A stretch of DNA of 64,000 nt, from positions 2,294,001-2,358,000 of the forward strand of contig NZ_PTRA01000001.1 of assembly GCF_002943425.1 (NCBI RefSeq), given 5' to 3'. The position numbers and the translations under genes are program-made. Below are positions 1 to 64,000 of this stretch, one piece after another (the first letter of the stretch is position 1; each line of letters starts with the position of its first letter). The DNA comes from Siphonobacter curvatus. GTDB taxonomy: Bacteria; Bacteroidota; Bacteroidia; Cytophagales; Spirosomataceae. The notes under the pieces were generated by a model, which saw nothing but the letters and a program-made list of their open reading frames with translations, was not told where the DNA came from and did no database searches.

Positions 1-22
1 TAGGTGGTTTTCTTGGTTTGAC

Positions 23-55
23 ATAAATCTCAGCTAGGGTCTAGCTGGGATTTAT
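23..55. terminator. Hairpin, possible terminator
   Basis: A 15-bp inverted repeat with one G-T pair and a 3-nt loop lies just beyond the stop codon of the leftward gene 86-823. The U-rich side faces rightward, so it may not terminate that gene. Confidence 0.4.
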
Positions 56-85
56 TATTTTGCAATTGAAGAGCCTGGCAGTAAG

Positions 86-823
86 CTATGCTAATTTCTG
101 GCAGGCGATGGCTTCTTCAACCATTTGTAGAACGACTCCTAAGGCGTATAGTGAGCCAGGTAAGTGATCGGGCTGCACTCCTGACCAATCCCCTAATTCC
201 TCTTCACTGTAAGCTTTAATCTTTTCAAGCTTTACCAAAGTTGAATCAGTAGACTTAGAGCTATTTTCTTCAGGACTAAGTAGGGATTTGTCAGCCTCTA
301 ACTCCTTGACGTGCTTAATAAAATGCGGCCACAGGTAATTAAAGAACCCTCTCAGCATCGGCGTATGATCATCGCCTAGACTAAATGCTTCGCCATCTGG
401 ATAGACCTTTACAAAGTGCTCGCTTTCACGATACAACTGGTGGACTACCTGCTTTCCATCATAATTTCGGCAAGAGTCCTCTACTTCTTTGATAGCCAGC
501 TTGCCGAGCTTGGCAGGTACTGTACCGTCTTTGACATGGCGTTTAATGTCCTTAATCACCCGCTGTTCAAACAAATCGCTTTGAAAGACCTTACGTTCAA
601 AATTACCCATCAAATACGGGTCATTGGATTTGGTTAGAAAGCTTTTCCAGCTCTCACCCGGGTGACTCCACCCACTTCCCCAGCAGCCGTAGTTTGAATT
701 AATGGTGAGTGTAAAACCGTTGCGGTGGTGATTGGCATCAGGCCATTCGTTGATAAAGAAATAAGCCCAATCCCCGTTGTGATGCAGATAAAAGCAGAGT
801 GGGGTTTTGTTTTCAATACTCAT
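86..823 (-). CDS. Phage-type hypothetical protein
   Basis: A 245-aa protein with no signal peptide or membrane segment. The N-terminal part, with the pattern YGCWGSGWSHPG then FL and DYLMG-like residues (about 44-72), resembles a family of uncharacterised phage proteins often found in early regions. The C-terminal third is charged and probably helical. Its start (ATG at 823) overlaps the stop of the upstream gene 820-1044 by 4 nt, which suggests translational coupling in the leftward cluster. The specific function is not known; the phage family resemblance is from memory and should be treated as moderate. Confidence 0.6.
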   Translation of the reverse strand: MSIENKTPLCFYLHHNGDWAYFFINEWPDANHHRNGFTLTINSNYGCWGSGWSHPGESWKSFLTKSNDPYLMGNFERKVFQSDLFEQRVIKDIKRHVKDGTVPAKLGKLAIKEVEDSCRNYDGKQVVHQLYRESEHFVKVYPDGEAFSLGDDHTPMLRGFFNYLWPHFIKHVKELEADKSLLSPEENSSKSTDSTLVKLEKIKAYSEEELGDWSGVQPDHLPGSLYALGVVLQMVEEAIACQKLA

Positions 824-1044
824 ACTTCCTGTAAGTTTTGGGGTTGCAAAAAATGGTTTTGAGAAAGCCAGAGCTCATCGAGTGGATGGAACTTGCCGTT
901 TTCGGCGATGTCCTTCTCCCGGGCCAGCCGCTCGGATAGCTCACGCTGATCGGAATCCCGGGTGGCTTTACGGGTATCTTTAATCAGGTAGACGATGTAG
1001 CCGAAGCCGATCGAAATAGCGAGTACTGCATAAAAATTTTCCAT
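820..1044 (-). CDS. Small membrane protein of phage-like element
   Basis: A 74-aa protein with one N-terminal transmembrane segment (about residues 4-21) followed by a highly charged, probably helical tail. I do not recognise a family. It is tightly packed between the helicase-loader gene (17 nt upstream) and gene 86-823 (4-nt overlap), so it is very likely co-transcribed and real. Small single-span proteins of this type are common in phage early operons. Confidence 0.55.
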   Translation of the reverse strand: MENFYAVLAISIGFGYIVYLIKDTRKATRDSDQRELSERLAREKDIAENGKFHPLDELWLSQNHFLQPQNLQEV

Positions 1045-1061
1045 TACTAGAATTTCAAAGG

Positions 1062-2075
1062 TTAGTTTTCATCACTCATGGTCACAGAAGGCCTCAAACT
1101 TGGGCTAGAAGCCTCGAACTCTATCCAGTTGAACATCTCCCCCAACCGATCAGCAAAACGCCCGCCATACGCCTTTTTCAAATCTTCCAGACTTCCGTTG
1201 GTGGTGGCATGGAATCGGAAGTACTGCCCGACGCACTTGCTGTAAATCTTTTCGAGTAGCCCCTGCATCACGTTCTGGCGATCGGAAAAGTGGTGGCCTT
1301 CGCCTTCCGTACCCAGATCATCAAAGCACCAACCAATGGCATCATGCCAGTACTGCGAGCGGTAGGCGTTGGGAGCAGGACGAGTAAATACGGTAATGCC
1401 TTCTTCTCCTCCACCCTTGCTACTTTTGAACCGCTCGACGACATCACGAACCGAAAAGACATTGAAGGGCTCTACGGCAAAGTTTCTGTCCCCCAATTGC
1501 AGGTTGCCAAGGATTTCCATAAGCCTGGTCTTTCCGCAGCCTACAGGCCCAGTGAGCAGCAGACCTTTGCTAAGCGAGAAGTTTAATCCTGCCGACCGGC
1601 CTAGTTCCTCAAAGCGGGGGTCTTTTGCCAAGTACAGACACAACAGCGGCAAGATTCCTCCGTAGACCTCAGCCGAAAAGGGCTTGTCCCAATGTTCAGC
1701 CACTGCTTTCAGCTTTCCTGCTTCGGTGATCAGTTTAAGGATCTGGCTTGAGCTTAGTTCGGGCTTTAAGCTTTTAGGCATCCGTACGGCATCCAGGTAA
1801 GCAGCATTGCGACGATGAATCTGCAGGCGTTCCCGTTTTCTCTCCCGTTCTTTCTGGACATCTTCCTGAGTAGGCTCCCGCTTAAGCTTTAATCGCTTTT
1901 TGAGATTTTGCATTTCGTACTCACTGAGCTCAGGCAGATAATCCTCATCCACAATCTCAAGGATCGAGCTGGATGTGGTCCCAGCTTCGGGGTATGGACT
2001 TTCCCTGCTCTGGCTTTGGCCGGGATGTACTGTCAACGGGGATGTAGGAGCCGGATTTGGGTTTTGATTTTCCAT
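1062..2075 (-). CDS. DnaC-like replicative helicase loader (AAA+ ATPase)
   Basis: A 337-aa protein. The first ~110 residues are charged and partly disordered. A DnaC/phage-type AAA+ domain follows, with a Walker A GPVGCGKT at about 176-183, a Walker B CFDDLGTE near 250 and an arginine-rich C-terminal region (GGRFADRLGEMF). Family members load the host replicative helicase onto a melted origin. It lies directly downstream of, and overlaps by 119 nt, the iteron-containing replication protein gene, mirroring the lambda O-P order. The overlap uses different frames; ATG at 2075 is the chosen start. No integrity problem is visible. Confidence 0.8.
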   Translation of the reverse strand: MENQNPNPAPTSPLTVHPGQSQSRESPYPEAGTTSSSILEIVDEDYLPELSEYEMQNLKKRLKLKREPTQEDVQKERERKRERLQIHRRNAAYLDAVRMPKSLKPELSSSQILKLITEAGKLKAVAEHWDKPFSAEVYGGILPLLCLYLAKDPRFEELGRSAGLNFSLSKGLLLTGPVGCGKTRLMEILGNLQLGDRNFAVEPFNVFSVRDVVERFKSSKGGGEEGITVFTRPAPNAYRSQYWHDAIGWCFDDLGTEGEGHHFSDRQNVMQGLLEKIYSKCVGQYFRFHATTNGSLEDLKKAYGGRFADRLGEMFNWIEFEASSPSLRPSVTMSDEN

Positions 2076-2940
2076 GGGTTTGCGGGTTATCTTTTGCTGG
2101 GTTAAAGCCGTTCAGGCGGGAGATCATTTTCATGAAATGTTCAGCTGCACTCTCGAAGCTATCCCACTGCACGTTGCGGGCACCGTTGTAGCGAATGAAG
2201 TGAGCGATGAGATCGCGGTAGTCCTCATCCGAGTCCCGTTTGATGGATTTGATTTTCAAACAGGCGTGCTCGCGGCACTTGGCATTTTCAAACAGCCATC
2301 CAGCGACTTCCAACGGAGAAGGGCCCACGGGGATGAGGTTTTTGATCTGCTCCCGATTGGCCTGAACAAAGTGCGGCGTTTCGCCTTTTTCAAAACATTC
2401 AGAATCGCCTTTTTTACCTTCTTCTTCTAAGTTTTCTTTTTTACTTTCTTCTTTACTTTCTACCTTATATAAAGCACTGAACCATAGTTCAGGGTTACCC
2501 TGAACTATGGTTCCATGTAATTCCGAACTGTGGTTCAGGGTAAGTTCGATTGACACTGAACTAGAGTTCATAGTAGAATCACTGTACCCTGAACTGTGGT
2601 TCAGCGTAGTTTTATCCGAACCTGAACTGTGGTTCAGGGTGAGTTCTAACGTATCATTGTATACGTCTGACACTGAACTACAGTTCAGTGTTCCTATTTT
2701 GATAATACGATTCTTGCCTCCACTTGTTACCAAGTAGCCAGCAGCTTCCAATTCTCGTATCATCAAAATCACATATCGTTCGCTAACTGAGAAATAAGCA
2801 GCAAAGTGTTTATTCTTTGCGGTACACTTACCATTGTCACGGCATAGCCCCATTACATGACCCAAAAAGAGCTTGTGAATTGGAAGAATGGGCAATGCCA
2901 TAACTTCAGCAGGTACCCATATGCCGGTAGACTTACTCAT
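1957..2940 (-). CDS. Phage-type replication initiator with in-gene origin
   Basis: A 327-aa protein. Residues about 5-85 read as a winged helix-turn-helix (KHFAAYFSVSERYVILMI then a wing ending SGGKNRIIKI), the usual DNA-binding module of phage replication initiators. The middle (about 85-160) contains four in-frame copies of an 11-residue unit with core TLNHSS, then a Glu/Lys-rich linker. A helical C-terminal part ends in a Ser/Pro-rich tail. The middle corresponds at DNA level to seven palindromic iterons. By analogy with lambda O it would bind its own coding sequence and recruit the helicase loader encoded next. The initiator role is inferred; no close homologue was checked. Confidence 0.7.
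   Translation of the reverse strand: MSKSTGIWVPAEVMALPILPIHKLFLGHVMGLCRDNGKCTAKNKHFAAYFSVSERYVILMIRELEAAGYLVTSGGKNRIIKIGTLNCSSVSDVYNDTLELTLNHSSGSDKTTLNHSSGYSDSTMNSSSVSIELTLNHSSELHGTIVQGNPELWFSALYKVESKEESKKENLEEEGKKGDSECFEKGETPHFVQANREQIKNLIPVGPSPLEVAGWLFENAKCREHACLKIKSIKRDSDEDYRDLIAHFIRYNGARNVQWDSFESAAEHFMKMISRLNGFNPAKDNPQTHGKSKPKSGSYIPVDSTSRPKPEQGKSIPRSWDHIQLDP
2398..2476. other. AT-rich tract beside iterons (candidate DNA-unwinding element)
   Basis: About 75 bp of T/C-rich, G-poor plus-strand sequence, ending in TATATAAAG, abuts the first iteron. It encodes the Lys/Glu-rich linker of the replication protein. An AT-rich segment next to iterons is the usual layout of a melting site in lambda-type origins. 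The role is inferred. Confidence 0.45.
2477..2688. repeat. Seven palindromic iterons, candidate replication origin
   Basis: Seven 16-bp copies of CTGAAC-NNNN-GTTCAG start at 2477, 2500, 2523, 2556, 2589, 2622 and 2673; copies 2, 3 and 4 have one or two changes in an outer arm. Start spacings are 23, 23, 33, 33, 33 and 51 bp. Copies 1 and 2 also form a perfect 17-bp inverted repeat around one T (2479-2513). The palindromes lie in the replication-protein gene but are read in two frames (NHSS in some, PELWF in others), so the constraint is on DNA rather than protein. This fits binding sites for a dimeric initiator. Confidence 0.75.
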
Positions 2941-2948
2941 AAGGCGGA

Positions 2949-3587
2949 TTAAAACAATTCTGAAAGCGTAATGGATCGTTCTTTACGATAGATCGTAGCC
3001 TGATTCGTATCGTGCATTTTCATGAGCGTATACGCAGTGGACCGGGCCATGCTGAAACCAGTGGCTGCCTGGATAATACCCGCGACCATGACCATGTAGA
3101 GAAGATCATCCGACTCTATGTTCTGATCGCTCAGACATACAATCCGTTCCCGAGGCTTTACTCCTGCACGGATTAGATCAGACGACACCTTTTGCAGAGC
3201 AAGTTCTCTTAGCGAAGTATTTACGTCTGTCTCTAAATCGATACTCGCAAAAGGATTTGCTTTTAAGTCAGCCTCTCCATGGGTTTCTTCCTCCGCAACA
3301 GTCACCTGCGTTGTGCCTAACAATCCATCGATAATCACTTCGATGACCGCTGGCATGAGAAGCGACGTAGTCCAGCAATTGCCCAGTTGCCAGCCACTAT
3401 CACCTTTACGAATGATCTTCTCTTTGACCAGAAAACTCCTATTCTGCAATTCCTTTAAAAGGCCGTCGGGCATACGAAACTGCTTGATGATGGCAAGCAT
3501 TCCACCCTCTACCTTGGAGAAGTAATACTTGGATAGATTCTTATCCACCCAGCCTACAAACCCTTGTACATCCGGTTGATTGTTCAT
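2949..3587 (-). CDS. Hypothetical protein of phage-like element
   Basis: A 212-aa soluble protein that I do not recognise. It has no obvious catalytic motif. The N-terminal 100 residues look mixed alpha/beta, and the C-terminal 70 include a helical segment (DLLYMVMVAGIIQAATGF) and SMARSTAYTLMKM, which could be a recognition-helix-like stretch. It sits 8 nt upstream of the replication protein gene in the same direction, so a role in replication or its control is plausible but unproven. The ATG at 3587 follows a large inverted repeat in the leader. Confidence 0.55.
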   Translation of the reverse strand: MNNQPDVQGFVGWVDKNLSKYYFSKVEGGMLAIIKQFRMPDGLLKELQNRSFLVKEKIIRKGDSGWQLGNCWTTSLLMPAVIEVIIDGLLGTTQVTVAEEETHGEADLKANPFASIDLETDVNTSLRELALQKVSSDLIRAGVKPRERIVCLSDQNIESDDLLYMVMVAGIIQAATGFSMARSTAYTLMKMHDTNQATIYRKERSITLSELF

Positions 3588-3611
3588 TGATTTATCAAAT
3601 TAAGGTATAGT

Positions 3612-3695
3612 ATTCCCTGCTCATCCGGACCGGCATAGCCAGCCGGAGAGTGTGCCATCCAACCCATTCCGTTTTCTAACGGATGAGCAGGGAAT
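3612..3695. repeat. Large inverted repeat with internal hairpins
   Basis: A perfect 16-bp inverted repeat (3612-3627 and 3680-3695) encloses 52 nt that contain an inner CCGGC/GCCGG hairpin (3630-3646). A competing CCGTT/AACGG hairpin (about 3669-3682) uses the first bases of the right arm. It lies between genes 3703-4125 and 2949-3587, in the leader of the latter. It could be an attenuator, a processing site or a structured RNA; nothing distinguishes these. Confidence 0.6.
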
Positions 3696-3702
3696 GAATG
3701 CG

Positions 3703-4125
3703 TTAGGCCGCTTTGGCTGGTTCGATGATTTCTAGTATTGGCGTTTTTTTGACTTCCAGAATCTCCCAGTCGGTAGACTTACCCCAGGCTGCAATTACGT
3801 CTGCCACCGCATCGAGTACGCTATTGGCCTGAACGAGTACCACCGTCTTGGTGAGCTTGATTTTCTTGCTCTTTTCGTTAAAGGTTTCAATCCCTACAAT
3901 GGCCTTGTAAAAGGGCAGACTACTGTTTTTTTCATTGTAGATAATCTCTGACACCTTGTACTTGCGTACGGCATCCACGTTGACGCCGGATCCTGCGTAC
4001 TGTACCGTGGTGGCCTCCGCGTCGGTAATGCTGACAGCCTCAGCTAAACGCTGATCTTTAAAGGTTTTCATCTTTCCCGAATGCGGGTCAACGTCAGTCC
4101 GGAAGGAGGTGGTTAAATATTTCAT
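3703..4125 (-). CDS. DUF4494-like protein
   Basis: A 140-aa protein whose pattern (ADAEATTVQYAG-like segment, then KVSEIIYNEKNSSLPFYKAIVG and a C-terminal VLVQANSVLDAVADV) matches what I remember of DUF4494, a family common in Bacteroidota phages and conjugative elements. Function is unknown. It begins at ATG 4125, 25 nt downstream of the tRNA-like gene on the same strand, and ends just before the 84-bp inverted repeat. The family call is from pattern memory only. Confidence 0.6.
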   Translation of the reverse strand: MKYLTTSFRTDVDPHSGKMKTFKDQRLAEAVSITDAEATTVQYAGSGVNVDAVRKYKVSEIIYNEKNSSLPFYKAIVGIETFNEKSKKIKLTKTVVLVQANSVLDAVADVIAAWGKSTDWEILEVKKTPILEIIEPAKAA

Positions 4126-4149
4126 AGGTAGTTAAGTTTGGGATTCTAG

Positions 4150-4290
4150 CGACAAGGACAGGATTCGAACCTGCATTGGGTCACTTACGCTTTAGTGATT
4201 TCGAGGCTCTATCGTACACCTCTCAGTCTCTCGCTATCGCCGCCCATCCAACGATGATTAGATTGCGTCTACCCGTTCCGCCACCTTGTC
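4150..4290 (-). tRNA. tRNA-like gene with expanded central region
   Basis: Read on the minus strand from 4290, the ends fold as a tRNA. The acceptor stem GACAAGG/CCTTGTC is perfect (4284-4290 with 4151-4157). A leucine-type D arm GCG...GGGTAGA...CGC follows, and the T arm is GCAGG-TTCGAAT-CCTGT. A TCACT/AGTGA hairpin precedes the T arm like a class II variable arm. The total is about 141 nt, roughly 50 longer than a normal tRNA-Leu, and the anticodon arm cannot be assigned confidently: a UCUAA/UUGGA stem would leave a 6-nt loop. No CCA is encoded. It may be a divergent phage tRNA, one with an insert, or a decayed copy. Confidence 0.5.
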
Positions 4291-4296
4291 CGTTTA

Positions 4297-4515
4297 TTAC
4301 TCTTCCAGTGTCATTCCCGGCCCGTTTGGCTGCTCCAGTAAAAGCAGCGTAGAAGGCAGGGAGTCTGCGAGTAGTTTATTCCTAGCCTGGAGCTTTTCGT
4401 TTTCCCGCCGCAGATCCTTGATCTCCTGCTCATAGGATTCGCAGCTACAAAATTTCAGGTTCAAAGCCAGTAGGATTCCGCTAACGATGATCCCTATAGG
4501 TAGCAGCCGTTTCAC
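4297..4515 (-). CDS. Small membrane-anchored coiled-coil protein
   Basis: A 72-aa protein if started at GTG 4515, where GTGA overlaps the stop of the upstream gene by 4 nt; this coupling is why I prefer it to the longer reading from 4596. Residues about 3-20 form a transmembrane helix, followed by CSC and a heptad-like Glu/Lys/Leu coiled coil (YEQEIKDLRRENEKLQ), then a Pro-rich end. The shape recalls small phage inner-membrane proteins such as Rz-type spanins, but the position among replication genes argues against lysis. Function unknown. Confidence 0.5.
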   Translation of the reverse strand: MKRLLPIGIIVSGILLALNLKFCSCESYEQEIKDLRRENEKLQARNKLLADSLPSTLLLLEQPNGPGMTLEE

Positions 4516-4823
4516 TGGCTTACCCAGCGGGCGGCTATCATTCCTACAATAAACACAGCCAGGCAAAACAGACTCCAGAAAACCGCCAGCAAACAATCCG
4601 GGGCGTTGAAGTAAAACGCGATCAGATACACCGTAAGGGCAAATCCGGCCAGCGTGCCGATAATAAACAGCGGAATAATACCGGATTCAAACTCCTCTTC
4701 AGTGGTCCGGATTCCTTTTAAAACCGCCCAGCTACACTTGCAGCGACAGGCTAAAGCTTTTACAAAAGGCAAAGAGGCGACATAGCTACGCATATCCCGC
4801 GTGGCAGAAAGAATGAGATGCAT
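4512..4823 (-). CDS. Small two-span membrane protein
   Basis: A 103-aa protein from ATG 4823; a longer TTG start at 4862 would overlap the upstream gene. Two hydrophobic segments (about residues 48-66 and 75-95, IIPLFIIGTLAGFALTVYLI and LAVFWSLFCLAVFIVGMIAA) indicate two membrane spans after a basic, Cys-containing N-terminal part (ACRCKCSW). No family recognised. It is coupled by a 4-nt overlap to the next small membrane gene, so the two products may act together. Confidence 0.5.
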   Translation of the reverse strand: MHLILSATRDMRSYVASLPFVKALACRCKCSWAVLKGIRTTEEEFESGIIPLFIIGTLAGFALTVYLIAFYFNAPDCLLAVFWSLFCLAVFIVGMIAARWVSQ

Positions 4824-4845
4824 AGTGATAAGAATGAGGCGTTGA

Positions 4846-5181
4846 TTAATAAAAACGGGCAATCAAAACACTATCGTAGGTAACCTGAACTTCGGTACGT
4901 TTGAGGCCTTCGACCACTTCATAAGTCGTTTTCGCCCGGTCGATTTCGCTGAGTCGCTGGATTTGCTCGCCAATAACTCGGAGTAGGAAATCAAAATCCT
5001 GTACTCCCCGTTTCCATTGCCAGTAAGCTTTATTCAAACTAATGAACAACGTTTTATAAGCGGGAATGAACTGAGCCCTGTACTTGTGGTAGTAGATGGC
5101 CTGGTACTTCATAGGTTTTATGGTGTGGTACACCGTTACGTTTAAGTGTGGATCGACGATGGTAATCAGGTACTGTTCCAT
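4846..5181 (-). CDS. Hypothetical protein of phage-like element
   Basis: A 111-aa soluble protein, rich in Tyr and basic residues, with no membrane segment or recognisable domain. It starts at ATG 5181 just downstream of a 93-bp inverted repeat and continues the leftward cluster. I cannot name a function. Confidence 0.5.
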   Translation of the reverse strand: MEQYLITIVDPHLNVTVYHTIKPMKYQAIYYHKYRAQFIPAYKTLFISLNKAYWQWKRGVQDFDFLLRVIGEQIQRLSEIDRAKTTYEVVEGLKRTEVQVTYDSVLIARFY

Positions 5182-5197
5182 AACGTTGCAATGATTT

Positions 5198-5290
5198 GGG
5201 TCCCTGTACTCGCCTTAGAGCAAAACCCCAAGGGAGTAGAAAAGCATACTTAAACGCTCGCTTACCGCCAAGTCAGCGAGTACAGGGCCC
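5198..5290. repeat. Second large inverted repeat in the early cluster
   Basis: GGGTCCCTGTACTCGC (5198-5213) pairs with GCGAGTACAGGGCCC (5276-5290), lacking one base, around a 62-nt loop. An alternative hairpin CTCGCT/AGCGAG (5257-5262 with 5275-5280) competes for the right arm. The size, the position in front of a gene and the competing hairpin parallel the repeat at 3612-3695, and both outer arms contain CCCTG. Confidence 0.55.
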
Positions 5291-5533
5291 TTATGCGTGG
5301 AGAGCCTTACGGGACTTTGCTAACCAGAACTCTCGGTTGCGTTGTGCTTTGGCCTCAGGGGTATTGCGTTCAATCCATTTTTCAACTTCCGATAGCCGGG
5401 CTCCTTTGCTTTTCCCATTCAGAGCTATCGAAGGAAGGTACTTAGGATCCGTCACCGGTAGTTTCATGTACTTGCCCACCGTTTCGACACTTTTAATGTG
5501 GAGCCGATCGGCTATCTGAGCAATGGTCAGCAC
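5291..5533 (-). CDS. Excisionase-like helix-turn-helix protein (probably longer, frameshifted)
   Basis: An 80-aa reading from GTG 5533. LTIAQIADRLHI...VGKYMKL followed by GARLSEVEKWI is the MerR/excisionase-type HTH_17 pattern that binds DNA near attachment sites or promoters. The same frame stays open upstream as a coiled-coil-like segment (TELLSLLVSAQKSIETLKDQ) back to a stop at about 5630. The natural N-terminus appears to be the short ORF 5562-5660, joined through a run of six A (5612-5617 on this strand). One A fewer would fuse them into a normal-length protein of this type. It could be a real frameshift, an assembly error or slippage. Confidence 0.6.
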   Translation of the reverse strand: MLTIAQIADRLHIKSVETVGKYMKLPVTDPKYLPSIALNGKSKGARLSEVEKWIERNTPEAKAQRNREFWLAKSRKALHA

Positions 5534-5561
5534 TTCTCCGTTGAGTTGATCTTTTAGGGTT

Positions 5562-5660
5562 TCAATTGATTTCTGGGCAGAGACTAACAGGGACAGTAGT
5601 TCCGTTCGCTGTTTTTTCGAGTAGACTGTCTACCTCTGCTGCTGTATAGATTTGAGCCAT
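5562..5660 (-). CDS. N-terminal fragment of the excisionase-like gene
   Basis: A 32-codon ORF from ATG 5660 (MAQIYTAAEVDSLLEK...) that stops at 5562. Its first 16 residues make a sensible N-terminus for the HTH protein encoded at 5291-5533, in a frame reached by dropping one base in the A6 run at 5612-5617. Residues after the run look unconstrained. I read it as the front part of one gene rather than an independent gene. Confidence 0.4.
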   Translation of the reverse strand: MAQIYTAAEVDSLLEKTANGTTVPVSLCPEIN

Positions 5661-5681
5661 GATCTTATGCCAGGTACCGAT

Positions 5682-5906
5682 TTAAGAATTTCGAATGCGA
5701 GTAACTTGATTGTCGGGCCAGGTGAGCAACAGTTCATATTCCGATTGTCCTACATTTTTACAATCAATCATTACTTTCACCGATGGGGCCCCTTCTCGGA
5801 TAGGCTCAAACATTTGCACAAAACTTTCAACTGCAGCCTTCATCAGCCTACAGGTTGCTGACCTTTTGGCTTGTTCAATCTTCTTGTCGGTCATAGTGCC
5901 TAACAT
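5682..5906 (-). CDS. Small hypothetical protein
   Basis: A 74-aa soluble protein from ATG 5906 (an ATG at 5894 is equally possible), 10 nt downstream of the stop of gene 5917-6213. Two parts are visible: a basic, helical N-terminal half (DKKIEQAKRSATCRLMKAAV) and a beta-like C-terminal half (VKVMIDCKN then YELLLTWPD). No family recognised. The leftward position next to the divergent promoter is typical of early phage genes. Confidence 0.5.
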   Translation of the reverse strand: MLGTMTDKKIEQAKRSATCRLMKAAVESFVQMFEPIREGAPSVKVMIDCKNVGQSEYELLLTWPDNQVTRIRNS

Positions 5907-5916
5907 GGTTTGTTAC

Positions 5917-6213
5917 TTAGGTTTCTAGGTTGCTTGACTTTCGTACGTAAAGGGCCTTAATTTTCAGGTGCATCTTTTGCAGCTCCTCAGTGCACCACGT
6001 AGCCACTTCTGTTAGGGTGGTCGACGGATTTACAATCCAGCTTTGAAGTGCTCTACGTCGATACTTTTTTTTCTTTTCCCCAAATTCCTGTTTCAGAAAC
6101 CGATTCGTGAATTCTGACTTATCGTTAAAATTCAATTTCCGGTAATCCTCCACCCAGACCGGAAAAAGGCTCGTTTTCGCCGTTTGGTCGTAATTTGTTG
6201 GGATTTCCTTCAT
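5917..6213 (-). CDS. First gene of the leftward early cluster, hypothetical
   Basis: A 98-aa basic protein (KKKKYRRRALQSW in the middle), helical by composition, probably nucleic-acid binding from charge alone. It is the first leftward gene after the divergent control region and faces the repressor at 6316, the position that Cro-like or anti-repressor genes take in lambdoid phages. There is no clear helix-turn-helix, so no function is assigned. Confidence 0.5.
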   Translation of the reverse strand: MKEIPTNYDQTAKTSLFPVWVEDYRKLNFNDKSEFTNRFLKQEFGEKKKKYRRRALQSWIVNPSTTLTEVATWCTEELQKMHLKIKALYVRKSSNLET

Positions 6214-6245
6214 TTTGCATTTGTTTTACATCACATTGACATTAC

Positions 6246-6293
6246 AAATATTTACATAATTTATGTATAATGAAATAATTTATGTAAATATTT
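6246..6293. promoter_or_regulatory. Divergent operator with repeated palindromes
   Basis: A 14-bp perfect inverted repeat (6246-6259 and 6280-6293) contains a second perfect palindrome, ACATAA-T-TTATGT (6254-6266), in very AT-rich DNA between the leftward cluster and the XRE repressor gene. Repeated TTTATGTAAAT half sites suit a dimeric or tetrameric repressor. Regulation by the adjacent 6316-6753 protein is inferred from position. Confidence 0.6.
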
Positions 6294-6315
6294 TCACTTA
6301 TCATGCTCTATAAAA

Positions 6316-6753
6316 ATGCAAAATATTGAATCACAGCGCATTAAAGAACTAAGAGGGACTGAAACATTGAGAACTTTTGGCGAAAAGTTTGGTCTTTCAC
6401 ATTCTACAGTTGCTGCTATTGAGCAAGGGAAACAAAGTATATCGATACCAATGGCTAAGAAAATAGCTGATATTTATAATGTTTCATTAGACTGGCTGTA
6501 CGGTCTGACCGACCAAAGGGAGATTAATTACATAAAAAATAACCAAGAATTCACAGGTACTGTTGCAGAAAGTAACCAAGAGCACAAAGGTGGGATGGGT
6601 GCTGATGGGTGGAGTCGCCTAATAGAAGAGAAAGACAAGCAGATCGAGCTACTGACTTCGTTTTTGAAAAACCGTGAACTAGACTTAGCGGATTGCAGAA
6701 ATCAGGTATCCTACTTTAAGAATTTGTACGACCAGAGCTCTTCCTCGAAGTAA
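6316..6753 (+). CDS. XRE-family transcriptional repressor
   Basis: A 145-aa protein with an N-terminal helix-turn-helix of the XRE/Cro-CI type: residues about 6-62, IKELRGTETLRTFGEKFGLS, then STVAAIEQGKQSISI and ADIYNVSLDWLYG. A variable linker leads to a C-terminal coiled coil (about 102-140, EEKDKQIELLTSFLKNRELD) likely used for dimerisation. There is no S24 peptidase domain, so SOS-type self-cleavage is not expected. It is divergent from the leftward cluster across a palindromic operator and is probably its repressor and autoregulator. Confidence 0.8.
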   Translation: MQNIESQRIKELRGTETLRTFGEKFGLSHSTVAAIEQGKQSISIPMAKKIADIYNVSLDWLYGLTDQREINYIKNNQEFTGTVAESNQEHKGGMGADGWSRLIEEKDKQIELLTSFLKNRELDLADCRNQVSYFKNLYDQSSSSK

Positions 6754-7706
6754 CATTCCAAAATATTCGACGAGTGGTTTTGCTTCTATTTAATAACTCT
6801 TTACTATTGAACGTATATTCTTAATTTGCTTTTACAAGAGTAACCCGCAAATCTAAATTTATCCCAGTACTGTTAACCTTTTCATAGGTCTACAGATATA
6901 CAATTAACCCAAGAACCTATTTCAAACACCTTTATTTGAACTCTATTATGTCCGCCAACCAAATTGATGCTCTTGAGCGATTGGCATGTCTCAAGGAGCA
7001 GGGTATTCTTATAGGATGGAAACATACTGATAAGAAAAATTTCTTCTCGACTTCTTTTACCACCCATCTACTATAGAAAAATTAGATAAACGGTTTTGTA
7101 TTTATCTAGTAAGCTTCTAGTATTGAAAATTATCCATTTACTCAGAACTGTCTAAAAAACTTTACCTATACTCCTGTGTATTGCTTAATTTTCTTTGCAT
7201 TAAAACTATTCTCAGGCTCAGCTTTTGAACTCTCACAAGAAATCAAGAGATCTGTTCTTTTTAAATTAGTAAACCTTATTGAAATAGAAACTAATGATTA
7301 CTCCAATACCCACAGAGACACTGGAAAATTCTTAGTTTTTAGATACCACATTAGTCATAAATATATTAAGGATTCCAGTCACATATTTTCTCCTCAACGT
7401 CACCACACATGACAATGCCGAAACGTTCTCTCAAAAACCAAGAAATAGTTAGAATAGAGAGCTGGGGCTAAATCTCCGTTTATTTTGCTATTTATAAGAG
7501 AATACAAAACGTACTATGGGCTTTAGATACTTATAAAATAGGTTCAAAACATTCTTATACAGCATATGAAAGAGGCCTTTTATTTTGCTTTTCATCGAAG
7601 CTATAAAGAGTTTCGTCTATCTAATGGATTAAAATTGCAACGACTCATTTAAAGATGCACCTTGTTATAATTATATTTTTCTATTCACTTAAAATAAACA
7701 CAAACC
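6754..7706. other. AT-rich region without convincing genes
   Basis: About 950 bp of AT-rich sequence between the repressor and the ABC cluster. Apart from the short ORF at 6948-7076, I see no coding pattern, hairpin terminator or repeat that I would defend. The composition change relative to 1-6.2 kb starts here. Confidence 0.5.
6948..7076 (+). CDS. Short ORF with possible SHOCT-like motif
   Basis: A 42-codon ORF from ATG 6948. Residues 6-20 (IDALERLACLKEQGI) match the first half of the SHOCT short C-terminal domain (helical L-x2-L-x-LKE-x-GI). The expected T-x-E-E-F-x-x-K second half is replaced by unrelated sequence. It may be a decayed remnant of a larger SHOCT protein. Low confidence that it is expressed. 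Confidence 0.25.
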   Translation: MSANQIDALERLACLKEQGILIGWKHTDKKNFFSTSFTTHLL

Positions 7707-7883
7707 ATGCAATCATTACAACCTGAAATAATTGGATTGATATCAGCTATAATTGGAGCCATTGGAGGTTTCATTGGAGGCATTCAATATCAAAAATCAA
7801 AAACAAATCAAAAAGACATTACATTGAATGCTGGAAATAATTCTAACCAGAACATTGCTGGTAGAGATATAAGAGGAAAATAA
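7707..7883 (+). CDS. 58-aa glycine-rich membrane peptide with C-terminal signalling-like motif
   Basis: Residues 8-26 form a single transmembrane helix studded with glycine (G10, G17, G20, G21, G24, G25), a glycine-zipper-like surface that could let helices oligomerise. After a Lys/Gln linker, residues 39-55 carry an Asn/Gly-rich motif that reappears almost unchanged at the start of the next protein (13 of 17 identical). The gene ends 6 nt before ORF 7890. I infer a membrane-acting effector held off or triggered by the ABC complex; this is not a named family. Too short for routine gene callers. Confidence 0.6.
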   Translation: MQSLQPEIIGLISAIIGAIGGFIGGIQYQKSKTNQKDITLNAGNNSNQNIAGRDIRGK

Positions 7884-7889
7884 AATCAT

Positions 7890-8480
7890 ATGATAAGGGG
7901 AACCACTACTTTAAATGCTGGAAATAACAGCAAGCAGTATTATGCTATGAGAGACATTGTAAATAACAATGTTGAAATTCATTTTACAGCTTCTTTAAAC
8001 CCAAACACTATTGGCAATTTATTAAACCAATATAAACATGAGTTACAGGATCCTAGCTTTAAAAGGCAAAATGATTTCATTAAGAGGCTACAAAGATTCC
8101 TTGTAAATATTTCTACAGCAAAAATCCAAACTCTAGAAGAAAAATTAGTAGAAGGTGGATTTGACGAGAACTTAGAGTATGCTCTCTTAACAAAAGAAGA
8201 ATTTAGTAAATTTTTACTAGAATACAAATTCTCTCCTTCTATTCAAAATATTAATGCCATTTTTCTAGGGAAGATTTTTGACCAGTTTAATATGTTTATA
8301 CTACCTGAAATAAGAAAAGGGACAGATCATATTGTTATTAATGAATTAATTAATTCAACAATAATTGCCCCAATTGAAAGCTTAATATTAGACAATGATT
8401 GCGATATCGATATATTGACACATCATATTAGAGGAATGATATTTTTTTTAACCGGCAAATGCCATATTAAATGGAACTAA
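7890..8480 (+). CDS. ABC three-component system, C-terminal-domain protein
   Basis: A 196-aa protein. Residues 7-23 carry the motif shared with the 58-aa peptide, followed by an Asn-rich stretch. The rest (about 30-196) is helical and ends in MIFFLTGKCHIKW. That ending matches my memory of the adaptor partner in ABC three-component (ABC-3C) systems, where this domain is normally fused to an effector. Here the usual effector position holds only the short motif, and the membrane peptide is encoded separately upstream. It is followed after 1 nt by the middle-component gene. Likely a structural adaptor of the complex. Confidence 0.6.
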   Translation: MIRGTTTLNAGNNSKQYYAMRDIVNNNVEIHFTASLNPNTIGNLLNQYKHELQDPSFKRQNDFIKRLQRFLVNISTAKIQTLEEKLVEGGFDENLEYALLTKEEFSKFLLEYKFSPSIQNINAIFLGKIFDQFNMFILPEIRKGTDHIVINELINSTIIAPIESLILDNDCDIDILTHHIRGMIFFLTGKCHIKWN

Positions 8481-8481
8481 T

Positions 8482-8982
8482 ATGCTTGTATATCATCCAA
8501 GTTTTGATATTTATCACACTGCCTATCGAATTTTAAAAATACTCTACGATAATAGAAACATCGAAATCGAAAAGGATAGAATGAGAATCATTGATTTCAT
8601 TCTATTATTCCCTCAAGAGCTGAATAATTTCAGAGTCCCTCAAAATGCTAGCAAATTTAAAAATTTATATAAAATAACTACATACAATAAAATACCGGAT
8701 AAGAATAGAGTTTTCCAGCAAACAAGAAGTTTTTATGAAATATCACTACAATGCTTGACCAGTAGGGACTTGTTGGATTTAGACCAATACAAACAAGGGA
8801 TTTTGAAATTAAATTTAACATCAATTGATGATGGTTTAAAAACTGAACTTAGCCGTACTGACTTGATAGACCAAACTATCTTAAAAATAATTTATGATCA
8901 TTTTATTAAATTACCTACAAAGGATTTAATTGAACGCACATCTTTAGTTGACAACAAATATGCAATCTATAAAAATCAATAA
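8482..8982 (+). CDS. ABC three-component system, middle component
   Basis: A 166-aa helical protein with the opening YHPSFDIYHTAYRILKIL and a FILLFPQELNNFR segment, typical of the small middle component of ABC-3C systems (a kleisin/winged-helix-like partner of the SMC/Rad50-type ATPase). It starts 1 nt after the previous stop and its 3' end overlaps the ATPase gene by 23 nt, as expected for proteins of one complex. No catalytic motif. The role is inferred from family and gene order. Confidence 0.6.
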   Translation: MLVYHPSFDIYHTAYRILKILYDNRNIEIEKDRMRIIDFILLFPQELNNFRVPQNASKFKNLYKITTYNKIPDKNRVFQQTRSFYEISLQCLTSRDLLDLDQYKQGILKLNLTSIDDGLKTELSRTDLIDQTILKIIYDHFIKLPTKDLIERTSLVDNKYAIYKNQ

Positions 8983-10951
8983 ACTAGTTGTTTATAAAAA
9001 AAGTAGAATTGTTTATAGTCAAGATTATCATTCTGGGCTAAATATCATTAGAGGCAAAAATGGCTCTGGAAAATCCACTATCGCTAACTTCATGTATTAT
9101 GCCTTAGGGGGAGATTTTATCAATTGGCTCCCTGAAGCTCAATCGTGCGACTATGTCATTATTGAAGTTAATATTAACGGGAAAATATTAACTTTAAAGA
9201 GATACATTGAAACAAACACCATGCAGCCGATGGATATATACTATGGTAAATACGAGAATGCAATATCTCAAAAACTAGACGGATGGAATAGATATAACTT
9301 TGGAAGAAAAGATGCTAAGGAAAGTTTTAGTCAAATAATTTTTAAATATTTAAATTTCACTGAAGTCTCAACCGAAAGTGGGGATTTTATCACTTTCAAT
9401 CAAATATTAAGATTATTATATATTGATCAAATAACTCCTATTATTAACATAATCAAATCAGTAGATTTCGATAGCCCACTTATTAGGAGAACAATTGGAT
9501 ACTACCTTTACGGCTCACATGATGATTCTTTAGTAATTGACGAAAAGAATCTAAGGCTAAAAAAGAAAGAGATTAATGACTTAAAAAGTCAACAAAAAAT
9601 TTTCGTAGATATTTATGATTCCAAACAACTAAATTCAACAGATATCGACAAAGAAATCAATAAACTTACAACACAATTAGAAAAATTAAATTCTTCAATA
9701 GAAAAATCACAAACATCTAGAAATACAGCATTTAGTGAAGCCAACAAAAAGTTCAATGATAAAAAAGATAAGTTGGTTACTCTCAAAAATGAATATATTC
9801 AAATTACCAAAGACATCAATACTTATAAGATTGAAATAAGTGACAGTATTGATTTTATTAACGAACTAAAGAGCCAATCTAAATCTTTAAATACATCAAT
9901 TATAACTAGAAATATTTTAGGTTTAATGCCTGTTAGCTACTGCCCATCTTGTTTAGGTAAATTAAAAGAAAATACAGAACATAATACTTGCTCATTATGC
10001 GGCAATATACAAGAAGATGATGCCGTAAATAAAGCCACTAAGGTTAAGGAGGAAATTGATATTCAAATTAGCGAATCTGAGAGACTATTAAAACTGAGAC
10101 AAGATCGCCTAATCAAGCTAATTGATTTAGAAAACAAAACCAAAACTAATCTTTATGAAACACAAAAAGACATAGACCTTTCTGTAAAAGCTTTTACCAT
10201 TTCTTACGACTTGAAATTATCTGAGTTACTTACAACCAAAGGAGAAGTTAAAGTAAAACTTTCTCAACTATTTGAGAAGCGACAGAAAGCAATCAAGTTT
10301 GAATACATAAATGAGAAAATCAATACTTTAAATACAGATATTAGTTCTTTATTAAAAAGCATACAAAATAAAAGAATAAGTCAAAGCAATAATTCTATTA
10401 AAGTTGAAAACAAGATTCGAGATTATACTATAAAGATACTTAAAGAAGATTCTAAAGATGAAGTGTATGAATCATCATTCGTTGACCCAGAAAATGTCAA
10501 TATAGATTTTGACAAAAATTCATTTTCTATAGATGGAAGAAGTAATTTTTCAGCAAGCTCAATGGTTGTTTTGAAAAATGCTATTAGATTTTCTATATTT
10601 TTTGCTTCACTAGAATTACCGTTCATGAGGTACCCTCGATTTATACTTTGTGATAACATTGAGGATAAAGGAATGGAACCCTCAAGAAGCCATAAATTTC
10701 AAAGGACAATTGAATCCATTGCTAAGAAATTCAATAAGGAAGATTACCAAATAATATTTACCACTTCGATGATGGATGAGTCTTTGGATATAGATAAATA
10801 CACCGTTGGCCCCTCATATAACGGTAGCAATAAATCATTAGATATTCAACCTATTAATAAAAACACTGAACCATTATCTACGAATGATCAGCGTCCTAAT
10901 CTAGATTCAGACAATGACATGGATGAACTATTTAGTGATTTACCATTCTGA
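8960..10951 (+). CDS. Rad50/SMC-like ABC ATPase of an ABC three-component system
   Basis: A 663-aa protein from ATG 8960 (a TTG at 8948 is possible but less likely). The Walker A GKNGSGKST lies at 32-40. Long coiled-coil arms flank a zinc-hook-like CPSC-x12-CSLC (C328, C331, C344, C347). The C-terminal ATPase half has a degenerate signature region (FSASSMVVLKNAIRF) and a Walker B/D-loop-like FILCDNIEDKGM, then an IIFTTSM switch. Such ATPases sense aberrant or foreign DNA ends in Lamassu-like and ABC-3C defence systems. The Lys/Asn/Ile-rich codon use is unlike the flanking host genes. Very likely the sensor of this cluster. Confidence 0.8.
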   Translation: MQSIKINKLVVYKKSRIVYSQDYHSGLNIIRGKNGSGKSTIANFMYYALGGDFINWLPEAQSCDYVIIEVNINGKILTLKRYIETNTMQPMDIYYGKYENAISQKLDGWNRYNFGRKDAKESFSQIIFKYLNFTEVSTESGDFITFNQILRLLYIDQITPIINIIKSVDFDSPLIRRTIGYYLYGSHDDSLVIDEKNLRLKKKEINDLKSQQKIFVDIYDSKQLNSTDIDKEINKLTTQLEKLNSSIEKSQTSRNTAFSEANKKFNDKKDKLVTLKNEYIQITKDINTYKIEISDSIDFINELKSQSKSLNTSIITRNILGLMPVSYCPSCLGKLKENTEHNTCSLCGNIQEDDAVNKATKVKEEIDIQISESERLLKLRQDRLIKLIDLENKTKTNLYETQKDIDLSVKAFTISYDLKLSELLTTKGEVKVKLSQLFEKRQKAIKFEYINEKINTLNTDISSLLKSIQNKRISQSNNSIKVENKIRDYTIKILKEDSKDEVYESSFVDPENVNIDFDKNSFSIDGRSNFSASSMVVLKNAIRFSIFFASLELPFMRYPRFILCDNIEDKGMEPSRSHKFQRTIESIAKKFNKEDYQIIFTTSMMDESLDIDKYTVGPSYNGSNKSLDIQPINKNTEPLSTNDQRPNLDSDNDMDELFSDLPF

Positions 10952-11256
10952 TCTATTTAAAATTAAATTCATTTTTATTATAGAATCATATCATATTCAT
11001 TCAATCTTTAATTATCGCTCTGTGTACTTAATCAGGTAATTTTGAGGAATATTAAAACATTAATCCTTAATTATATAATTGTAAGTTTAATAAATTTTTG
11101 ATCTATCTATTCAATAAATTAGTTCCCATATTTTATTGAAATTTACTTTTGCTTAGTTTTAATGGCTTATTCTTAATTCACTAATAGTAGATTAGCTCAA
11201 CATGAGGTATAGTCATAGTTTTATTGTAATTCAAAGAGTGGCGGCTCTTTTGTTAG
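10952..11256. other. AT-rich intergenic region
   Basis: About 300 bp of very AT-rich sequence after the ABC cluster. I see no gene, strong hairpin or repeat in it. Confidence 0.5.
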
Positions 11257-11472
11257 CTACTTGTTGCTGATCTCTTGCTGCTTGCATAATGTGCACATTA
11301 GCATAATGTATCTTTCATTTTGCTGAGTACGCTGTTCAAGGGTAAGCTCTGTATCTGGCATAGTGAGACCTCGAACCAGAAGAGACTCTATGTCTTTTTG
11401 CCAAGCATCGGCTAGTTGTAATTCTAATAATTGATTTAAGTGTTGAGTACAGCGGTCATTCATAGTGGACAT
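11257..11472 (-). CDS. Small hypothetical protein
   Basis: A 71-aa soluble, helical protein from ATG 11472 with two cysteines near its end (CTLC). No family recognised. It stands alone, divergent from the nuclease pseudogene, and its base composition is nearer to the host than the ABC cluster. Moderate coding confidence from composition and the absence of alternatives. Confidence 0.4.
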   Translation of the reverse strand: MSTMNDRCTQHLNQLLELQLADAWQKDIESLLVRGLTMPDTELTLEQRTQQNERYIMLMCTLCKQQEISNK

Positions 11473-11621
11473 AGTAAAGCGGTGGTAAAAAATTGATCAG
11501 CCTTCCTTAGTTAAGAGGAATCAAACATAGCCCATCTCTTAATGAATGTCAATACATTTGAATAATATTTTTACACTTTGTCTATGTTTTTGCTTTAAAT
11601 ATTTAAAGCATCAATCTACCT

Positions 11622-12482
11622 ATGCATCATTTTTTATCCAAGATTAACCATTCCCAGTATCTTTTACTCGGTGTATTTCTCGTATTAACTGGCTGTAAAA
11701 AGCAAGAGGCTCAGCCTGAACTCCCTTTGAACGCGGCCTTGGGTTACCCTTCGCAGGCCTCGAAAGTGTATGATTACAAAATTGCCGAACGTTTTTTGGT
11801 TGAAAAACCTGAATACAGTCTGTGTTATTCAGGACCCGATGCTGCCGCACTCTGGGCTTCGTGGCATTTACAGAAAAGTGATTTAGGTAACGCCGTAAGA
11901 CAAGATTATTTTAGAATGGACCCAGAGGCAACCTTTGCTATTGTAAAACCTAATGACTTCACAGGAACCGGATTTGACAGAGGTCACCTCTGCCCATCAG
12001 GCGATCGCACTTCCAGCCAGGCAGCTAATTCCGCTACATTCCTTATAAATAATATCATTGCACAGTCGCCCTCGCTAAACCGAGTCGTCTGAAATGATTT
12101 GGAAGAATACTGCCGCAAACGGGTAAAGGAAGGCAATGAAGCCTATATCTATGCTGGTGGAAACGGAAAAGGCGGCTGGGGCACAAACCCTACAACCATG
12201 TATACTGGGATTTCCTTAAGTTATTACGAGGGCAGATTTTCCATGACAGTATATGAAAGCTGCTGGAAGGTTGCCCTCATCCTACCTGAAGGAAGCGATG
12301 ACCTCAATAGAATCTCAAAAGAAACAGTGGAGGTTATTGCCGTCAACATGCCTAATAGCATGGAAGTAGCCGGAACCACCTGGCAAAAATGGAAGCTTTC
12401 GGTTAAGGAGTTAGAAAGCTTAACCGGATTAGACTTTTTCTCAGCCTTGCCGCAGTCAGTTCAAGATAAATTAGAAAAGTAA
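11622..12482 (+). pseudogene. Secreted DNA/RNA non-specific endonuclease broken by a TGA
   Basis: The first part (156 codons) has a lipoprotein signal (LLGVFLVLTGC) and the NUC-type active-site motif DRGHLCPSGDRT. It stops at TGA 12090-12092. The same frame then continues at once as DLEEYCRKRVKEG...AYIYAGG, the usual next segment of this family, to 12482. The stop sits where the family has Trp after the NN-I-x-Q-x-P stretch, so TGG to TGA is the simplest change. The intact family member would be an exported Mg-dependent nuclease with a beta-beta-alpha metal fold. The gene is probably inactive. Confidence 0.75.
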
Positions 12483-12514
12483 TCGATCAATTCTCCAAAT
12501 AACTCCGTCTAACA

Positions 12515-12769
12515 ATGAAACACTTGTTTACCTTTCATATCTTCACTATTTCAACGTAAGATACCTCTGCTTAGATAGGCATTAGCACCTATACGCCTCA
12601 CCCAGCAGAGTTATTAAATGTTGCTTCAAGTGACAGGGGCATTATTATAACAAGGGTTACGGAAGATAACAGACATGGAAGTCCAAGAAAGCCCACTGTT
12701 ATTGAAGACATACTAATTTATACTACAGATAGTGAAGCAGGTATCTACATGAATAATTTCAACTCTTGA
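12515..12769 (+). pseudogene. Remnant of a surface/tail-fibre-type protein
   Basis: ATG 12515 opens a signal-peptide-like start (MKHLFTFHIF) that stops after 14 codons. In a different frame, 12575-12769 encodes AELLNVASSDRGIIITRVTE...DILIYTTDSEAGIYMNN. That resembles the N-terminal repeat of many Bacteroidota extracellular and phage tail-fibre-like proteins (A-x-L-x-x-x-S-x-x-G-x-x-x-x-R-M-T ... L-I-Y-x-T-D). Short, without a start and out of frame: a decayed fragment. Confidence 0.4.
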
Positions 12770-13008
12770 TATTAAAATGAATATAATAAATGGCATGATT
12801 TAAACAGAGCGCAGCACAATTCTTGAAATAAAACTTAGGTTTATAAAGCATTTAGTAACTTATATTAATTACCTAATAAAATAATAACAAACTAATAATA
12901 ATTTTAAATCACATATAAAAAAGCAAACATAATTTATAAATAGGTATATTTATCTAACGATATCTCAATTTTATGTTATTACAAAAACAAATCTAAATAT
13001 TCAATATA

Positions 13009-14190
13009 ATGAATCCCAAAATTGTAATAAACAAAAACATCTCTTATAAAGATGTAGATTATTGCTACGAAGTACTTTACAATTGTATTGCAAAAAGTAT
13101 AACTGTTGATTTTGAGTTGCCCTCAAAATTTGAAAGCAAAAATATAGGGATGGAAATTATAATTTTACAACTATCAATAACATGGTCAAGGTCATTCAAG
13201 GATGGTAATTTATTAATAAATCTATATAATAATATAACTAGTATAAATAACATTTACGATAACGAAATTCTTTTTCCAATAATCACATACGCATGGAACA
13301 GACATAATATATTAGATAATACTGGAAAATATGATCTTAAAGGATATTTAAGAGTACCTAATAAGGAAATACATGACAAAATGCTAAAAGCATTACCATT
13401 AAAAGGTCAGAAATTATTATTAACATCTTTTGATCATCTGCCTAAAAAAAGAGGCATACTACCTTGTTTTGAGCCAAATGGAGAGTACATTGAAAATGAA
13501 CAATATCTCCTAGAAAATCTACATAAATCATTATACAACATTATTAACTTATCTACTATCACAAAACATAATTATAGTAAAGTCAGCATGCCTATAGTTA
13601 ATATAATTTATGAGCTAATGAAAAATACATATGAGTGGGCGAAAACTGATGAAAATTCAATTCCCTTAGATCCTAATATTAGAGGACTATATATTCAATT
13701 TATTAGAAAAGATAGGCAACAATTGATTCAAACCTCAACAGAAAATCCGGGTTTAGTAAATTACTTCAATAGCTCAGCTTTAAAAGAAAATAGTATAGGA
13801 GAATTATATCTTGTTGAAATCACTGTTTTCGATAGCGGTCCTGGATTTATTAAAAAATTTGAATCAACAAATGATGTACCAAATATTAATAAATTGAATA
13901 TATTAAAAAAATGTTTAACTAAGCATATGACCTCAGACCAAAGTATTTATAAAGATGTGAAAGGTCTAGGTTTAGACAGAATTTTAAGAACATTAAATAA
14001 TAAAGGATTTTTGAGAATTAAAACTGATGAATTACACATTTATAGAGATCTAATAAATACCCCATATGTCAATACTTCAAATAGTGAGGATATAGATCTA
14101 TTTGATTGGACTTCTAATGAAAAAAACGAAATTATTCAAAACTATTATTCTCACGGTTCCGTCCTTTCTATCATCTATCCTTTGTCATAA
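13009..14190 (+). CDS. GHKL (Hsp90/histidine-kinase-type) ATPase
   Basis: A 393-aa protein. Residues 1-190 do not match a domain I know. The second half has the three GHKL ATP-binding boxes: N box ELMKN (E202, N206), G1 box DSGPG (D275-G279) and G2 box GLGL (G319-L322). No histidine-kinase dimerisation or Hsp90 middle domain is visible. The gene is 6 nt upstream of the PRTase-like gene 14197-16494 and clearly forms an operon with it. Both are extremely AT-rich. GHKL proteins of this stand-alone kind occur in predicted conflict systems; the function here is inferred. Confidence 0.75.
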   Translation: MNPKIVINKNISYKDVDYCYEVLYNCIAKSITVDFELPSKFESKNIGMEIIILQLSITWSRSFKDGNLLINLYNNITSINNIYDNEILFPIITYAWNRHNILDNTGKYDLKGYLRVPNKEIHDKMLKALPLKGQKLLLTSFDHLPKKRGILPCFEPNGEYIENEQYLLENLHKSLYNIINLSTITKHNYSKVSMPIVNIIYELMKNTYEWAKTDENSIPLDPNIRGLYIQFIRKDRQQLIQTSTENPGLVNYFNSSALKENSIGELYLVEITVFDSGPGFIKKFESTNDVPNINKLNILKKCLTKHMTSDQSIYKDVKGLGLDRILRTLNNKGFLRIKTDELHIYRDLINTPYVNTSNSEDIDLFDWTSNEKNEIIQNYYSHGSVLSIIYPLS

Positions 14191-14196
14191 CTCATT

Positions 14197-16494
14197 ATGA
14201 ATAATATATATATCTACGAATTTAAACATAAAGAAAAAGTATTAGAAGTTTTAAAGGAAATTTCAACTACTGTAATCTTTTGTTCAGGAAAAACTCTTAA
14301 TCAATCAGAAATCGTAAAAGAAATCAAGGATTTCTACCAATCTAATTACCAAACTGACAAGATTGTAGTGATTGGCGGTCTTTACCTTAAAGACCAACTA
14401 ATAGATATTTTTTCGACAAAAATTTTAGATACTTTTAAATATATACCTAAAAGAGAGGAGTCATATTTAAGAGATAATATAACGATATACACATTTGACA
14501 AAAATAGAAGCCTCACTGCAATCCAAGGTAAGGCATCTGACAAATTTAAATCGAAATATATTAACGAGGGTTTACAAAATATATTCCTTAAACGAGGTGG
14601 AATAGTTGAAAGTGCAGGATTACATCACTTTGTTTTTCCATCAGGGAAGCATTGCAATAAATTTTTAAGAACGGGGAATATACTACTAATTAGTTCAGAA
14701 ATATATTTTATTGCATTCACCCTTTTAAACAGATTTAATGAAGAAATACATAGCAAAATATATTGCGATACCTCTTCAATTAATGTTATAGCTTTTACTC
14801 TAATTGAATTAAAACATAGATTAAAAAAATCTTTTAAAAATGATATATCAGTAGAAAGCTTTAGTTCCTATGATGGAATACAGAACAACTCTATTAGCTA
14901 TCACAAAAACTCATTTTTTATAATTTCAGCATCAACTTCAGGAAATATTGTCGAAAAGCTTTTAAAAAATAATCCAATTATAGAAAATGATAATATTGTA
15001 ATCCTATTTTATTTAGGGGAAAGTGGCAATATCAGAAATAACATAATTTGCGACTTAACTATTAGCAATAAAAATCAAAATGGTATTAAAGAATTTGAAT
15101 CATATCAAAAGGATAATTGTGCATTATGCAAAACTGGTTCATATGCCTTAAGTGTATTTGGCGATGTCTTTTTATTAGATAGTCCTAAAATAAATAAACA
15201 TATTATAACAGTTAATGATGCAAATCCAAATTTGTCAAAATTTGTCCAACAATTTAAGTCAGTGAACCGTATTAATACAATTTTAAAAGTCAATTATAAA
15301 GAAAATACTTCTACAGAAGCATATGAGATATTTATAGACTATTCTGAAATAATTAATGGTATTAGGGAGAATAAATATCCAGAATATAAACAAAAAATCA
15401 ATCATTACATTGATCAATATGTACCAAGTAATGTTAGGTATATAGTTAATTTACGCGATCAGGCATCTAAGGATTTATCTATGTATATATATGATCAAAT
15501 TAACGAAAATTACACTCATGAAAGAAAACCTCAATTAATTGATCAGAATAGTATAGATAGCATAAACAGTGAAAGTACAGGAGCAGTTATAGTTGTAGGT
15601 TCTTGCATATCTAATGGGAAAAATTTACTTTATTTAAGCAGAGCTCTTAGGAAACATGAAAATTTGCGAATTTTGTACTTTATAGGCTTAACCAGAATGC
15701 AGAATGAGGGTAGCTTAAACTTTTTAATTAGCAATTTATCACACGGCAACTATGGTAAAAATACCAATTCATTTCATAGCATTGAAACTATGCCATGCGA
15801 TAATAGTTCTAAATTTAATTCTTGGCTTTCCGAAATTGAATTTTTAAAAGAGTTAACTTTATTCGTAGAGGATACCTATGGAAACAATGCTTTATTTAAG
15901 TCCTTTATCGAAGAAAGAAAACAGATAATATATAAAAGTTTAAGCAATACGCAACGAGGGTTATCTAATAATCTATTTTACCCTAGATATAAGTTTCAAA
16001 CAAACGAAACTGAAGAACTTATACTAAGAAAGAATTTTGCATTTTTTAATTTTGACAATTACTACCAACATGTAAGTCAATCAGATGTATATTTTACTAT
16101 TTCAAATATTATCAATCAGCTTAGAAGTTCTAATGGATCAAAACAATTAATACAATCTCCCTATATCAGAAATCTGCTTGATCCAGCAAATTTTGATCGC
16201 TTCAATGATGGCATAATACAAGCTTCTATCCTCCGTTGTGCAAGACCAGAAGAACTCAATTATTCATTAGATTTAGTGGCTTCACAAGCCATGTCAGCAA
16301 CCTTAGAAACATTGATTCGATATAATACTCAAGAACAGGGTGAAGCCTTACTAGAATTTCTATATGCTATTGCTAATAAAAAAATGTCACTAATGAAAGA
16401 ACATATTTTAAAAACCTTTTCATCAGAAAAAACAACTTCTTTACATCCCTTTTATAAAATGTTTACTGATTATATTTTAGCTAATATTATTTAG
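14197..16494 (+). CDS. Tandem degenerate phosphoribosyltransferase-like protein
   Basis: A 765-aa protein with two PRPP-loop-like segments: SFFIISASTSGN (239-250) and GAVIVVGSCISNGK (462-475). Both have the small-residue loop and preceding hydrophobic strand of type I PRTases, but the usual acidic DD pair is replaced (SA, GS). An orotate-PRTase-like HFVFPSGKH (about 144-152) precedes the first, and a CALC pair (C308, C311) could bind metal. The last 250 residues are helical and unrecognised. It follows the GHKL gene by 6 nt and overlaps the convergent sce7725 gene by 8 nt. It may bind a nucleotide without PRTase catalysis. Confidence 0.6.
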   Translation: MNNIYIYEFKHKEKVLEVLKEISTTVIFCSGKTLNQSEIVKEIKDFYQSNYQTDKIVVIGGLYLKDQLIDIFSTKILDTFKYIPKREESYLRDNITIYTFDKNRSLTAIQGKASDKFKSKYINEGLQNIFLKRGGIVESAGLHHFVFPSGKHCNKFLRTGNILLISSEIYFIAFTLLNRFNEEIHSKIYCDTSSINVIAFTLIELKHRLKKSFKNDISVESFSSYDGIQNNSISYHKNSFFIISASTSGNIVEKLLKNNPIIENDNIVILFYLGESGNIRNNIICDLTISNKNQNGIKEFESYQKDNCALCKTGSYALSVFGDVFLLDSPKINKHIITVNDANPNLSKFVQQFKSVNRINTILKVNYKENTSTEAYEIFIDYSEIINGIRENKYPEYKQKINHYIDQYVPSNVRYIVNLRDQASKDLSMYIYDQINENYTHERKPQLIDQNSIDSINSESTGAVIVVGSCISNGKNLLYLSRALRKHENLRILYFIGLTRMQNEGSLNFLISNLSHGNYGKNTNSFHSIETMPCDNSSKFNSWLSEIEFLKELTLFVEDTYGNNALFKSFIEERKQIIYKSLSNTQRGLSNNLFYPRYKFQTNETEELILRKNFAFFNFDNYYQHVSQSDVYFTISNIINQLRSSNGSKQLIQSPYIRNLLDPANFDRFNDGIIQASILRCARPEELNYSLDLVASQAMSATLETLIRYNTQEQGEALLEFLYAIANKKMSLMKEHILKTFSSEKTTSLHPFYKMFTDYILANII

Positions 16495-17422
16495 CTAATT
16501 CAAATAGTAGTTCAATATGATGTTTCATAGAGATCTTCTTAATACCTCCTAGACCAGGAAAATATTCTGATTTATGATTAGATCTGAACTCATTAGTTCC
16601 ATCCGTATTATCTCCAAATCTTCGTCCAGAGTTCAAAAAATCAATTAAATGATTTAAAGCTTCCAAATATTTACCAGCTTGATTTGATGGTCCATCTTTT
16701 CTATCAGATAGAAAATGGAACATCTTATTTTCACCATTCTCTGTTACTGTATAATGTATAACAACTGCATGCGGGTTTCCAGAACGTCCGTTATTATATT
16801 TCTTACCTACTGATAAAAAATCACTACAACCATAATATCCTTGTTGTTTGTAAAGGAAAACATTCTGACAATAATAGTCTTCTTGTGGATAATCTTTATT
16901 AGTCTTATGCTTGACAAATCCATCCCTTAATATGATTTTCTTGTTAGCAGGAAATGATATTCTATAGTTAGGCATTGTTTCGTCTTCATCAAAAATATTA
17001 TACTCTATAGATTCATCATTTTCAATAAATTCTATTAATTCATCCTGATCTTTATAGTTAGTATTGTGTATGATAACCTTTTTAAAGTTAGTATAGCCTG
17101 TTAAAATATTTATTATTTTTGAAATAGGTTCATCTTTATCTAATATGATACCAATATAAACGTTATTTAAATTTCCGCTTAGCAAGGGAAGAATCGTATT
17201 TTCTACTTCATTATCTTGAGTATGGTTACCAACCTTCGGATTAATTATCAATACAAACGGAAATCTACCTTCTCCTAGAAGTTTATACGTTTCTAAGTTC
17301 TCACCAGAAGTATTAACTGGTTCTATAATAGGTAAAAAGGATTCGCTTTGTACTAATCTTTCATTTGTTTCTAAAAGGGCGAGAAGCTCAAATTTTTTAC
17401 CTCTGAGATAGGGCATGTACAT
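16487..17422 (-). CDS. sce7725 family protein (beta family)
   Basis: A 311-aa protein whose N-terminus MYMPYLRGKKFELLAL and later FLPIIEPV segment match the sce7725 family, which travels with sce7726 in accessory regions. It has no membrane segment. The middle holds a conserved HYTV and FHFLSDR stretch, and the C-terminus is helical. It overlaps the upstream sce7726 gene by 26 nt in the same direction, so the two are one operon. Biochemical role unknown; a defence or mobile-element role is inferred from where the pair is usually found. Confidence 0.75.
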   Translation of the reverse strand: MYMPYLRGKKFELLALLETNERLVQSESFLPIIEPVNTSGENLETYKLLGEGRFPFVLIINPKVGNHTQDNEVENTILPLLSGNLNNVYIGIILDKDEPISKIINILTGYTNFKKVIIHNTNYKDQDELIEFIENDESIEYNIFDEDETMPNYRISFPANKKIILRDGFVKHKTNKDYPQEDYYCQNVFLYKQQGYYGCSDFLSVGKKYNNGRSGNPHAVVIHYTVTENGENKMFHFLSDRKDGPSNQAGKYLEALNHLIDFLNSGRRFGDNTDGTNEFRSNHKSEYFPGLGGIKKISMKHHIELLFELAK

Positions 17423-18299
17423 AAGGCGGAAATGGTTTGGAGTTAAAAGTATTATGTAGTTGTGTACATTCAGCCCCTGTGAAGTGCTTTCCTAAACATA
17501 ACATCTTTAGAGCTGCTCCTACACTTTTAACCAAGTCTAGCTGCTCATCTTTTAGTTTACGCTTACGCAATACCTTCACAAAGCTTTCGTGTGCTTCGAT
17601 ATTAGGTAATTGTTTAAATAAATTCAAGCAATAATCATATATTTTTGTATTGGGCATATTGGGAACCTTGTCAAACTTCTCTCTTATTAGTGAGCAATAC
17701 TCTGCTTTCCTTAGTGATGAAAACATAGCTGCATGATTTAATTGGCCGACATTAGACCTGGCTTCTTTAAGTGTGAATAGTCTGTTATTTTGGTTTAACA
17801 CCATAAGTCCAGCTGATTCAGGCAACAGTCTTTCAACCTTTACTGCGAACGCTTCATGGGTGACCACGAAAGTTTTATCAAACATTTCCGTGTAAGAGTT
17901 CAACTGAACGGGTAATCGGCTTAGTGAGTCTAGTTCCGTCTTAATTTCATAAGCAGTAGTAGTCCCGTTGACGATTAATAAGTCTAGTTGGGAAATACCA
18001 GCTCTAAATTCCGAGAAGAGAATGGCTTTCTTTAAAGAGTGCTTTTTAAGCAGTAACTGATTAGCTACCGTATTCTTGTAGACGTATTCGAAACGATAAT
18101 TCTGAGAAAGGTATTTGTAGATGAGTTCCAACGTCTGCTCTACTGTTGCGTAAGTAGGTAAACGGTGAATTAGCCCTGTTTCATTCAATATTTCCTTTAA
18201 CTTGTCCTGATAAGAATTCGTCAGATAGTCGTTAAGAAAGCTAGTAGTAAATACAGTAGCTAGCTTTTTATTGAAGGTCGGGTCAATCTTTGAACGCAT
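17397..18299 (-). CDS. sce7726 family protein, PD-(D/E)XK-nuclease-like
   Basis: A 300-aa protein with FEYVYKNTVANQLLLKKHSL then EFRAGISQLDLLIV and AYEIKTELD, the sce7726 pattern. E97, D106 and E118-x-K120 have the order and spacing of a PD-(D/E)XK nuclease active site, as seen in restriction-like and Cas4-like nucleases. The C-terminal 130 residues are helical. It is the first gene of a two-gene operon with sce7725. DNA cleavage is inferred from the motif and has not been shown for this protein. Confidence 0.75.
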   Translation of the reverse strand: MRSKIDPTFNKKLATVFTTSFLNDYLTNSYQDKLKEILNETGLIHRLPTYATVEQTLELIYKYLSQNYRFEYVYKNTVANQLLLKKHSLKKAILFSEFRAGISQLDLLIVNGTTTAYEIKTELDSLSRLPVQLNSYTEMFDKTFVVTHEAFAVKVERLLPESAGLMVLNQNNRLFTLKEARSNVGQLNHAAMFSSLRKAEYCSLIREKFDKVPNMPNTKIYDYCLNLFKQLPNIEAHESFVKVLRKRKLKDEQLDLVKSVGAALKMLCLGKHFTGAECTQLHNTFNSKPFPPYVHALSQR

Positions 18300-18759
18300 G
18301 GATGTAAAGTGCTAGAAGTGGGTAACTTCTTCTATAAACTGCCGTAAAAGTAAGACCAGACCTGTTCAATCCGACTTTATTAGACATGTTTTATAAACGA
18401 TTACCTCTAAATATTTATTGAGACGGCTAGTTTGTAGCTTGCCATATCCTTAGCAATATCGGTAGTTTGTCTAAGCAAGAGTTAACTTACCTTTAGAAGG
18501 AGGAGCTCCTTACATTAGCCTTTGCAAATCTTATAATCTTTAGGATGTCATGAACGCAATAAACTATACGCATCCTATATTTACACCAACATCCTACTGA
18601 ATATCAGATCATTAATAATATTTTATTTAATAAAAAACAAATTTTATTTTTTCGACGTTTGTATCAACAAAGCTATAATTATCGTATTATTGCTTGTAAC
18701 GTACCGTGAGGAGAGAGTCAGAGGGGCTGGAGGTACTTCACCTTTAATTAGTAAAGGGT
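18300..18759. other. Intergenic region at the end of the AT-rich block
   Basis: About 460 bp between sce7726 and ORF 18760. It holds promoters for both sides by necessity and a purine-rich leader (18706-18740). I see no gene, terminator or clear attachment-site repeat. Confidence 0.4.
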
Positions 18760-18948
18760 ATGAAAGCTCCACTTTCTAAAGAGATTGCCAAGGTCCTAAG
18801 GAATGATGCTTCAGCGAATAAATTGATCAGTACGATCATAAAAGCCAGAGAGTCGAATAAAGGGGTTGCTGTCACGGTAGATGGAAAGACCCAAGTGTAT
18901 CGATCTTCTGGGAGTTATCATTCGTCAAGCGTTGGTAAGAAAAAATGA
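18760..18948 (+). CDS. Small basic protein
   Basis: A 62-aa protein from ATG 18760: a helical first half (KEIAKVLRNDASANKLISTI), a beta-like KGVAVTVDGKTQVY and a Ser/Lys tail. No named family recognised. It precedes the membrane protein gene by 10 nt in the same direction, so the two are probably one operon. Confidence 0.5.
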   Translation: MKAPLSKEIAKVLRNDASANKLISTIIKARESNKGVAVTVDGKTQVYRSSGSYHSSSVGKKK

Positions 18949-18958
18949 TTTGTAACGC

Positions 18959-19858
18959 GTGAATTTTTTATTCGCCACTGTCCTGGTACTACTCATCGTG
19001 GCACCAGGACTTACTTTTTTTAGGGCTTATTATTCTGGATCGTTCTCACATCGCTATGGAAGGCTCACCATATCCGACCAAATCTTTAGGTCGATTGTTC
19101 CTGGGATCACTGCACAGGCCATTGCTATCCTTTTCGTTAACGAATGTCCACTCTTAGATTCAGTAGATCTGCGAATTCTTGGTATGCTGCTAATTGGGCC
19201 CAAGGATGATGCTACTGTTAAAGAAAGCTTTCAAGTAATCGAGGCGTCCTTGGGAAGAGTAATTACCTATCATTTATTGTTAATTCTACTGGGAGCTTTG
19301 TTAGGCTGGAGAGCCCGCAGCTTCATACGTCGGAAAAAATTCGATCGCAGGTTGAACTGGCTTCGCTATGATAACAAGTGGTTTTACTTATTAAAAGGTG
19401 AAGTGGTAGAATTCAAAGATGGGGAAGATATCTTTGGTTTTTCAGATGCAAGTCTCATCCGGTTTGTTATTGTAGATATACTAACGAAAGTAGAAGGAGG
19501 CAATGTTATCTACACTGGTGCACTCTATGACTTTGATTTGGAACAGGATGGCGGCTTGAAAACCTTGCACATAAGAGCCGCTCAGCGAAAATTTGTCAAA
19601 ATTGCGGCATCCCTATCTAAGGACTCAGAAACTACCCCTGACACCTTACAAAATATGGAGGAACAGGAATCTGTAGACGTAGTTTCAGAATCGCTTCAGG
19701 CCGAAGAACTAGAATCGGAATATCAGGAAATTCCTGGAAAGCTCTTGACTATTCCCTATAGCCAAATCATTAATATGAATATTTCCTATTATGTAGTGGA
19801 AACAGAAGTAACTAACACTACTAACGGCGTTGAACCTTCTGACATCAGAGAGGTGTAG
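18959..19858 (+). CDS. Membrane protein with two spans and a soluble domain
   Basis: A 299-aa protein from GTG 18959. Hydrophobic segments at about 1-20 and 95-118 (LLLILLGALLGW) give two spans around a periplasmic loop. A cytoplasmic domain (about 130-235) contains WLRYDNKWFYLLKGE and two beta-rich stretches, then a Glu/Ser-rich linker and a final beta segment. It may belong to the DUF6338-type group, but I am not sure. Its neighbour is the 62-aa protein upstream. A terminator lies 160 nt downstream. Confidence 0.5.
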   Translation: MNFLFATVLVLLIVAPGLTFFRAYYSGSFSHRYGRLTISDQIFRSIVPGITAQAIAILFVNECPLLDSVDLRILGMLLIGPKDDATVKESFQVIEASLGRVITYHLLLILLGALLGWRARSFIRRKKFDRRLNWLRYDNKWFYLLKGEVVEFKDGEDIFGFSDASLIRFVIVDILTKVEGGNVIYTGALYDFDLEQDGGLKTLHIRAAQRKFVKIAASLSKDSETTPDTLQNMEEQESVDVVSESLQAEELESEYQEIPGKLLTIPYSQIINMNISYYVVETEVTNTTNGVEPSDIREV

Positions 19859-20650
19859 TTCTAAGCTTTTGTTCTTGACAACCTTGTTCTTAGAGTTTAT
19901 GTTTGCATAAGCAAGGCAGCACCTACAACCGCACCTTACTTAGACCTCCATAGCTTACATTGCTGATTATCAATTTGTTTATAGCACATAACTGTGTCTC
20001 CCCAACGTCACAGTCAAAAACCCGTTCTGGAGCAATCTGAACGGGTTTTTTCTTGTCTTAATGGGTTGTGGTAAGTGCGGTCCTGTCGATAAGATCACCC
20101 CGGGATCTGATCCTTCTTACGTCTAGTTACAGGCAGTACGGCTCAAAACTATAGTAAAACGATGGCTTGTCGTTTACTACCGCTAGTCGCTGGCTCACGG
20201 CTACCTTCCCTCTAATCATCTTTTTCGGTTTCATTCAATGTACTACACTGAGAACCAGGCACTAATTTACCTTTTACATACCTCAGAAAGGTTACCGTCA
20301 CCGATGAAATTCTACAATAGCTACTAAGCTTTCCTGTTCGGAAAATTCTAAGAACAAAAATGGAGTAGCGTACGCAGAGCTAAATGTTTCCTTCATTCTC
20401 AAAGAATTTTAGCCTTGGACTGATAATACGTTTACCATAAGAAAAGAAAACAGCATCCTAATTCCCCTTTGTGACAACAAGAATTGTTTTGAATAAAATC
20501 TTCGATGATTTATTCCATTATCTTATATCATCTATTAATACTCAATTAGTAACTTACCAGTCCTAATACAGGGGACATCTGAGAGTTTATTGATACTACT
20601 TCCAGTACCTAATTACGAGTTTTCCAATCCAAATTAAGATATAAAATAGC
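19859..20650. other. Long non-coding gap
   Basis: About 790 bp with no convincing ORF. Apart from the terminator at 20018-20050, I see no structure I can defend. Confidence 0.4.
20018..20050 (+). terminator. Intrinsic terminator
   Basis: AACCCGTTC (20018-20026) pairs with GAACGGGTT (20038-20046) around an 11-nt loop, followed by TTTT. It is placed to end transcription from gene 18959-19858, or from an unrecognised RNA in the 160 nt between. Confidence 0.7.
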
Positions 20651-21481
20651 ATGAGACGTCAGTTTTCACTTCCGTTAAGCAAAAGCCGTTTTCCCGACCT
20701 GAAGCGACTTTCTTTTGCCTTACAGGCAGCTCAAGTAGGAACCTGGGATTTGGATTTGGAACGAAGGCAAATCTGGTGGGATGAGCGATGCCGAGAACTG
20801 CACGGGTTTATTAAAGAAGTAGAAGTTCCCTATAAAACGTCATTAGAGTACATCCACCCCGACGATCAAAAACGGGTAGATCAGGCGGTTGCCTGGGCCC
20901 TAAATCCCAAATCTCTAGGTGACTACGAGATTGAATTCAGAACCATTGGTGGCGAAGATTATAAGCTACGTTGGGTACATAGCAAGGGACAGGCCTTTTT
21001 TGACGAAAACGGAAAGCCCTATCGCTTTTCAGGCATTATTCAGGACATCACCTCGCTGGTACAGGCCCGTCAGCAATTAGAGGCTAGCGAACGCCACTGG
21101 CGTAGCATGATTGAAAATTCTCCGGCCCCTACCGCCGTGCTCATCGGACGTGAAATGAACGTTCAGGCTTCTAATAAAGCAATGCTTGAAATCCTCGGTA
21201 GAGATGAAACTATTGTAGGCAAAAACCTTCTTGACGCTATTCCTGAATTTGAAAGTCAACCGATGGTCGGCCTGGCCCTAAAAGTTTATGAAACGGGTTA
21301 CATTTATCATGATCCGGAAGGCGGAGTGGCTATTTTGAAAGACAGCTGTTTACAAGAATATTGGTTTAACTACACCTACACGCCATTAGTCAACGAGAAG
21401 AAAAAGACATACGGCGTAATGGTTACAGCGATTGATGTTACAGCCCTGGTACACGCTCGCCGTCTATTAGAAGATAAGTAG
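20651..21481 (+). CDS. Tandem PAS/PAC protein without output domain
   Basis: A 276-aa protein with two PAS domains. The first (about 22-140) has GTWDLDLERRQIWWDE, YIHPDDQ and the PAC ending YRFSGIIQDITSL. The second (about 150-265) starts ERHWRSMIENSPAPTAVL and ends TYGVMVTAIDVTAL. The short coiled coil after it (HARRLLEDK) normally connects to a histidine kinase domain, but the ORF stops and nothing kinase-like follows. It is either a truncated sensor kinase or a stand-alone PAS adaptor. No signal peptide, so cytoplasmic. Confidence 0.75.
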   Translation: MRRQFSLPLSKSRFPDLKRLSFALQAAQVGTWDLDLERRQIWWDERCRELHGFIKEVEVPYKTSLEYIHPDDQKRVDQAVAWALNPKSLGDYEIEFRTIGGEDYKLRWVHSKGQAFFDENGKPYRFSGIIQDITSLVQARQQLEASERHWRSMIENSPAPTAVLIGREMNVQASNKAMLEILGRDETIVGKNLLDAIPEFESQPMVGLALKVYETGYIYHDPEGGVAILKDSCLQEYWFNYTYTPLVNEKKKTYGVMVTAIDVTALVHARRLLEDK

Positions 21482-22574
21482 AATCACTTTAAGATCTAAA
21501 CCTAATTACATGAGGCCTACAGATCAAAATTCTTACAACAGATTCTCTACAAAGTCAACGTCATAAAATGTGGCTTTCCTATATTTAAATCAATCTTTAA
21601 ATCTTCATCAAGATTATATTAGTGACTAAAAGTTTTTAGCCTTTTTTCCTTGCTTATAAATCTCATTGGCTTGGATACTAAGATACTTGTAACTTATATA
21701 ATCTTGCTGAAATTTTAAAGGTACCTAATCCGCAAGCTAAGCTACCCAACTCCATTTTTTCCCTAACACACTCTGAGTTAACCCAATAGGATTATTCGTA
21801 AATCGCTCCTAACGGGAACCAAGACACTTTGCTTGCCGTTTGTTAATCTTAATTCTTGTACAAATCTGTCATTACTTAGTAATATTTTGTACTTTTTTTA
21901 GGTAATGGTATAGCCTTTTAAGGTATACAGAAAAAATATAGCTCAATGTATAGGTTGATCTGAATATCTTTTCATCTGATTCTACTATAATGTTGATCAA
22001 ATTTATCATTAGCTAATTCAGAATTAGCTCATTTTTGGTCCAGTGACGTTTTAGATTCAGGAAAATTCATACGATTGCTGGTAAAGAACGTGGTGATTTG
22101 ATTGACATTTGGTAGTAAAATACTCTAGATTGTTAAAAATAAAGCGATTATAAACTATTGTTAACATTTATTGATCATATTTGACGTATAGTCTTAATTG
22201 ATTTACTTGTAAACACTTGTATTACCCAAACCCCTTTTGGTTTCCGGAAGGGGTTTATTGCGGGGCTTTTCTTGCTTTTCCTTTCTCTATCACAGCTTTT
22301 TCTACTAGGATGTAGTCCGTACATCTACAGTTGCTTTATTTCCTATCCAATGATCAGAGGAATTTTCTCATAGAATTCTTAAATTTGCGAATTATTTGAA
22401 AAAGGATTAGTATAACCTCATTGGCCTTGCTGGTGAGGTTTATTGTAGTCGGCGAAAAGAATGCATTTTGGACCGAATTTAACTTGAAAAAAATCGTTAG
22501 TACTAGCTGAGTTATAGTCTGAATACGAACTCATTAGTGTTTATCGAAGCGATCATTCCCTTATTATCCCCCCT
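21482..22574. other. Long AT-rich non-coding gap
   Basis: About 1.1 kb without a gene between the PAS protein and the exonuclease. It contains no kinase remnant that I can read. The only clear element is a strong hairpin at 22228-22256, roughly 750 nt after the PAS stop, so a small RNA ending there is possible. Confidence 0.45.
22228..22256 (+). terminator. Hairpin terminator without obvious upstream gene
   Basis: AAACCCCTT (22228-22236) pairs perfectly with AAGGGGTTT (22248-22256) around 11 nt; the following U-run is short (TTTATT). No ORF ends nearby, so it may mark the 3' end of an unannotated transcript. Confidence 0.55.
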
Positions 22575-23483
22575 ATGCTTGATTTCATTGCGATAGATTT
22601 TGAAAATGCTAATAATGCTAGATCCAGTGCCTGCTCTTTAGGCATTGCAGTGATAGAGAAAGGTGTTATTACCGATGTAAAGCATTGGTATATTAAGCCC
22701 TATCCCTTCGAAATGGGCTATTATCAGCAACGTGTCCATAAGATTACGCTTGAATCCCTTACCCTTGCTCCTGCTTTCGATGAGCTTTGGCCAGAAGTCC
22801 TTCCGTATTTAGAAGGCAAAACGGTACTTGCCCATAATGCGGCGTATGATTTAAACCTGTTACGGGGATTATTTGAGCACTATCACTTGTCTATTCAGGC
22901 CCTGCAATACGCTTGTACCGTAGACATGGCTCGTAGCACCTGGCCAAATGAACCGAAGCATTCGCTGGGTTACCTGGCTTATTATAACCAGCTCACATTC
23001 ACGCACCACCGGGCCGATGATGATGCACGTGTCTGTGCCCAGCTGGCCCTACGGATGGCTGAGTTACACGAAGCAGCCGATCTTGACGACCTCATTTACC
23101 GTACCAAGGTCAGCAAGCGGAACTTCGACGGTACCTATGCTACCTTAAAGCCTCAGCCTCGTACGCGACGAAATACGCCTTTCATTCCGAACTTGCATAC
23201 AGCAATAAACCATTCACACCCGTTTTACGGAAAATCAGTCGTATTTACGGGTGACCTTAGTGCGTTGGGACGTACGGAAGCTCAGCAGCTGGTCTGGCAG
23301 TGTGGTGGTATTGCGGCGAAAAATCTTTCTTACGCTACCCACTATATGGTCGTCGGTAAACAGAATGCTCAGTTAGTGGGGGAAGAACTGATATCTTCCA
23401 AAATGAAAAAAGCGGAAGAACTCCTCAGCCGTGGTTTTCCGCTGGTTATTCTGAATGAAGAAGAATTTCTGGCCATGTTGTAA
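22575..23483 (+). CDS. DEDDh 3'-5' exonuclease with BRCT domain
   Basis: A 302-aa protein. The exonuclease domain (1-165) shows Exo I IDFEN (D8, E10), Exo II AHNAAYD (about 87-93) and Exo III HRADDDA (about 145-151), the DEDDh set of the DnaQ/epsilon family. A linker leads to a C-terminal BRCT domain (about 215-302: GKSVVFTGDLSALGRTEAQQ ... THYMVVGKQNA). This architecture is known in stand-alone DnaQ-like exonucleases of Bacteroidota and Firmicutes and suggests DNA repair or recombination. It is probably monocistronic, convergent with the DUF3891 gene. Confidence 0.85.
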   Translation: MLDFIAIDFENANNARSSACSLGIAVIEKGVITDVKHWYIKPYPFEMGYYQQRVHKITLESLTLAPAFDELWPEVLPYLEGKTVLAHNAAYDLNLLRGLFEHYHLSIQALQYACTVDMARSTWPNEPKHSLGYLAYYNQLTFTHHRADDDARVCAQLALRMAELHEAADLDDLIYRTKVSKRNFDGTYATLKPQPRTRRNTPFIPNLHTAINHSHPFYGKSVVFTGDLSALGRTEAQQLVWQCGGIAAKNLSYATHYMVVGKQNAQLVGEELISSKMKKAEELLSRGFPLVILNEEEFLAML

Positions 23484-23488
23484 GTGTT

Positions 23489-24217
23489 TTATTTGGCTTT
23501 AAATACCCATTTTTTTTCGGTAATGAGTGCCTGTTGCATGGCGTTAAACAATTCTTTATCGTCTTTAAAGATCATCTGATCTACCTCGTAGCTTTCTACT
23601 TCTACGGTGAATGCCTTTTGCATGAACGGCCAGGGCTCTACCCCAACCGTTCCACTACTCCGTTGAAAGATATAGTAACTGGTGCCATCGGGACCGGGAC
23701 TGATTTCCAAGCGACGTTCACCCGCCGGAATCTGGTCCTGGCAAAGAATCAACGATAAAGCATCGCACCACTGGATAAAGCTGTACGCGTATTCAGCCTG
23801 CTCCTGGGTAATCTGATAATGAGCACACCAGTCTTTCTGATTTCGCTTCTGTTCGTCCAGGAAGTCATTCAATTCCTTACTGACTCCCCGTTTGGGTTCG
23901 TACAGGTATGAGGTATGCATGGATACCATCAGGGCGTTCCAGCGGCTTTTTTCCAGACCAATCTGAATGACGTTACGACACTGCTCGACGGAATACTCCA
24001 TCATTTGAAAATTCAGCGGTGCTCCCGCTTCATTCAAGTGGTTTTTGCCTTCCCAGGGTTCCTGTCCATCATCATGTTCGGTAAGAGCCACAATGGTCTT
24101 GATCCAGTGCATGGGCCTCTTCTTAACGGGCCACTGTAGGGCTAACTGAAGAGCCAGCATACCGTGAGCCTGCTGATGAATAATCTCCCATCCCGAAGAA
24201 GTTGGTTTAACAATCAT
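23489..24217 (-). CDS. DUF3891 family protein
   Basis: A 242-aa protein with the DUF3891 pattern: WEIIHQQAHGMLALQLALQW near the start, then ALTEHDDGQEPWE with conserved H/D residues. It looks like an HD-domain relative and may bind metal, but no activity is established for the family. Its 3' end is 5 nt from the convergent exonuclease gene. A 17-bp hairpin lies between its start and the neighbouring gene. Confidence 0.8.
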   Translation of the reverse strand: MIVKPTSSGWEIIHQQAHGMLALQLALQWPVKKRPMHWIKTIVALTEHDDGQEPWEGKNHLNEAGAPLNFQMMEYSVEQCRNVIQIGLEKSRWNALMVSMHTSYLYEPKRGVSKELNDFLDEQKRNQKDWCAHYQITQEQAEYAYSFIQWCDALSLILCQDQIPAGERRLEISPGPDGTSYYIFQRSSGTVGVEPWPFMQKAFTVEVESYEVDQMIFKDDKELFNAMQQALITEKKWVFKAK

Positions 24218-24261
24218 ACCGTACGTTTTTATTTAGGTCAGTAAGATTACAAAAGCTATAC

Positions 24262-24303
24262 CCAGGCAGAAGGACACGATCAAAAACGTGTCCTTCTGCC
24301 TGG
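24262..24303. terminator. Perfect 17-bp hairpin
   Basis: CCAGGCAGAAGGACACG (24262-24278) pairs with 24287-24303 around an 8-nt loop. It lies between the stop of gene 24319-24621 and the start of DUF3891, so it is probably the terminator of the former, although no U-run follows on the minus strand. Confidence 0.6.
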
Positions 24304-24318
24304 CTTACGAAGAGGTGA

Positions 24319-24621
24319 TTACTGGTTCTGCAAGTACTCCAAAGCAGCCTGTCCGACAAATTTTCTACCGGGATTATTTCCCTGCATCCACTCTTCTGGT
24401 GGAAATAACGAAAACAGCCCCATTTTCACCAAAGCGGGTATGGCAGCCCGAAATTCGGTCTCTACTTTTTCGCTTTTCGTAAGATTGTATAAGTCGATGT
24501 TGTGCAGCAGCGTCGCCAGGGTTCCGCTGGGTTTACTTTCTTTAGCTGGCGTTGCGGGTTGCCTCAGAATCTGCTCATTGATTCGGGACAGTTCGTCGAT
24601 ATTGGCAAGATTCTCGTCCAT
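24319..24621 (-). CDS. Hypothetical protein
   Basis: A 100-aa soluble helical protein from ATG 24621 with a Pro-rich segment and FPPEEWMQGNNPG in its last third. No family recognised. It is flanked by terminators on both sides and so appears to be its own transcription unit. Confidence 0.55.
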   Translation of the reverse strand: MDENLANIDELSRINEQILRQPATPAKESKPSGTLATLLHNIDLYNLTKSEKVETEFRAAIPALVKMGLFSLFPPEEWMQGNNPGRKFVGQAALEYLQNQ

Positions 24622-24680
24622 AGCTTTATAGGTTTAAGTGGAATACGCGGGAGTTTAATCGTGATGTACCTTTCCTCCTT

Positions 24681-24718
24681 AAAAAAGTAAGCCTGATCCG
24701 TATCGAATCAGGCTTACT
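24681..24718 (-). terminator. Terminator of the deoxynucleoside kinase gene
   Basis: A 12-bp perfect stem (24686-24697 with 24707-24718) around 9 nt, with a run of A on its left that becomes a U-tract in the leftward transcript. It sits directly after the kinase stop codon. Confidence 0.8.
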
Positions 24719-24720
24719 GG

Positions 24721-25332
24721 TTAACCGTACAACAAAGCTCGGTCTACTTCTTTGATTATGAATTCAAAATCTTCCGGCCGATTGACGTAATCCAGGTGGT
24801 TCACGTCCAGAATGAGCAATTTCCCATCGGTATAGCTGGCAATAAATTCTTCGTAATGAGCATTCAGATCGGTCAGGTATTCCACACTCATATTCAATTC
24901 ATACTCCCGTCCCCGTTTCTGAATCTGATGCAGCAGCTTGGGTAAATCCGCTTTCAGGTAGATCATTAAATCCGGCGGTTTCACCACATCCATCATCGTT
25001 TGAAAGAGCGAGAAGTACGTCTCGTAATCGACCGTACTCATGTAGCCGGACCGATACAGATTTTTGGCGAAAATGTGAGCGTCTTCATAAATCGTACGAT
25101 CCTGAATGATGCGTTTGGTCGAATGCATGATCTGTCGGGCCTGATCAAATCGACTTCGCAGGAAGTAAATCTGTAAGTGGAAAGCCCAGCGTTCCATATC
25201 CTCGTAAAAGTCAGCGAGGTATGGATTATTTTCAACAGCTTCGTAGAAAACCTCCCAGCCAAAGTGCTCGGCCAGCATGCGAGCCAGGGTGGTTTTCCCG
25301 GCTCCAATGTTACCGGTAACGGCAATATGCAT
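24721..25332 (-). CDS. Deoxynucleoside kinase
   Basis: A 203-aa protein of the dNK/dGK-dAK family, which phosphorylates deoxynucleosides with ATP in the salvage pathway. It has the P-loop GNIGAGKTT (7-15), the substrate-site DRTIYEDAHIF (about 78-88) and an arginine-rich lid KRGREYEL (about 138-145). The length is normal. It starts at ATG 25332 and is single-gene, with its own terminator. Substrate preference (purine or pyrimidine) cannot be told from sequence alone. Confidence 0.85.
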   Translation of the reverse strand: MHIAVTGNIGAGKTTLARMLAEHFGWEVFYEAVENNPYLADFYEDMERWAFHLQIYFLRSRFDQARQIMHSTKRIIQDRTIYEDAHIFAKNLYRSGYMSTVDYETYFSLFQTMMDVVKPPDLMIYLKADLPKLLHQIQKRGREYELNMSVEYLTDLNAHYEEFIASYTDGKLLILDVNHLDYVNRPEDFEFIIKEVDRALLYG

Positions 25333-25522
25333 GAGGGAAAAAAGTTAAGAATACGGATCACTAAATTTTGGGGCAACAAAGATACAACGCAACGGTCTTG
25401 TGGCTAGGCAAGTTCGTCGTTCGGTTAGAAATTACCGATGAAAATGTCATTAACGCAGGTTCTTAAACTTTTCTAATCCCGTACCTACGCCCTTAAAACC
25501 TGCTTTTACAGCCAAAAAACCT

Positions 25523-25530
25523 TACCTTTG
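25523..25530 (+). promoter_or_regulatory. -7 promoter element for trhO
   Basis: TACCTTTG matches the Bacteroidota -7 consensus TAnnTTTG and lies 42 nt upstream of the ATG at 25572. A clear -33 TTG is not obvious. Confidence 0.5.
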
Positions 25531-25571
25531 CACCCGAATGATCCACTTTACAGGTGGCTTCTACTTATTTT

Positions 25572-26534
25572 ATGAAAGCATATCGCATTTTATTGTATTA
25601 CCTCTATACGCCCATCGAAGATTGCCTGGCGTATCGGGAAGAACACCACCGTTTTTGTCTGGAGAACAATCTGCTGGGCCGGGTAATTGTGGCTCCCGAA
25701 GGATTAAACGGTACGGTATCCGGACTGGCCGAAGATTGCCAGCGGTACATGGACTGGCTGCACGCCGACCCGCGTTTTGCGGCGATCCAGTTCAAGATTG
25801 AAGAACACGAGCAGCACGCCTTCCACAAGCTGCACGTACGGGTGAAAGAAGAAATTGTCAATTCCGACTTACCCGTCGATCCCCTCAAAGAAACGGGCGT
25901 TCACCTGGAACCGAACGAGTTTCGTAGGCTCATGAACGATCCCGACGTAGTGCTAGTCGACATGCGTTCGAACTACGAACATAACGTAGGGAAATTCAAG
26001 GGAGCCATTACGTTTGATATGGAGAACCTCCGCGAATTACCCGATCACGTAGCTGAGATCGAACACCTGAAGGGCTCCGGCAAGAAAATCATTACCTATT
26101 GCACGGGTGGTATCAAATGCGAGAAAGCCTCGGCGTATCTGCTCCACCAGGGTTTTGAAAACGTGTACCAATTGCACGGCGGTATTATCCGGTACGGGCT
26201 GGAAGAAGGCGGCGAAAATTTCGACGGAGAATGCTACGTATTCGATGGCCGAGTAACAGCTCCGGTTAATCACGTCAACCCAGAGATCATTTCGACCTGC
26301 CATGTATGCGGTACGACGACAAGTCGAATGGTCAACTGTGCGAATCCTGAGTGTAACGAGCATTTGCCCATTTGTGAGCAATGCGGCTGGGACATGGACG
26401 GGGCCTGCTCAGACACCTGCCGTACGCACCCCCGCAAACGTCCGTACAACGGTCAGGGCTATTACCCGAAAAAATTCGAAGATTATACGCCAGTTATGGG
26501 CTTTAAGAGTGCCCAGGGAAGCTTTAAAGTTTGA
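25572..26534 (+). CDS. trhO: tRNA uridine(34) hydroxylase TrhO (rhodanese family)
   Basis: A 320-aa protein from ATG 25572, preferred to GTG 25554 because it keeps normal family length and the start MKAYRILLYY. An N-terminal ferredoxin-like domain (APEGLNGTVSG) is followed by a rhodanese domain with active-site CTGGIKCEK and a Cys-rich C-terminal region (CHVCG, CEQCGWDMDGAC). TrhO makes 5-hydroxyuridine at tRNA position 34 using oxygen. Nothing is unusual. It is monocistronic by spacing, with a -7 element 42 nt upstream. Confidence 0.9.
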   Translation: MKAYRILLYYLYTPIEDCLAYREEHHRFCLENNLLGRVIVAPEGLNGTVSGLAEDCQRYMDWLHADPRFAAIQFKIEEHEQHAFHKLHVRVKEEIVNSDLPVDPLKETGVHLEPNEFRRLMNDPDVVLVDMRSNYEHNVGKFKGAITFDMENLRELPDHVAEIEHLKGSGKKIITYCTGGIKCEKASAYLLHQGFENVYQLHGGIIRYGLEEGGENFDGECYVFDGRVTAPVNHVNPEIISTCHVCGTTTSRMVNCANPECNEHLPICEQCGWDMDGACSDTCRTHPRKRPYNGQGYYPKKFEDYTPVMGFKSAQGSFKV

Positions 26535-26680
26535 GGTTTAGGGTTTTGCGTTTGAAGTTTTGAGTTGGTTACCTGCCTGAGTTGTTGTTTTTATGGAGGA
26601 ATGCGTTGCTCGTTGGCAAAGCAAGCTTCTCTGTTGGGATTGACAGCATGAGGGCGTTACTGACTCAAAACCCTAAACTC
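26533..26680. repeat. Degenerate inverted repeat element
   Basis: GAGGTTTAGGGTTTTGCG (26533-26550) is inverted, with two changes, at 26664-26680. The element fills the gap between trhO and the GNAT gene and contains other TTTGAGG/TTTGAAG copies. Similar sequence occurs at 31809-31925. Confidence 0.5.
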
Positions 26681-27170
26681 CCAACTCCTTTCTCAACACA
26701 TAATCATTCATCCAGTAGCCTCTGCCGATGTAGTTGTCTTCTTCACGCGAGAACTCGAAGCCTAGTCTTTCGTAAAACTGACGGGCTGAGTTACTCCGGT
26801 TGACGTTCAATTCCAGAAAATGCCCGCCGCGTTGCAGAGCTTGCCGGAACACCTCCTCCAAAAGCTGCCGTCCGTATCCCCGCCCCTGCTGATCCGGTAG
26901 AAAATAAATTTTGTGCAGCTTGACGAGTTGATTTTCTTTGAGTTCAAAGGCCGCGAAACCGACCGCCGTTTTCTGGTTATCATAAGCCAATAGAAAAACG
27001 ATTTGGTCTGTAAAGCTCTTCGTCAGGGTTTCTGTACTGTACATCCAGTCCAGCATAAACTGCGACTGTTCCTCGGAAAGAATAGCTCCGTACGTAGGAC
27101 GCCAGGCGGCATAGGCAATGGATTGAATGGTGGAAACATCGGACGGTTGAGCAGTACGAATGTGCAGCAT
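26673..27170 (-). CDS. GNAT family N-acetyltransferase
   Basis: A 165-aa protein with the GNAT fold pattern: beta-strand FAAFELKENQLVKLHKIYFL, then the acetyl-CoA binding motif DQQGRGYGRQLL (R/Q-x-x-G-x-G/A) and LELNVNRSNSARQFYERLGF. It transfers an acetyl group from acetyl-CoA; the substrate cannot be inferred. It diverges from surE with 77 nt between starts, where a GCAAAG/CTTTGC palindrome could hold both promoters. Confidence 0.85.
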   Translation of the reverse strand: MLHIRTAQPSDVSTIQSIAYAAWRPTYGAILSEEQSQFMLDWMYSTETLTKSFTDQIVFLLAYDNQKTAVGFAAFELKENQLVKLHKIYFLPDQQGRGYGRQLLEEVFRQALQRGGHFLELNVNRSNSARQFYERLGFEFSREEDNYIGRGYWMNDYVLRKELGV

Positions 27171-27247
27171 AGCGAAATAAAGTTTAAGGCAATCCAGCCA
27201 CTAAGTTAAAAATTGCAAAGGCAGCTTTGCGAGTTTACGAATAGATT

Positions 27248-28024
27248 ATGTCCGAAAAGAAACCCATTATTCTCGTCACCAACGACGACGATATTACCGC
27301 CAAAGGCATTAGTGTACTGGCTCAGGCGATGCAGGAACTGGGAGAAGTGATCGTCATTGCCCCCGACCGCCCACAGTCCGGACAAGGCCATGCCATTACC
27401 ATCAACAATCCCGTTCGTATCCGGAAAGCCCGTTTCTTTAAAGATGCCATCGTGGCTTACGAAACGACCGGTACCCCCGCTGACTGCGTGAAGATGGGTA
27501 AACACCTCATTCTGAAAGATCGGAAGCCCGATCTGGTTGTCAGTGGCATCAACCACGGGAGCAATACGGCCATCAGTATCCTGTATTCCGGTACGATGTC
27601 GGCCGCGATGGAGGCTGCTATCGAGGGCATCCCGGCCATTGGTTTTTCGTTAGCCGATTATCACCCCGAAGCCGATTTTTCGCACACGGTCGAATCTATT
27701 AAAGCCATTGCCCGTCAGGTACTGGAAAAGGGTTTACCTAAGCACGTAGCTCTGAATGTAAATTTCCCGGCGAAGTCGGAGGAACCTTTGAAAGGCATTC
27801 GGGTCTGCCGTCAGGCCGATGCCCGCTACCTAGAAAGTTTTCAGCAACGCGAAGATCCCTACGGACGTCCGTATTACTGGCTGGACGGTGATTTCGTAAA
27901 TTTCGACGAAGGTACGGATACGGATGAATGGGCCTTATTGAATAATTACGTTTCTGTTGTACCTTGTAAGTGCGATCTAACTGCTTACTCGACGCTGGAA
28001 GACTTAAAAAGCTGGGAGTTTTAA
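27248..28024 (+). CDS. surE: 5'/3'-nucleotidase SurE
   Basis: A 258-aa protein of normal SurE length. It has the N-terminal metal site VTNDDDITAKGI (D13-D14), PDRPQSGQGHAIT and SGINHGSN, all SurE hallmarks. The enzyme removes phosphate from nucleoside monophosphates with divalent metal and has a stationary-phase survival role in other bacteria. It begins at ATG 27248, with the GH3-like gene 96 nt downstream, possibly from its own promoter. Confidence 0.92.
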   Translation: MSEKKPIILVTNDDDITAKGISVLAQAMQELGEVIVIAPDRPQSGQGHAITINNPVRIRKARFFKDAIVAYETTGTPADCVKMGKHLILKDRKPDLVVSGINHGSNTAISILYSGTMSAAMEAAIEGIPAIGFSLADYHPEADFSHTVESIKAIARQVLEKGLPKHVALNVNFPAKSEEPLKGIRVCRQADARYLESFQQREDPYGRPYYWLDGDFVNFDEGTDTDEWALLNNYVSVVPCKCDLTAYSTLEDLKSWEF

Positions 28025-28120
28025 CGTCCGGTTTCGCTCCCTGAACAATTCTTTCCTTTTCCCCCATTGAACGTGTATTTTTGAATTATCCGTAGTGTTT
28101 GAAATATATCCATGTAAGTT

Positions 28121-29698
28121 ATGGCCGTACTCGGAAGTCTATTGAAAAGAGGTATTGGGTTGACAGGTACTGTCATACGCCGACGCCGAGTCAATGGATC
28201 GAAATCACAGCGTAAAGCCTTTATCAAGTTACTTAACAAAGCCCGCTATACCGCTTTCGGGGAGAAGTATTACTTCGAAGACATTCTTTCTTCGGCTCTT
28301 TTCCGCAAAGACAATCAGTTTTACGAACAGTACCGGCAGCACGTGCCCATTCACGACTACAACAAAATGTACGAGGAATGGTGGCACCGCACCAAGGAAG
28401 GCGAAAAGAACGTCTCTTGGCCGGGTCGTGTGAAGTTTTTTGCTCTTAGCTCCGGTACTTCTGAAGCCGCCTCCAAGTATATTCCCGTGACGAAAGACAT
28501 GGTGAAAGCCATGCAACGTACCAGTATCCGGCAAATCATCGCTCTTTCCGAGTTCAAGGACCTTTCCAACGAGCTGTTTGAAAAAGGATACCTGATGCTG
28601 GGTGGCAGTACCGATCTAAAATTCAGCGGCCGTTACTTCGAAGGTGATCTGAGTGGAATTAACGCCTCCCAGATTCCCTTCTGGTTTGAACGTTTCTACA
28701 AACCGGGAAAGGAAATCGCCCGGATTCGCGACTGGGAACAGAAGCTTGACGAAATCACCAAGCAGGCGAAAGACTGGGATATTGGTTACGTCGTGGGCGT
28801 GCCCGCCTGGATTCAGTTGTTGCTCGAACGCATCATCAAGCACTATAAGCTTAAGCACATCCACGAAATCTGGCCCAATCTCGAAGTGTTCGGCTGGGGT
28901 GGCGTTTCCTTCGAGCCGTACCGGGTGGGCTTTGAGAAGCTGCTGGGAAAACCTATTACCTACATCGAGACCTATCTGGCCTCGGAAGGTTTTATGGCCT
29001 ATCAGTCCAGACCTAATGCCAAGGGGATGCAACTGGCCTTGAATCAGGGGATTTTCTTTGAATTCATTCCGTTTACGGATGAAAATTTCAACGGTGAAGG
29101 CGAAGTAAAGCCCAATGCCAAAACCCTGATGATTGATGACGTGGAGGAAGGCGTAGAGTATGCCCTACTCATTTCGACCTGCTCAGGAGCCTGGCGTTAC
29201 CTGATTGGGGATACCGTTCGTTTCACGGATAAAAAACGCTACGAAATCACCATCACGGGTCGTACCAAGCATTACCTGAGCCTTTGCGGGGAGCACCTTT
29301 CGGTAGATAACATGAACCGGGCTCTGGAACTGGCCTGCCAGGAATTACGCATTTCGGTACCCGAATTTACCGTAGCGGGCGTTCCGCACGATTCGCTGTT
29401 TGCTCACCACTGGTATGTGGGCACCGATGATCCAGTGGAGGCCCAGCAATTACGTAACCTCATCGATCAGAAACTGAAAGATCTCAACGACGATTATGCC
29501 GTGGAGCGTACGCACGCCCTGAAGGACGTCATGGTTACGGTCTTGCCCGTTCAGGCGTTTTACGACTGGATGGCATCGAAGGGGAAAATGGGCGGTCAGC
29601 ACAAATTCCCCCGCGTCTTACGCAAAATGATGATTCAGGAATGGGAAGAATTTCTGGTGAAACGGGGATACGACGCTCCCGTAGAAGCCAACAAATGA
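28121..29698 (+). CDS. GH3 auxin-responsive promoter family protein
   Basis: A 525-aa protein of the bacterial GH3 group, adenylate-forming relatives of plant acyl-amido synthetases. It shows FALSSGTSEAASKYIPVT (ATP-binding loop), GGSTDLKF, YIETYLASEGFMAYQ and YRYLIGDTVRF-like WRYLIGDTVRF, then TGRTKHYLSLCGEHLS. The substrate in bacteria is unknown. It follows surE and is convergent with capA, overlapping it by 64 nt at the 3' ends, so its final residues are constrained on both strands. Confidence 0.85.
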   Translation: MAVLGSLLKRGIGLTGTVIRRRRVNGSKSQRKAFIKLLNKARYTAFGEKYYFEDILSSALFRKDNQFYEQYRQHVPIHDYNKMYEEWWHRTKEGEKNVSWPGRVKFFALSSGTSEAASKYIPVTKDMVKAMQRTSIRQIIALSEFKDLSNELFEKGYLMLGGSTDLKFSGRYFEGDLSGINASQIPFWFERFYKPGKEIARIRDWEQKLDEITKQAKDWDIGYVVGVPAWIQLLLERIIKHYKLKHIHEIWPNLEVFGWGGVSFEPYRVGFEKLLGKPITYIETYLASEGFMAYQSRPNAKGMQLALNQGIFFEFIPFTDENFNGEGEVKPNAKTLMIDDVEEGVEYALLISTCSGAWRYLIGDTVRFTDKKRYEITITGRTKHYLSLCGEHLSVDNMNRALELACQELRISVPEFTVAGVPHDSLFAHHWYVGTDDPVEAQQLRNLIDQKLKDLNDDYAVERTHALKDVMVTVLPVQAFYDWMASKGKMGGQHKFPRVLRKMMIQEWEEFLVKRGYDAPVEANK

Positions 29699-31080
29699 TC
29701 CGCTTTTTCCGGGAGAAAATGAGTATCGCAGAACCAGTTAAGATGCATTAATTCCCGCTGACATAATTCACTCAGGTACTGAGGAGCCAGTCCGTCTTTC
29801 ACGAGGCGGACTGTTTTTTTTAAGTCCAGAAAACGCATTTCATCCGTCTGCGACTGTTTAGCACCCCAGTTGTATACGGGCAGCACCTGTACCTGCGTGA
29901 GCAGGGTTTTCTCCCGTCCGTTTTCCGTTCCTTTTTCAATGGTCAGTTTGAGCAAGGGTACCAGCCGGTCCCAGACAAAAATGTCGTAGGCTACGAAATC
30001 TGCCAGGGAGTAGATCGCAAATCCGGCTTTGGCTTCGCCCGTAAAGGGATCGTTGAAATCTACGCGTTCCATTGGTTGCGGATTGTGCGGGTGACTCCCC
30101 AGAATGATGTCTACGCCACACTCCCGGAAGACACGGTGGTAAATCTCGACCGTATGAGCCGAAGGATACGCCTGATACGCATTCCCCGTATGAAAGAGAA
30201 ACACGACTACATCCGCTCCGTGCTCACGAGCGGCCTGTACCTGAGTTTTGATCCGGGAAACATCCGCTCCGGCCCGGTTGAGGCGCTCGTAATTAACCAG
30301 CCATTCCTTCCCCGCTTCGGTTTCGAATTTATTCAGATTCGATGTCCAGGATAAAAAGCCGATGCGGATGCCATTCCGTTCCAGGATTACGGGCTGATTG
30401 GCTTCTTCCGCCGAAGCTGCCGTTCCGGCATAAGCAACCCCTTTTTTGCGTAGAAATTTTATGGTTTCCTGTACGCCCGATTCGCCCTGATCCAAACTGT
30501 GATTGTTGGCCGTTGAGAGCAGGTCATAGCCCCTAAATGTTCCGTTCCCGGAAAAAATGCGAAACATTTCGTCAGAGCCGTTGAAATGCATATCGTTGAG
30601 CATGATCTCGGGTACGGCGGCGGCGGGTTTGTCCGCCACCATTGGCGTCTCCAGATTAGCCACTACCAGGTCGGCGTTAAAAAACCATTCGCCTACTTCA
30701 TCCCACAAGTGTTGCGTAGCCTGCGGGTTGATTCGCTCGTACGGCATCAAATCGCCCCCCGCCGACAAGGTCAGTTTCGACTGGCTTTGAAAGGCTGGAG
30801 AAGGCGTAAAATCCAGCCGCTGGGAGCGGAAATGGGCTTGTAGCTTATCCTGCGCCTGTACCGGTGGAGCGATGTAGTATTTGTAGCCCAAATACGCCGC
30901 CCCCACGTAGGGAGACAGCTTAGGGTTTTCTTCGAAGTTGTTGAGAGGCACTTGCCACGTTCCTTTCCGCAACCAGTGCAAAGGACGGTACACCCGGGTG
31001 AGCGTGCGTAATAAACGTTCGCCCTTGGCCGTATAAGGCATGACAGGAAATACCGTCGCCTCCGAATATCTTTTTTTCAT
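29635..31080 (-). CDS. CapA family metallophosphatase-like protein
   Basis: A 481-aa protein with the CapA/PgsA pattern: LSAGGDLMPYERI, VANLETPMV, LSTANNHSLDQGESG, VVFLFHTGNAYQ and ILGSHPHNPQP, the metal-binding blocks of a calcineurin-like fold. Family members occur in poly-gamma-glutamate or capsule synthesis, but here there are no capBC genes nearby, so the role is open. No clear signal peptide is seen. It is longer than minimal CapA by a 120-residue N-terminal part. The 3' end overlaps the convergent GH3-like gene. Confidence 0.85.
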   Translation of the reverse strand: MKKRYSEATVFPVMPYTAKGERLLRTLTRVYRPLHWLRKGTWQVPLNNFEENPKLSPYVGAAYLGYKYYIAPPVQAQDKLQAHFRSQRLDFTPSPAFQSQSKLTLSAGGDLMPYERINPQATQHLWDEVGEWFFNADLVVANLETPMVADKPAAAVPEIMLNDMHFNGSDEMFRIFSGNGTFRGYDLLSTANNHSLDQGESGVQETIKFLRKKGVAYAGTAASAEEANQPVILERNGIRIGFLSWTSNLNKFETEAGKEWLVNYERLNRAGADVSRIKTQVQAAREHGADVVVFLFHTGNAYQAYPSAHTVEIYHRVFRECGVDIILGSHPHNPQPMERVDFNDPFTGEAKAGFAIYSLADFVAYDIFVWDRLVPLLKLTIEKGTENGREKTLLTQVQVLPVYNWGAKQSQTDEMRFLDLKKTVRLVKDGLAPQYLSELCQRELMHLNWFCDTHFLPEKADHLLASTGASYPRFTRNSSHS

Positions 31081-31117
31081 ATTGATTCAAAACCGCTTCA
31101 GCCCTACGCCAAGGGAT

Positions 31118-31765
31118 CTAGTGACCCATGATCCAAATTTCGAGTTGCCGGTACAACAGATACACGCCCGTACCGACAAATACGCATCCGCTTACCCGGT
31201 TGATCCACATGATGACGTTCTCGTTGAGAAAGCGTTTGATGCGTTGGGCAAAAAAGGCAATGGAAACCTGCGTCAGGAAAATCGCTAGCAAGCAGGCCGC
31301 AAAATAAGCAATCCGTAAGTCCAGGGCGTATTTTAGTACACCTTTGACGTAGGCTGATACGGATACCCAGATAATGAAATTCGCGGGATTGGTGGCGTTG
31401 AGAGTAAAGCCGATACTGAAGTACTTGAGAAAGCGGAAAAACTTACGTTTGGGTTGGGAAGTGGTCTCCTGCACACGGGCTTTACGAATCGTATTAATCC
31501 CCATGATCGTCAGGAAAACAGCTCCTCCCAGCCGTAAAATTGTATCAAAGTACGGGAAGTTGGGAATAAAGGAGGTACCCGTGAGAGCTACGAAAATGAA
31601 GATCGAATCACAGATGATTACGCCGAGGGAAATGCGTAAGCCGCTCGTCCAACCGTAATCAAGGCTATTGCGAATGAGGGCAAAAAATACGGCTCCTAAC
31701 GTAATACACATCACAAAGCCCGACGAAAAACCGAGGAAAATTGCTTCCCAGAACTGCCAATTCAT
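31118..31765 (-). CDS. LysE family translocator
   Basis: A 215-aa inner-membrane protein with six hydrophobic segments. It opens with FLGFSSGFVMCITLGAVFFA and contains a central INPANFIIW-like TNPANFIIWV, as in LysE/RhtB amino-acid exporters. The likely substrate class is amino acids or their derivatives. It lies 37 nt upstream of capA in the same direction and may be co-transcribed with it. Confidence 0.8.
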   Translation of the reverse strand: MNWQFWEAIFLGFSSGFVMCITLGAVFFALIRNSLDYGWTSGLRISLGVIICDSIFIFVALTGTSFIPNFPYFDTILRLGGAVFLTIMGINTIRKARVQETTSQPKRKFFRFLKYFSIGFTLNATNPANFIIWVSVSAYVKGVLKYALDLRIAYFAACLLAIFLTQVSIAFFAQRIKRFLNENVIMWINRVSGCVFVGTGVYLLYRQLEIWIMGH

Positions 31766-31808
31766 TTAGTAAAATTATTGCAATGATGTAGTGTGGTTGG
31801 GTGATAGC

Positions 31809-31925
31809 GTTTGAAAGGGTTTAAGGTTTGATGTTCGAAAAGTTTGAGGTTGAAGCGGAGAAGGGAGACGTTCTTTAGCAGTCACCACAATCTACCTGCC
31901 ACTTACTCAAACCTTTCAAACCTTA
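31809..31925. repeat. Degenerate inverted repeat element (second copy)
   Basis: GTTTGAAAGGGTTTAAGG (31809-31826) and the inverse of ACTCAAACCTTTCAAACC (31905-31922) flank about 78 nt. The TTTGAGG/TTTGAAAGG words and an internal ACCTGCC are shared with the element at 26533-26680. Confidence 0.45.
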
Positions 31926-31932
31926 CACTAAA

Positions 31933-32481
31933 TTAAATTCCTTTCAGCCGGGCGACTTTCAACAAACCGTATACACTCAGAGAGTCGGTGATGCGGTTAT
32001 CCATTACCATTTCAATGGCTTCGCTGAGGGGTAGTCGCCAGATTTGCAGTACTTCCGTGTCATCAAATTCCGTTTCTCCCTGCTCCAGGTCCTGGGCTAC
32101 AAAAATAAAGCCTTCTTCGTCGGTAACCGAATTAGAGGTATGAATACGGCCAATCATCTGCCAGTCCAGAGCGATAAGACCGGTTTCTTCCTTCAGCTCA
32201 CGCTGGGCCGAGATCAGCGGATCCACGTCGATACTGCCGCCGCCCATGGGGATTTCCCAGGAATATTCTTCCAGTGGATACCGATACTGGCCCACCAGCC
32301 AGGTATAGCCTTCCTTATCAATGGGAATGATACCGATGGCCTTATTTTTGAAATGTGCGACCCCGTAAATGCCGGACGTACCAGCGGGGGTGATGACTTC
32401 TTCGTGACGAAGACGAATCCACGGATTGTCGTAAACGACCGTCGATGAAACCGTTTTCCAGGGAGATTGATCCGTTTGCAT
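31933..32481 (-). CDS. NUDIX hydrolase
   Basis: A 182-aa protein with the Nudix box GGGSIDVDPLISAQRELKEE followed by TGL (about 78-100; the usual Glu in GX5E is Asp), preceded by the WLVGQYRYPLEEYSWEIP strand typical of ADP-ribose pyrophosphatases. It probably hydrolyses a nucleotide-sugar or ADP-ribose-like substrate. Diverges from the CDF transporter gene. Normal length. Confidence 0.85.
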   Translation of the reverse strand: MQTDQSPWKTVSSTVVYDNPWIRLRHEEVITPAGTSGIYGVAHFKNKAIGIIPIDKEGYTWLVGQYRYPLEEYSWEIPMGGGSIDVDPLISAQRELKEETGLIALDWQMIGRIHTSNSVTDEEGFIFVAQDLEQGETEFDDTEVLQIWRLPLSEAIEMVMDNRITDSLSVYGLLKVARLKGI

Positions 32482-32525
32482 GGTGCAAAAATATACGATG
32501 ACGGTAGAAAGGGCATTTAATTCCG

Positions 32526-32533
32526 TAATTTTG
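32526..32533 (+). promoter_or_regulatory. -7 promoter element for the CDF transporter
   Basis: TAATTTTG matches TAnnTTTG, 44 nt upstream of the ATG at 32578, in the short divergent gap with the NUDIX gene. Confidence 0.45.
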
Positions 32534-32577
32534 CAACTATTTCGCCCCCTGGCGACTTATAGTTTTTTCCCTAAGTC

Positions 32578-33573
32578 ATGTCCATTAGTCGTAAACAGCA
32601 ACTCATCTGGCTCTCCTTTGGCGTTAGTGTCATTTTGATGCTGCTCAAATTTGTCGCTTGGTGGCTAACGGGTTCCAGTGCCATTTTATCCGATGCTTTG
32701 GAATCGATTGTTAACGTACTGGCGAGTGGGTTTGCGACGTATAGCGTATACCTGGCCTCCCAACCCAGTGATTTAAACCACCCCTACGGTCACGGGAAAA
32801 TTGAATTTTTCTCCGCGGGTCTTGAAGGCGTACTCATCCTGCTAGCCGGTATTTTCATCATCGTACAGGCCATTCGGCAATGGATTTACCCCGAACCGAT
32901 TCAGAAACTGGATACGGGGATGATCCTCGTCGGTATTACGATGGTCGTCAATTACGTGGTGGGCTATTACGTTCAGAAAGAAGGCGAAAAGCAGGGTTCT
33001 CCTTCGCTCATCGCGGACGGAAAACATCTGCAATTGGACGCCTTATCCACCCTGATTTTACTTTTTGGTATTGGACTGGTATTACTTTCCGGCTTCGTAT
33101 GGCTGGATCGTCTGATTTCGGTAGTCTTCGGGGTGATTCTGATTTTTAATGGCTTTCAGATTGCCCGTAAATCCGCGGGTGGTTTGATGGACGAAGCGGA
33201 TGACTCTACGGTCAAACGCGTTGTGGACATTCTTAGGGATCATCGGAAAGACTACTGGATTGATATTCACAACCTGCGGATCCAGCATTACGGTGCCGAT
33301 CTGCACATCGACTGCCACCTGACGCTCCCCTATTATTGGGATCTGGAGAAGGTGCATACGGCGGTACACGAGGTTGAGGCCATTTTGGAAGTGGAATTCA
33401 ATTCCCGCGTGGAGATTTTCGTGCACGTCGATCCCTGCCTGCCCGCCTGCTGCCATCACTGTCAGTTAAAAGATTGCCCGGTCCGGCAGTTTCCCCGCAA
33501 AAAGGAAATCAACTGGACCCGGCAGAATCTGGTACTTAATCAGAAGCACTTTCTCGAAGCTCTCAAGGAGTAA
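32578..33573 (+). CDS. Cation diffusion facilitator (CDF) metal transporter
   Basis: A 331-aa inner-membrane protein with five to six spans and CDF metal-site residues in SDALESIVN (span 2) and DGKHLQLDALST (span 5), then a cytoplasmic metallochaperone-like domain (about 205-290). It exports divalent metal by proton antiport. Unusual is a Cys/His-rich tail after residue 280 (HVDPCLPACCHHCQLKDC), which could bind metal. Its stop is directly adjacent to the stop of the convergent SPFH gene. Confidence 0.85.
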   Translation: MSISRKQQLIWLSFGVSVILMLLKFVAWWLTGSSAILSDALESIVNVLASGFATYSVYLASQPSDLNHPYGHGKIEFFSAGLEGVLILLAGIFIIVQAIRQWIYPEPIQKLDTGMILVGITMVVNYVVGYYVQKEGEKQGSPSLIADGKHLQLDALSTLILLFGIGLVLLSGFVWLDRLISVVFGVILIFNGFQIARKSAGGLMDEADDSTVKRVVDILRDHRKDYWIDIHNLRIQHYGADLHIDCHLTLPYYWDLEKVHTAVHEVEAILEVEFNSRVEIFVHVDPCLPACCHHCQLKDCPVRQFPRKKEINWTRQNLVLNQKHFLEALKE

Positions 33574-34515
33574 TTACTCCGTCAGCTCATCGTTTGCATT
33601 TTTCTGGATCAACCCTTGTAACTGCTTGAGCGTGGTTTGTAAGCCATCGTTTGAACCGTCCAGAAAGATGACGTTTCCTTTTCCGTGTTCGGCAAAGTGG
33701 CGAATGGCTTCTGTCCACATCGAGAACAGTACCAGCGAGGGGTCCATGTTGCGATCTTTCAGTTCCTGCACGGCCTGAGCCATCCCCTTGGAAACTTCTT
33801 CCCGGAATAAAGCAATCCCCTGCCCGCGTAACTGGGCGGCAACCCGTTCGGCTTCCGCGGCGATTTTAATGGCATTTCCTTCCGCCTCAGCTGATTTGGT
33901 TTTAGTAATCAAGAGAGCCTGTCCTTCGTTTTCGGCGGCGGCTCTCAGGTTGTTGGACGCCACGACCTGAGCCATAGACCGCATAATGGCCTCGTCAAAA
34001 GCAATGTCGTTCAGTTGCAGATCAATGAGGTGATAACCCCAGGTAACGAGCATTTCGTCAATCTCCGTTTTCACGTGAGCGACAATTTCCGAACGCAATG
34101 CCAGAATTTCGGCCTGTTTCTTGGTGGCGACATAACTCCGGATGGAACCTTCGATGGTTCGAATCAAGGCCTGCATCAGACTCCGCTGATCGACGAACTT
34201 AAAGGCTACGTTCTGGATGGCTTCTTCCGACTGATTGAGTACCGAATACACCAGCATCGCTTTAAATCGCACATTCGCCTGATCGTTAGTAATGGCCTGA
34301 AACTCCAGTTCTACCGATTGATTCTGGATGGAAATACGACGGTAAACGTACTCAATAAAAGGAATTTTGAAGTTTAAACCAGGCGTCATGACCCGCTGAT
34401 ATTTTCCGAAAATAGTAATGACAGCAACGGTTCCCTGCTGTACAATCACGACGGACAAAAACACAACCAGAGCGATCAGCCCAAAAAATACAAAAGCACC
34501 AGGTACAAAGGTCAT
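33574..34515 (-). CDS. SPFH/band 7 domain membrane protein
   Basis: A 313-aa protein from ATG 34515; a longer TTG reading to 34617 adds sequence unlike the family. One N-terminal span (FVFFGLIALVVFLSVVIVQQ) is followed by the SPFH domain (GTVAVITIFGKYQRVMTPGLNFKI-type start) and a coiled coil rich in Ala/Glu (AEAEGNAIKIAAEAERVAAQ). Such proteins form rings in membrane microdomains and are often linked to proteases. No NfeD-type partner is adjacent. Confidence 0.8.
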   Translation of the reverse strand: MTFVPGAFVFFGLIALVVFLSVVIVQQGTVAVITIFGKYQRVMTPGLNFKIPFIEYVYRRISIQNQSVELEFQAITNDQANVRFKAMLVYSVLNQSEEAIQNVAFKFVDQRSLMQALIRTIEGSIRSYVATKKQAEILALRSEIVAHVKTEIDEMLVTWGYHLIDLQLNDIAFDEAIMRSMAQVVASNNLRAAAENEGQALLITKTKSAEAEGNAIKIAAEAERVAAQLRGQGIALFREEVSKGMAQAVQELKDRNMDPSLVLFSMWTEAIRHFAEHGKGNVIFLDGSNDGLQTTLKQLQGLIQKNANDELTE

Positions 34516-34627
34516 AGTAGTAGTGGTTAAAATAGAATAACCCAAAGGTCCGTATCCAGACCACATGTACCATACCCAATTTAAGGCAGTCGAGATTTTT
34601 TCGGGGTAAATGGTCAAAAATCAGTAC

Positions 34628-34656
34628 AAAAAAAACGTCTGCTGGTCAGCAGACGT
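34628..34656 (-). terminator. Terminator of folE
   Basis: ACGTCTGCTG (34635-34644) pairs with CAGCAGACGT (34647-34656). The A-run at 34628-34635 becomes the U-tract of the leftward folE transcript. Confidence 0.75.
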
Positions 34657-34682
34657 CTCAATAAGTCTTTATCGGGTTATTC

Positions 34683-35381
34683 TTACAATTGCAGGTACTT
34701 TAAAAACTCCTGCTTTTTGGCTTCTTCTTCAAATTTACCCCCGTAAAAGGACGTCACCGTCGAGGAGGTCGGATCTTCAATTCCCCGCATGGACACGCAC
34801 AGGTGACGGGCATCCATGAGTACCGCTACATCGGGCGTTTCGAGTACGCGTTGCAGTTCACGGGCAATCTGCACCGTCATCCGTTCCTGTACCTGCGGAC
34901 GCTTGGCAAAGTGTTGAACCAGGCGGTTCAGTTTCGACAGGCCAATCACTTTACCGTTGGAAATATAGGCAACGTGAGCTTTACCAATGATGGGAACAAA
35001 GTGGTGTTCGCAATTAGAATAGAACTGAATATCCCGCTCCACGAGCATTTCCTGGTAGCGGTATTTATTGTCGAACAGCGTGGCTGCCGGCATATTTTTG
35101 GGATTGAGGCCGCTAAAAATTTCCTGTACGTACATTTTAGCTACCCGGCGGGGTGTACCTTTCAAGCTGTCGTCGTTCAGGTCGAGGCCCAGCGTGAGCA
35201 TGATTTCCCGAAAATGTTCCTGAATTTTGTCGATTTTCTGCTCGTCGGTCAGGTCAAAGGCATCGGCCCGTAAGGGCGTCTGGACCGAAGTGGCAATGTG
35301 GTCTTCTCCGATTTCTTCGTCAGAAAATACGATTGAATTATCCGACAACAGGGTATTCAACGAAATTTCGTTCGGTTTCAT
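34683..35381 (-). CDS. folE: GTP cyclohydrolase I
   Basis: A 232-aa FolE, which converts GTP to 7,8-dihydroneopterin triphosphate, the first step of folate and of queuosine synthesis. Visible are the zinc ligands in YSNCEHHFVP and HLCVSMRG and the FAKRPQVQERMT substrate region. An N-terminal extension of about 45 residues is weakly conserved. Its first codons overlap the end of queD by 44 nt, so the two enzymes are translated from one message and supply consecutive steps. Confidence 0.93.
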   Translation of the reverse strand: MKPNEISLNTLLSDNSIVFSDEEIGEDHIATSVQTPLRADAFDLTDEQKIDKIQEHFREIMLTLGLDLNDDSLKGTPRRVAKMYVQEIFSGLNPKNMPAATLFDNKYRYQEMLVERDIQFYSNCEHHFVPIIGKAHVAYISNGKVIGLSKLNRLVQHFAKRPQVQERMTVQIARELQRVLETPDVAVLMDARHLCVSMRGIEDPTSSTVTSFYGGKFEEEAKKQEFLKYLQL

Positions 35382-35760
35382 ACAAGCGAATTTTTAGGTC
35401 AAGCTGCGGGGCAAGTTTCGCCTTGAGCTTTTCGTAAATGACAATGGCAATGTGTTCTGCCGTAGGATTAAGCTGAGCGAATTCTTCGGTATCCAGATTG
35501 AGATTTTTATGGTCGAAGCGGTCGGTTACGTGCGTTTTGATCAGATCAGACAGATACTTAAGATCCACCACGTAACCCGTTTCCGGATCGATGGGTCCAG
35601 TTACCTGCACAATCAGCTCGTAATTATGACCGTGATAGTTGGGGTTGTTACACAATCCAAAGACGGCCTTATTTTGTTCATCCGACCAATTGGGATTGTG
35701 CAATCGGTGAGCAGCGTTGAAATGCTCCTTGCGGAACACCGCAACTCTCTTTTCTTGCAT
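35338..35760 (-). CDS. queD: 6-carboxytetrahydropterin synthase QueD
   Basis: A 140-aa protein of the PTPS/QueD family: zinc site HFNAAHRLHN with HGHNY, a catalytic Cys in GLCNNPNYHGHNYEL, DRFDHKNLN and PTAEHIAIVI. It uses dihydroneopterin triphosphate, the FolE product, to make 6-carboxytetrahydropterin for the queuosine precursor preQ0. The overlap with folE supports this pathway reading; a pterin salvage role is the alternative. Confidence 0.88.
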   Translation of the reverse strand: MQEKRVAVFRKEHFNAAHRLHNPNWSDEQNKAVFGLCNNPNYHGHNYELIVQVTGPIDPETGYVVDLKYLSDLIKTHVTDRFDHKNLNLDTEEFAQLNPTAEHIAIVIYEKLKAKLAPQLDLKIRLYETERNFVEYPVVG

Positions 35761-36160
35761 AAGCTATGGGTTTCAATCTACAGGTACTGGTTACGATCGG
35801 TGATGGAAAAGTCGTCTGAAAGTTTGTCAGCAACACTTCTGCCCATCAGGAAAGCGTGGTTTGTGAGTTCCAAATTAACGGAAGTCGGCAAACAAATGTT
35901 CCAGGACTTCTCTAAAAACTTTGATTTAGCTGATTTTCAGTGCTACAATAACCGATTGGCAAAACCCTGATTTAACCAAGGAATATTCGTTTTCAAACTT
36001 AAAATAAATGGCATGAGGTTTATTTTTGAATGGGTTTCCAAACGTTATTTGGAAGTCTTTATCCATAGAAAGCTCTATTTATTAAAATTATTTATAAATT
36101 CACGAACTTTTACAAACGCTATCACACACTCCATCATTCCCTTTCTATACCTAACTTTCT
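35761..36160. other. Intergenic region
   Basis: About 400 bp between divergent queD and the sugar transporter. It becomes AT-rich near the transporter gene, as expected for a promoter. I see no gene or strong hairpin. Confidence 0.4.
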
Positions 36161-37384
36161 ATGGCTCAACCAGGCAAACCGCAGTCGTATTTAGTCCCAC
36201 TGCTTATTATTGGAGTCCTATTCTTCATTTTTGGTTTCGTAACCTGGGTCAACAGTGTGTTGATCGTATTTTTCAAAGAAGCCTTCCAGCTCAGTACCTT
36301 TTCCTCGAACCTGGTTGCCTTTGCTTTCTTTATTTCCTACGCTCTGATGGCGATCCCGTCCTCCTGGGTTTTGAAAAAAACGGGTTTTAAAAACGGGATG
36401 TCTTTCGGACTGATTACGATGGCCGTCGGTACGCTGATTTTCGTTCCTGCCGCCAAATCCGTATCGTACCCTTTGTTTCTAGTGGGTTTGTTCCTGATTG
36501 GTATTGGCCTTACGGTACTACAAACGGCCTCGAACCCTTACGTGACGATTCTAGGTCCCCGCGAAAGTGCCGCTCAGCGGATCAGTTTCATGGGAGTCGC
36601 TAACAAACTGGCGGGTATTTCCAGTCAGCTGATTTTTGGTAGCATTCTGCTTTCCAGTGCCGGAACCGTTTCAGCGGCGGCTTCGCTCGAAAAAGTGGTG
36701 ACACCCTACATGATTCTGACGGCCGTATTGATTGTACTGGCCATCTGGATTCGGTTTTCGAATCTGCCTGAGGTTTCTGAAGAAGATGATGAAGTCGATA
36801 CTACTCAGGCCGTAACGACTACGCGTACGAGCGTATGGCAGTTCCCCAACTTGGTGTTGGGTGTACTGGCCCTGTTCTGCTACGTAGGTGCTGAAGTTAT
36901 TTCCGGGGATACCATCATTAACTACGGTAAGTCCATTGGTTTCAGTAATGACGAGGCTAAGTATTTCACGGCTTATACCCTGTACGGTATGTTGGCTGGC
37001 TACATTCTGGGTATTATTCTCATCCCTAAATTTCTTTCCCAGCAACTGGCCATGCGTATCGGAGCCATTCTGGGTCTGGTACTTTCGGTGGGAGCTATCT
37101 TCACAACGGGTTTCACTTCCGTACTTTGCATCGCTTTGATTGGCTTTGCCAATGCTCCAATCTGGCCGGCAGTTTGGCCGCTGGCTTTGAATAAACTGGG
37201 TAAGTTTACCAAGTTCGCTTCGGCATTACTTATCATGGGTATTACAGGCGGTGCCATTCTGCCTCTGCTGCATGGCTACTTAACGGATACAGTTAGTCCT
37301 CAACTTGCGTATGGTATGCTTATTCCCCTGTATGCTTATATTCTTTACTACGCCTTGATCGGTCATAAAAGACAGTCTTGGTAA
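36161..37384 (+). CDS. Sugar MFS transporter (FucP-like)
   Basis: A 407-aa protein with 12 hydrophobic spans. The start LLIIGVLFFIFGFVTWVNSV and LQTASNPYVTILGPRESAAQ are typical of the FucP/sugar:H+ symporter group in Bacteroidota. It would import a monosaccharide with protons; fucose, galactose and glucose are all possible. It stands alone with a strong terminator downstream; uxaC is 3.5 kb away and not clearly linked. Confidence 0.85.
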   Translation: MAQPGKPQSYLVPLLIIGVLFFIFGFVTWVNSVLIVFFKEAFQLSTFSSNLVAFAFFISYALMAIPSSWVLKKTGFKNGMSFGLITMAVGTLIFVPAAKSVSYPLFLVGLFLIGIGLTVLQTASNPYVTILGPRESAAQRISFMGVANKLAGISSQLIFGSILLSSAGTVSAAASLEKVVTPYMILTAVLIVLAIWIRFSNLPEVSEEDDEVDTTQAVTTTRTSVWQFPNLVLGVLALFCYVGAEVISGDTIINYGKSIGFSNDEAKYFTAYTLYGMLAGYILGIILIPKFLSQQLAMRIGAILGLVLSVGAIFTTGFTSVLCIALIGFANAPIWPAVWPLALNKLGKFTKFASALLIMGITGGAILPLLHGYLTDTVSPQLAYGMLIPLYAYILYYALIGHKRQSW

Positions 37385-37399
37385 GAGTAGCAAGATAAG

Positions 37400-37447
37400 A
37401 TCAGCAAAAGAGGCCGTTTCCTAAAAGGAGCGGCCTCTTTTGCTGAT
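37400..37447 (+). terminator. Terminator of the sugar transporter gene
   Basis: A 17-bp perfect stem (37400-37416 with 37431-37447) with a 14-nt loop lies 16 nt after the transporter stop. Confidence 0.75.
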
Positions 37448-37618
37448 ATACAGCTTCTTACAATACCTGACTGAATATACATTCATATATTTGGCATATA
37501 TTCAGCGTAGAAATGGGGCTAAAATAAGCGTAACATTCCAAGAACAATTCACCCGAATGAAGCGTTAAGAATTCGGCGAGAATTTCTAAAATTCCGTGGC
37601 TATACGCCTCCCCCCTGC

Positions 37619-37626
37619 TACCTTTG
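37619..37626 (+). promoter_or_regulatory. -7 promoter element for ispG
   Basis: TACCTTTG matches TAnnTTTG, 25 nt before ATG 37651. It overlaps a TTG (37624) that could be mistaken for a start codon, which supports the downstream ATG as the true start. Confidence 0.55.
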
Positions 37627-37650
37627 TCTTACGAGCGTTTTATTTTTTAC

Positions 37651-39660
37651 ATGGAAGTCACTTCGGAACTACAAATGCCTGATTTAATGGCAGCTGGATC
37701 AGAATATTGTCAATCATTAACGGCTTACTCCCGCCGACCAACCACGCAGGTTCGGGTCGGTGATTTGTGGATGGGATCGGATTACCCTATTCGGGTGCAG
37801 TCCATGACCACCATTGATACCATGGATACGCTGGGTTCTGTCGAGCAGTCCATCCGAATGATTGAAGCGGGATGTGAACTGGTTCGGATTACGGCTCCAA
37901 GTGTGAAGGAAGCTCAAAATCTGGACAATATCCGGAAGGAACTGAACCGACGCGGCTACCGGACGCCCATTTGTGCCGACATTCACTTTACGCCCAACGC
38001 GGCTGAACTGGCGGCTCGTCTGGTTGAAAAAGTCCGGATTAACCCCGGCAACTACGCCGATAAGAAACGTTTTGAGATTGTAGACTATACTGAAGCCGCG
38101 TACCAGGCCGAAATCGAGCGAATTCGTGAAAAGTTTGTTCCGCTGGTACGCATCTGCAAAGAATACGGAACCGCCATGCGGATTGGTACCAACCACGGTT
38201 CGCTCTCCGACCGCATCATGAGCCGCTACGGCGATACGCCCATTGGCATGGTGGAATCGGCACTAGAGTTTTTACGCATTTGCGAGGACGAACACTTCAC
38301 GAACATTGTGATTTCGATGAAGTCGTCCAATCCTCAAGTCATGGTTGAGGCGTATCGCCTGCTGGTAAAGAAATTAAAGGATGAAAACCTGCAACCTTAC
38401 CCCTTGCACCTGGGTGTAACGGAAGCGGGCGAAGGCGAAGACGGTCGTGTCAAGTCAGCCATGGGTATCGGTACGCTGCTAGAAGACGGCCTGGGCGACA
38501 CGGTACGCGTGAGTTTGACGGAAGATCCCGAATTTGAAATTCCCGTCGCTCGTACACTGGTAGATCGCTATACCGAACGGGCAGCGACGGCACAGCCGAT
38601 TGAAGCCGTTACGACGTCGCCCATCAATCCGTTTGCGTACACCCGCCGAATCACGGCGGAAGTCGAGAATTTCGGCGGCAAGAATGTACCCCGGGTAATT
38701 GCTGATTTTTCAACGCAACAAATTACTAGTCCGGCGGATTTACAGCCGATTGGACATTTCTATTTGCCCGCTACGGACAAATGGGCCATGAACGATCTGG
38801 GAGCGGATTACCTCTATACGGGTTCCCGCCCGGTACCTTTTATGCTGCCTAACGGCTTGAAGGAGCTGATCGATTATTCGGCCTGGCGTACCCTTGACAA
38901 GCAGGCTCATACGTTTCCGGTCTTTACTACGACCGAATATCTGACCAGTATTCAGGAGCAACAGGCTTTTCCCTTTCTGCACGTAGTTCGGCTAAGTCTG
39001 GCTGATTGCCAGGGGGATTTACTGGGTTATTTACAGGAAGATCCGTATGCTGTCCTGCTGGTTGAAACGACCAACAGCCACGCCATGCCGGAGCTTCGTC
39101 GGCTATTCTTCAAACTGATTCAGCAACGCATTAACCTGCCCGTGGTCATTCAGTGGTCGCAGGATCAGACTACGGCGGACGCCACCACGCTCTACGCGGC
39201 TACCGATTGCGGCGGACTTCTCGTGGATGGTCTGGGTGATGGTCTAATGCTCAAACCTTCGGTCGAGAATCCCGGTCAGCAGAGCAAATTTCTGAATTCA
39301 CTGGCGTTTGGCATTTTGCAGGCGGCCCGTACCCGGATGAGCAAGACGGAATACATTTCCTGCCCTTCCTGCGGACGTACGCTGTTTGATTTACAAGATA
39401 CCACTGCCCAAATTCGTCAGCGTACGGATCACCTCAAAGGCATTAAAATCGGCATCATGGGCTGTATTGTCAATGGTCCGGGCGAGATGGCCGACGCCGA
39501 TTATGGCTACGTGGGCATGGGCGTCAATAAGATTGCTTTGTACCGGGGTCAGCAGGTAGTGAAACGCTCCGTACCCGCCGATCGGGCTCTGGATGAATTG
39601 ATTGAATTAATGCGGGAAGATGGCGTCTGGCGGGAACCCGAAGCAGCATTATTGGTTTAA
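37651..39660 (+). CDS. ispG: 4-hydroxy-3-methylbut-2-enyl diphosphate synthase, long form
   Basis: A 669-aa IspG/GcpE, the penultimate enzyme of the MEP isoprenoid pathway. The N-terminal TIM barrel (VRVGDLWMGSDYPIRVQSMT, IRINPGNY-like VRINPGNYADK) and C-terminal iron-sulfur domain (CPSCGRTLFD and GCIVNGPGE) are separated by an extra domain of about 260 residues. This three-domain form is normal in Bacteroidota, chlamydiae and plants. I chose ATG 37651 because the upstream TTG lies in the -7 promoter element. Confidence 0.92.
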   Translation: MEVTSELQMPDLMAAGSEYCQSLTAYSRRPTTQVRVGDLWMGSDYPIRVQSMTTIDTMDTLGSVEQSIRMIEAGCELVRITAPSVKEAQNLDNIRKELNRRGYRTPICADIHFTPNAAELAARLVEKVRINPGNYADKKRFEIVDYTEAAYQAEIERIREKFVPLVRICKEYGTAMRIGTNHGSLSDRIMSRYGDTPIGMVESALEFLRICEDEHFTNIVISMKSSNPQVMVEAYRLLVKKLKDENLQPYPLHLGVTEAGEGEDGRVKSAMGIGTLLEDGLGDTVRVSLTEDPEFEIPVARTLVDRYTERAATAQPIEAVTTSPINPFAYTRRITAEVENFGGKNVPRVIADFSTQQITSPADLQPIGHFYLPATDKWAMNDLGADYLYTGSRPVPFMLPNGLKELIDYSAWRTLDKQAHTFPVFTTTEYLTSIQEQQAFPFLHVVRLSLADCQGDLLGYLQEDPYAVLLVETTNSHAMPELRRLFFKLIQQRINLPVVIQWSQDQTTADATTLYAATDCGGLLVDGLGDGLMLKPSVENPGQQSKFLNSLAFGILQAARTRMSKTEYISCPSCGRTLFDLQDTTAQIRQRTDHLKGIKIGIMGCIVNGPGEMADADYGYVGMGVNKIALYRGQQVVKRSVPADRALDELIELMREDGVWREPEAALLV

Positions 39661-39725
39661 CAGATAAGAAATAGACCCCAGAGAATCTTTTCCCAGGGTA
39701 ACTATTTTACCTGAACAAGCATACC

Positions 39726-39920
39726 ATGGAAAGCAATCGCATCAAAAATCAATTTAAACTCGGAGAAGCCTTTCGATACTTTTTTCGGGTTTTTGGAAAG
39801 AAAGATCCTTCTCGACCGGATAGTTTCAATCTCCGCATGATGCACGGCATCAACCGGATTAGTATTATCATGTTCCTTTTTTGTCTGGTGGTGATGCTTG
39901 TGCGTGCTCTCACCCGTTAA
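39726..39920 (+). CDS. Small membrane protein (DUF6728-like)
   Basis: A 64-aa protein: a basic N-terminal part (KLGEAFRYFFRVFGKKDPSR) and one C-terminal transmembrane helix (ISIIMFLFCLVVMLVRAL). It matches my memory of DUF6728, a small conserved Bacteroidota family. Function unknown. It is followed by the MmcQ gene 22 nt downstream. Confidence 0.6.
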   Translation: MESNRIKNQFKLGEAFRYFFRVFGKKDPSRPDSFNLRMMHGINRISIIMFLFCLVVMLVRALTR

Positions 39921-39942
39921 GACCATTTATCCGTTTAAGCGT

Positions 39943-40302
39943 GTGGATTTAGAACAGTTTCGCGAGTATTGTCTTCGTAAAGCCGGAGTGTCGGAAGAAA
40001 CGCCCTTTGGCCCCGACACACTGGTGTATAAAGTCATGGGAAAAGTATTCGCTCTGACTTCGCTGGATGCCGAAGAGTTTGCGTGTAATTTAAAATGTGA
40101 TCCGGAGCGGGCGTTGGAGTTACGCGAGCAATACGACTGGATTGTGCCGGGTTATCACATGAATAAAAAACATTGGAATACGGTAAAAGCCAATCGAAAT
40201 CAGACCCTTTTCCGTGAATTGATTGACCACTCGTACGCGTTAGTTGTGGCGAGTTTACCCAAGAAAGTACAGGCTGAGCTGGCTCAGTCGCTCAACGGTT
40301 AG
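39943..40302 (+). CDS. MmcQ/YjbR family protein
   Basis: A 119-aa protein from GTG 39943, where VDLEQFREYCLRKAGVSEETPFG matches the family's usual start; the longer TTG reading at 39898 overlaps the upstream gene. YKVMGKVFAL and YHMNKKHWNTV are the other family blocks. The fold is DNA-binding-like, but a biological role is not settled. It is likely co-transcribed with the TPR protein 8 nt downstream. Confidence 0.75.
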   Translation: MDLEQFREYCLRKAGVSEETPFGPDTLVYKVMGKVFALTSLDAEEFACNLKCDPERALELREQYDWIVPGYHMNKKHWNTVKANRNQTLFRELIDHSYALVVASLPKKVQAELAQSLNG

Positions 40303-40310
40303 TTCAGTAT

Positions 40311-40862
40311 ATGGAAACCATTGCTCTCATACTATTACTGATTCCCTATGTAATCATCCGGTATTTTACGGAAGATCATGACACACCCGCCGATAAAGAC
40401 CGCAAACGCTTTGCTGAGGGTATTGAATTGGTGCAGAATAAGCAATATGAGGAAGCTCACGCGTACTTTACCTTGTTAGTCAATCGGTATCCGAAATCGG
40501 CCGTTGCTTATCTATATCGGGGTATTTGTAACTATTACCTGAGCAACTATTACTCGGCTTTATACGATTTTACGCACTCTTCGGCGTACGATAATACCTT
40601 GTGGGAATGTTTTCTCTACAAAGGACTTTCTCATTTGGAACTGGAAGAAACGGATCAGGCCTTTCTGGAACTGGACAAAGCCGTGTGGCATTCCCGCTCG
40701 GAGAATGCCAATGTCCTCCGTTTTCGGGGGGAAGCCCGGTACCGTCTCAAACAATTCGATTCCGCTCGTATGGATTGGGAACAGGCTGCTCAGCTGGGTG
40801 ACGAAAATGCGGCTTACTATCTTCAAACGCACTTTGGCAAACCCATTCAGCTGCGGAAATAA
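40311..40862 (+). CDS. TPR-repeat protein with N-terminal membrane anchor
   Basis: A 183-aa protein. Residues 2-17 (TIALILLLIPYVIIRYF) form a membrane anchor, followed by four tetratricopeptide-like helix pairs (about 35-170; for example AYLYRGICNYYLSNYYSALY and VLRFRGEARYRLKQFDSARM). TPRs mediate protein contacts; no partner is evident. It follows the MmcQ gene closely and ends before uxaC. Confidence 0.7.
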   Translation: METIALILLLIPYVIIRYFTEDHDTPADKDRKRFAEGIELVQNKQYEEAHAYFTLLVNRYPKSAVAYLYRGICNYYLSNYYSALYDFTHSSAYDNTLWECFLYKGLSHLELEETDQAFLELDKAVWHSRSENANVLRFRGEARYRLKQFDSARMDWEQAAQLGDENAAYYLQTHFGKPIQLRK

Positions 40863-40951
40863 GGGCTTTTGCTTAAATTGATTTTAATTTTCATTCTTTT
40901 TTCAGGGATAGGGTTCAAATGTCAGGTCTTGACAGAAAGAACGCTATTCGT

Positions 40952-42376
40952 ATGAACGCCACCTTATTGTCAGTCAAGCCGTTCCTGAGCGAAGATTTCC
41001 TCCTTCAAACTGAAACCGCTCGTACCTTATATCATGATTTTGCCCGGGCCATGCCCATCATTGATTACCATTGCCATCTTCCACCCGACCAGATTGCAGC
41101 CGATAAAAATTTTTCTAATCTGACGCAAATCTGGTTGTATGGCGATCATTACAAGTGGCGAGCGATGCGTACCAATGGCGTAGCGGAACAATACTGTACG
41201 GGTGATGCTTCGGATTTCGAGAAATTCCAGAAATGGGCCGAGACGGTTCCGTATACCATGCGGAATCCACTGTACCACTGGACTCACCTGGAGCTGCAAC
41301 GGTATTTTGGCATTGACCGGGTACTGAATGCGGCCTCAGCGAAAGACATTTACGACGAAGCCACCGCCCTGCTCAATACACCGGACTATTCCGTACGGAA
41401 CCTACTTCGCCGTATGAATGTAGAAGTGGTTTGTACAACGGACGATCCTTCCGATGACCTGAAATACCACCAGCAAATTGCCGCCGAAGGTCTTGACTTG
41501 AAAGTACTCCCGACATTCCGTCCGGACAAGGCCATGCTTTCCATTGATAATCCGGCGGAGTTTAACGCCTACGTTGATAAAATTGAGGCCGTTTCGAACC
41601 TGTCGGTTAGTACTTACGATGAATACGTAGCGGCTCTGCGGCAGCGTCATAACTTCTTCGCTTCCTTAGGCGGGCGTTTATCTGATCACGGCCTGGAGCA
41701 GGTTTATGCCGCTGAATACACTGAATCTGAGATTCGTACCATTTTCGCCAAAGCTCGTAGCGGCCAGTTGCCTACGTTTGAAGAACGGCAGAAATTCAAA
41801 TCGGCCATGCTGATTGAGTTTGCCATCATGGACTGGGAAAAAGGCTGGACGCAACAGTATCACCTGGGAGCTTTACGGAATAACAACACGCGTCTGTTAC
41901 GTGAACTCGGCCCCGATACGGGCTGGGACTCCATTGGCGATTTCCCACAGGCACGTTCGTTGAGCACGTTTATGGGTATGCTCGATAATGAGAACAAACT
42001 AGCAAAGACGATTCTGTACAACCTGAATCCGGCCGACAATGAGGTGTTTGCTACGATGATCGGAAACTTCAATGATGGTACCACACCGGGTAAAGTCCAG
42101 TGGGGCTCGGGCTGGTGGTTCCTGGATCAGAAAGATGGCATGGAAAAGCAAATCAATGCCCTCTCTAATATGGGCTTGTTAAGTCGCTTTCTAGGTATGC
42201 TTACGGATTCCCGCAGCTTCCTTTCCTATCCCCGTCACGAGTATTTCCGCCGTATTCTGTGTAACATGATTGGTAACGATGTGGAAAATGGCGAGTTACC
42301 GGCGGATATCGAATGGCTGGGTCAACTGGTGCAGAACATTTGCTACCGCAACGCGAAAGAATATTTCCAGTTTTAA
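40952..42376 (+). CDS. uxaC: Glucuronate isomerase
   Basis: A 474-aa UxaC that isomerises D-glucuronate to fructuronate (and galacturonate to tagaturonate), the first step of hexuronate breakdown. Hallmarks: IIDYHCHLPPDQIA, GDHYKWRAMRTNGVAE, TTDDP and LTDSRSFLSYPRHEYFRRI. ATG 40952 gives the usual length; an in-frame ATG at 40919 adds 11 residues and cannot be excluded. No other uronate genes are adjacent. A strong terminator follows. Confidence 0.92.
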   Translation: MNATLLSVKPFLSEDFLLQTETARTLYHDFARAMPIIDYHCHLPPDQIAADKNFSNLTQIWLYGDHYKWRAMRTNGVAEQYCTGDASDFEKFQKWAETVPYTMRNPLYHWTHLELQRYFGIDRVLNAASAKDIYDEATALLNTPDYSVRNLLRRMNVEVVCTTDDPSDDLKYHQQIAAEGLDLKVLPTFRPDKAMLSIDNPAEFNAYVDKIEAVSNLSVSTYDEYVAALRQRHNFFASLGGRLSDHGLEQVYAAEYTESEIRTIFAKARSGQLPTFEERQKFKSAMLIEFAIMDWEKGWTQQYHLGALRNNNTRLLRELGPDTGWDSIGDFPQARSLSTFMGMLDNENKLAKTILYNLNPADNEVFATMIGNFNDGTTPGKVQWGSGWWFLDQKDGMEKQINALSNMGLLSRFLGMLTDSRSFLSYPRHEYFRRILCNMIGNDVENGELPADIEWLGQLVQNICYRNAKEYFQF

Positions 42377-42400
42377 TAGGGTTTTGAAGCCTATAGTTAA

Positions 42401-42425
42401 AAAGGCCTGCGATATGCAGGCCTTT
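42401..42425 (+). terminator. Bidirectional terminator between uxaC and the thioredoxin gene
   Basis: AAAGGCCTGC (42401-42410) and GCAGGCCTTT (42416-42425) with U-runs on both sides serve the two convergent genes. Confidence 0.8.
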
Positions 42426-42430
42426 TTCTG

Positions 42431-43459
42431 TTATCGGTTTCCCCGGCTAGCTAATGCAGCCGCTTTTTGAAGAATTTGCGGGTTATTCGATTTACTTCGC
42501 AGATACGAAGCCAGGTACGAGCATTCAGCTGGGCCAGGTCCGCCCACTTTCTCGTACCGATTGATTCGATCGAGCAATTGTCCCCACCGCTGAGCCCGAA
42601 CCAGGGCATTCAGGTCTGGTATCAGAGTTCGGTTTTCTACTGATTTTGCATCCAGTCCCAGGGTAGTCAGATACGAACCAATTTTCTGGATTCGTTCCGG
42701 AGCCATAAACGCCGCCCGACCTGCGTACAAGGTATTCATCACAATAGATTCCCCAGCTTTCGTCACTTCCTGCGGAGGATATTTCCCTTTGTACACCGCT
42801 AAATGCGAAATGAAGTACGTGAAAAGTGGATTCTCCGCATCCATTACTACGTTTTGCAACGCCGTGAACGCAGGTTTGCTGGTGTACGCACTGCTGGGTA
42901 AGGCTTTAGCATACGCCTGCATGACCTGTACATTCGCTACCGTGTCCCGGACGATTCGCGTAAATGAGCCATACTCTAGCAAAAAGGCAGTGCTACGTTC
43001 TCCCTTTTTAAAACGATTAGCATACGCACTGCCCCGCTTCGTAGCATCCAGAGCCGTATTGGCTACGCCAATCACCTCTTTAGCTGAATTACTCACGTTC
43101 TGAGCATGTAGTAATTTCACGTCCGCATCAAAAAATAGGAACAGCGGCAAAGAAGGCACTACCAGGTGTTGCTTAGCCAGAAAAGCCTGAGCCTCGGGTG
43201 AATTAATATCGAGCTTGTAGCTTACGAAACGGGCATTGTAAGCGGCCCCTACTGAGGCTTGCTGAAACGTGGGTTTAAAGCTTTCGCAAACGTGGCAGGT
43301 AGGGGAATACACTTCCACGAAAACTGCCTTTTTTTGAGCTTTCGCCTGCGTGAAAGGCGTACGGAGATTACCCAGAACAAAGGATACACCCTGAGCCCAC
43401 ACTGACCCCATCAACAGACTGAACCAGCCAATAAGCAGGGCCTTTTTCAGGTTTCCCAT
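42431..43459 (-). CDS. Exported thioredoxin-fold protein
   Basis: A 342-aa protein with a signal peptide (LIGWFSLLMGSVWAQ) and a thioredoxin-like domain (about 25-140) with active site CHVC in YSPTCHVCESF and a cis-Pro-like VVPSLPLF. The remaining 200 residues are helical and unassigned. It is probably a periplasmic thiol reductase or foldase. It begins 6 nt after the gldC stop, so it is likely in the same operon. Confidence 0.75.
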   Translation of the reverse strand: MGNLKKALLIGWFSLLMGSVWAQGVSFVLGNLRTPFTQAKAQKKAVFVEVYSPTCHVCESFKPTFQQASVGAAYNARFVSYKLDINSPEAQAFLAKQHLVVPSLPLFLFFDADVKLLHAQNVSNSAKEVIGVANTALDATKRGSAYANRFKKGERSTAFLLEYGSFTRIVRDTVANVQVMQAYAKALPSSAYTSKPAFTALQNVVMDAENPLFTYFISHLAVYKGKYPPQEVTKAGESIVMNTLYAGRAAFMAPERIQKIGSYLTTLGLDAKSVENRTLIPDLNALVRAQRWGQLLDRINRYEKVGGPGPAECSYLASYLRSKSNNPQILQKAAALASRGNR

Positions 43460-43465
43460 GCTCGT

Positions 43466-43819
43466 TTATTTACTGTTACGCTGCAATTCTTCCAGTTCAG
43501 CCTTTAGGTTACGACTTAGAATTTTGCAAACGTCGTGAATCTGTTCAGCCATTTTTTTGTCACCCGTGGCAGAAATTACAGAATCAGCCACACCCGACAT
43601 AATTTCGATATAGAATTGCTTCATATCTCCTACTTCCATGTCTTTGGTCCACAAATCCAGTTTCATCGTTGCCCGGTGATAGCGATCCCAGGTAGCAATC
43701 GAAATGGCTTGTGTATCATTGAGGCCCTCGTTCGGGTTATCCGAAGCGTCCCAGTAGATCTTATTGGGAACGTTATTCTCGTCAAGCTCAATGTCGAAAT
43801 GGATTTCTGCTTTTTTCAT
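43466..43819 (-). CDS. gldC: Gliding motility protein GldC
   Basis: A 117-aa protein from ATG 43819 (a GTG at 43831 is less likely). It shows KKAEIHFDIELDENNVPNKI, IYWDASDN and AISIATWDR, as in GldC of gliding Bacteroidota. GldC is cytoplasmic and supports gliding motility, but its biochemical activity is unknown. Other gld genes are not in the window. The thioredoxin-like gene follows after 6 nt. Confidence 0.88.
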   Translation of the reverse strand: MKKAEIHFDIELDENNVPNKIYWDASDNPNEGLNDTQAISIATWDRYHRATMKLDLWTKDMEVGDMKQFYIEIMSGVADSVISATGDKKMAEQIHDVCKILSRNLKAELEELQRNSK

Positions 43820-43969
43820 ACAATATGGCACAAGGCCCGTTACAAAGAATTAAATCAGGTAAGTAAAGGGTGAAAAATCCTGATAAGTTCCGGAGATGTT
43901 TTCCGTTTCTAATTTTCCGTTTCCAATCCCATTTCTTATCGTGAGAATACGGGTTCTTTCGCTACCCCC

Positions 43970-44734
43970 CTACTGCTGCCCAAACACCTTCTTCAGCAAG
44001 TCCGTAACGCGGGCGGCGGGGTTCTCCCGAATTTTTGCTTCTTCCTGTTCGACTAGCAGAAACAATCCGTCAATGGCTTTACGCGTGGCGTAATCATCCA
44101 AGTCAGGATTGAGTTTTTGCGGTACCAGAGGAATTTTATTATAGGTCGTTACAATCGTTCCGTAATACCGGGTAGCCTGCGTCTTATCAATAGATGTTTG
44201 AATAATCGGATTGAATTCCTTGTAGAGGGCATCAAACGATGTACGCTTCAGGTACTCAGTGGCGGCGTTTTTCTCTCCCTTCAGAATCGAAATAGCATCC
44301 GTAATCGTCATTTTAGTAATCGCATCCACGAAGATAGGAAATGCTTTCTTGGATGCGTCCTCGGCTCCCCGGTTTAGCGTCAGAACAAACTGATCGACCT
44401 GTTTGCCTAAGCCTATTTTCCGTAAGGTTCCTTCTACTTTTTGTACTTCGGGAGGGAGCAAAATTTTGATGAGGGCATTTTTATAAAACCCATCCGTTTT
44501 TGAAGCTTGTTCTGAGCCCTTTTTAATACCCAAGGTCAAAGCCTCTTTCAACCCATTCGCAATCTCGTCCGAACTGGATGTCCCCTGAGAACCTTGTTTT
44601 AGTATACTGCCTGCTTTTTCTAAAATCCCACCCCAACCACTTTTACGCTGCGTATTTTGTGTACTATCGCTTTGAGCCTGAGCTAACTGTATGGATAAGC
44701 ATACAACAAGTAAACTTCCTATAACCTTTTTCAT
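43970..44734 (-). CDS. DUF4197 family exported protein
   Basis: A 254-aa protein with a signal peptide (VIGSLLVVCLSIQLAQA) and a helical DUF4197 domain (about 60-250), with DEIANGLKEALTLGIKKGSE, FYKNALIKILLPPEV and SILKGEKNAATEYLKRTS. The family is widespread in Proteobacteria and Bacteroidota, with no known function. It is single-gene by spacing. Confidence 0.82.
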   Translation of the reverse strand: MKKVIGSLLVVCLSIQLAQAQSDSTQNTQRKSGWGGILEKAGSILKQGSQGTSSSDEIANGLKEALTLGIKKGSEQASKTDGFYKNALIKILLPPEVQKVEGTLRKIGLGKQVDQFVLTLNRGAEDASKKAFPIFVDAITKMTITDAISILKGEKNAATEYLKRTSFDALYKEFNPIIQTSIDKTQATRYYGTIVTTYNKIPLVPQKLNPDLDDYATRKAIDGLFLLVEQEEAKIRENPAARVTDLLKKVFGQQ

Positions 44735-44926
44735 TGGGTTTCTGTTCTAGTAGGTGGTTGTAGATTTAAACGGTTAAACCTCGTTTTTTATGTAGTTTTA
44801 AGCCGCAAAAATAGATCAAAATCGAAAACATCACATCAGACTTTCGATAGTCCAGCTGCGTAAGGGTACTCAAGAATCTATGCCAGTCCCCTACTTTCTT
44901 GATTATTGACATTCAAGTTTACTCTC

Positions 44927-46186
44927 ATGAGACCCGTTACGGCAGAAATTATAACGATTGGCGATGAAATCCTTTTTGGACAAATCACCGATACAAATAC
45001 GCAATGGATTGGGGCTGAATTGTCAGCTATCGGCGTACGTACCGTTCGCAAAAGCTCTGTCGGTGACCAGCGAGCCGCTATTTTGAGTATTTTGAGCGAA
45101 GCCGAACAACGAGCTGACATTGTCATATTAACGGGCGGCTTAGGTCCTACCAAAGATGACATCACCAAAACTACCCTTTGCGAATACTTTAATACTGGTC
45201 AGGCCATCCACCCGGAAGCGTTAGTATTCGTAACCGAATTTTTCCAGAAAAGGGGGCGGGAACTTACCGAAATTAATAAGTTACAGGCGTCTCTCCCCCT
45301 GAATGCCACCTACCTTCCCAATACGCGGGGTACGGCTCCAGGCATGTGGTTCTATGAACGCGGTACGGTATTTGTTTCATTACCCGGCGTTCCGCACGAA
45401 ATGAAGGGTCTGATGACGGATGAGGTGCTACCCCGCATTAAGTCGACGTTTCCCCTGCCAGTTATTCACCATAAAATGCTGCGTACCATTGGTATTGGTG
45501 AATCCTTTCTGGCCGAACGTATCGAAGCTTGGGAAGATGCATTGCCCTCACACATCAAACTGGCGTACTTACCTTCGATGGGTATGGTGAAACTTCGGCT
45601 GACGGCCACCGGCGAATCGCTGGAGGTCCTGCAAGCAGAAGTGAACGCCGAGATCGCTAAAGTTTTACCGCTGATTTCTACCTATGTGTATGGATACGAC
45701 GGCGATGAGATTGAAGACGTAGTAGCCCGGTTACTACGTGAATCCGGCCATAGCTTGTCCATTGCCGAAAGCTGCACCGGCGGGTACCTCTCTCACCTGA
45801 TTACAAAAATTCCGGGAAGCTCAGCATATTTTCAGGCAGGCGTGGTGAGTTATTCCAATGCGGCCAAGATGAATACGCTCGACGTTCAGTCCGCTACGCT
45901 GGAGAACTACGGAGCTGTTTCAGAGCCAACGATCCGAGAAATGGCCGAAGGCGTACGCGAACGCTTCGGAACTACCTTCGGACTCGCTACCAGTGGCATT
46001 GCCGGTCCCGACGGCGGTACTACCGAAAAACCCGTAGGAACCATCTGGATTGCCCTGGCATCTCCCGAGCAAACCATTACGAAAAAACTGACTTTAGGGG
46101 GTGACCGTCTACAGAATATTCATCAAACGGCCCTTTCTCTCTTAAATTTGTTGCGGAAAGTGCTAGTTGGCCTTCCCTTGGATTAA
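44927..46186 (+). CDS. cinA: CinA family nicotinamide-nucleotide amidohydrolase
   Basis: A 419-aa two-domain protein. An N-terminal MoaB/Mog-like domain (AEIITIGDEILFGQITDTNT, VILTGGLGPTKDDITK) and a C-terminal amidohydrolase domain (LSIAESCTGGYLSHLIT, TSGIAGPDGGTTEKPVGT) are both intact. The enzyme recycles NMN and is called competence/damage-inducible protein in older work. ATG 44927 is preferred to TTG 44906. The E2 gene follows after 59 nt. Confidence 0.9.
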   Translation: MRPVTAEIITIGDEILFGQITDTNTQWIGAELSAIGVRTVRKSSVGDQRAAILSILSEAEQRADIVILTGGLGPTKDDITKTTLCEYFNTGQAIHPEALVFVTEFFQKRGRELTEINKLQASLPLNATYLPNTRGTAPGMWFYERGTVFVSLPGVPHEMKGLMTDEVLPRIKSTFPLPVIHHKMLRTIGIGESFLAERIEAWEDALPSHIKLAYLPSMGMVKLRLTATGESLEVLQAEVNAEIAKVLPLISTYVYGYDGDEIEDVVARLLRESGHSLSIAESCTGGYLSHLITKIPGSSAYFQAGVVSYSNAAKMNTLDVQSATLENYGAVSEPTIREMAEGVRERFGTTFGLATSGIAGPDGGTTEKPVGTIWIALASPEQTITKKLTLGGDRLQNIHQTALSLLNLLRKVLVGLPLD

Positions 46187-46245
46187 TACGTAAATCGAGC
46201 TAAATCACTAGTAATGTTGCTCGAAATGCTAAACAGAATCAATCT

Positions 46246-47556
46246 ATGACTGAGATTCTTATGCCTGCCATGGGCGAAAGCATTCATGAAGCCACCGTAC
46301 TTACCCTGCTCAAAAAGCCCGGTGATCGTGTGGAAATTGATGAACCTTTGCTGGAAGTGGCGACGGACAAAGTAGATACGGAAATTCCGGCAACCCAGGC
46401 GGGTATTTTAAAAGAATGGCTCGTGCAGGAAGGCGATGTGGCTACCATTGGCAAACCCATTTGTCGGGTCGAAACCGATGCCGCAGGCACAACATCTTCA
46501 GAATCTCCTACACCGAAAGCTCCTGAAGAAATAAACGATACGGAGGAAGCCGCCAGTTACCTCGAAAATCAGGTACAGACGGCCATCAGTGAACCCGTTC
46601 GGTCGGAAGGCACTCCTCAAGCGGGACGGTACTATTCGCCGCTTGTACTAACGATCAGTCAGACGGAGGGGATTTCCATGGATGAACTGAATACCGTTCC
46701 CGGTACGGGCGTGGATGGTCGGGTCACCAAAAACGATATGTTGGATTACGTCGCCCGACGGTCAACGCCGTCAGCCGCTCCTGAACCCAAACCAGCTCCA
46801 GTAACATCAGCTCCCGCCGTAAGCAAGCCAAGCTTTAGTACGGGTGACGTAGAGATTCAGGAAATGGATCGCATGCGGAAACTGATTGCGGAACGAATGG
46901 TGGATTCCAAACGCATTGCTCCGCACGTCAGCAGTTTCGTCGAAACGGATATGACGGCCATTGTTCGCTGGCGTGAACGCATGAAGGTTCAATTCCAGAA
47001 AGAATATGGAGAAAACCTTACCTACACCCCGCTACTGATCGAAGCCGTAGTGAAAGCCATTAAGGATTTTCCGATGATTAACAGTTCGGTAGACGGCGAC
47101 CGTATTCTCATTAAAAAAGCTGTAAATGTAGGTATGGCCGTGGCTTTGCCCAGTGGTAATTTGATTGTACCGGTGATTCACAACGCCGATCAGTACAATT
47201 TGGTGGGATTAACCAAGAAGATCAACGACCTTACCAAAAGAGCCCGCGAGAACAAACTGAAAGCTGACGATCTGGCCGATGGTACGTATACCGTTTCGAA
47301 CATTGGTACTTTCGGAAATCTCATGGGTACGCCCATTATCGTACAGCCGCAGGTAGCCATCATGGCATTCGGAGCGATTCAGAAGAAACCAGCTGTCATT
47401 GAAACGCCCGAAGGAGATCTGATTGGCATTCGTCACAAAATGTTCATTTCCCATTCGTACGACCACCGGATCGTCGATGGTTCACTGGGCGGGCAGTTCG
47501 TAAAACGCGTTTCGGATTATCTGGAAGCGTTTGATGCAGATCGTAAACTGATTTAG
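46246..47556 (+). CDS. 2-oxo acid dehydrogenase E2 component (dihydrolipoyl acyltransferase)
   Basis: A 436-aa protein: an N-terminal lipoyl domain with the modified Lys in LEVATDKVDTE (K44), an Ala/Pro-rich linker, a peripheral-subunit-binding domain (YYSPLVLTISQTEGISMDEL ... DYVARR) and a catalytic domain with HxxxD-type SHSYDHRIVDGSLGG. It could serve a branched-chain, pyruvate or 2-oxoglutarate complex. No E1 or E3 gene is adjacent, so the substrate is open, although the sequence looks closest to the branched-chain type. Confidence 0.82.
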   Translation: MTEILMPAMGESIHEATVLTLLKKPGDRVEIDEPLLEVATDKVDTEIPATQAGILKEWLVQEGDVATIGKPICRVETDAAGTTSSESPTPKAPEEINDTEEAASYLENQVQTAISEPVRSEGTPQAGRYYSPLVLTISQTEGISMDELNTVPGTGVDGRVTKNDMLDYVARRSTPSAAPEPKPAPVTSAPAVSKPSFSTGDVEIQEMDRMRKLIAERMVDSKRIAPHVSSFVETDMTAIVRWRERMKVQFQKEYGENLTYTPLLIEAVVKAIKDFPMINSSVDGDRILIKKAVNVGMAVALPSGNLIVPVIHNADQYNLVGLTKKINDLTKRARENKLKADDLADGTYTVSNIGTFGNLMGTPIIVQPQVAIMAFGAIQKKPAVIETPEGDLIGIRHKMFISHSYDHRIVDGSLGGQFVKRVSDYLEAFDADRKLI

Positions 47557-47573
47557 AAGCCACTAACGCTAGT

Positions 47574-47621
47574 AAAAGGGAAGAAGGAAGACTGAGTTAA
47601 TAGTCTTCCTTCTTCCCTTTT
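47574..47621 (+). terminator. Terminator of the E2 gene
   Basis: A perfect 20-bp stem (47574-47593 with 47602-47621) with an 8-nt loop and a 3' U-run. Confidence 0.85.
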
Positions 47622-47715
47622 TATACCTACTTTGATTTTGTATTACATTCCTCTGTTTCAGCTTTCATGATAGAGCACCGTATTACTACTGAATTGAAAG
47701 TAAAGGGTTTAAAAT

Positions 47716-47746
47716 AAAAAGGGCGGCTTGATCAAGCCACCCTTTT
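47716..47746 (-). terminator. Terminator of the desaturase gene
   Basis: AAAAGGG-C-GGCTTG pairs with CAAGCC-A-CCCTTTT, with one mismatch, next to the desaturase stop. U-runs on both sides make it usable in either direction. Confidence 0.75.
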
Positions 47747-47768
47747 TAAGTAATCGTATCGTATTCGC

Positions 47769-48542
47769 TTACGCTTCTACTTCCTCCTGAGCCCGAACTT
47801 TTACGGGTTTTAGACGGATGATCTTCATCCAGTGGAGCGTTTTGATGACCGGGTAGGTAGGATCAAATTCGTACCACTTTGAAGCAAAGTTTACCTGGTT
47901 AGGCAGTTTGTGGTGGTTGTTTTGGAACAACTCGCCCATCATCAGGAAATCCAGTACCAGGGAGTTTTTCGATTTATCGTTGTTGTCGTAGTTCTGATAG
48001 CCATACTTGTGACCGCTCCAGTTTACGATTGCTCCGTGTACGGGACCCATCAGGAAGTGAATCGGCAACAGGAAGAAAAACGCCCAGTGCATATCAAACC
48101 AGATGAATGCGGCAATGTACAGCAAAGAATAGGCCGTACCCCAGCCAATGCGTGAAATCCAGGAATCACCCATTTTTTCGATCGTGCTCCAGTACGGATA
48201 GTTTTTATCGAACTGAGGCTCAACTTTCGTACGACCAAACAAAATGGCGTTGTAAATGTCTTTTGTCTTCCACATCATCGTGAAGACGTTGGTAGAGTTG
48301 TGAGGTGAGTGCGGATCACGTGGTCCGTCGCTAAAAGCGTGGTGCATTCGGTGCAAAATCGCGTATCCCTTCGGGCTCAGATAGCTGGATCCCTGTGAGA
48401 TGTAGGTGAGCAGGTAAAAGAACCGCTCCCAGAACTTATTCATCGTAAACATCTTGTGAGCAGAGTAACGATGTAAGAAAAAGGTCTGGCTAAAAAGCGA
48501 CAGGTACCAATGAATGATGAACGCTGGAAGAATGAGTTGCAT
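47769..48542 (-). CDS. Acyl-CoA desaturase (fatty-acid desaturase)
   Basis: A 257-aa membrane di-iron enzyme. The three His boxes are HRYSAH, HRMHH and NNHHKLP, and hydrophobic spans lie at the N-terminus and around 130-170. This is the delta-9-type acyl-CoA/lipid desaturase family, introducing a double bond with oxygen. Normal length for the bacterial form. A single-gene unit with its own terminator. Confidence 0.85.
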   Translation of the reverse strand: MQLILPAFIIHWYLSLFSQTFFLHRYSAHKMFTMNKFWERFFYLLTYISQGSSYLSPKGYAILHRMHHAFSDGPRDPHSPHNSTNVFTMMWKTKDIYNAILFGRTKVEPQFDKNYPYWSTIEKMGDSWISRIGWGTAYSLLYIAAFIWFDMHWAFFFLLPIHFLMGPVHGAIVNWSGHKYGYQNYDNNDKSKNSLVLDFLMMGELFQNNHHKLPNQVNFASKWYEFDPTYPVIKTLHWMKIIRLKPVKVRAQEEVEA

Positions 48543-48671
48543 TTCGGCAGATTTAATGAAGTACCAAGTACAAAGTTAATAGTCTAACCTAAGCTTTGAA
48601 TACTTAGTTGCAAAAGTTTATTTTTTTTTGAAAAAATGGATAAAAATCCTGTTCAAATCACAAATTTAATG

Positions 48672-49340
48672 CTAAAAAGTGGTCATGGCGTAATAAACCA
48701 AATTCGCCCCCATTTGTAGAGCTTTCTGCCGGACGGGTTCCGGATCGTTGTATACGCTCTGATCTTCCCAGCCATTTCCCAAATCACATTCGTAACTGAA
48801 GAAGCAAACCAGTCGCCCTTGCCAAATCAGACCGTAGCCTTGTGGAGCTTTGCCGTCGTGTTCGTGCACCTTAGGCAACCCGTTCGGGAAGACGTATTTG
48901 GCTTTGTACAAGGGATGATTAAAGGGTACTTCCACAAAATTCAGCTCAGGAAATACCTTCTTCATCTCGCGGCGAATGAATTTTTCCAAGCCGTAATTAT
49001 CGTCGATGTGCAAAAATCCTCCGGCGACGAGATACTTACGAATATTTTGAGCTTCGGCGTCCGTGAAAACGACATTACCATGACCCGTCATGTGTACAAA
49101 GGGGTAATTAAAAAGCTCGGCACTCCCTGGCTCCACGATATCTTCTTCGGCCGCAATATTGGTTTTAAGGTTCTGATTGCAAAACTTGATCAGATTGGGC
49201 AAAGACGTTTTGTTCGCGTACCAGTCACCACCGCCCCCGTACTTTAGCTTGGCAATGCGGATCGTTTGGGCCATCGCTGGTAACGTGTTCAGACAAAGGC
49301 CTGCCAGCCAAAGGACCATGAGCATTCCGAGTCGTTTCAT
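48672..49340 (-). CDS. DUF4159 family exported protein
   Basis: A 222-aa protein with a signal peptide (MLMVLWLAGLCLNTLPAMA) and the DUF4159 domain: IRIAKLKYGGGGDWYAN, PFVHMTGHGNVVFTDAE, GGFLHIDDNYG and CFFSYECDLGNGWED. It resembles ThuA-like glutamine-amidotransferase folds without a proven activity. It begins 3 nt after the rsmE stop, so it is co-transcribed with rsmE. Confidence 0.82.
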   Translation of the reverse strand: MKRLGMLMVLWLAGLCLNTLPAMAQTIRIAKLKYGGGGDWYANKTSLPNLIKFCNQNLKTNIAAEEDIVEPGSAELFNYPFVHMTGHGNVVFTDAEAQNIRKYLVAGGFLHIDDNYGLEKFIRREMKKVFPELNFVEVPFNHPLYKAKYVFPNGLPKVHEHDGKAPQGYGLIWQGRLVCFFSYECDLGNGWEDQSVYNDPEPVRQKALQMGANLVYYAMTTF

Positions 49341-49343
49341 GCC

Positions 49344-50060
49344 TTATTGATTAAGTAAATCCAGCGTATGTACTGCAATGAGGCCAGCGGTTTCCGTACG
49401 GAGCCGGCTTTCCCCTAAACTAACGGCTAAAAATCCTTTTTCTTTTGCTTCCGCAATTTCCTGTGTGGTAAAATCTCCTTCCGGACCGATCAGAATCACG
49501 TAAGAGCCGCCCGGCGTAGCTCGATATTTGAGCAGCTGGCGATCTTCATTTTCCAAATGAGCAATCAATTTCTGGCGATCGGCGGGAAGATTTTCCAAGA
49601 ATGCGTCCCAGGGAATAAGGCCTTCTACCCGCGGCATCGTCAGTTTCAGGGACTGTTTCAGAGCTGAAACTGCAATTTTTTCCAGTCGGTCCAGGTGAAT
49701 GGATTTTCCTTTCCAGTACCGCTCATCGGTACGACGGGTACGGATAAAACTCACCTGGTCTACGCCTACTTCCACGCATTTTTCCAGCATCCATTCGATT
49801 CGATCCAGATCTTTGGTAGGAGCAATCGCCAGATGAATGGAGAACGACCGTACCGTAGCCTCCTGCTCCACCGAGCGGATCCGTACGGAGCAGCGTTTAG
49901 GATTGGGATCGACGATTTCGGCTTCGTAGCGGAAACCCTTTCCGTCCACAATTTTCAACGTATCTCCCGTTGATAAACGAAGCACTTTTACCGCGTGCCG
50001 TGACTCCTCTTCTGATAAAAATAGCCGTTGCTGAATATCCGGCTCATAAAATAAGTGCAT
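49344..50060 (-). CDS. rsmE: 16S rRNA (uracil(1498)-N3)-methyltransferase
   Basis: A 238-aa RsmE from ATG 50060 (MHLFYEPDI is the usual start; the GTG at 50096 adds a foreign 12 residues). N-terminal PUA-like domain (SRHAVKVLRLSTGD) and C-terminal SPOUT knot (LIGPEGDFTTQEIAEA, SLGESRLRTETAGL) are intact. It methylates U1498 in the decoding region of 16S rRNA using SAM. Confidence 0.92.
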   Translation of the reverse strand: MHLFYEPDIQQRLFLSEEESRHAVKVLRLSTGDTLKIVDGKGFRYEAEIVDPNPKRCSVRIRSVEQEATVRSFSIHLAIAPTKDLDRIEWMLEKCVEVGVDQVSFIRTRRTDERYWKGKSIHLDRLEKIAVSALKQSLKLTMPRVEGLIPWDAFLENLPADRQKLIAHLENEDRQLLKYRATPGGSYVILIGPEGDFTTQEIAEAKEKGFLAVSLGESRLRTETAGLIAVHTLDLLNQ

Positions 50061-50108
50061 AGGTACTATAAAGCCGCAGCGAGTTTTTGTACTCACTGCG
50101 GCATACGA

Positions 50109-50669
50109 TTATTCTTCTTCGAGACTTTTAAAGGAATAAAGCGTTGTGTCGAGTTCTAACTGACCGGACGTGAAGTCTTTGATGAAGTTTTCGATGACTT
50201 CGTCATTAACGGCTTCTACGTTCAGGCAAATATCAAGCTCGACGCTACCTTCTTCGCTGTATTCCGTCTCCAGGTGCTCCGTTACCTTGATTTCTTCGTT
50301 TTCCTCAAGCTCTTCAATGATTTCTGTAATCAGCAGTTCTACTTCTTCATCCACTTCATCGTTGGCCTGATAGGTCTCATCTCGCTGATCCAGAGGTACG
50401 TACAGGGGATGTTCCTGCATAGCCTGACGCTCGGCTTCTTCGTACACCAAACTGCTGTGGTGTAAACGTAAGGTATACAAAACGGCGTCGTAAATTACTT
50501 CTTTTCCTTCGTGAACCCCCACAAACTGGAAATGAGCGAACTCATCGCCCGTGGGCTCGTCCATATCAGGGTCTTCCGTATAAATGAAAGAGTGGCCGCT
50601 CGAGCGGATTTCGTCTTTCAGTTGCTGAATGTCTGTAGAGGAATAGCCGGAGTTTTCTGCGGTCGGCAT
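50109..50669 (-). CDS. Acidic hypothetical protein
   Basis: A 186-aa, very acidic soluble protein. A central Asp/Glu-rich stretch (EVDEEVELLITEIIEELEEN) lies between two more ordered parts (FAHFQFVGVHEGKEVIYDA at the N-terminal side, IENFIKDFTSGQLELD at the end). No family recognised; it seems to be one of the conserved lineage-specific Bacteroidota proteins. It lies 48 nt upstream of rsmE in the same direction and may be in its operon. Confidence 0.6.
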   Translation of the reverse strand: MPTAENSGYSSTDIQQLKDEIRSSGHSFIYTEDPDMDEPTGDEFAHFQFVGVHEGKEVIYDAVLYTLRLHHSSLVYEEAERQAMQEHPLYVPLDQRDETYQANDEVDEEVELLITEIIEELEENEEIKVTEHLETEYSEEGSVELDICLNVEAVNDEVIENFIKDFTSGQLELDTTLYSFKSLEEE

Positions 50670-50704
50670 AAGGGTGTAAGCATTGGTTTGAAAGCCAAAG
50701 TACG

Positions 50705-50734
50705 AAAAAAAAGCCCGCAGTCAAGCGGGCTTTT
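50705..50734 (-). terminator. Terminator after the GSIII gene
   Basis: AAAAGCCCGC (50709-50718) pairs with GCGGGCTTTT (50725-50734), with an A-run on the left that gives a U-tract in the leftward transcript. Confidence 0.8.
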
Positions 50735-50808
50735 CTCGATTTTTACGCAAGAATTTGTTCAAAAATGACTCCTGGAAATCCCTTAGTCCTCTCTGATTCC
50801 AAGTTTAT

Positions 50809-53016
50809 CTAGCGAAGCATCAGTAACTCACGGTATTTCACCAGCGGCCATTCATCGTCGTCTACAATCAGTTCAAGCTTATCAACGTAGTAACGGATCT
50901 CGTCAAAATAACCCTTCACTTTCGTTCCGTACAGGCGAGCCTGCTCCGCACTATCCTGAATGGCATTAGCCTGTTTCCGGGCTTCGGTCATTTCATCAAC
51001 CAGGATCTGAATTTTGGCCGTGTACTCGGCAATCCGTTTGATGGTTTCCACCGTCGGAGCGTAGTACTTCTCCTCGATCCCAATGTCTTTCTGGCCTTTG
51101 ACGTTATCCACCAGTTGTGACTGGTACTTGAGAGCCGTAGAAAGAATATGGTTGATGGCGAGATCGCCAATCACCCGTGACTCAATCTGAATTTTCTTGA
51201 TGTAATTTTCCAGTTCGATTTCGTAGCGAGCGTGTAGTTCTTTCTCCGTGAAAATATCATATTTCTCGAAGAGTTCTGCCACTTCCTTACGGGTATATAC
51301 GCCCAGAGCTTCCGGGGCCGAACGAATGTTCGCCAGACCGCGACGTTCAGCTTCTTCCACCCACTCGTCAGAATAGCCGTTGCCTTCGAAAATGATTCGC
51401 TTCGAAGACTTGATGTACTTCTTAAGCACTTCGACAATGGCCAGCTCTTTCTTCAGATCCGTATCGATTAACGCATCTACGTCTTTGCGGAACTGAATCA
51501 GTTGATCGGCTACAATCGTATTCAGGATCGTCATGGCCGACGCAGAGTTCGCTGAAGAACCTACCGCCCGGAATTCGAATTTATTACCCGTAAAGGCAAA
51601 AGGCGAGGTACGGTTACGGTCGGTGTTGTCGAGCAACAGCGAAGGCACTTTGTTGATACCCAGTTTCAGGTATACGTTGTCGCCTTTTTCGAGTTTGAAC
51701 TCCGTCATCGGCGGCATGTTTTCCAGCGTATCAATGACGCGGCTCATTTCTGAACCCAGGAATACCGACATGATGGCCGGAGGAGCTTCGTTCGCCCCCA
51801 AACGGTGTTCGTTACCCGCCGTAGCAATGGCAGCCCGCAGCAGATCTGCGTTATCGTGTACGGCTTTCACCACGCAGACCAGGAAGCTTACAAAACGCAG
51901 GCTTTCCTTGGGTTTCGTGCTGGGGCCGAGTACGTTGATGCCCGTGTCCGTTGCTAGTGACCAGTTGTTGTGTTTACCCGAACCGTTGATCCCCGCGAAT
52001 GGTTTCTCGTGGAAGAGTACTTTAAACTTATGCCGAGCGGCCACTTTCTGCATCAAATCCATCAGCAGGGCGTTGTGATCGCAGGCCAGGTTTACTTCCT
52101 CAAACGTAGGAGCTACTTCAAACTGAGCGGGAGCTACCTCGTTGTGACGTGTACGCACGGGAATGCCCAGACGCTGAGCCTCTATTTCAAACTCTACCAT
52201 AAAGGCATTTACCCGCGGAGGAATCGAGCCGAAATAGTGATCTTCCAGTTGCTGACCTTTGGCGGGAGCATGACCGAATACGGTACGACCCGACATTAAT
52301 AAATCAGGACGAGCATTAAAGAGGGCTTCGTCAATCAAGAAATATTCCTGTTCGGCTCCGAGCGTAGGGATGGTCTTCTCCGTATTCCGGTCGAAGTACT
52401 CGCTCATCACCTTCGTGGCTGCTTTATCAATCAGCTCGATGGATTTCAACAGGGGCGTTTTGTAGTCCAGAGCCTCGCCCGTGTAGGCGACGAACACACT
52501 CGGAATACAAAGCGTAGAGGTACCTGCCGCATTTTCCATAATAAAGGCGGGCGACGAAGGATCCCAAGCCGTATAGCCACGAGCTTCGAAGGTACTTCGG
52601 ATTCCACCGTTGGGGAATGAACTCGCGTCGGGCTCCTGCTGTACCAGAGCCGAACCTTTGAATTTCTCAATCGCCTTACCCGTTCCCGGTACAATATCAA
52701 AAAAGGCATCATGTTTCTCAGCCGTAGTACCCGTCAGGGGCTGGAACCAATGCGTATAGTGGGATGCTCCCTTCGAAACGGCCCATGACTTCATCGCAGC
52801 GGCTACTTCATCGGCCGTATCACGATCAATTTTATGTCCTTCTTTAATGGACTTCGTAATTCGCTGAAACGTGTCGGGGCTCAGCAGGGAACGCATCGCC
52901 TCTTCGTTGAAGATTAAACTACCAAAGTACTCGGTCACTTTTTCCGAGGGGACTTTGACAGGAGTTGACTGGCGGGACTGTGCCAGATCTAACGCTTTAA
53001 AACGTGCTAATGCCAT
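50809..53016 (-). CDS. glnN: Glutamine synthetase type III
   Basis: A 735-aa GSIII, making glutamine from glutamate, ammonia and ATP. Diagnostic are the large size, GAEQEYFLID, RHNEVAPAQFEVAP, GINGSGKHNNWSL (about 345-357) and EFRAVGSSANSASAMT. It is divergent from the GSII gene across a 483-bp AT-rich control region. Having both forms next to each other, with an Amt transporter nearby, indicates an ammonium-assimilation group. Confidence 0.93.
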   Translation of the reverse strand: MALARFKALDLAQSRQSTPVKVPSEKVTEYFGSLIFNEEAMRSLLSPDTFQRITKSIKEGHKIDRDTADEVAAAMKSWAVSKGASHYTHWFQPLTGTTAEKHDAFFDIVPGTGKAIEKFKGSALVQQEPDASSFPNGGIRSTFEARGYTAWDPSSPAFIMENAAGTSTLCIPSVFVAYTGEALDYKTPLLKSIELIDKAATKVMSEYFDRNTEKTIPTLGAEQEYFLIDEALFNARPDLLMSGRTVFGHAPAKGQQLEDHYFGSIPPRVNAFMVEFEIEAQRLGIPVRTRHNEVAPAQFEVAPTFEEVNLACDHNALLMDLMQKVAARHKFKVLFHEKPFAGINGSGKHNNWSLATDTGINVLGPSTKPKESLRFVSFLVCVVKAVHDNADLLRAAIATAGNEHRLGANEAPPAIMSVFLGSEMSRVIDTLENMPPMTEFKLEKGDNVYLKLGINKVPSLLLDNTDRNRTSPFAFTGNKFEFRAVGSSANSASAMTILNTIVADQLIQFRKDVDALIDTDLKKELAIVEVLKKYIKSSKRIIFEGNGYSDEWVEEAERRGLANIRSAPEALGVYTRKEVAELFEKYDIFTEKELHARYEIELENYIKKIQIESRVIGDLAINHILSTALKYQSQLVDNVKGQKDIGIEEKYYAPTVETIKRIAEYTAKIQILVDEMTEARKQANAIQDSAEQARLYGTKVKGYFDEIRYYVDKLELIVDDDEWPLVKYRELLMLR

Positions 53017-53499
53017 AAAATGGAGATTAGTGTCGGGGTATTGAAAATAAAACGGGTTTAGTTCGGCCAGCGGCCAATGGGGTAATCAGTCGAAATGCAA
53101 AACTGCAAAAAATAACTCTTCCCTGGCCATCTTCTTGGTAAAATACAATTTTCAACTAACCTATATAGCCATATACTGATTTATCTACTAATGTAAATAA
53201 TAGATTCTATTTTTTAAGTTCATCCCTTAAAATCGGCCTTAAATTGTTAAAATTCGTTCGATTTGATCACGATTACCGCTTAAAAATGAAAATTTAGTTA
53301 AAAATCAGATTTTTTCATTCTTCAACAAAAATATATAGTGATTATATAAAGATTTTGTTGCATATTTTATATAAATCGAAAGATTTTGGTATAAATATTA
53401 AGATTTAGCCAAATAATGATTTGGAAAATACGCATAAACCGGATTAGATTTGAACCATCAATTGAACGGATCGTTTCATTTTACATTTATAACAAAACC
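53017..53499. promoter_or_regulatory. Divergent control region of GSIII and GSII
   Basis: A 483-bp AT-rich region holding the promoters of both glutamine synthetases. Two direct copies of AAAGATTTTG (53348 and 53379) are 31 bp apart, and CAACAAAAAT (53323-53332) is inverted as ATTTTGTTG (53352-53360). These could be sites for a nitrogen regulator; no specific regulator is implied. Confidence 0.4.
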
Positions 53500-54522
53500 A
53501 TGGCAAAAGCTAAATTGGAGTATATCTGGCTCGACGGTTACAAGCCCATGCAAAGCCTCCGCAGCAAAACGAAAATCGTTGACGACTTTTCGGGTAACTT
53601 GGAAGAACTCGACATGTGGTCTTTTGACGGTAGTTCTACCGAGCAAGCTCCAGGTCGCTCTTCTGATTGCTTATTGAAGCCGGTATTTGTTTGCAAAGAC
53701 CCTGCTCGTTTGGGTGGCAATGGCTGGTTGGTGATGTGTGAAGTACTGAACGCAAACGGTACAGCTCACGAGTCAAACGGTCGTGCTACTATTGACGACG
53801 ATGACAACGATTTCTGGTTCGGTTTTGAGCAGGAGTACTTCCTGTGGGATCCTGCTACCAACAAACCTCTGGGCTTCCCCGCGGGTGGTTACCCCGGTCC
53901 TCAGGGTCCTTACTATTGCAGCGTAGGTGCTGGTAAGGCTGTAGGTCGCGATATCGTAGAAGAACACCTCGAACTTTGCCTCCAAGCTGGTTTGAACGTA
54001 GAAGGTATCAACGCTGAAGTAGCGATGGGTCAGTGGGAATTCCAAGTATTCGCCAAAGGTGCCAAACAGGCTGGTGATGAAACCTGGATCGCTCGTTACC
54101 TGCTCGAACGCGTTGGCGAAAAATATAATGTAGCTATTAACTGGCACTGCAAACCCCTGGGAACGCTCGATTGGAACGGTTCAGGTATGCACGCCAACTT
54201 CTCGAACACGGTACTGCGTACGTCAGGTAGCAAAGAAGCTTACGAAACGATCCTCGAAGCCTTCCGCCCTGTTGTGAAAGAGCACGTTGCCGTATACGGT
54301 CCTGATAACCACCTCCGTTTGACGGGCAAGCACGAAACGGCTGCCATCAACAAATTCTCCTGGGGTATCTCCGATCGTGGTTCATCCATCCGTGTCCCCA
54401 TCGCTACGGTAGAACGTGGCTGGAAAGGCTGGCTGGAAGATCGTCGTCCGAACTCGGCTGCCGATCCTTACAAAGTAGCTGCTCGTATCATCAAAACGGT
54501 GAAGAGTGCTGAAGTGGAATAA
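53500..54522 (+). CDS. Glutamine synthetase, eukaryotic-like type II
   Basis: A 340-aa GSII from ATG 53500 (MAKAKLEYIWLDG matches family starts; the reading from 53416 adds an unlikely 28 residues). It shows IWLDG, WSFDGSSTEQAPG, GFEQEYFLWD, GQWEFQVFAKG, NGSGMHANFSN and NKFSWGISDRGSSIR, as in GSII. Uses glutamate, ammonia and ATP. Bacterial GSII is less common than GSI, but is found in Bacteroidota. Confidence 0.9.
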   Translation: MAKAKLEYIWLDGYKPMQSLRSKTKIVDDFSGNLEELDMWSFDGSSTEQAPGRSSDCLLKPVFVCKDPARLGGNGWLVMCEVLNANGTAHESNGRATIDDDDNDFWFGFEQEYFLWDPATNKPLGFPAGGYPGPQGPYYCSVGAGKAVGRDIVEEHLELCLQAGLNVEGINAEVAMGQWEFQVFAKGAKQAGDETWIARYLLERVGEKYNVAINWHCKPLGTLDWNGSGMHANFSNTVLRTSGSKEAYETILEAFRPVVKEHVAVYGPDNHLRLTGKHETAAINKFSWGISDRGSSIRVPIATVERGWKGWLEDRRPNSAADPYKVAARIIKTVKSAEVE

Positions 54523-54543
54523 CATTTCCCCCAAATAGATTTT

Positions 54544-54574
54544 GCCCCCGATCTGTATCGGGGGCTTTTTTTTT
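54544..54574 (+). terminator. Terminator of the GSII gene
   Basis: GCCCCCGAT (54544-54552) pairs with ATCGGGGGC (54557-54565) around CTGT, followed by nine T: a textbook intrinsic terminator. Confidence 0.9.
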
Positions 54575-54596
54575 AGCTCTAACTGAACAAATTAGG

Positions 54597-54604
54597 TAAT
54601 TTTG
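54597..54604 (+). promoter_or_regulatory. Possible -7 element upstream of mtaB
   Basis: TAATTTTG matches TAnnTTTG, about 140 nt before the mtaB ATG, which would leave a long leader. Confidence 0.3.
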
Positions 54605-54744
54605 CAACTTATAGGAAAGTTACGTTTCCGTAGGGGGTTTTAGTTCAGGAATGTTTCGAACAAATGTGTGGTAAAAACACCGGTTCGTATCTCCTGTAGC
54701 TCCCCAGTTCATCCCTTTATTCTTCCGCGTAGGAAGAGGTCACC

Positions 54745-56070
54745 ATGAAAAAAGTAGCATTTTATACCCTAGGCTGTAAGTTAAACTTTTCCGAAACGTC
54801 GACAATTGCCCGAAGTTTCGAAGAAAAGGGTTATCAACGCGTAGAGTTCAATCAGAATCCCGACATTTTCATTATCAATACCTGTTCCGTTACGGAAAAC
54901 GCCGATAAGAAGTGCAAGAAGATTGTGCGGGAAGCCCAGCGGATCAATCCGGATGGATACGTGGCGATTCTGGGCTGTTACGCTCAGTTGAAACCCCAGG
55001 AAATTGCCACCATTCCCGGAGTGGATGCCGTATTAGGAGCGGCGGAAAAATTCCGATTGATGGAACTGATCGATGATTTTCGCAAGGAACCTACCGGAAC
55101 GGCCCGAGTATATAATTCGAATATTGAAGAAGTACTGGATTACCACGCCAGCTATAGCCTCAACGACCGGACGCGTACCTTTTTGAAGGTACAGGACGGT
55201 TGTGATTACCCCTGCTCCTATTGTACCATTCCCCTGGCCCGTGGAGCAAGCCGCAGTGATACGATTGCAAATGTGGTGAAAGCCGCCCGCGAAATTGCTG
55301 AACGCGGCGTGAAGGAAATTGTACTGACGGGGGTGAACATCGGCGACTTCGGGATCCAAAACGGCATTCGTCACGAACGTTTTGCGGACCTGGTTAAAGC
55401 CCTGGACGCCGTAGAAGGTATTGAACGATTCCGTATTTCGTCCATCGAGCCGAATTTACTCACGGACGAGATTCTCGAATTCATTAGTACGTCCCAGCGT
55501 TTTGTACCGCATTTCCACGTACCCCTGCAATCAGGTAGTAATAAGGTATTGGGATTGATGAAACGCCGGTACAAACGCGAACTCTATGCCGACCGGGTTG
55601 CGAAAATCAAGGAACTCATGCCGCACGCCTGCATTGGCGTGGATGTGATCGTGGGGCACCCGGGAGAAACGCCGGAGCTTTTTCTGGAAACGTACCAGTT
55701 TTTGCAGGAATTACCCATCTCGTACCTGCACGTGTTTACGTATTCGGAGCGGGCCTCTACTCACGCTCTGGACATTAAGCCCATCGTTCCTTCACAACAA
55801 CGGGCCGAACGGTCAAAAATGCTGCACATTCTATCCGAGAAAAAACGGCGGGCTTTTTACGAAAGCCAGTTGGGCCGCGTATCCGACGTTTTATTCGAGG
55901 AAGAAATCGAAAACGGACAAATGCAGGGCTGGACGGAAAACTACGTTCGCATCACGGCCCAGTATGATCCCTTGCTGATCAACGAAATCAAAACCGTACA
56001 ACTGACCACCATCGCTGAAAACGGATTAGTACAAGTAAGCGAACCGGAGCTGATGACCGTACATAACTAG
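54745..56070 (+). CDS. mtaB: tRNA (t6A37) methylthiotransferase MtaB
   Basis: A 441-aa radical-SAM methylthiotransferase that converts t6A37 to ms2t6A in tRNA. The N-terminal UPF0004 domain has three cysteines (GCKLNFSE, NTCSVTENADKKC, LGCYAQ), the radical-SAM motif is CDYPCSYCTIP (about 153-163), and a TRAM-like C-terminus follows. Length and motifs are normal. It lies between the nitrogen genes with no functional link evident. Confidence 0.9.
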   Translation: MKKVAFYTLGCKLNFSETSTIARSFEEKGYQRVEFNQNPDIFIINTCSVTENADKKCKKIVREAQRINPDGYVAILGCYAQLKPQEIATIPGVDAVLGAAEKFRLMELIDDFRKEPTGTARVYNSNIEEVLDYHASYSLNDRTRTFLKVQDGCDYPCSYCTIPLARGASRSDTIANVVKAAREIAERGVKEIVLTGVNIGDFGIQNGIRHERFADLVKALDAVEGIERFRISSIEPNLLTDEILEFISTSQRFVPHFHVPLQSGSNKVLGLMKRRYKRELYADRVAKIKELMPHACIGVDVIVGHPGETPELFLETYQFLQELPISYLHVFTYSERASTHALDIKPIVPSQQRAERSKMLHILSEKKRRAFYESQLGRVSDVLFEEEIENGQMQGWTENYVRITAQYDPLLINEIKTVQLTTIAENGLVQVSEPELMTVHN

Positions 56071-56100
56071 TAATCAATCGTTGGTACTGAAAATAATAAA

Positions 56101-56166
56101 AGGGAGTCCCGCAATGCAGGACTCCCTTCCTTATTCTATGCAACAAAACCACCGGCAAACCGGTGG
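56101..56166. terminator. Two hairpins between mtaB and the ammonium transporter
   Basis: AGGGAGTCC/GGACTCCCT (56101-56127) suits rightward mtaB. CCACCGG-CAAA-CCGGTGG (56149-56166), followed leftward by a U-rich stretch, suits the leftward amt gene. Confidence 0.7.
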
Positions 56167-56184
56167 ATTTGTTGGGGTTGAGGC

Positions 56185-57525
56185 TTAGGCCTCCATTAAA
56201 AATTCATCGTGTTGACTTACGTCCAGACCTACTTTTTCGTCGTCATCATTCACACGCAGGGGCAGGATTTTGTCCGTCAGCCACAGTAATGCATAGGAAA
56301 GCGTGAAGGCGAAGATCGATACCAATACCAGGGCAATCATGTGGGCTTTGAAGGTGTCAAATGCTCCATAAGCCAGACCATCTACAGCAACCGCAGAGTT
56401 TACTTTGCTGCTAGCGAAGATACCCGTCATGATCAAACCAACCATACCACCGATACCGTGGCAAGGGAATACGTCGAGCGTATCATCCAGAGAACCTTTA
56501 GCTTTCAGATGAGCGAAGTAGTTGGAAGTAATACCCGCTACCGTACCAATGAACAGAGCAACGGGAATCGTTACGAAACCAGCGGCGGGCGTAATAGCGA
56601 CCAGACCTACCACGGCACCGATACAGAAGCCGAGTGAAGACACTTTTTTACCTTTTGCTGCATCAAACAGTACCCAGGCCAGACCAGCCGTAGCGGCTGC
56701 AAAGTTAGTCGTAGCGAAAGCAGATACGGCCAAAGGCGTAGCTCCTACCGCTGAACCCGCGTTGAAGCCAAACCAGCCAAACCACAGCAGAGCCGTACCT
56801 AACAGTACGAAAGGAATGTTCGCGGGAGGCAGGAAGTTCGCTTCCATGTGTGACTTCCGGCGTTTCAGGTACATAGCACCAGCCAAAGCAGCCCAACCAG
56901 CCGACATGTGTACGACGGTACCACCAGCGAAATCCAGTACGCCGAGTTTAAAGAGGAAACCTTCGGGATGCCAAGTCATGTGAGCCAGTGGGCTGTATAC
57001 GAAAATGCTGAACAAAATCATAAACAGTACGTAGCTACGGAAGTTGATCCGCTCGGCCATAGAACCCGTTACAAGAGCGGGCGTAATCACGGCAAACTTC
57101 AGTTGGAAAAGAGCGAAGAGAGCCAGTGGGATGGTCGGAGCCAGTGACCAGGGCTTACTTTCGAGTACACCATTCCACATGAAGTAGGTCATGGGGTTAC
57201 CGACAAAACCGTAATCACCAATTTTAATTGAATCACCGAAGGCCAGACTAAAGCCAATCACAACCCACAGTACGGAAATCACACCCATACCAATGAAACT
57301 CTGGAACATGGTGGAAATCACGTTTTTCGCGTTCACCATTCCGCCGTAGAAGTACGCCAGACCAGGAGTCATGAGCAGTACAAAAGCTGAAGCGACAATC
57401 ATCCAGGCCATATCACCCGAATTAAGCCCTTCCGTGTTAATTTGAGCTGGGAGACTGGGCATGAAAACCCCCAACAAACTGACCGCAGTCAGGATAAGCA
57501 ATGGAACGTACGATGGTTTTTGCAT
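56185..57525 (-). CDS. amt: Ammonium transporter (Amt/Rh family)
   Basis: A 446-aa inner-membrane protein with a signal-like N-terminus and 11 spans. Family blocks include MTPGLAYFYGGMVNAKNVIST, WHPEGFLFKLGVLDFAGGTVVHMSAGWAA-type sequence (about 180-210) and FPCHGIGGMVGLI with the pore His. It conducts ammonium to supply the two glutamine synthetases. No glnK-type PII gene is adjacent, which is unusual for amt loci but not rare here. A porin gene lies upstream in the same direction. Confidence 0.92.
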   Translation of the reverse strand: MQKPSYVPLLILTAVSLLGVFMPSLPAQINTEGLNSGDMAWMIVASAFVLLMTPGLAYFYGGMVNAKNVISTMFQSFIGMGVISVLWVVIGFSLAFGDSIKIGDYGFVGNPMTYFMWNGVLESKPWSLAPTIPLALFALFQLKFAVITPALVTGSMAERINFRSYVLFMILFSIFVYSPLAHMTWHPEGFLFKLGVLDFAGGTVVHMSAGWAALAGAMYLKRRKSHMEANFLPPANIPFVLLGTALLWFGWFGFNAGSAVGATPLAVSAFATTNFAAATAGLAWVLFDAAKGKKVSSLGFCIGAVVGLVAITPAAGFVTIPVALFIGTVAGITSNYFAHLKAKGSLDDTLDVFPCHGIGGMVGLIMTGIFASSKVNSAVAVDGLAYGAFDTFKAHMIALVLVSIFAFTLSYALLWLTDKILPLRVNDDDEKVGLDVSQHDEFLMEA

Positions 57526-57583
57526 AGAAGATTAGGATTTACTGATACGAAATGAGGAATTGTGTATGAAAAGGATCAAATGG

Positions 57584-58876
57584 TTAGAATTTAACAATGG
57601 CGTGTAAACCAAAGGTAGACTGGCTGTTTTTGGTATAATTTCCGTCGCTATCCTCGAACTTCTGTACCGATCCAGCTAGCTTAGGATAGGCATCGAGGCG
57701 GAACTCAGGTTTAATGATCAAGTGACCATCGGCCAGGGTAAAGTTTCCGGTTACCGTAAAGGAATTTACCGAAGTACCATTACCTGCAGCATCCCTCACG
57801 GCCCGGTCGCCTTCCTTGTTATCAAAGTATTCGTAGCGAACACCTAGGCCAAAGACTTCAGAAAAGGCGTAATTACTGTAGATAGCAGCACCACCCCACT
57901 TATTGGTCTGCGAACGGGTCGTATTGTTATCGGTAATTTCTACTTTGTTCGTACCGTAAGCCGCATTCAGACCCAGGTAAAATTTGTCGCTAATCTGGTA
58001 GGTAGAAGTTAAATCAAATAAAGAATAGTAATAACCTTTGGGTGTTTTTCCAGTTGCCGTTTGCTCATTGCTACCCATCCAGTTTACGTAAACGTTCCAG
58101 TTCGTTGCCGGAGAGAAGAAGAATTGAGAAATGATTCCCTTCGCTTTATTATTATCGTTGAGGTTATCAATGTTATTTACTACCCCCGCCATCAAGTACG
58201 CCCGATCGCTAAAGGAATACTGAGCTTTGGCTCCAATGTGGTAGAAAGGACCATTATTGAAGAGATTCGAAAGCGAGTAGTTAAAGTTGACCGGAGCATC
58301 GATGACTTCGTACCCAATGTGCGTACCAAACTGACCAGCCGTCACCGAAAATTTACTGGAGAATTTATAGGTTAAATAAGCTTGTTTGATCGCTAATGAT
58401 GTAGAAGTAACACTATTACCCAATGGACCAAGCACATTACCATAGTTACCAAGATCGGCATTGGGTCCAAACGTCAGATCGGCTACGGCATCAATCTTAT
58501 CATTCGTGTAGGCGACTTTGGTTTGAATCAAACCCAACGAAAACTGTCCCGATTTCTGATCGAAAGCCCGGGCATTACCCGGCGTCATTACCGACGGCAC
58601 ATCAGAGCTAGGGCCGGATGTACCTAAGTTACTACGGGAGGCGGGGTTATTAAAGTTGAACATGTAATAAGTGTCCAGATAGCCCGAAAACGTAATTTTT
58701 CCTTCTTCTTTCTTCTCTTTTTTCTCCTGCTCTTCGGTGGGTTTCTTTTCGTCAGTGGGTTGCGTTGAGCTAGGTTGGGTTTTGGCTTTCGGCTTATCCG
58801 TGTAATCCGGATAAACTTCAGCAAATACAGGATTTAAGCAAAACAAAGAAAAAACTGAAATTACGGCCTTTTTCAT
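57584..58876 (-). CDS. Outer-membrane beta-barrel porin
   Basis: A 430-aa protein from ATG 58876 with a signal peptide (VISVFSLFCLNPVFA), a Lys/Glu/Pro-rich periplasmic linker (about 20-62) and a beta-barrel of alternating aromatic strands that ends in Phe (HAIVKF). It fits the Bacteroidota putative-porin group (BBP2/DUF1597-like). Its place directly upstream of amt, 58 nt away and on the same strand, suggests co-expression under nitrogen control and possibly passage of small nitrogen compounds. Confidence 0.8.
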   Translation of the reverse strand: MKKAVISVFSLFCLNPVFAEVYPDYTDKPKAKTQPSSTQPTDEKKPTEEQEKKEKKEEGKITFSGYLDTYYMFNFNNPASRSNLGTSGPSSDVPSVMTPGNARAFDQKSGQFSLGLIQTKVAYTNDKIDAVADLTFGPNADLGNYGNVLGPLGNSVTSTSLAIKQAYLTYKFSSKFSVTAGQFGTHIGYEVIDAPVNFNYSLSNLFNNGPFYHIGAKAQYSFSDRAYLMAGVVNNIDNLNDNNKAKGIISQFFFSPATNWNVYVNWMGSNEQTATGKTPKGYYYSLFDLTSTYQISDKFYLGLNAAYGTNKVEITDNNTTRSQTNKWGGAAIYSNYAFSEVFGLGVRYEYFDNKEGDRAVRDAAGNGTSVNSFTVTGNFTLADGHLIIKPEFRLDAYPKLAGSVQKFEDSDGNYTKNSQSTFGLHAIVKF

Positions 58877-59280
58877 TATATAATTCTGTTTACATGTTAG
58901 GTAAAGAATGGTTTTAAAACGATTCAAATATTCATTCAAAATCCATAACACGCAAGTTTTAGGTTCAAATATAAAGCATTTACAGAATAAAATTTGAATA
59001 TTCTTTAATTTTTAATATTAAAAATTATTAGCTTACTATATATAAATCAAATAGTATGTAAACATATTATTTTGATTGCAAGTCAATTTGCAAAATATTT
59101 TAAAAATTGACCTATGTTAGAATCTCCCCGGATAGTGCAAAAAAAAGAACGACCAGATAGTCGTTCTTTTTTCAATATTCTGGACCTATACAGCGAAGGG
59201 CTGTAATAAGCCAAGGCTTAGGCCCATTAAAAAAACCGTCTCCTGAGAAGACGGTTTTTTACTACTACTTGTATGCTTGT
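58877..59280 (-). terminator. Gap holding the porin promoter and two terminators
   Basis: About 400 bp. A 13-bp hairpin with U-runs lies at 59141-59172 and a 12-bp hairpin with U-runs at 59230-59260; the second directly follows the ferredoxin stop. The rest (58877-59100) is AT-rich porin leader/promoter with no gene. Confidence 0.7.
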
Positions 59281-59655
<375 letters not shown>

Positions 59656-59753
59656 CTATTAATCCAATCGGGTTACAAATGTAACTAAATAAAGTTCGGG
59701 TCTCAAAAAAAACTCGACAAACCGACTCGGTTATCACTTATTGAAGATAAAAT

Positions 59754-60773
59754 ATGCAATTATCGGATCGAATACAGGCGTTTGTCCAACTGGGAAATTG
59801 GCTTAGCAGCGAGAGTGGCAAACAGGAACAGCAGGAATGGGCCGAAATCGCGTATCGTAAAAATGGCTGGTTTATTCCGGAACTGGTTGTGAAGAGTTTA
59901 CAGGAATTAGCTCAGCACTTTCTCACGCTCGATCATCTGACTGCCTGGGCGGATCGTTACCCTGCCTTAGCCCAGGAGCGTACCCCTCGTAAAATTGGAT
60001 TGATTCTGGCGGGGAATATTCCCGCCGTTGGTTTTCATGATATTCTCTGTGTACTCATTGCCGGACATCATGCGTACGTGAAGCCCAGTTCACAGGATGA
60101 AATTCTGATCCGGGCCTTACTGAAAAAACTGGTAGAATTTGAACCACGGTTGGCCAATTACCTGACGTATACAGAATTGATGAAAGAAATCGACGCCATT
60201 ATCGCGACGGGTTCTGACAATTCCGCCCGGCACTTCCATTACTACTTTGCCCATAAACCGCACCTGATTCGGAAAAACCGTACGTCCGTAGCGGTGCTTT
60301 CGGGTAACGAAACGTCCGAAGAACTACTGGGTTTGGGCCGTGACATTCTGACGTATTACGGACTCGGCTGCCGGAATGTTTCGAAAGTATACGTGCCGAA
60401 CGAATACGATTTCACCCCCTTCTTTGAGGCAATTGCCTCCCTGGAAACCGTCAGCAACAACCATAAGTACGTTCATAATTACGACTACAATCGTTCTATT
60501 TACCTGGTGAACCGTGTGCCCTTCCTCGATAATGGCTTTTTGTCCGTTACCGCAAGTGATACATTGGTCTCTCCTATTTCGGTATTGTTTTACGAACGCT
60601 ATGGTACCGTTGCCGAGGTCGAGGCCAAACTTGCGGAGCAATCGGAGAAGATTCAGTGCGTGGTCGGTACTACGATTCCAGCTAGTATTCCCTTCGGTCA
60701 AACCCAATCGCCCGCACTTTGGGATTACGCCGACGGCGTGGATACGCTTCAGTTTTTGATTGAGCTGTCCTAG
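59754..60773 (+). CDS. Acyl-CoA reductase (LuxC family)
   Basis: A 339-aa protein with the LuxC-type NAD(P)-binding and acyl-site blocks: IGLILAGNIPAVGFHDILCVL, AYVKPSSQDEIL, GLGRDILTYYGLGCRNVSKVYVP (likely catalytic Cys in GLGCRN) and a SATDTLVSPI-like VTASDTLVSPISV. It reduces acyl-CoA to aldehyde; in Bacteroidota it probably serves lipid metabolism rather than light production. Monocistronic, with a strong terminator. Confidence 0.85.
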   Translation: MQLSDRIQAFVQLGNWLSSESGKQEQQEWAEIAYRKNGWFIPELVVKSLQELAQHFLTLDHLTAWADRYPALAQERTPRKIGLILAGNIPAVGFHDILCVLIAGHHAYVKPSSQDEILIRALLKKLVEFEPRLANYLTYTELMKEIDAIIATGSDNSARHFHYYFAHKPHLIRKNRTSVAVLSGNETSEELLGLGRDILTYYGLGCRNVSKVYVPNEYDFTPFFEAIASLETVSNNHKYVHNYDYNRSIYLVNRVPFLDNGFLSVTASDTLVSPISVLFYERYGTVAEVEAKLAEQSEKIQCVVGTTIPASIPFGQTQSPALWDYADGVDTLQFLIELS

Positions 60774-60803
60774 CCTACTCAATCATTACTTCCATCCAGT
60801 TCG

Positions 60804-60842
60804 ACGCTTCCGAAAACGTTCTGTTTTCGGAAGCGTTTTTTT
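60804..60842. terminator. Bidirectional terminator
   Basis: ACGCTTCCGAAAAC (60804-60817) pairs with 60823-60836 around GTTCT, then a T-run. It serves the acyl-CoA reductase and reaches into the stop codon of the convergent DUF5686 gene. Confidence 0.8.
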
Positions 60843-63402
60843 ATAAGTTGGTTCGCACTCGGAACGCCAGTCCTTTATACTGCCCATTTTGAAATGTGCC
60901 CAGCACTTCCGCTCCGAATACCTTCAGAATGCCCCCAAACCCGTAACCAATTTCTACATGATTGACCTCTTTGGTATGGAGGAAATGGACCTGTAGGCTT
61001 TCCTTGATTCCGTATAATCGCAAAGGCGTAATTTGCGTGAGTAGAAACTTCCGGAACTCGTATAGCCCATGAGCCTCCAGGTAGCGGTGGGCCGTACTGA
61101 ATCGGTAAAAGGGCAGGTTACGGAAGTTGTTGAGGCCCGGATTCTGGAAGATGATCTCATTTCCGTTGAAATGGCGATAATCGGTAAAGTACAGCGGTTT
61201 CTCCAGAAACGTACCCGCCTGGACGGCGTATGAGAATGAATTTCGCAGAATGCTAAGCTCATCCCGTATTCCCAGTTCGATCTGATTAAACGATTGGCCG
61301 CCCGTCCAACCGTGTCGGTACGCTCCGGTAAGCTCGGGCGAGCGGTTGGAAAGTGTATACCGTCGTCCATTCATAATGGCTGCTTTGGCCAGAGGTCGGT
61401 ACGAAAAGTCCATCGTTAGTACAGTGGCCTGATGACGAGGAAAAGCCGTTTGGTTAGCCAACGCTCTATTTTCGGGATCGTTGGAAGTAAAGGCAACATC
61501 CGGCCGGTCTACCCAGCCTCGGGTAACGTTATTCGTCAGGGCATTTCGCTCCTGCCAACTCAGCCCCGCCGATACGGAGAGCCGGTTCCCCAATTTCTGC
61601 GTTCCGGCTAGCGTTAGGTACGACTTTTCGTAAAGCTTCATGTAATTACGTTCCTGAAAAAGCGTATAAAAGGTATTCAGGGATTCTGGGATGGGGTCCG
61701 CCGGATTGAACTGAAACACATTGCGGCCTCCACTGAGTCGTACCGATGTATTTTCAACGGTGTACCCTAGGGAAAGTCCCCCGTTGAGTCGATGCCGGGC
61801 AAACGAATACCGTCCCGCCAGCGAGGCATTCCAGCTTTTAACTTTCGAGAGCCGTTCCACGTAACTGAGTCTGGTTTTCAGTACGTATCCTTCCACGGCA
61901 TTGAAAAATTCACTTTTGGTCAGATCAAACACGGGCGATTCAAAGGTTAGTACTCGTGGATACCATTCCAGCTCCTTTCGTTGCCCATACCGATACGTAT
62001 GGCCGGTCAGTAACTGCATGAATTTAAACTTGGGCAGATTTCGAATGGAATCTTTCCGAATTTTTACTTCGTTAGCTTTGTACAGGCTATCCGCTCGCTG
62101 GTAGCCCTGCGTTTCCAGGTTCGTCAACGGCACTTGCCGCTCCCCTTCCCAGAAGGTCGAGGGTCGTTTGCGGGCCAGGGTATCAATTTCGAACGACCAG
62201 TTTCGCGTGACGGTGACGTCTTCTCCGGACTTTTTCCGCTCCTTCCGGTCTTCTTTTTCCAGTTGATTCACCATTTTTCGCAACTGCTTACGAGTCGCCT
62301 GCGTGGGTGCAGGTGTGTTGGCTTTACGCAGGGTTGCCGCTATTTCCTTATCGATTTTCTCATCGACTACTTCCGGAATCTGGTGATACTTGGGATTTAG
62401 CTTGACCTGATAATTTCGAACAGACGTAATATAGCGGGTTTCGCCTTTTGCTCCCAGAATATTGATTTTGGCGGTCGTCTCCAGTTGTACGGGCATCCAG
62501 ACGCCTTCGAAAGGTGAGAATAATTGCCGGATGCCGTACTGCGTTCCGGTTTCGTCCTGAAAGCTAAAGTCCAGACTATGAATACTCCAGCTACCTTCAA
62601 TGAGATTCAGCGTACCATCTAATACGTTGAGGCCTTTGCTGCGGGGTGTTACTTTGATTTTGTTGACGATCAATCCCCGATCATTGAAGAAGCCCAAATA
62701 TTCGAAGCGGTACAGTCCAAACGATTTCGGCGACAAAGGAGAGACGATTTCACCCAGCATCGGATTATAAAAACTCAGGCGGGCAAAATTGATGGCGGGA
62801 TTGCTACCCGGTGGTAGATTCGAGCGGATGGATACTACTTTTTCGGTCACCTGATTGGGCTGGCGAAAGTTCAGGTCGTTTATTGATTCCAGAATATACG
62901 TGGTCCCTACCTGCAAGTTGGCTTTCTTGAGGGCATCCTCAAATAGAAAAGGAACTTTCTCAATACGGAAATTTCCTTTCACGTACGTCCGGGCCGACCA
63001 GGTATCCACTTCCAACTGATGAAAACGGGCCGTAGCAATGGCCTTCCGCATGATCGTATAAGCCGGATCTTCCTTGCTCTTCCCGATTCGTACTTCGGCT
63101 AGCTTTATTGCGATTTCCTGCAAGGACACATTCAGCGTCTGCCAGTCGGCGGAGACTTCTACGTTTCGGGTTTCGGTCTGGTGATTGAGGTATTGAAACT
63201 GTAGTTCGTAGGAACCCGGTTTAAGGGCAATTTCGTACTTACCTTCTCCATTCGACATGGTTCCCGTCGAAGTACCTTTTACCTGAATGGAAGCATAGGG
63301 AAGTATTTCGCCACTTTTACTGGTAATCGTTCCCCGGATACCCTGAGTCCAGGCATGATTGAAAAAAAAGCAGGTAAGAATAAGCAGGAGAAGTTTTTTC
63401 AC
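60841..63402 (-). CDS. DUF5686 outer-membrane protein with carboxypeptidase-like domain
   Basis: An 853-aa protein from GTG 63402, chosen because a signal peptide (KKLLLLILTCFFFNHAW) begins there; the reading from 63483 adds 27 unlikely residues. A carboxypeptidase-regulatory-like beta domain (about 22-105, GIRGTITSKSGEILPYASIQ) precedes a long DUF5686 region predicted as an outer-membrane beta-barrel. It looks TonB-receptor-like but without a plug. Function unknown. Confidence 0.82.
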   Translation of the reverse strand: MKKLLLLILTCFFFNHAWTQGIRGTITSKSGEILPYASIQVKGTSTGTMSNGEGKYEIALKPGSYELQFQYLNHQTETRNVEVSADWQTLNVSLQEIAIKLAEVRIGKSKEDPAYTIMRKAIATARFHQLEVDTWSARTYVKGNFRIEKVPFLFEDALKKANLQVGTTYILESINDLNFRQPNQVTEKVVSIRSNLPPGSNPAINFARLSFYNPMLGEIVSPLSPKSFGLYRFEYLGFFNDRGLIVNKIKVTPRSKGLNVLDGTLNLIEGSWSIHSLDFSFQDETGTQYGIRQLFSPFEGVWMPVQLETTAKINILGAKGETRYITSVRNYQVKLNPKYHQIPEVVDEKIDKEIAATLRKANTPAPTQATRKQLRKMVNQLEKEDRKERKKSGEDVTVTRNWSFEIDTLARKRPSTFWEGERQVPLTNLETQGYQRADSLYKANEVKIRKDSIRNLPKFKFMQLLTGHTYRYGQRKELEWYPRVLTFESPVFDLTKSEFFNAVEGYVLKTRLSYVERLSKVKSWNASLAGRYSFARHRLNGGLSLGYTVENTSVRLSGGRNVFQFNPADPIPESLNTFYTLFQERNYMKLYEKSYLTLAGTQKLGNRLSVSAGLSWQERNALTNNVTRGWVDRPDVAFTSNDPENRALANQTAFPRHQATVLTMDFSYRPLAKAAIMNGRRYTLSNRSPELTGAYRHGWTGGQSFNQIELGIRDELSILRNSFSYAVQAGTFLEKPLYFTDYRHFNGNEIIFQNPGLNNFRNLPFYRFSTAHRYLEAHGLYEFRKFLLTQITPLRLYGIKESLQVHFLHTKEVNHVEIGYGFGGILKVFGAEVLGTFQNGQYKGLAFRVRTNL

Positions 63403-63686
63403 CGGAAAACGGTTTAATGGTCTTTCTTCATTATGCAAAAAACAACGAAAGGGTTGCATGGACTCGCATTCAGGCAGGTACAAAATCCTGAGAGAGATGA
63501 AAATGCATTTCCTTACTATCCGCTCCTAACGTCAGCCCTCGCTTCTTACGTTTGACAATCAAAAGTTACTGATTTTCAATAGATTTCAAAACTATGTAAT
63601 CATCAATTACTGCAATCCTAATAAAAATAAACGTTACTAAAACGTTATTAAAACTAAATTTACTAGATAAATGCAATTGCTATTCC

Positions 63687-64000
63687 TCAGAATTGATCGT
63701 TGAAAGCCCATTGTAAAAAGGCTGGCATTATGGCTCCCCACGTTTCCGGATTATGCTGTCCGCCCTCTACTTGCAGATAAGTAAAATCCGTTTCCCGTAT
63801 ATATCCCTTCCTTTCCAGTTCATACATCAGATCATACGTATCGTCAATGGCGTCGATGATACCATTGTTATTTCGATCGTCCTTTTCATCATCGGTACCC
63901 GCTTCAAACCAGAATTTCAGAGCGGGTTTACCAATTGTGTTTCGGATCTGAACGTGCATGATGCGGTCATTGGCATCATCATAGCCTTCGTCATACGCCC
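63687..64000 (-). CDS. Esterase family protein, C-terminal part (cut by window edge)
   Basis: The last 104 codons of a gene running off the window end. LKFWFEAGTDDEKDDRNNNG and VEGGQHNPETWGAIMPAFLQW are typical of the C-terminal half of alpha/beta-hydrolase esterases (esterase D-like), with the catalytic His probably in GGQHN. A D-rich loop (DRNNNGIIDAIDDTYD) could bind calcium. Confidence 0.7.
   Translation of the reverse strand, partial: AYDEGYDDANDRIMHVQIRNTIGKPALKFWFEAGTDDEKDDRNNNGIIDAIDDTYDLMYELERKGYIRETDFTYLQVEGGQHNPETWGAIMPAFLQWAFNDQF

What the first reader, a model, noticed from the sequence alone, without database searches (positions are those of the whole stretch)
13009..16494. GHKL ATPase plus tandem degenerate PRTase pair
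A stand-alone GHKL ATPase with all three ATP boxes is fixed 6 nt from a 765-aa protein with two PRPP-loop-like sites, both lacking the acidic pair needed for normal catalysis. The operon is AT-rich, flanked by a sce7725/7726 pair and an ABC-3C cluster. A nucleotide-sensing or nucleotide-modifying conflict system is plausible, and I cannot match it to a named one.
Basis: partly seen in the sequence, partly recalled or inferred. Interest (0 to 1): 0.75.

Follow-up and report, generated by a model that had tools for sequence, protein, structure and literature searches.

The report
GHKL ATPase with dead PRTase tandem
Two neighbouring bacterial genes, already catalogued as an untested anti-virus defence candidate, encode an ATP-binding switch and a protein derived from a nucleotide-making enzyme that has lost its catalytic residues, and may act together as a nucleotide-sensing defence.

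Summary
Window 13009-14190 encodes a 393-aa GHKL ATPase; 14197-16494 encodes a 765-aa protein with two phosphoribosyltransferase (PRTase)-like domains. The pair is not nameless: both proteins match PADLOC's untested phage-defence candidate PDC-M65 over their length (E 3e-141, 3e-301).

Structure models are confident. The ATPase half is closest to SpoIIAB; the partner's second domain to orotate PRTases. The first domain shows sequence similarity to two orotate-PRTase-like proteins in the base-binding hood. The catalytic acidic pair is absent from both sites in all 93 sequences compared, while hood and a Ser-Gly phosphate-loop remnant are conserved.

Among 97 loci found through the second gene, the first is adjacent in 94; three are cut by contig ends. 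The pair is sporadic (6 of 200 family genomes), also on plasmids, sometimes inside type I restriction operons. One Hyphomicrobiales clade adds thyX, the only thyX in three of three genomes, beside thyA.

Best reading: a defence module in which a non-catalytic PRTase derivative senses a pyrimidine nucleotide and the GHKL ATPase is the switch. Ligand, effector and anti-phage activity are untested.

The parts
13009..14190 (+). PDC-M65A: N-terminal alpha/beta domain (about residues 1-130, unassigned) plus SpoIIAB-like GHKL ATPase domain (about 131-393)
   Evidence: PADLOC PDLC04764 E 3.4e-141 over 1-393; AlphaFold2 pLDDT 94.2, pTM 0.93; VIA Z 9.2, rmsd 3.1, 138 residues to SpoIIAB 1til
13612..13641 (+). 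GHKL N box (residues 202-211; E202 and N206 invariant)
   Evidence: 63 of 63 aligned sequences
13831..13845 (+). GHKL G1 box DxGxG (residues 275-279)
   Evidence: 63 of 63
13963..13974 (+). GHKL G2 box GxGL (residues 319-322)
   Evidence: 63 of 63
14197..16494 (+). PDC-M65B: N-terminal alpha/beta part (1-111), PRTase-like domain 1 (about 112-335), PRTase-like domain 2 (about 340-540), helical C-terminal domain (about 541-765); borders are mine, from the model's secondary structure
   Evidence: PADLOC PDLC04765 E 3.1e-301 over 1-762; AlphaFold2 pLDDT 92.1, pTM 0.84
14626..14670 (+). Orotate-PRTase-like base hood of domain 1 (residues 144-158)
   Evidence: F156 in 93 of 93, R158 in 92, H152 in 89, H144 in 88; domain-1 profile finds two pyrE-like proteins at E 6.3e-6 and 3.1e-5, next hit 3.5, no reversed decoy listed
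14920..14946 (+). Degenerate PRPP loop 1 (residues 242-250, I-I-S-A-S-T-S-G-N)
   Evidence: S244 in 93 of 93; no acidic residue at 242-247 in 93; S248 in 88, G249 in 85
15118..15129 (+). CxxC near the end of domain 1 (C308, C311); the two pyrE-like proteins L007 and L008 also have a C-terminal CxxC
   Evidence: 86 of 93 at each position; sequences, alignment to L007
15586..15624 (+). Degenerate PRPP loop 2 (residues 464-476)
   Evidence: G474 in 88 of 93, no acidic residue at 468/469 in 93; domain 2 aligns to orotate PRTase 4rv4, Z 12.8, rmsd 4.7, 187 residues
16198..16236 (+). Signature of the helical C-terminal domain (residues 668-680, R-F-N-D-G-I-I-Q-A-S-I-L-R), strongly conserved, function unknown
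   Evidence: R668, D671, Q675, R680 and also E720 in 93 of 93; note that 82 of the loci were found with a pattern from this stretch
7890..10951 (+). Neighbour, not part of the pair: ABC-3C cluster (CTD9, MC5, LmuB-like ABC ATPase)
   Evidence: no blastp match among the other 92 loci
16487..18299 (-). Neighbour, not part of the pair: sce7725 and sce7726 genes on the opposite strand
   Evidence: NF033831 E 9.4e-70 and NF033832 E 3.6e-50; no blastp match among the other 92 loci

Best explanation
The pair is a stand-alone two-protein defence module (PADLOC candidate PDC-M65). Protein B descends from orotate PRTase: two PRTase-fold domains that keep the base-stacking hood (domain 1) and a Ser-Gly phosphate-loop remnant, but have lost the acids that hold the ribose diol and Mg-PRPP. 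It would therefore bind a pyrimidine nucleotide or related metabolite without turning it over. Protein A is a SpoIIAB-like GHKL ATPase that would act as an ATP-gated clamp or kinase on B. When infection changes the nucleotide pool, ligand occupancy of B would change, A would switch state, and the conserved helical C-terminal domain of B (or A's kinase activity) would carry out the effect. In one Hyphomicrobiales clade an extra ThyX sits beside the pair on the same strand, which points to the thymidylate branch of pyrimidine metabolism. Shown here: the predicted folds, the conserved boxes, loss of the acidic pair, adjacency, sporadic distribution and the thyX linkage. Inferred: defence function, ligand class, complex formation, direction of signalling, identity of the effector.
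For: PADLOC match of both window proteins over their length, and of 63 of 63 aligned A sequences. A adjacent to B in 94 of 97 loci found through B, the other 3 cut at contig ends. Type I restriction genes (clusters named by me) within five genes in 14 of 93 loci, including hsdM..hsdS-A-B-hsdR on one strand in L058 and hsdS-A gaps of 2 and 4 nt in L043 and L057. Plasmid copies beside Qat, TIR and ThiF/multiubiquitin genes. Rare and sporadic: 6 of 200, 5 of 395, 0 of 14 controls. AT-rich block absent, but for one 46-bp match, upstream of the conserved flank in the 3 congeners (of 5) that have that flank. PRTase fold, OPRT sequence link of domain 1, acids lost in 93 of 93, GHKL boxes 63 of 63. 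thyX next to the pair in 6 loci of one clade; in 3 of 3 genomes searched that is the only thyX, with thyA elsewhere.
Against: No experiment. No ligand, no complex model, no recognised effector domain. The thyX link covers one clade only (6 of 93 loci). The excess of restriction genes over positions +/-8 is modest: type I REase at least 5 of 83 and 3 of 87 next to the pair, 1 of 90 far, and the far set also holds other defence genes (only 25 families shown per call). hhalign did not separate true from false: domain 2 against OPRT gave E 0.007 and domain 1 against domain 2 E 0.003, while domain 1 and domain 2 against unrelated STAS gave 0.0036 and 0.0072. Domain 1 aligned out of register to a mixed OPRT profile there, and its HMMER profile found 2 of 31 OPRTs only. 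Domain 2 has no HMMER hit to OPRT (best E 2.7). Pfam recognises no PRTase in 14 of 14 B members scanned and HATPase_c only weakly in 2 of 63 A members; Foldseek alone found no match for A at E <= 0.001.
Confidence: 0.42

Rival explanations
1. Partner-switching kinase: A is a SpoIIAB-type protein kinase that phosphorylates B (for instance on a conserved Ser of a PRTase loop) and thereby locks or releases it; the PRTase sites are docking surfaces rather than ligand sites.
For: Closest listed fold of A's ATPase domain is SpoIIAB, Z 9.2; the Glu of the N box is invariant in 63 of 63; S224 and S244 of B are in 93 of 93.
Against: No STAS domain detected in A: hhalign of A's N-terminus against 30 STAS and 8 DUF4325 domains gave nothing. 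Neighbouring genes were not searched for STAS. Conservation of a base hood is better explained by ligand binding.
Confidence: 0.2
2. B is an enzyme of a new kind: its conserved D191, H144, R158 and the R668/D671/Q675/R680/E720 set build an active site that modifies a nucleotide, protein or nucleic acid, with A as regulator.
For: Invariant polar residues of the C-terminal domain in 93 of 93; the fold of that part was barely tested.
Against: The PRTase acids are absent at both sites in 93 of 93; no known enzyme family matches.
Confidence: 0.2
3. Toxin-antitoxin-like pair or plasmid-stabilising module, not specifically antiviral.
For: Mostly overlapping or abutting two-gene arrangement, plasmid and island carriage.
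Against: Large, conserved proteins; B found without A only at contig ends (A without B was not searched); embedding in restriction operons.
Confidence: 0.13
4. Metabolic or stress regulator of pyrimidine synthesis carried on mobile DNA, unrelated to phage.
For: OPRT ancestry and thyX linkage.
Against: Sporadic distribution, absence from controls, defence-gene neighbours.
Confidence: 0.05

Closest known systems
PADLOC PDC-M65 (A and B)
   Same: Both proteins match over their length, in adjacent genes; 63 of 63 aligned A sequences match PDC-M65A.
   Different: No difference found. PDC-M65 is an uncharacterised candidate; domains, ancestry and thyX linkage are described here. 'PDC-M65' stands in 0 papers of the library.
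Orotate PRTase (PyrE; PDB 4rv4, and 4paw, titled hypothetical protein HP1257)
   Same: PRTase fold; hood motif and C-terminal CxxC as in two pyrE-like proteins.
   Different: Tandem, fused to a helical domain, acidic pair absent at both sites in 93 of 93.
SpoIIAB/RsbW-type GHKL kinases
   Same: All boxes; closest listed structural match.
   Different: Extra N-terminal domain of about 130 residues; no STAS domain found in it.
Clover (CloA dGTPase, CloB)
   Same: A defence keyed to thymidine nucleotides (dTTP) (PMC12265719, passages read); the parallel is by analogy with the thyX link only.
   Different: Different proteins: no dGTPase or nucleotidyltransferase match in the pair.
Thymidylate-synthase and PRTase systems validated by DefensePredictor
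   Same: PMC13092281 (passages read) reports a thymidylate synthase as a validated defence domain and names a PRTase in the legend of a figure of validated systems.
   Different: Those came from E. coli strains; a blastn search with one Pantoea copy of this pair found no match in 20,395 E. coli records. I could not compare the proteins themselves.
ABC-3C and sce7725/7726
   Same: Lie on either side in the window.
   Different: No blastp match at E 1e-6 in the flanks held of the other 92 loci.

Membership tests
PDC-M65 | Adjacent genes matching PDLC04764 and PDLC04765 over full length | tested here: met
PDC-M65 | Carried inside known defence systems (guilt-by-embedding, as described in passages of PMC12988326 and PMC10855318) | tested here: met
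   Met for some relatives, not for the window copy: 14 of 93 loci have type I restriction genes within five genes, e.g. embedded in L058
PDC-M65 | Anti-phage activity | not testable with these tools
   Needs an experiment
Type I PRTase / orotate PRTase | PRTase fold | tested here: met
   19 of Foldseek's best 20 chains (E 2e-5 to 1e-3) are PRTases by title or by recalled identity; VIA Z 12.8 for a range that is mainly domain 2; domain 1 by sequence
Type I PRTase / orotate PRTase | PRPP loop with two adjacent acidic residues | tested here: not met
   0 of 93 at either site
Type I PRTase / orotate PRTase | OPRT base-hood motif | tested here: met
   Domain 1 only, by similarity to 2 of 31 OPRT-like proteins
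GHKL ATPase | N, G1 and G2 boxes | tested here: met
   63 of 63
GHKL ATPase | Bergerat fold | tested here: met
   VIA Z 9.2, rmsd 3.1, 138 residues to SpoIIAB; Foldseek alone gave no match at E <= 0.001
GHKL ATPase | Pfam HATPase_c match over cut-off | tested here: not met
   0 families for the window protein; 2 of 63 sequences weakly, best E 0.0075
SpoIIAB partner-switching | STAS-domain partner | tested here: inconclusive
   Profile comparison of A's N-terminus negative; its fold barely tested; neighbours not searched for STAS
ABC-3C | Pair is an additional component of the ABC-3C system | tested here: not met
   The window's ABC-3C proteins have no blastp match at E 1e-6 in the flanks of the other 92 loci; one +1 gene matches the PADLOC model LmuC
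Clover | dGTPase effector plus nucleotidyltransferase | tested here: not met
   No such match to A or B in Pfam or PADLOC at E <= 1

The most novel reading that the evidence does not exclude
PDC-M65B is a deoxypyrimidine-nucleotide sensor evolved from orotate PRTase. Losing the acids that grip the ribose 2'- and 3'-hydroxyls while keeping the base hood and phosphate loop would let it accept dUMP or dTMP, and the GHKL partner would turn this reading into a halt of thymidylate supply or another lethal response. The private ThyX found beside the pair in one clade, a thymidylate synthase unrelated to ThyA, would be the host's bypass or the enzyme that resets the signal. It would be an immune system built from a dead biosynthetic enzyme that guards thymidylate metabolism.
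Probability: 0.18. Interest if true: 0.82.

Novelty: new member of a known kind. Interest (0 to 1): 0.52.

Why it matters
PDC-M65 is one of many catalogued defence candidates without a mechanism. Knowing that one partner is a catalytically dead PRTase tandem of orotate-PRTase descent, the other a SpoIIAB-like ATPase, and that an accessory thymidylate synthase travels with one branch makes it directly testable: which nucleotide does it read, and does it act on thymidylate supply? If confirmed, it would add a biosynthetic pseudoenzyme to the ways in which bacteria monitor nucleotide pools during infection.

Tried and rejected
STAS domain at A's N-terminus: suggested by the order of helices and strands, not supported by hhalign against 30 STAS and 8 DUF4325 domains; left unassigned. 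VIA listed only the GHKL part of A and mostly domain 2 of B, so the folds of A 1-130, B 1-111 and B 541-765 are untested rather than new. hhalign as a test of homology: its 24 comparisons did not separate expected from unrelated pairs (best: A's ATPase domain against SpoIIAB-type domains, E 0.0018; but domain 1 of B against STAS 0.0036), so I do not rest the PRTase claim on it.

Phage carriage: no match of B or A in 50,697 phage records; two loci in viral contigs. Viral fold library: 4 matches at E <= 0.001, with poor superposition; PRTases, one named PRTase-CE, come below that. PDB sequence search: 0 hits for B's profile and one irrelevant hit (E 0.033) for A's. Rfam: nothing over gathering score in 6000-22600. 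Promoter scan: no excess over shuffles. First scans of genome contigs and viral contigs with one protein found nothing; the alignment query worked, keeping the best 80 of 128 in genome contigs. Search of 397 genomes in the order of a thyX-bearing locus found only that locus.

Literature: 'PDC-M65' in 0 papers. GHKL + phosphoribosyltransferase + anti-phage: 1 paper, whose passages are not about this pair; the same paper for GHKL + thyX + phosphoribosyltransferase. Searches returned listings of which I saw 20 of 67, 15 of 107, 15 of 36, 20 of 315 and 8 of 63 papers; no title or abstract start named the pair; one search held 0 papers. Supplements were not searched and most preprints are not held. 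The preprint cited for PDC systems (Payne et al. 2024, doi 10.1101/2024.01.29.577857, seen only as a reference in PMC12988326) is not held.

Rows dropped before counts: L001 and L003 (own genome again) and L007 and L008 (orotate-PRTase-like, not B) everywhere; L002, L004, L005, L006 from the neighbourhood counts (clusters), as only 5 kb of each was held; L033, L034, L089 as near duplicates; L009 and L019 from the -2 set (85 to 83), because their -2 gene is A. The 94 and 97 loci still hold a few near duplicates (for example L005 and L050, L032 and L033, L025 and L034). The +/-8 control is a random 90 of the genes at those positions. A3 and A4 hold only the window and loci from the search for related loci, to obey the rule of structure prediction; plasmid copies enter only.
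Full report
WHAT IS THERE. Two ORFs on the + strand, 13009-14190 (393 aa, A) and 14197-16494 (765 aa, B), lie 6 nt apart in a block of about 27-36% GC; most of the rest of the window is at 44-52%. The window is part of a 6.39-Mb assembly that holds one copy of B. Upstream are an ABC-3C cluster (CTD9, MC5, ABC ATPase) and a broken nuclease gene; downstream, on the other strand, sce7725 and sce7726. Pfam and NCBIfam give no usable family for A or B. PADLOC-DB does: PDC-M65A (E 3.4e-141, residues 1-393) and PDC-M65B (E 3.1e-301, residues 1-762).

RELATIVES. I gathered relatives from plasmids (11 records), a phylum survey (7 of 395 genomes with a hit), 80 of 128 confirmed loci in GTDB genomes and 2 viral contigs. 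Two of the seven phylum hits are not B but pyrE-like proteins (named by me from their intact PRPP motif). Of 97 loci with B (repeats of the own genome left out, a few other near duplicates kept), A lies next to it, upstream and on the same strand, in 94; in the other 3 (L035, L067, L087) B begins within 310 bases of the contig end. All loci were found through B, so A without B was not searched. In L019 and L100 A is in two pieces, and in L009 B is in two. The ORFs overlap by 1-8 nt in 56, lie 0-20 nt apart in 26 and are otherwise in 12 of 94 loci, with longest-ORF starts. Hosts include Bacteroidota, Alpha-, Beta- and Gammaproteobacteria, and single bins labelled Planctomyces, Acidobacteria and Verrucomicrobia.

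DISTRIBUTION. The pair is rare and patchy: 6 of 200 genomes of the window's family, among them 1 of 5 other congeners; 5 of 395 in the phylum; 1 of 397 in the order of a Mesorhizobium locus, namely that locus; 0 of 14 control genomes. Of 5 other congeners, 3 share the flank at 22574-24217. In these three, alignment to the window stops near 22 kb (L209, L210) or near 20 kb (L211); the 14.5-17.6 kb upstream of that hold nothing of the AT-rich block at DNA level but a 46-bp match in L210. One of the three (G395) has B on another contig. This fits a variable island.

DEFENCE CONTEXT. Type I restriction genes lie within five genes, on either strand, in 14 of 93 loci (the clusters were named by me from their sequences, and PADLOC recognised type I subunits at -2 and +1). 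In L058 the order on one strand is hsdM, hsdS, A, B, hsdR with other genes between hsdM and hsdS. In L043 and L057 hsdS ends 2 and 4 nt before A. PADLOC scans (E <= 1e-10, largest count for one model, 25 families shown per call) of the gene before A found type I REase in 5 and specificity subunits in 5 of 83; the gene after B, type I REase in 3 of 87; genes at +/-8, type I REase in 1 of 90, mad3 in 3, E1-E2 in 2, and Gabija, Dpd and others once each. So the whole neighbourhood is rich in defence genes, and the excess next to the pair is mainly restriction genes and modest in size. Plasmid copies lie near Qat (L017), TIR (L011) and ThiF/multiubiquitin genes (L011, L013). PDC systems are described as candidates found by 'guilt-by-embedding' and mostly unvalidated (PMC12988326 and PMC10855318, passages read). 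The ABC-3C and sce7725/7726 genes of the window have no blastp match at E 1e-6 in the flanks held of the other 92 loci: neighbours, not parts.

PROTEIN A. The model is confident (pLDDT 94.2, pTM 0.93). Residues from about 131 on align to SpoIIAB (1til, Z 9.2, rmsd 3.1, 138 residues) and then to other GHKL proteins; Foldseek alone found nothing at E <= 0.001. hhalign to 30 SpoIIAB-type domains aligns the boxes in register (E 0.0018), though unrelated pairs in the same test reached 0.0036. The boxes are invariant in 63 of 63 sequences. The first 130 residues form an alpha/beta domain that I could not assign; STAS was tested by profile and not supported.

PROTEIN B. The model is confident (pLDDT 92.1, pTM 0.84). 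Of Foldseek's best 20 chains (E 2e-5 to 1e-3), 15 are titled orotate PRTase or UMP synthase, 2 are HP1257 (titled hypothetical, an orotate PRTase by recall), 2 are HGPRT by recall, and 1 is a chain of a poxvirus transcription complex. VIA places orotate PRTase 4rv4 on 343-683 (Z 12.8, rmsd 4.7, 187 residues), that is mainly on domain 2. Domain 1 is linked by sequence: its profile finds the two pyrE-like proteins L008 and L007 at E 6.3e-6 and 3.1e-5 (search size set to 5000), with no reversed decoy listed and the next hit at 3.5; the match centres on the hood motif. The whole-family PADLOC profile had found the same two proteins in the phylum survey (E 6.9e-4 and 2.4e-6). The other 29 OPRT-like proteins were not found. 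Domain 2 finds no OPRT by HMMER (best 2.7). hhalign gave E 0.007 for domain 2 against OPRT and 0.003 for domain 1 against domain 2, but 0.0036 and 0.0072 for domains 1 and 2 against unrelated STAS, so it decides nothing. Pfam saw no PRTase in 14 of 14 members. B is thus a tandem of PRTase-fold domains by structure prediction, the first with detectable OPRT sequence similarity.

WHAT IS LOST AND KEPT. Across 93 B sequences no D or E occurs at 242-247 or at 468/469, where PRTases carry the acidic pair. S244 is in 93, S248 in 88, G249 in 85 and G474 in 88. In the hood, F156 is in 93 and R158 in 92. D191, S224, R485, R668, D671, Q675, R680 and E720 are in 93 of 93; the C-terminal ones lie in or near the stretch used as search pattern, which favours their conservation in this sample. 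C308 and C311 are in 86 of 93 each. From general knowledge of PRTases (recalled), the acids hold the ribose hydroxyls and Mg-PRPP, the Ser/Thr-Gly half of the loop holds the 5'-phosphate, and hood aromatics stack on the base. A protein that keeps the last two and lost the first should bind but not transfer; it might even prefer deoxyribose. That last step is inference.

THYX. FAD-dependent thymidylate synthase (NCBIfam TIGR02170, E 3e-58 to 8e-55 in three tested) lies just before A in L011, L012, L013, L073 and L096 and just after B in L062, on the same strand. In a midpoint-rooted FastTree of B, read without support values, these six plus L087 form one clade, in which L087 has no sequence upstream of B. 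L062 is only 33% identical to the rest, so the association looks old and rearranged. In the three whole genomes searched (those of L096, L073, L062; completeness not told) this thyX is the only one, and each also has thyA. The clade thus carries an accessory thymidylate synthase beside the pair. Among the other loci no member of that thyX cluster was found in the flanks, so it is an add-on, not a core part.

MECHANISM. I favour: B senses a pyrimidine (perhaps deoxypyrimidine) nucleotide without catalysis; A is the ATP-driven switch; the effector is either B's conserved C-terminal helical domain or A as a kinase. The recent Clover work shows that thymidine nucleotides can be read as infection signals by quite different proteins (PMC12265719, passages read), and DefensePredictor reports a validated defence system with a thymidylate synthase and names a PRTase in a legend of validated systems (PMC13092281, passages read). 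These make the idea plausible; they do not show it. Confidence in the whole mechanism is 0.42; in the weaker claim that the pair is a defence module I would put about 0.75.

NOVELTY. The family is catalogued as PDC-M65, so the window copy is a new member of a known, uncharacterised kind. I found no published account of its domains or of the thyX link in the searches named, of which I saw capped listings and a few passages, and which do not cover supplements or most preprints; the preprint cited for PDC systems could not be read.

Noticed in passing
window 11622-12482: DNA/RNA non-specific endonuclease gene (PF01223) interrupted by an in-frame stop at 12090-12092.
   Followed up: partly
window 7890-10951: Complete-looking ABC-3C cluster (CTD9, MC5, LmuB-like ABC ATPase) a few kb upstream of the pair.
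   Followed up: partly
window 1062-4125, minus strand: Genes with weak AAA and HTH_36 and clear DUF4494 matches, at host-like GC, that could be a mobile or replication module.
   Followed up: no
L011, L012, L013, L062, L073, L096: thyX beside the pair in one Hyphomicrobiales clade, besides a separate thyA in 3 of 3 genomes searched.
   Followed up: yes
window 7082-7127 and 19996-20065: Short stretches (46 and 70 bp) matching congener loci L210 and L211, where most of the block is absent; possible remnants of island ends.
   Followed up: no
L009:9001-11327 and L019:8765-9996: B is annotated in two CDS in the Spirosoma plasmid copy, and A is split in the Siphonobacter copy: possible decay or frameshifts.
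   Followed up: no
window 20651-21481: Stand-alone tandem PAS-domain protein; Pfam shows no kinase part in the same ORF.
   Followed up: no
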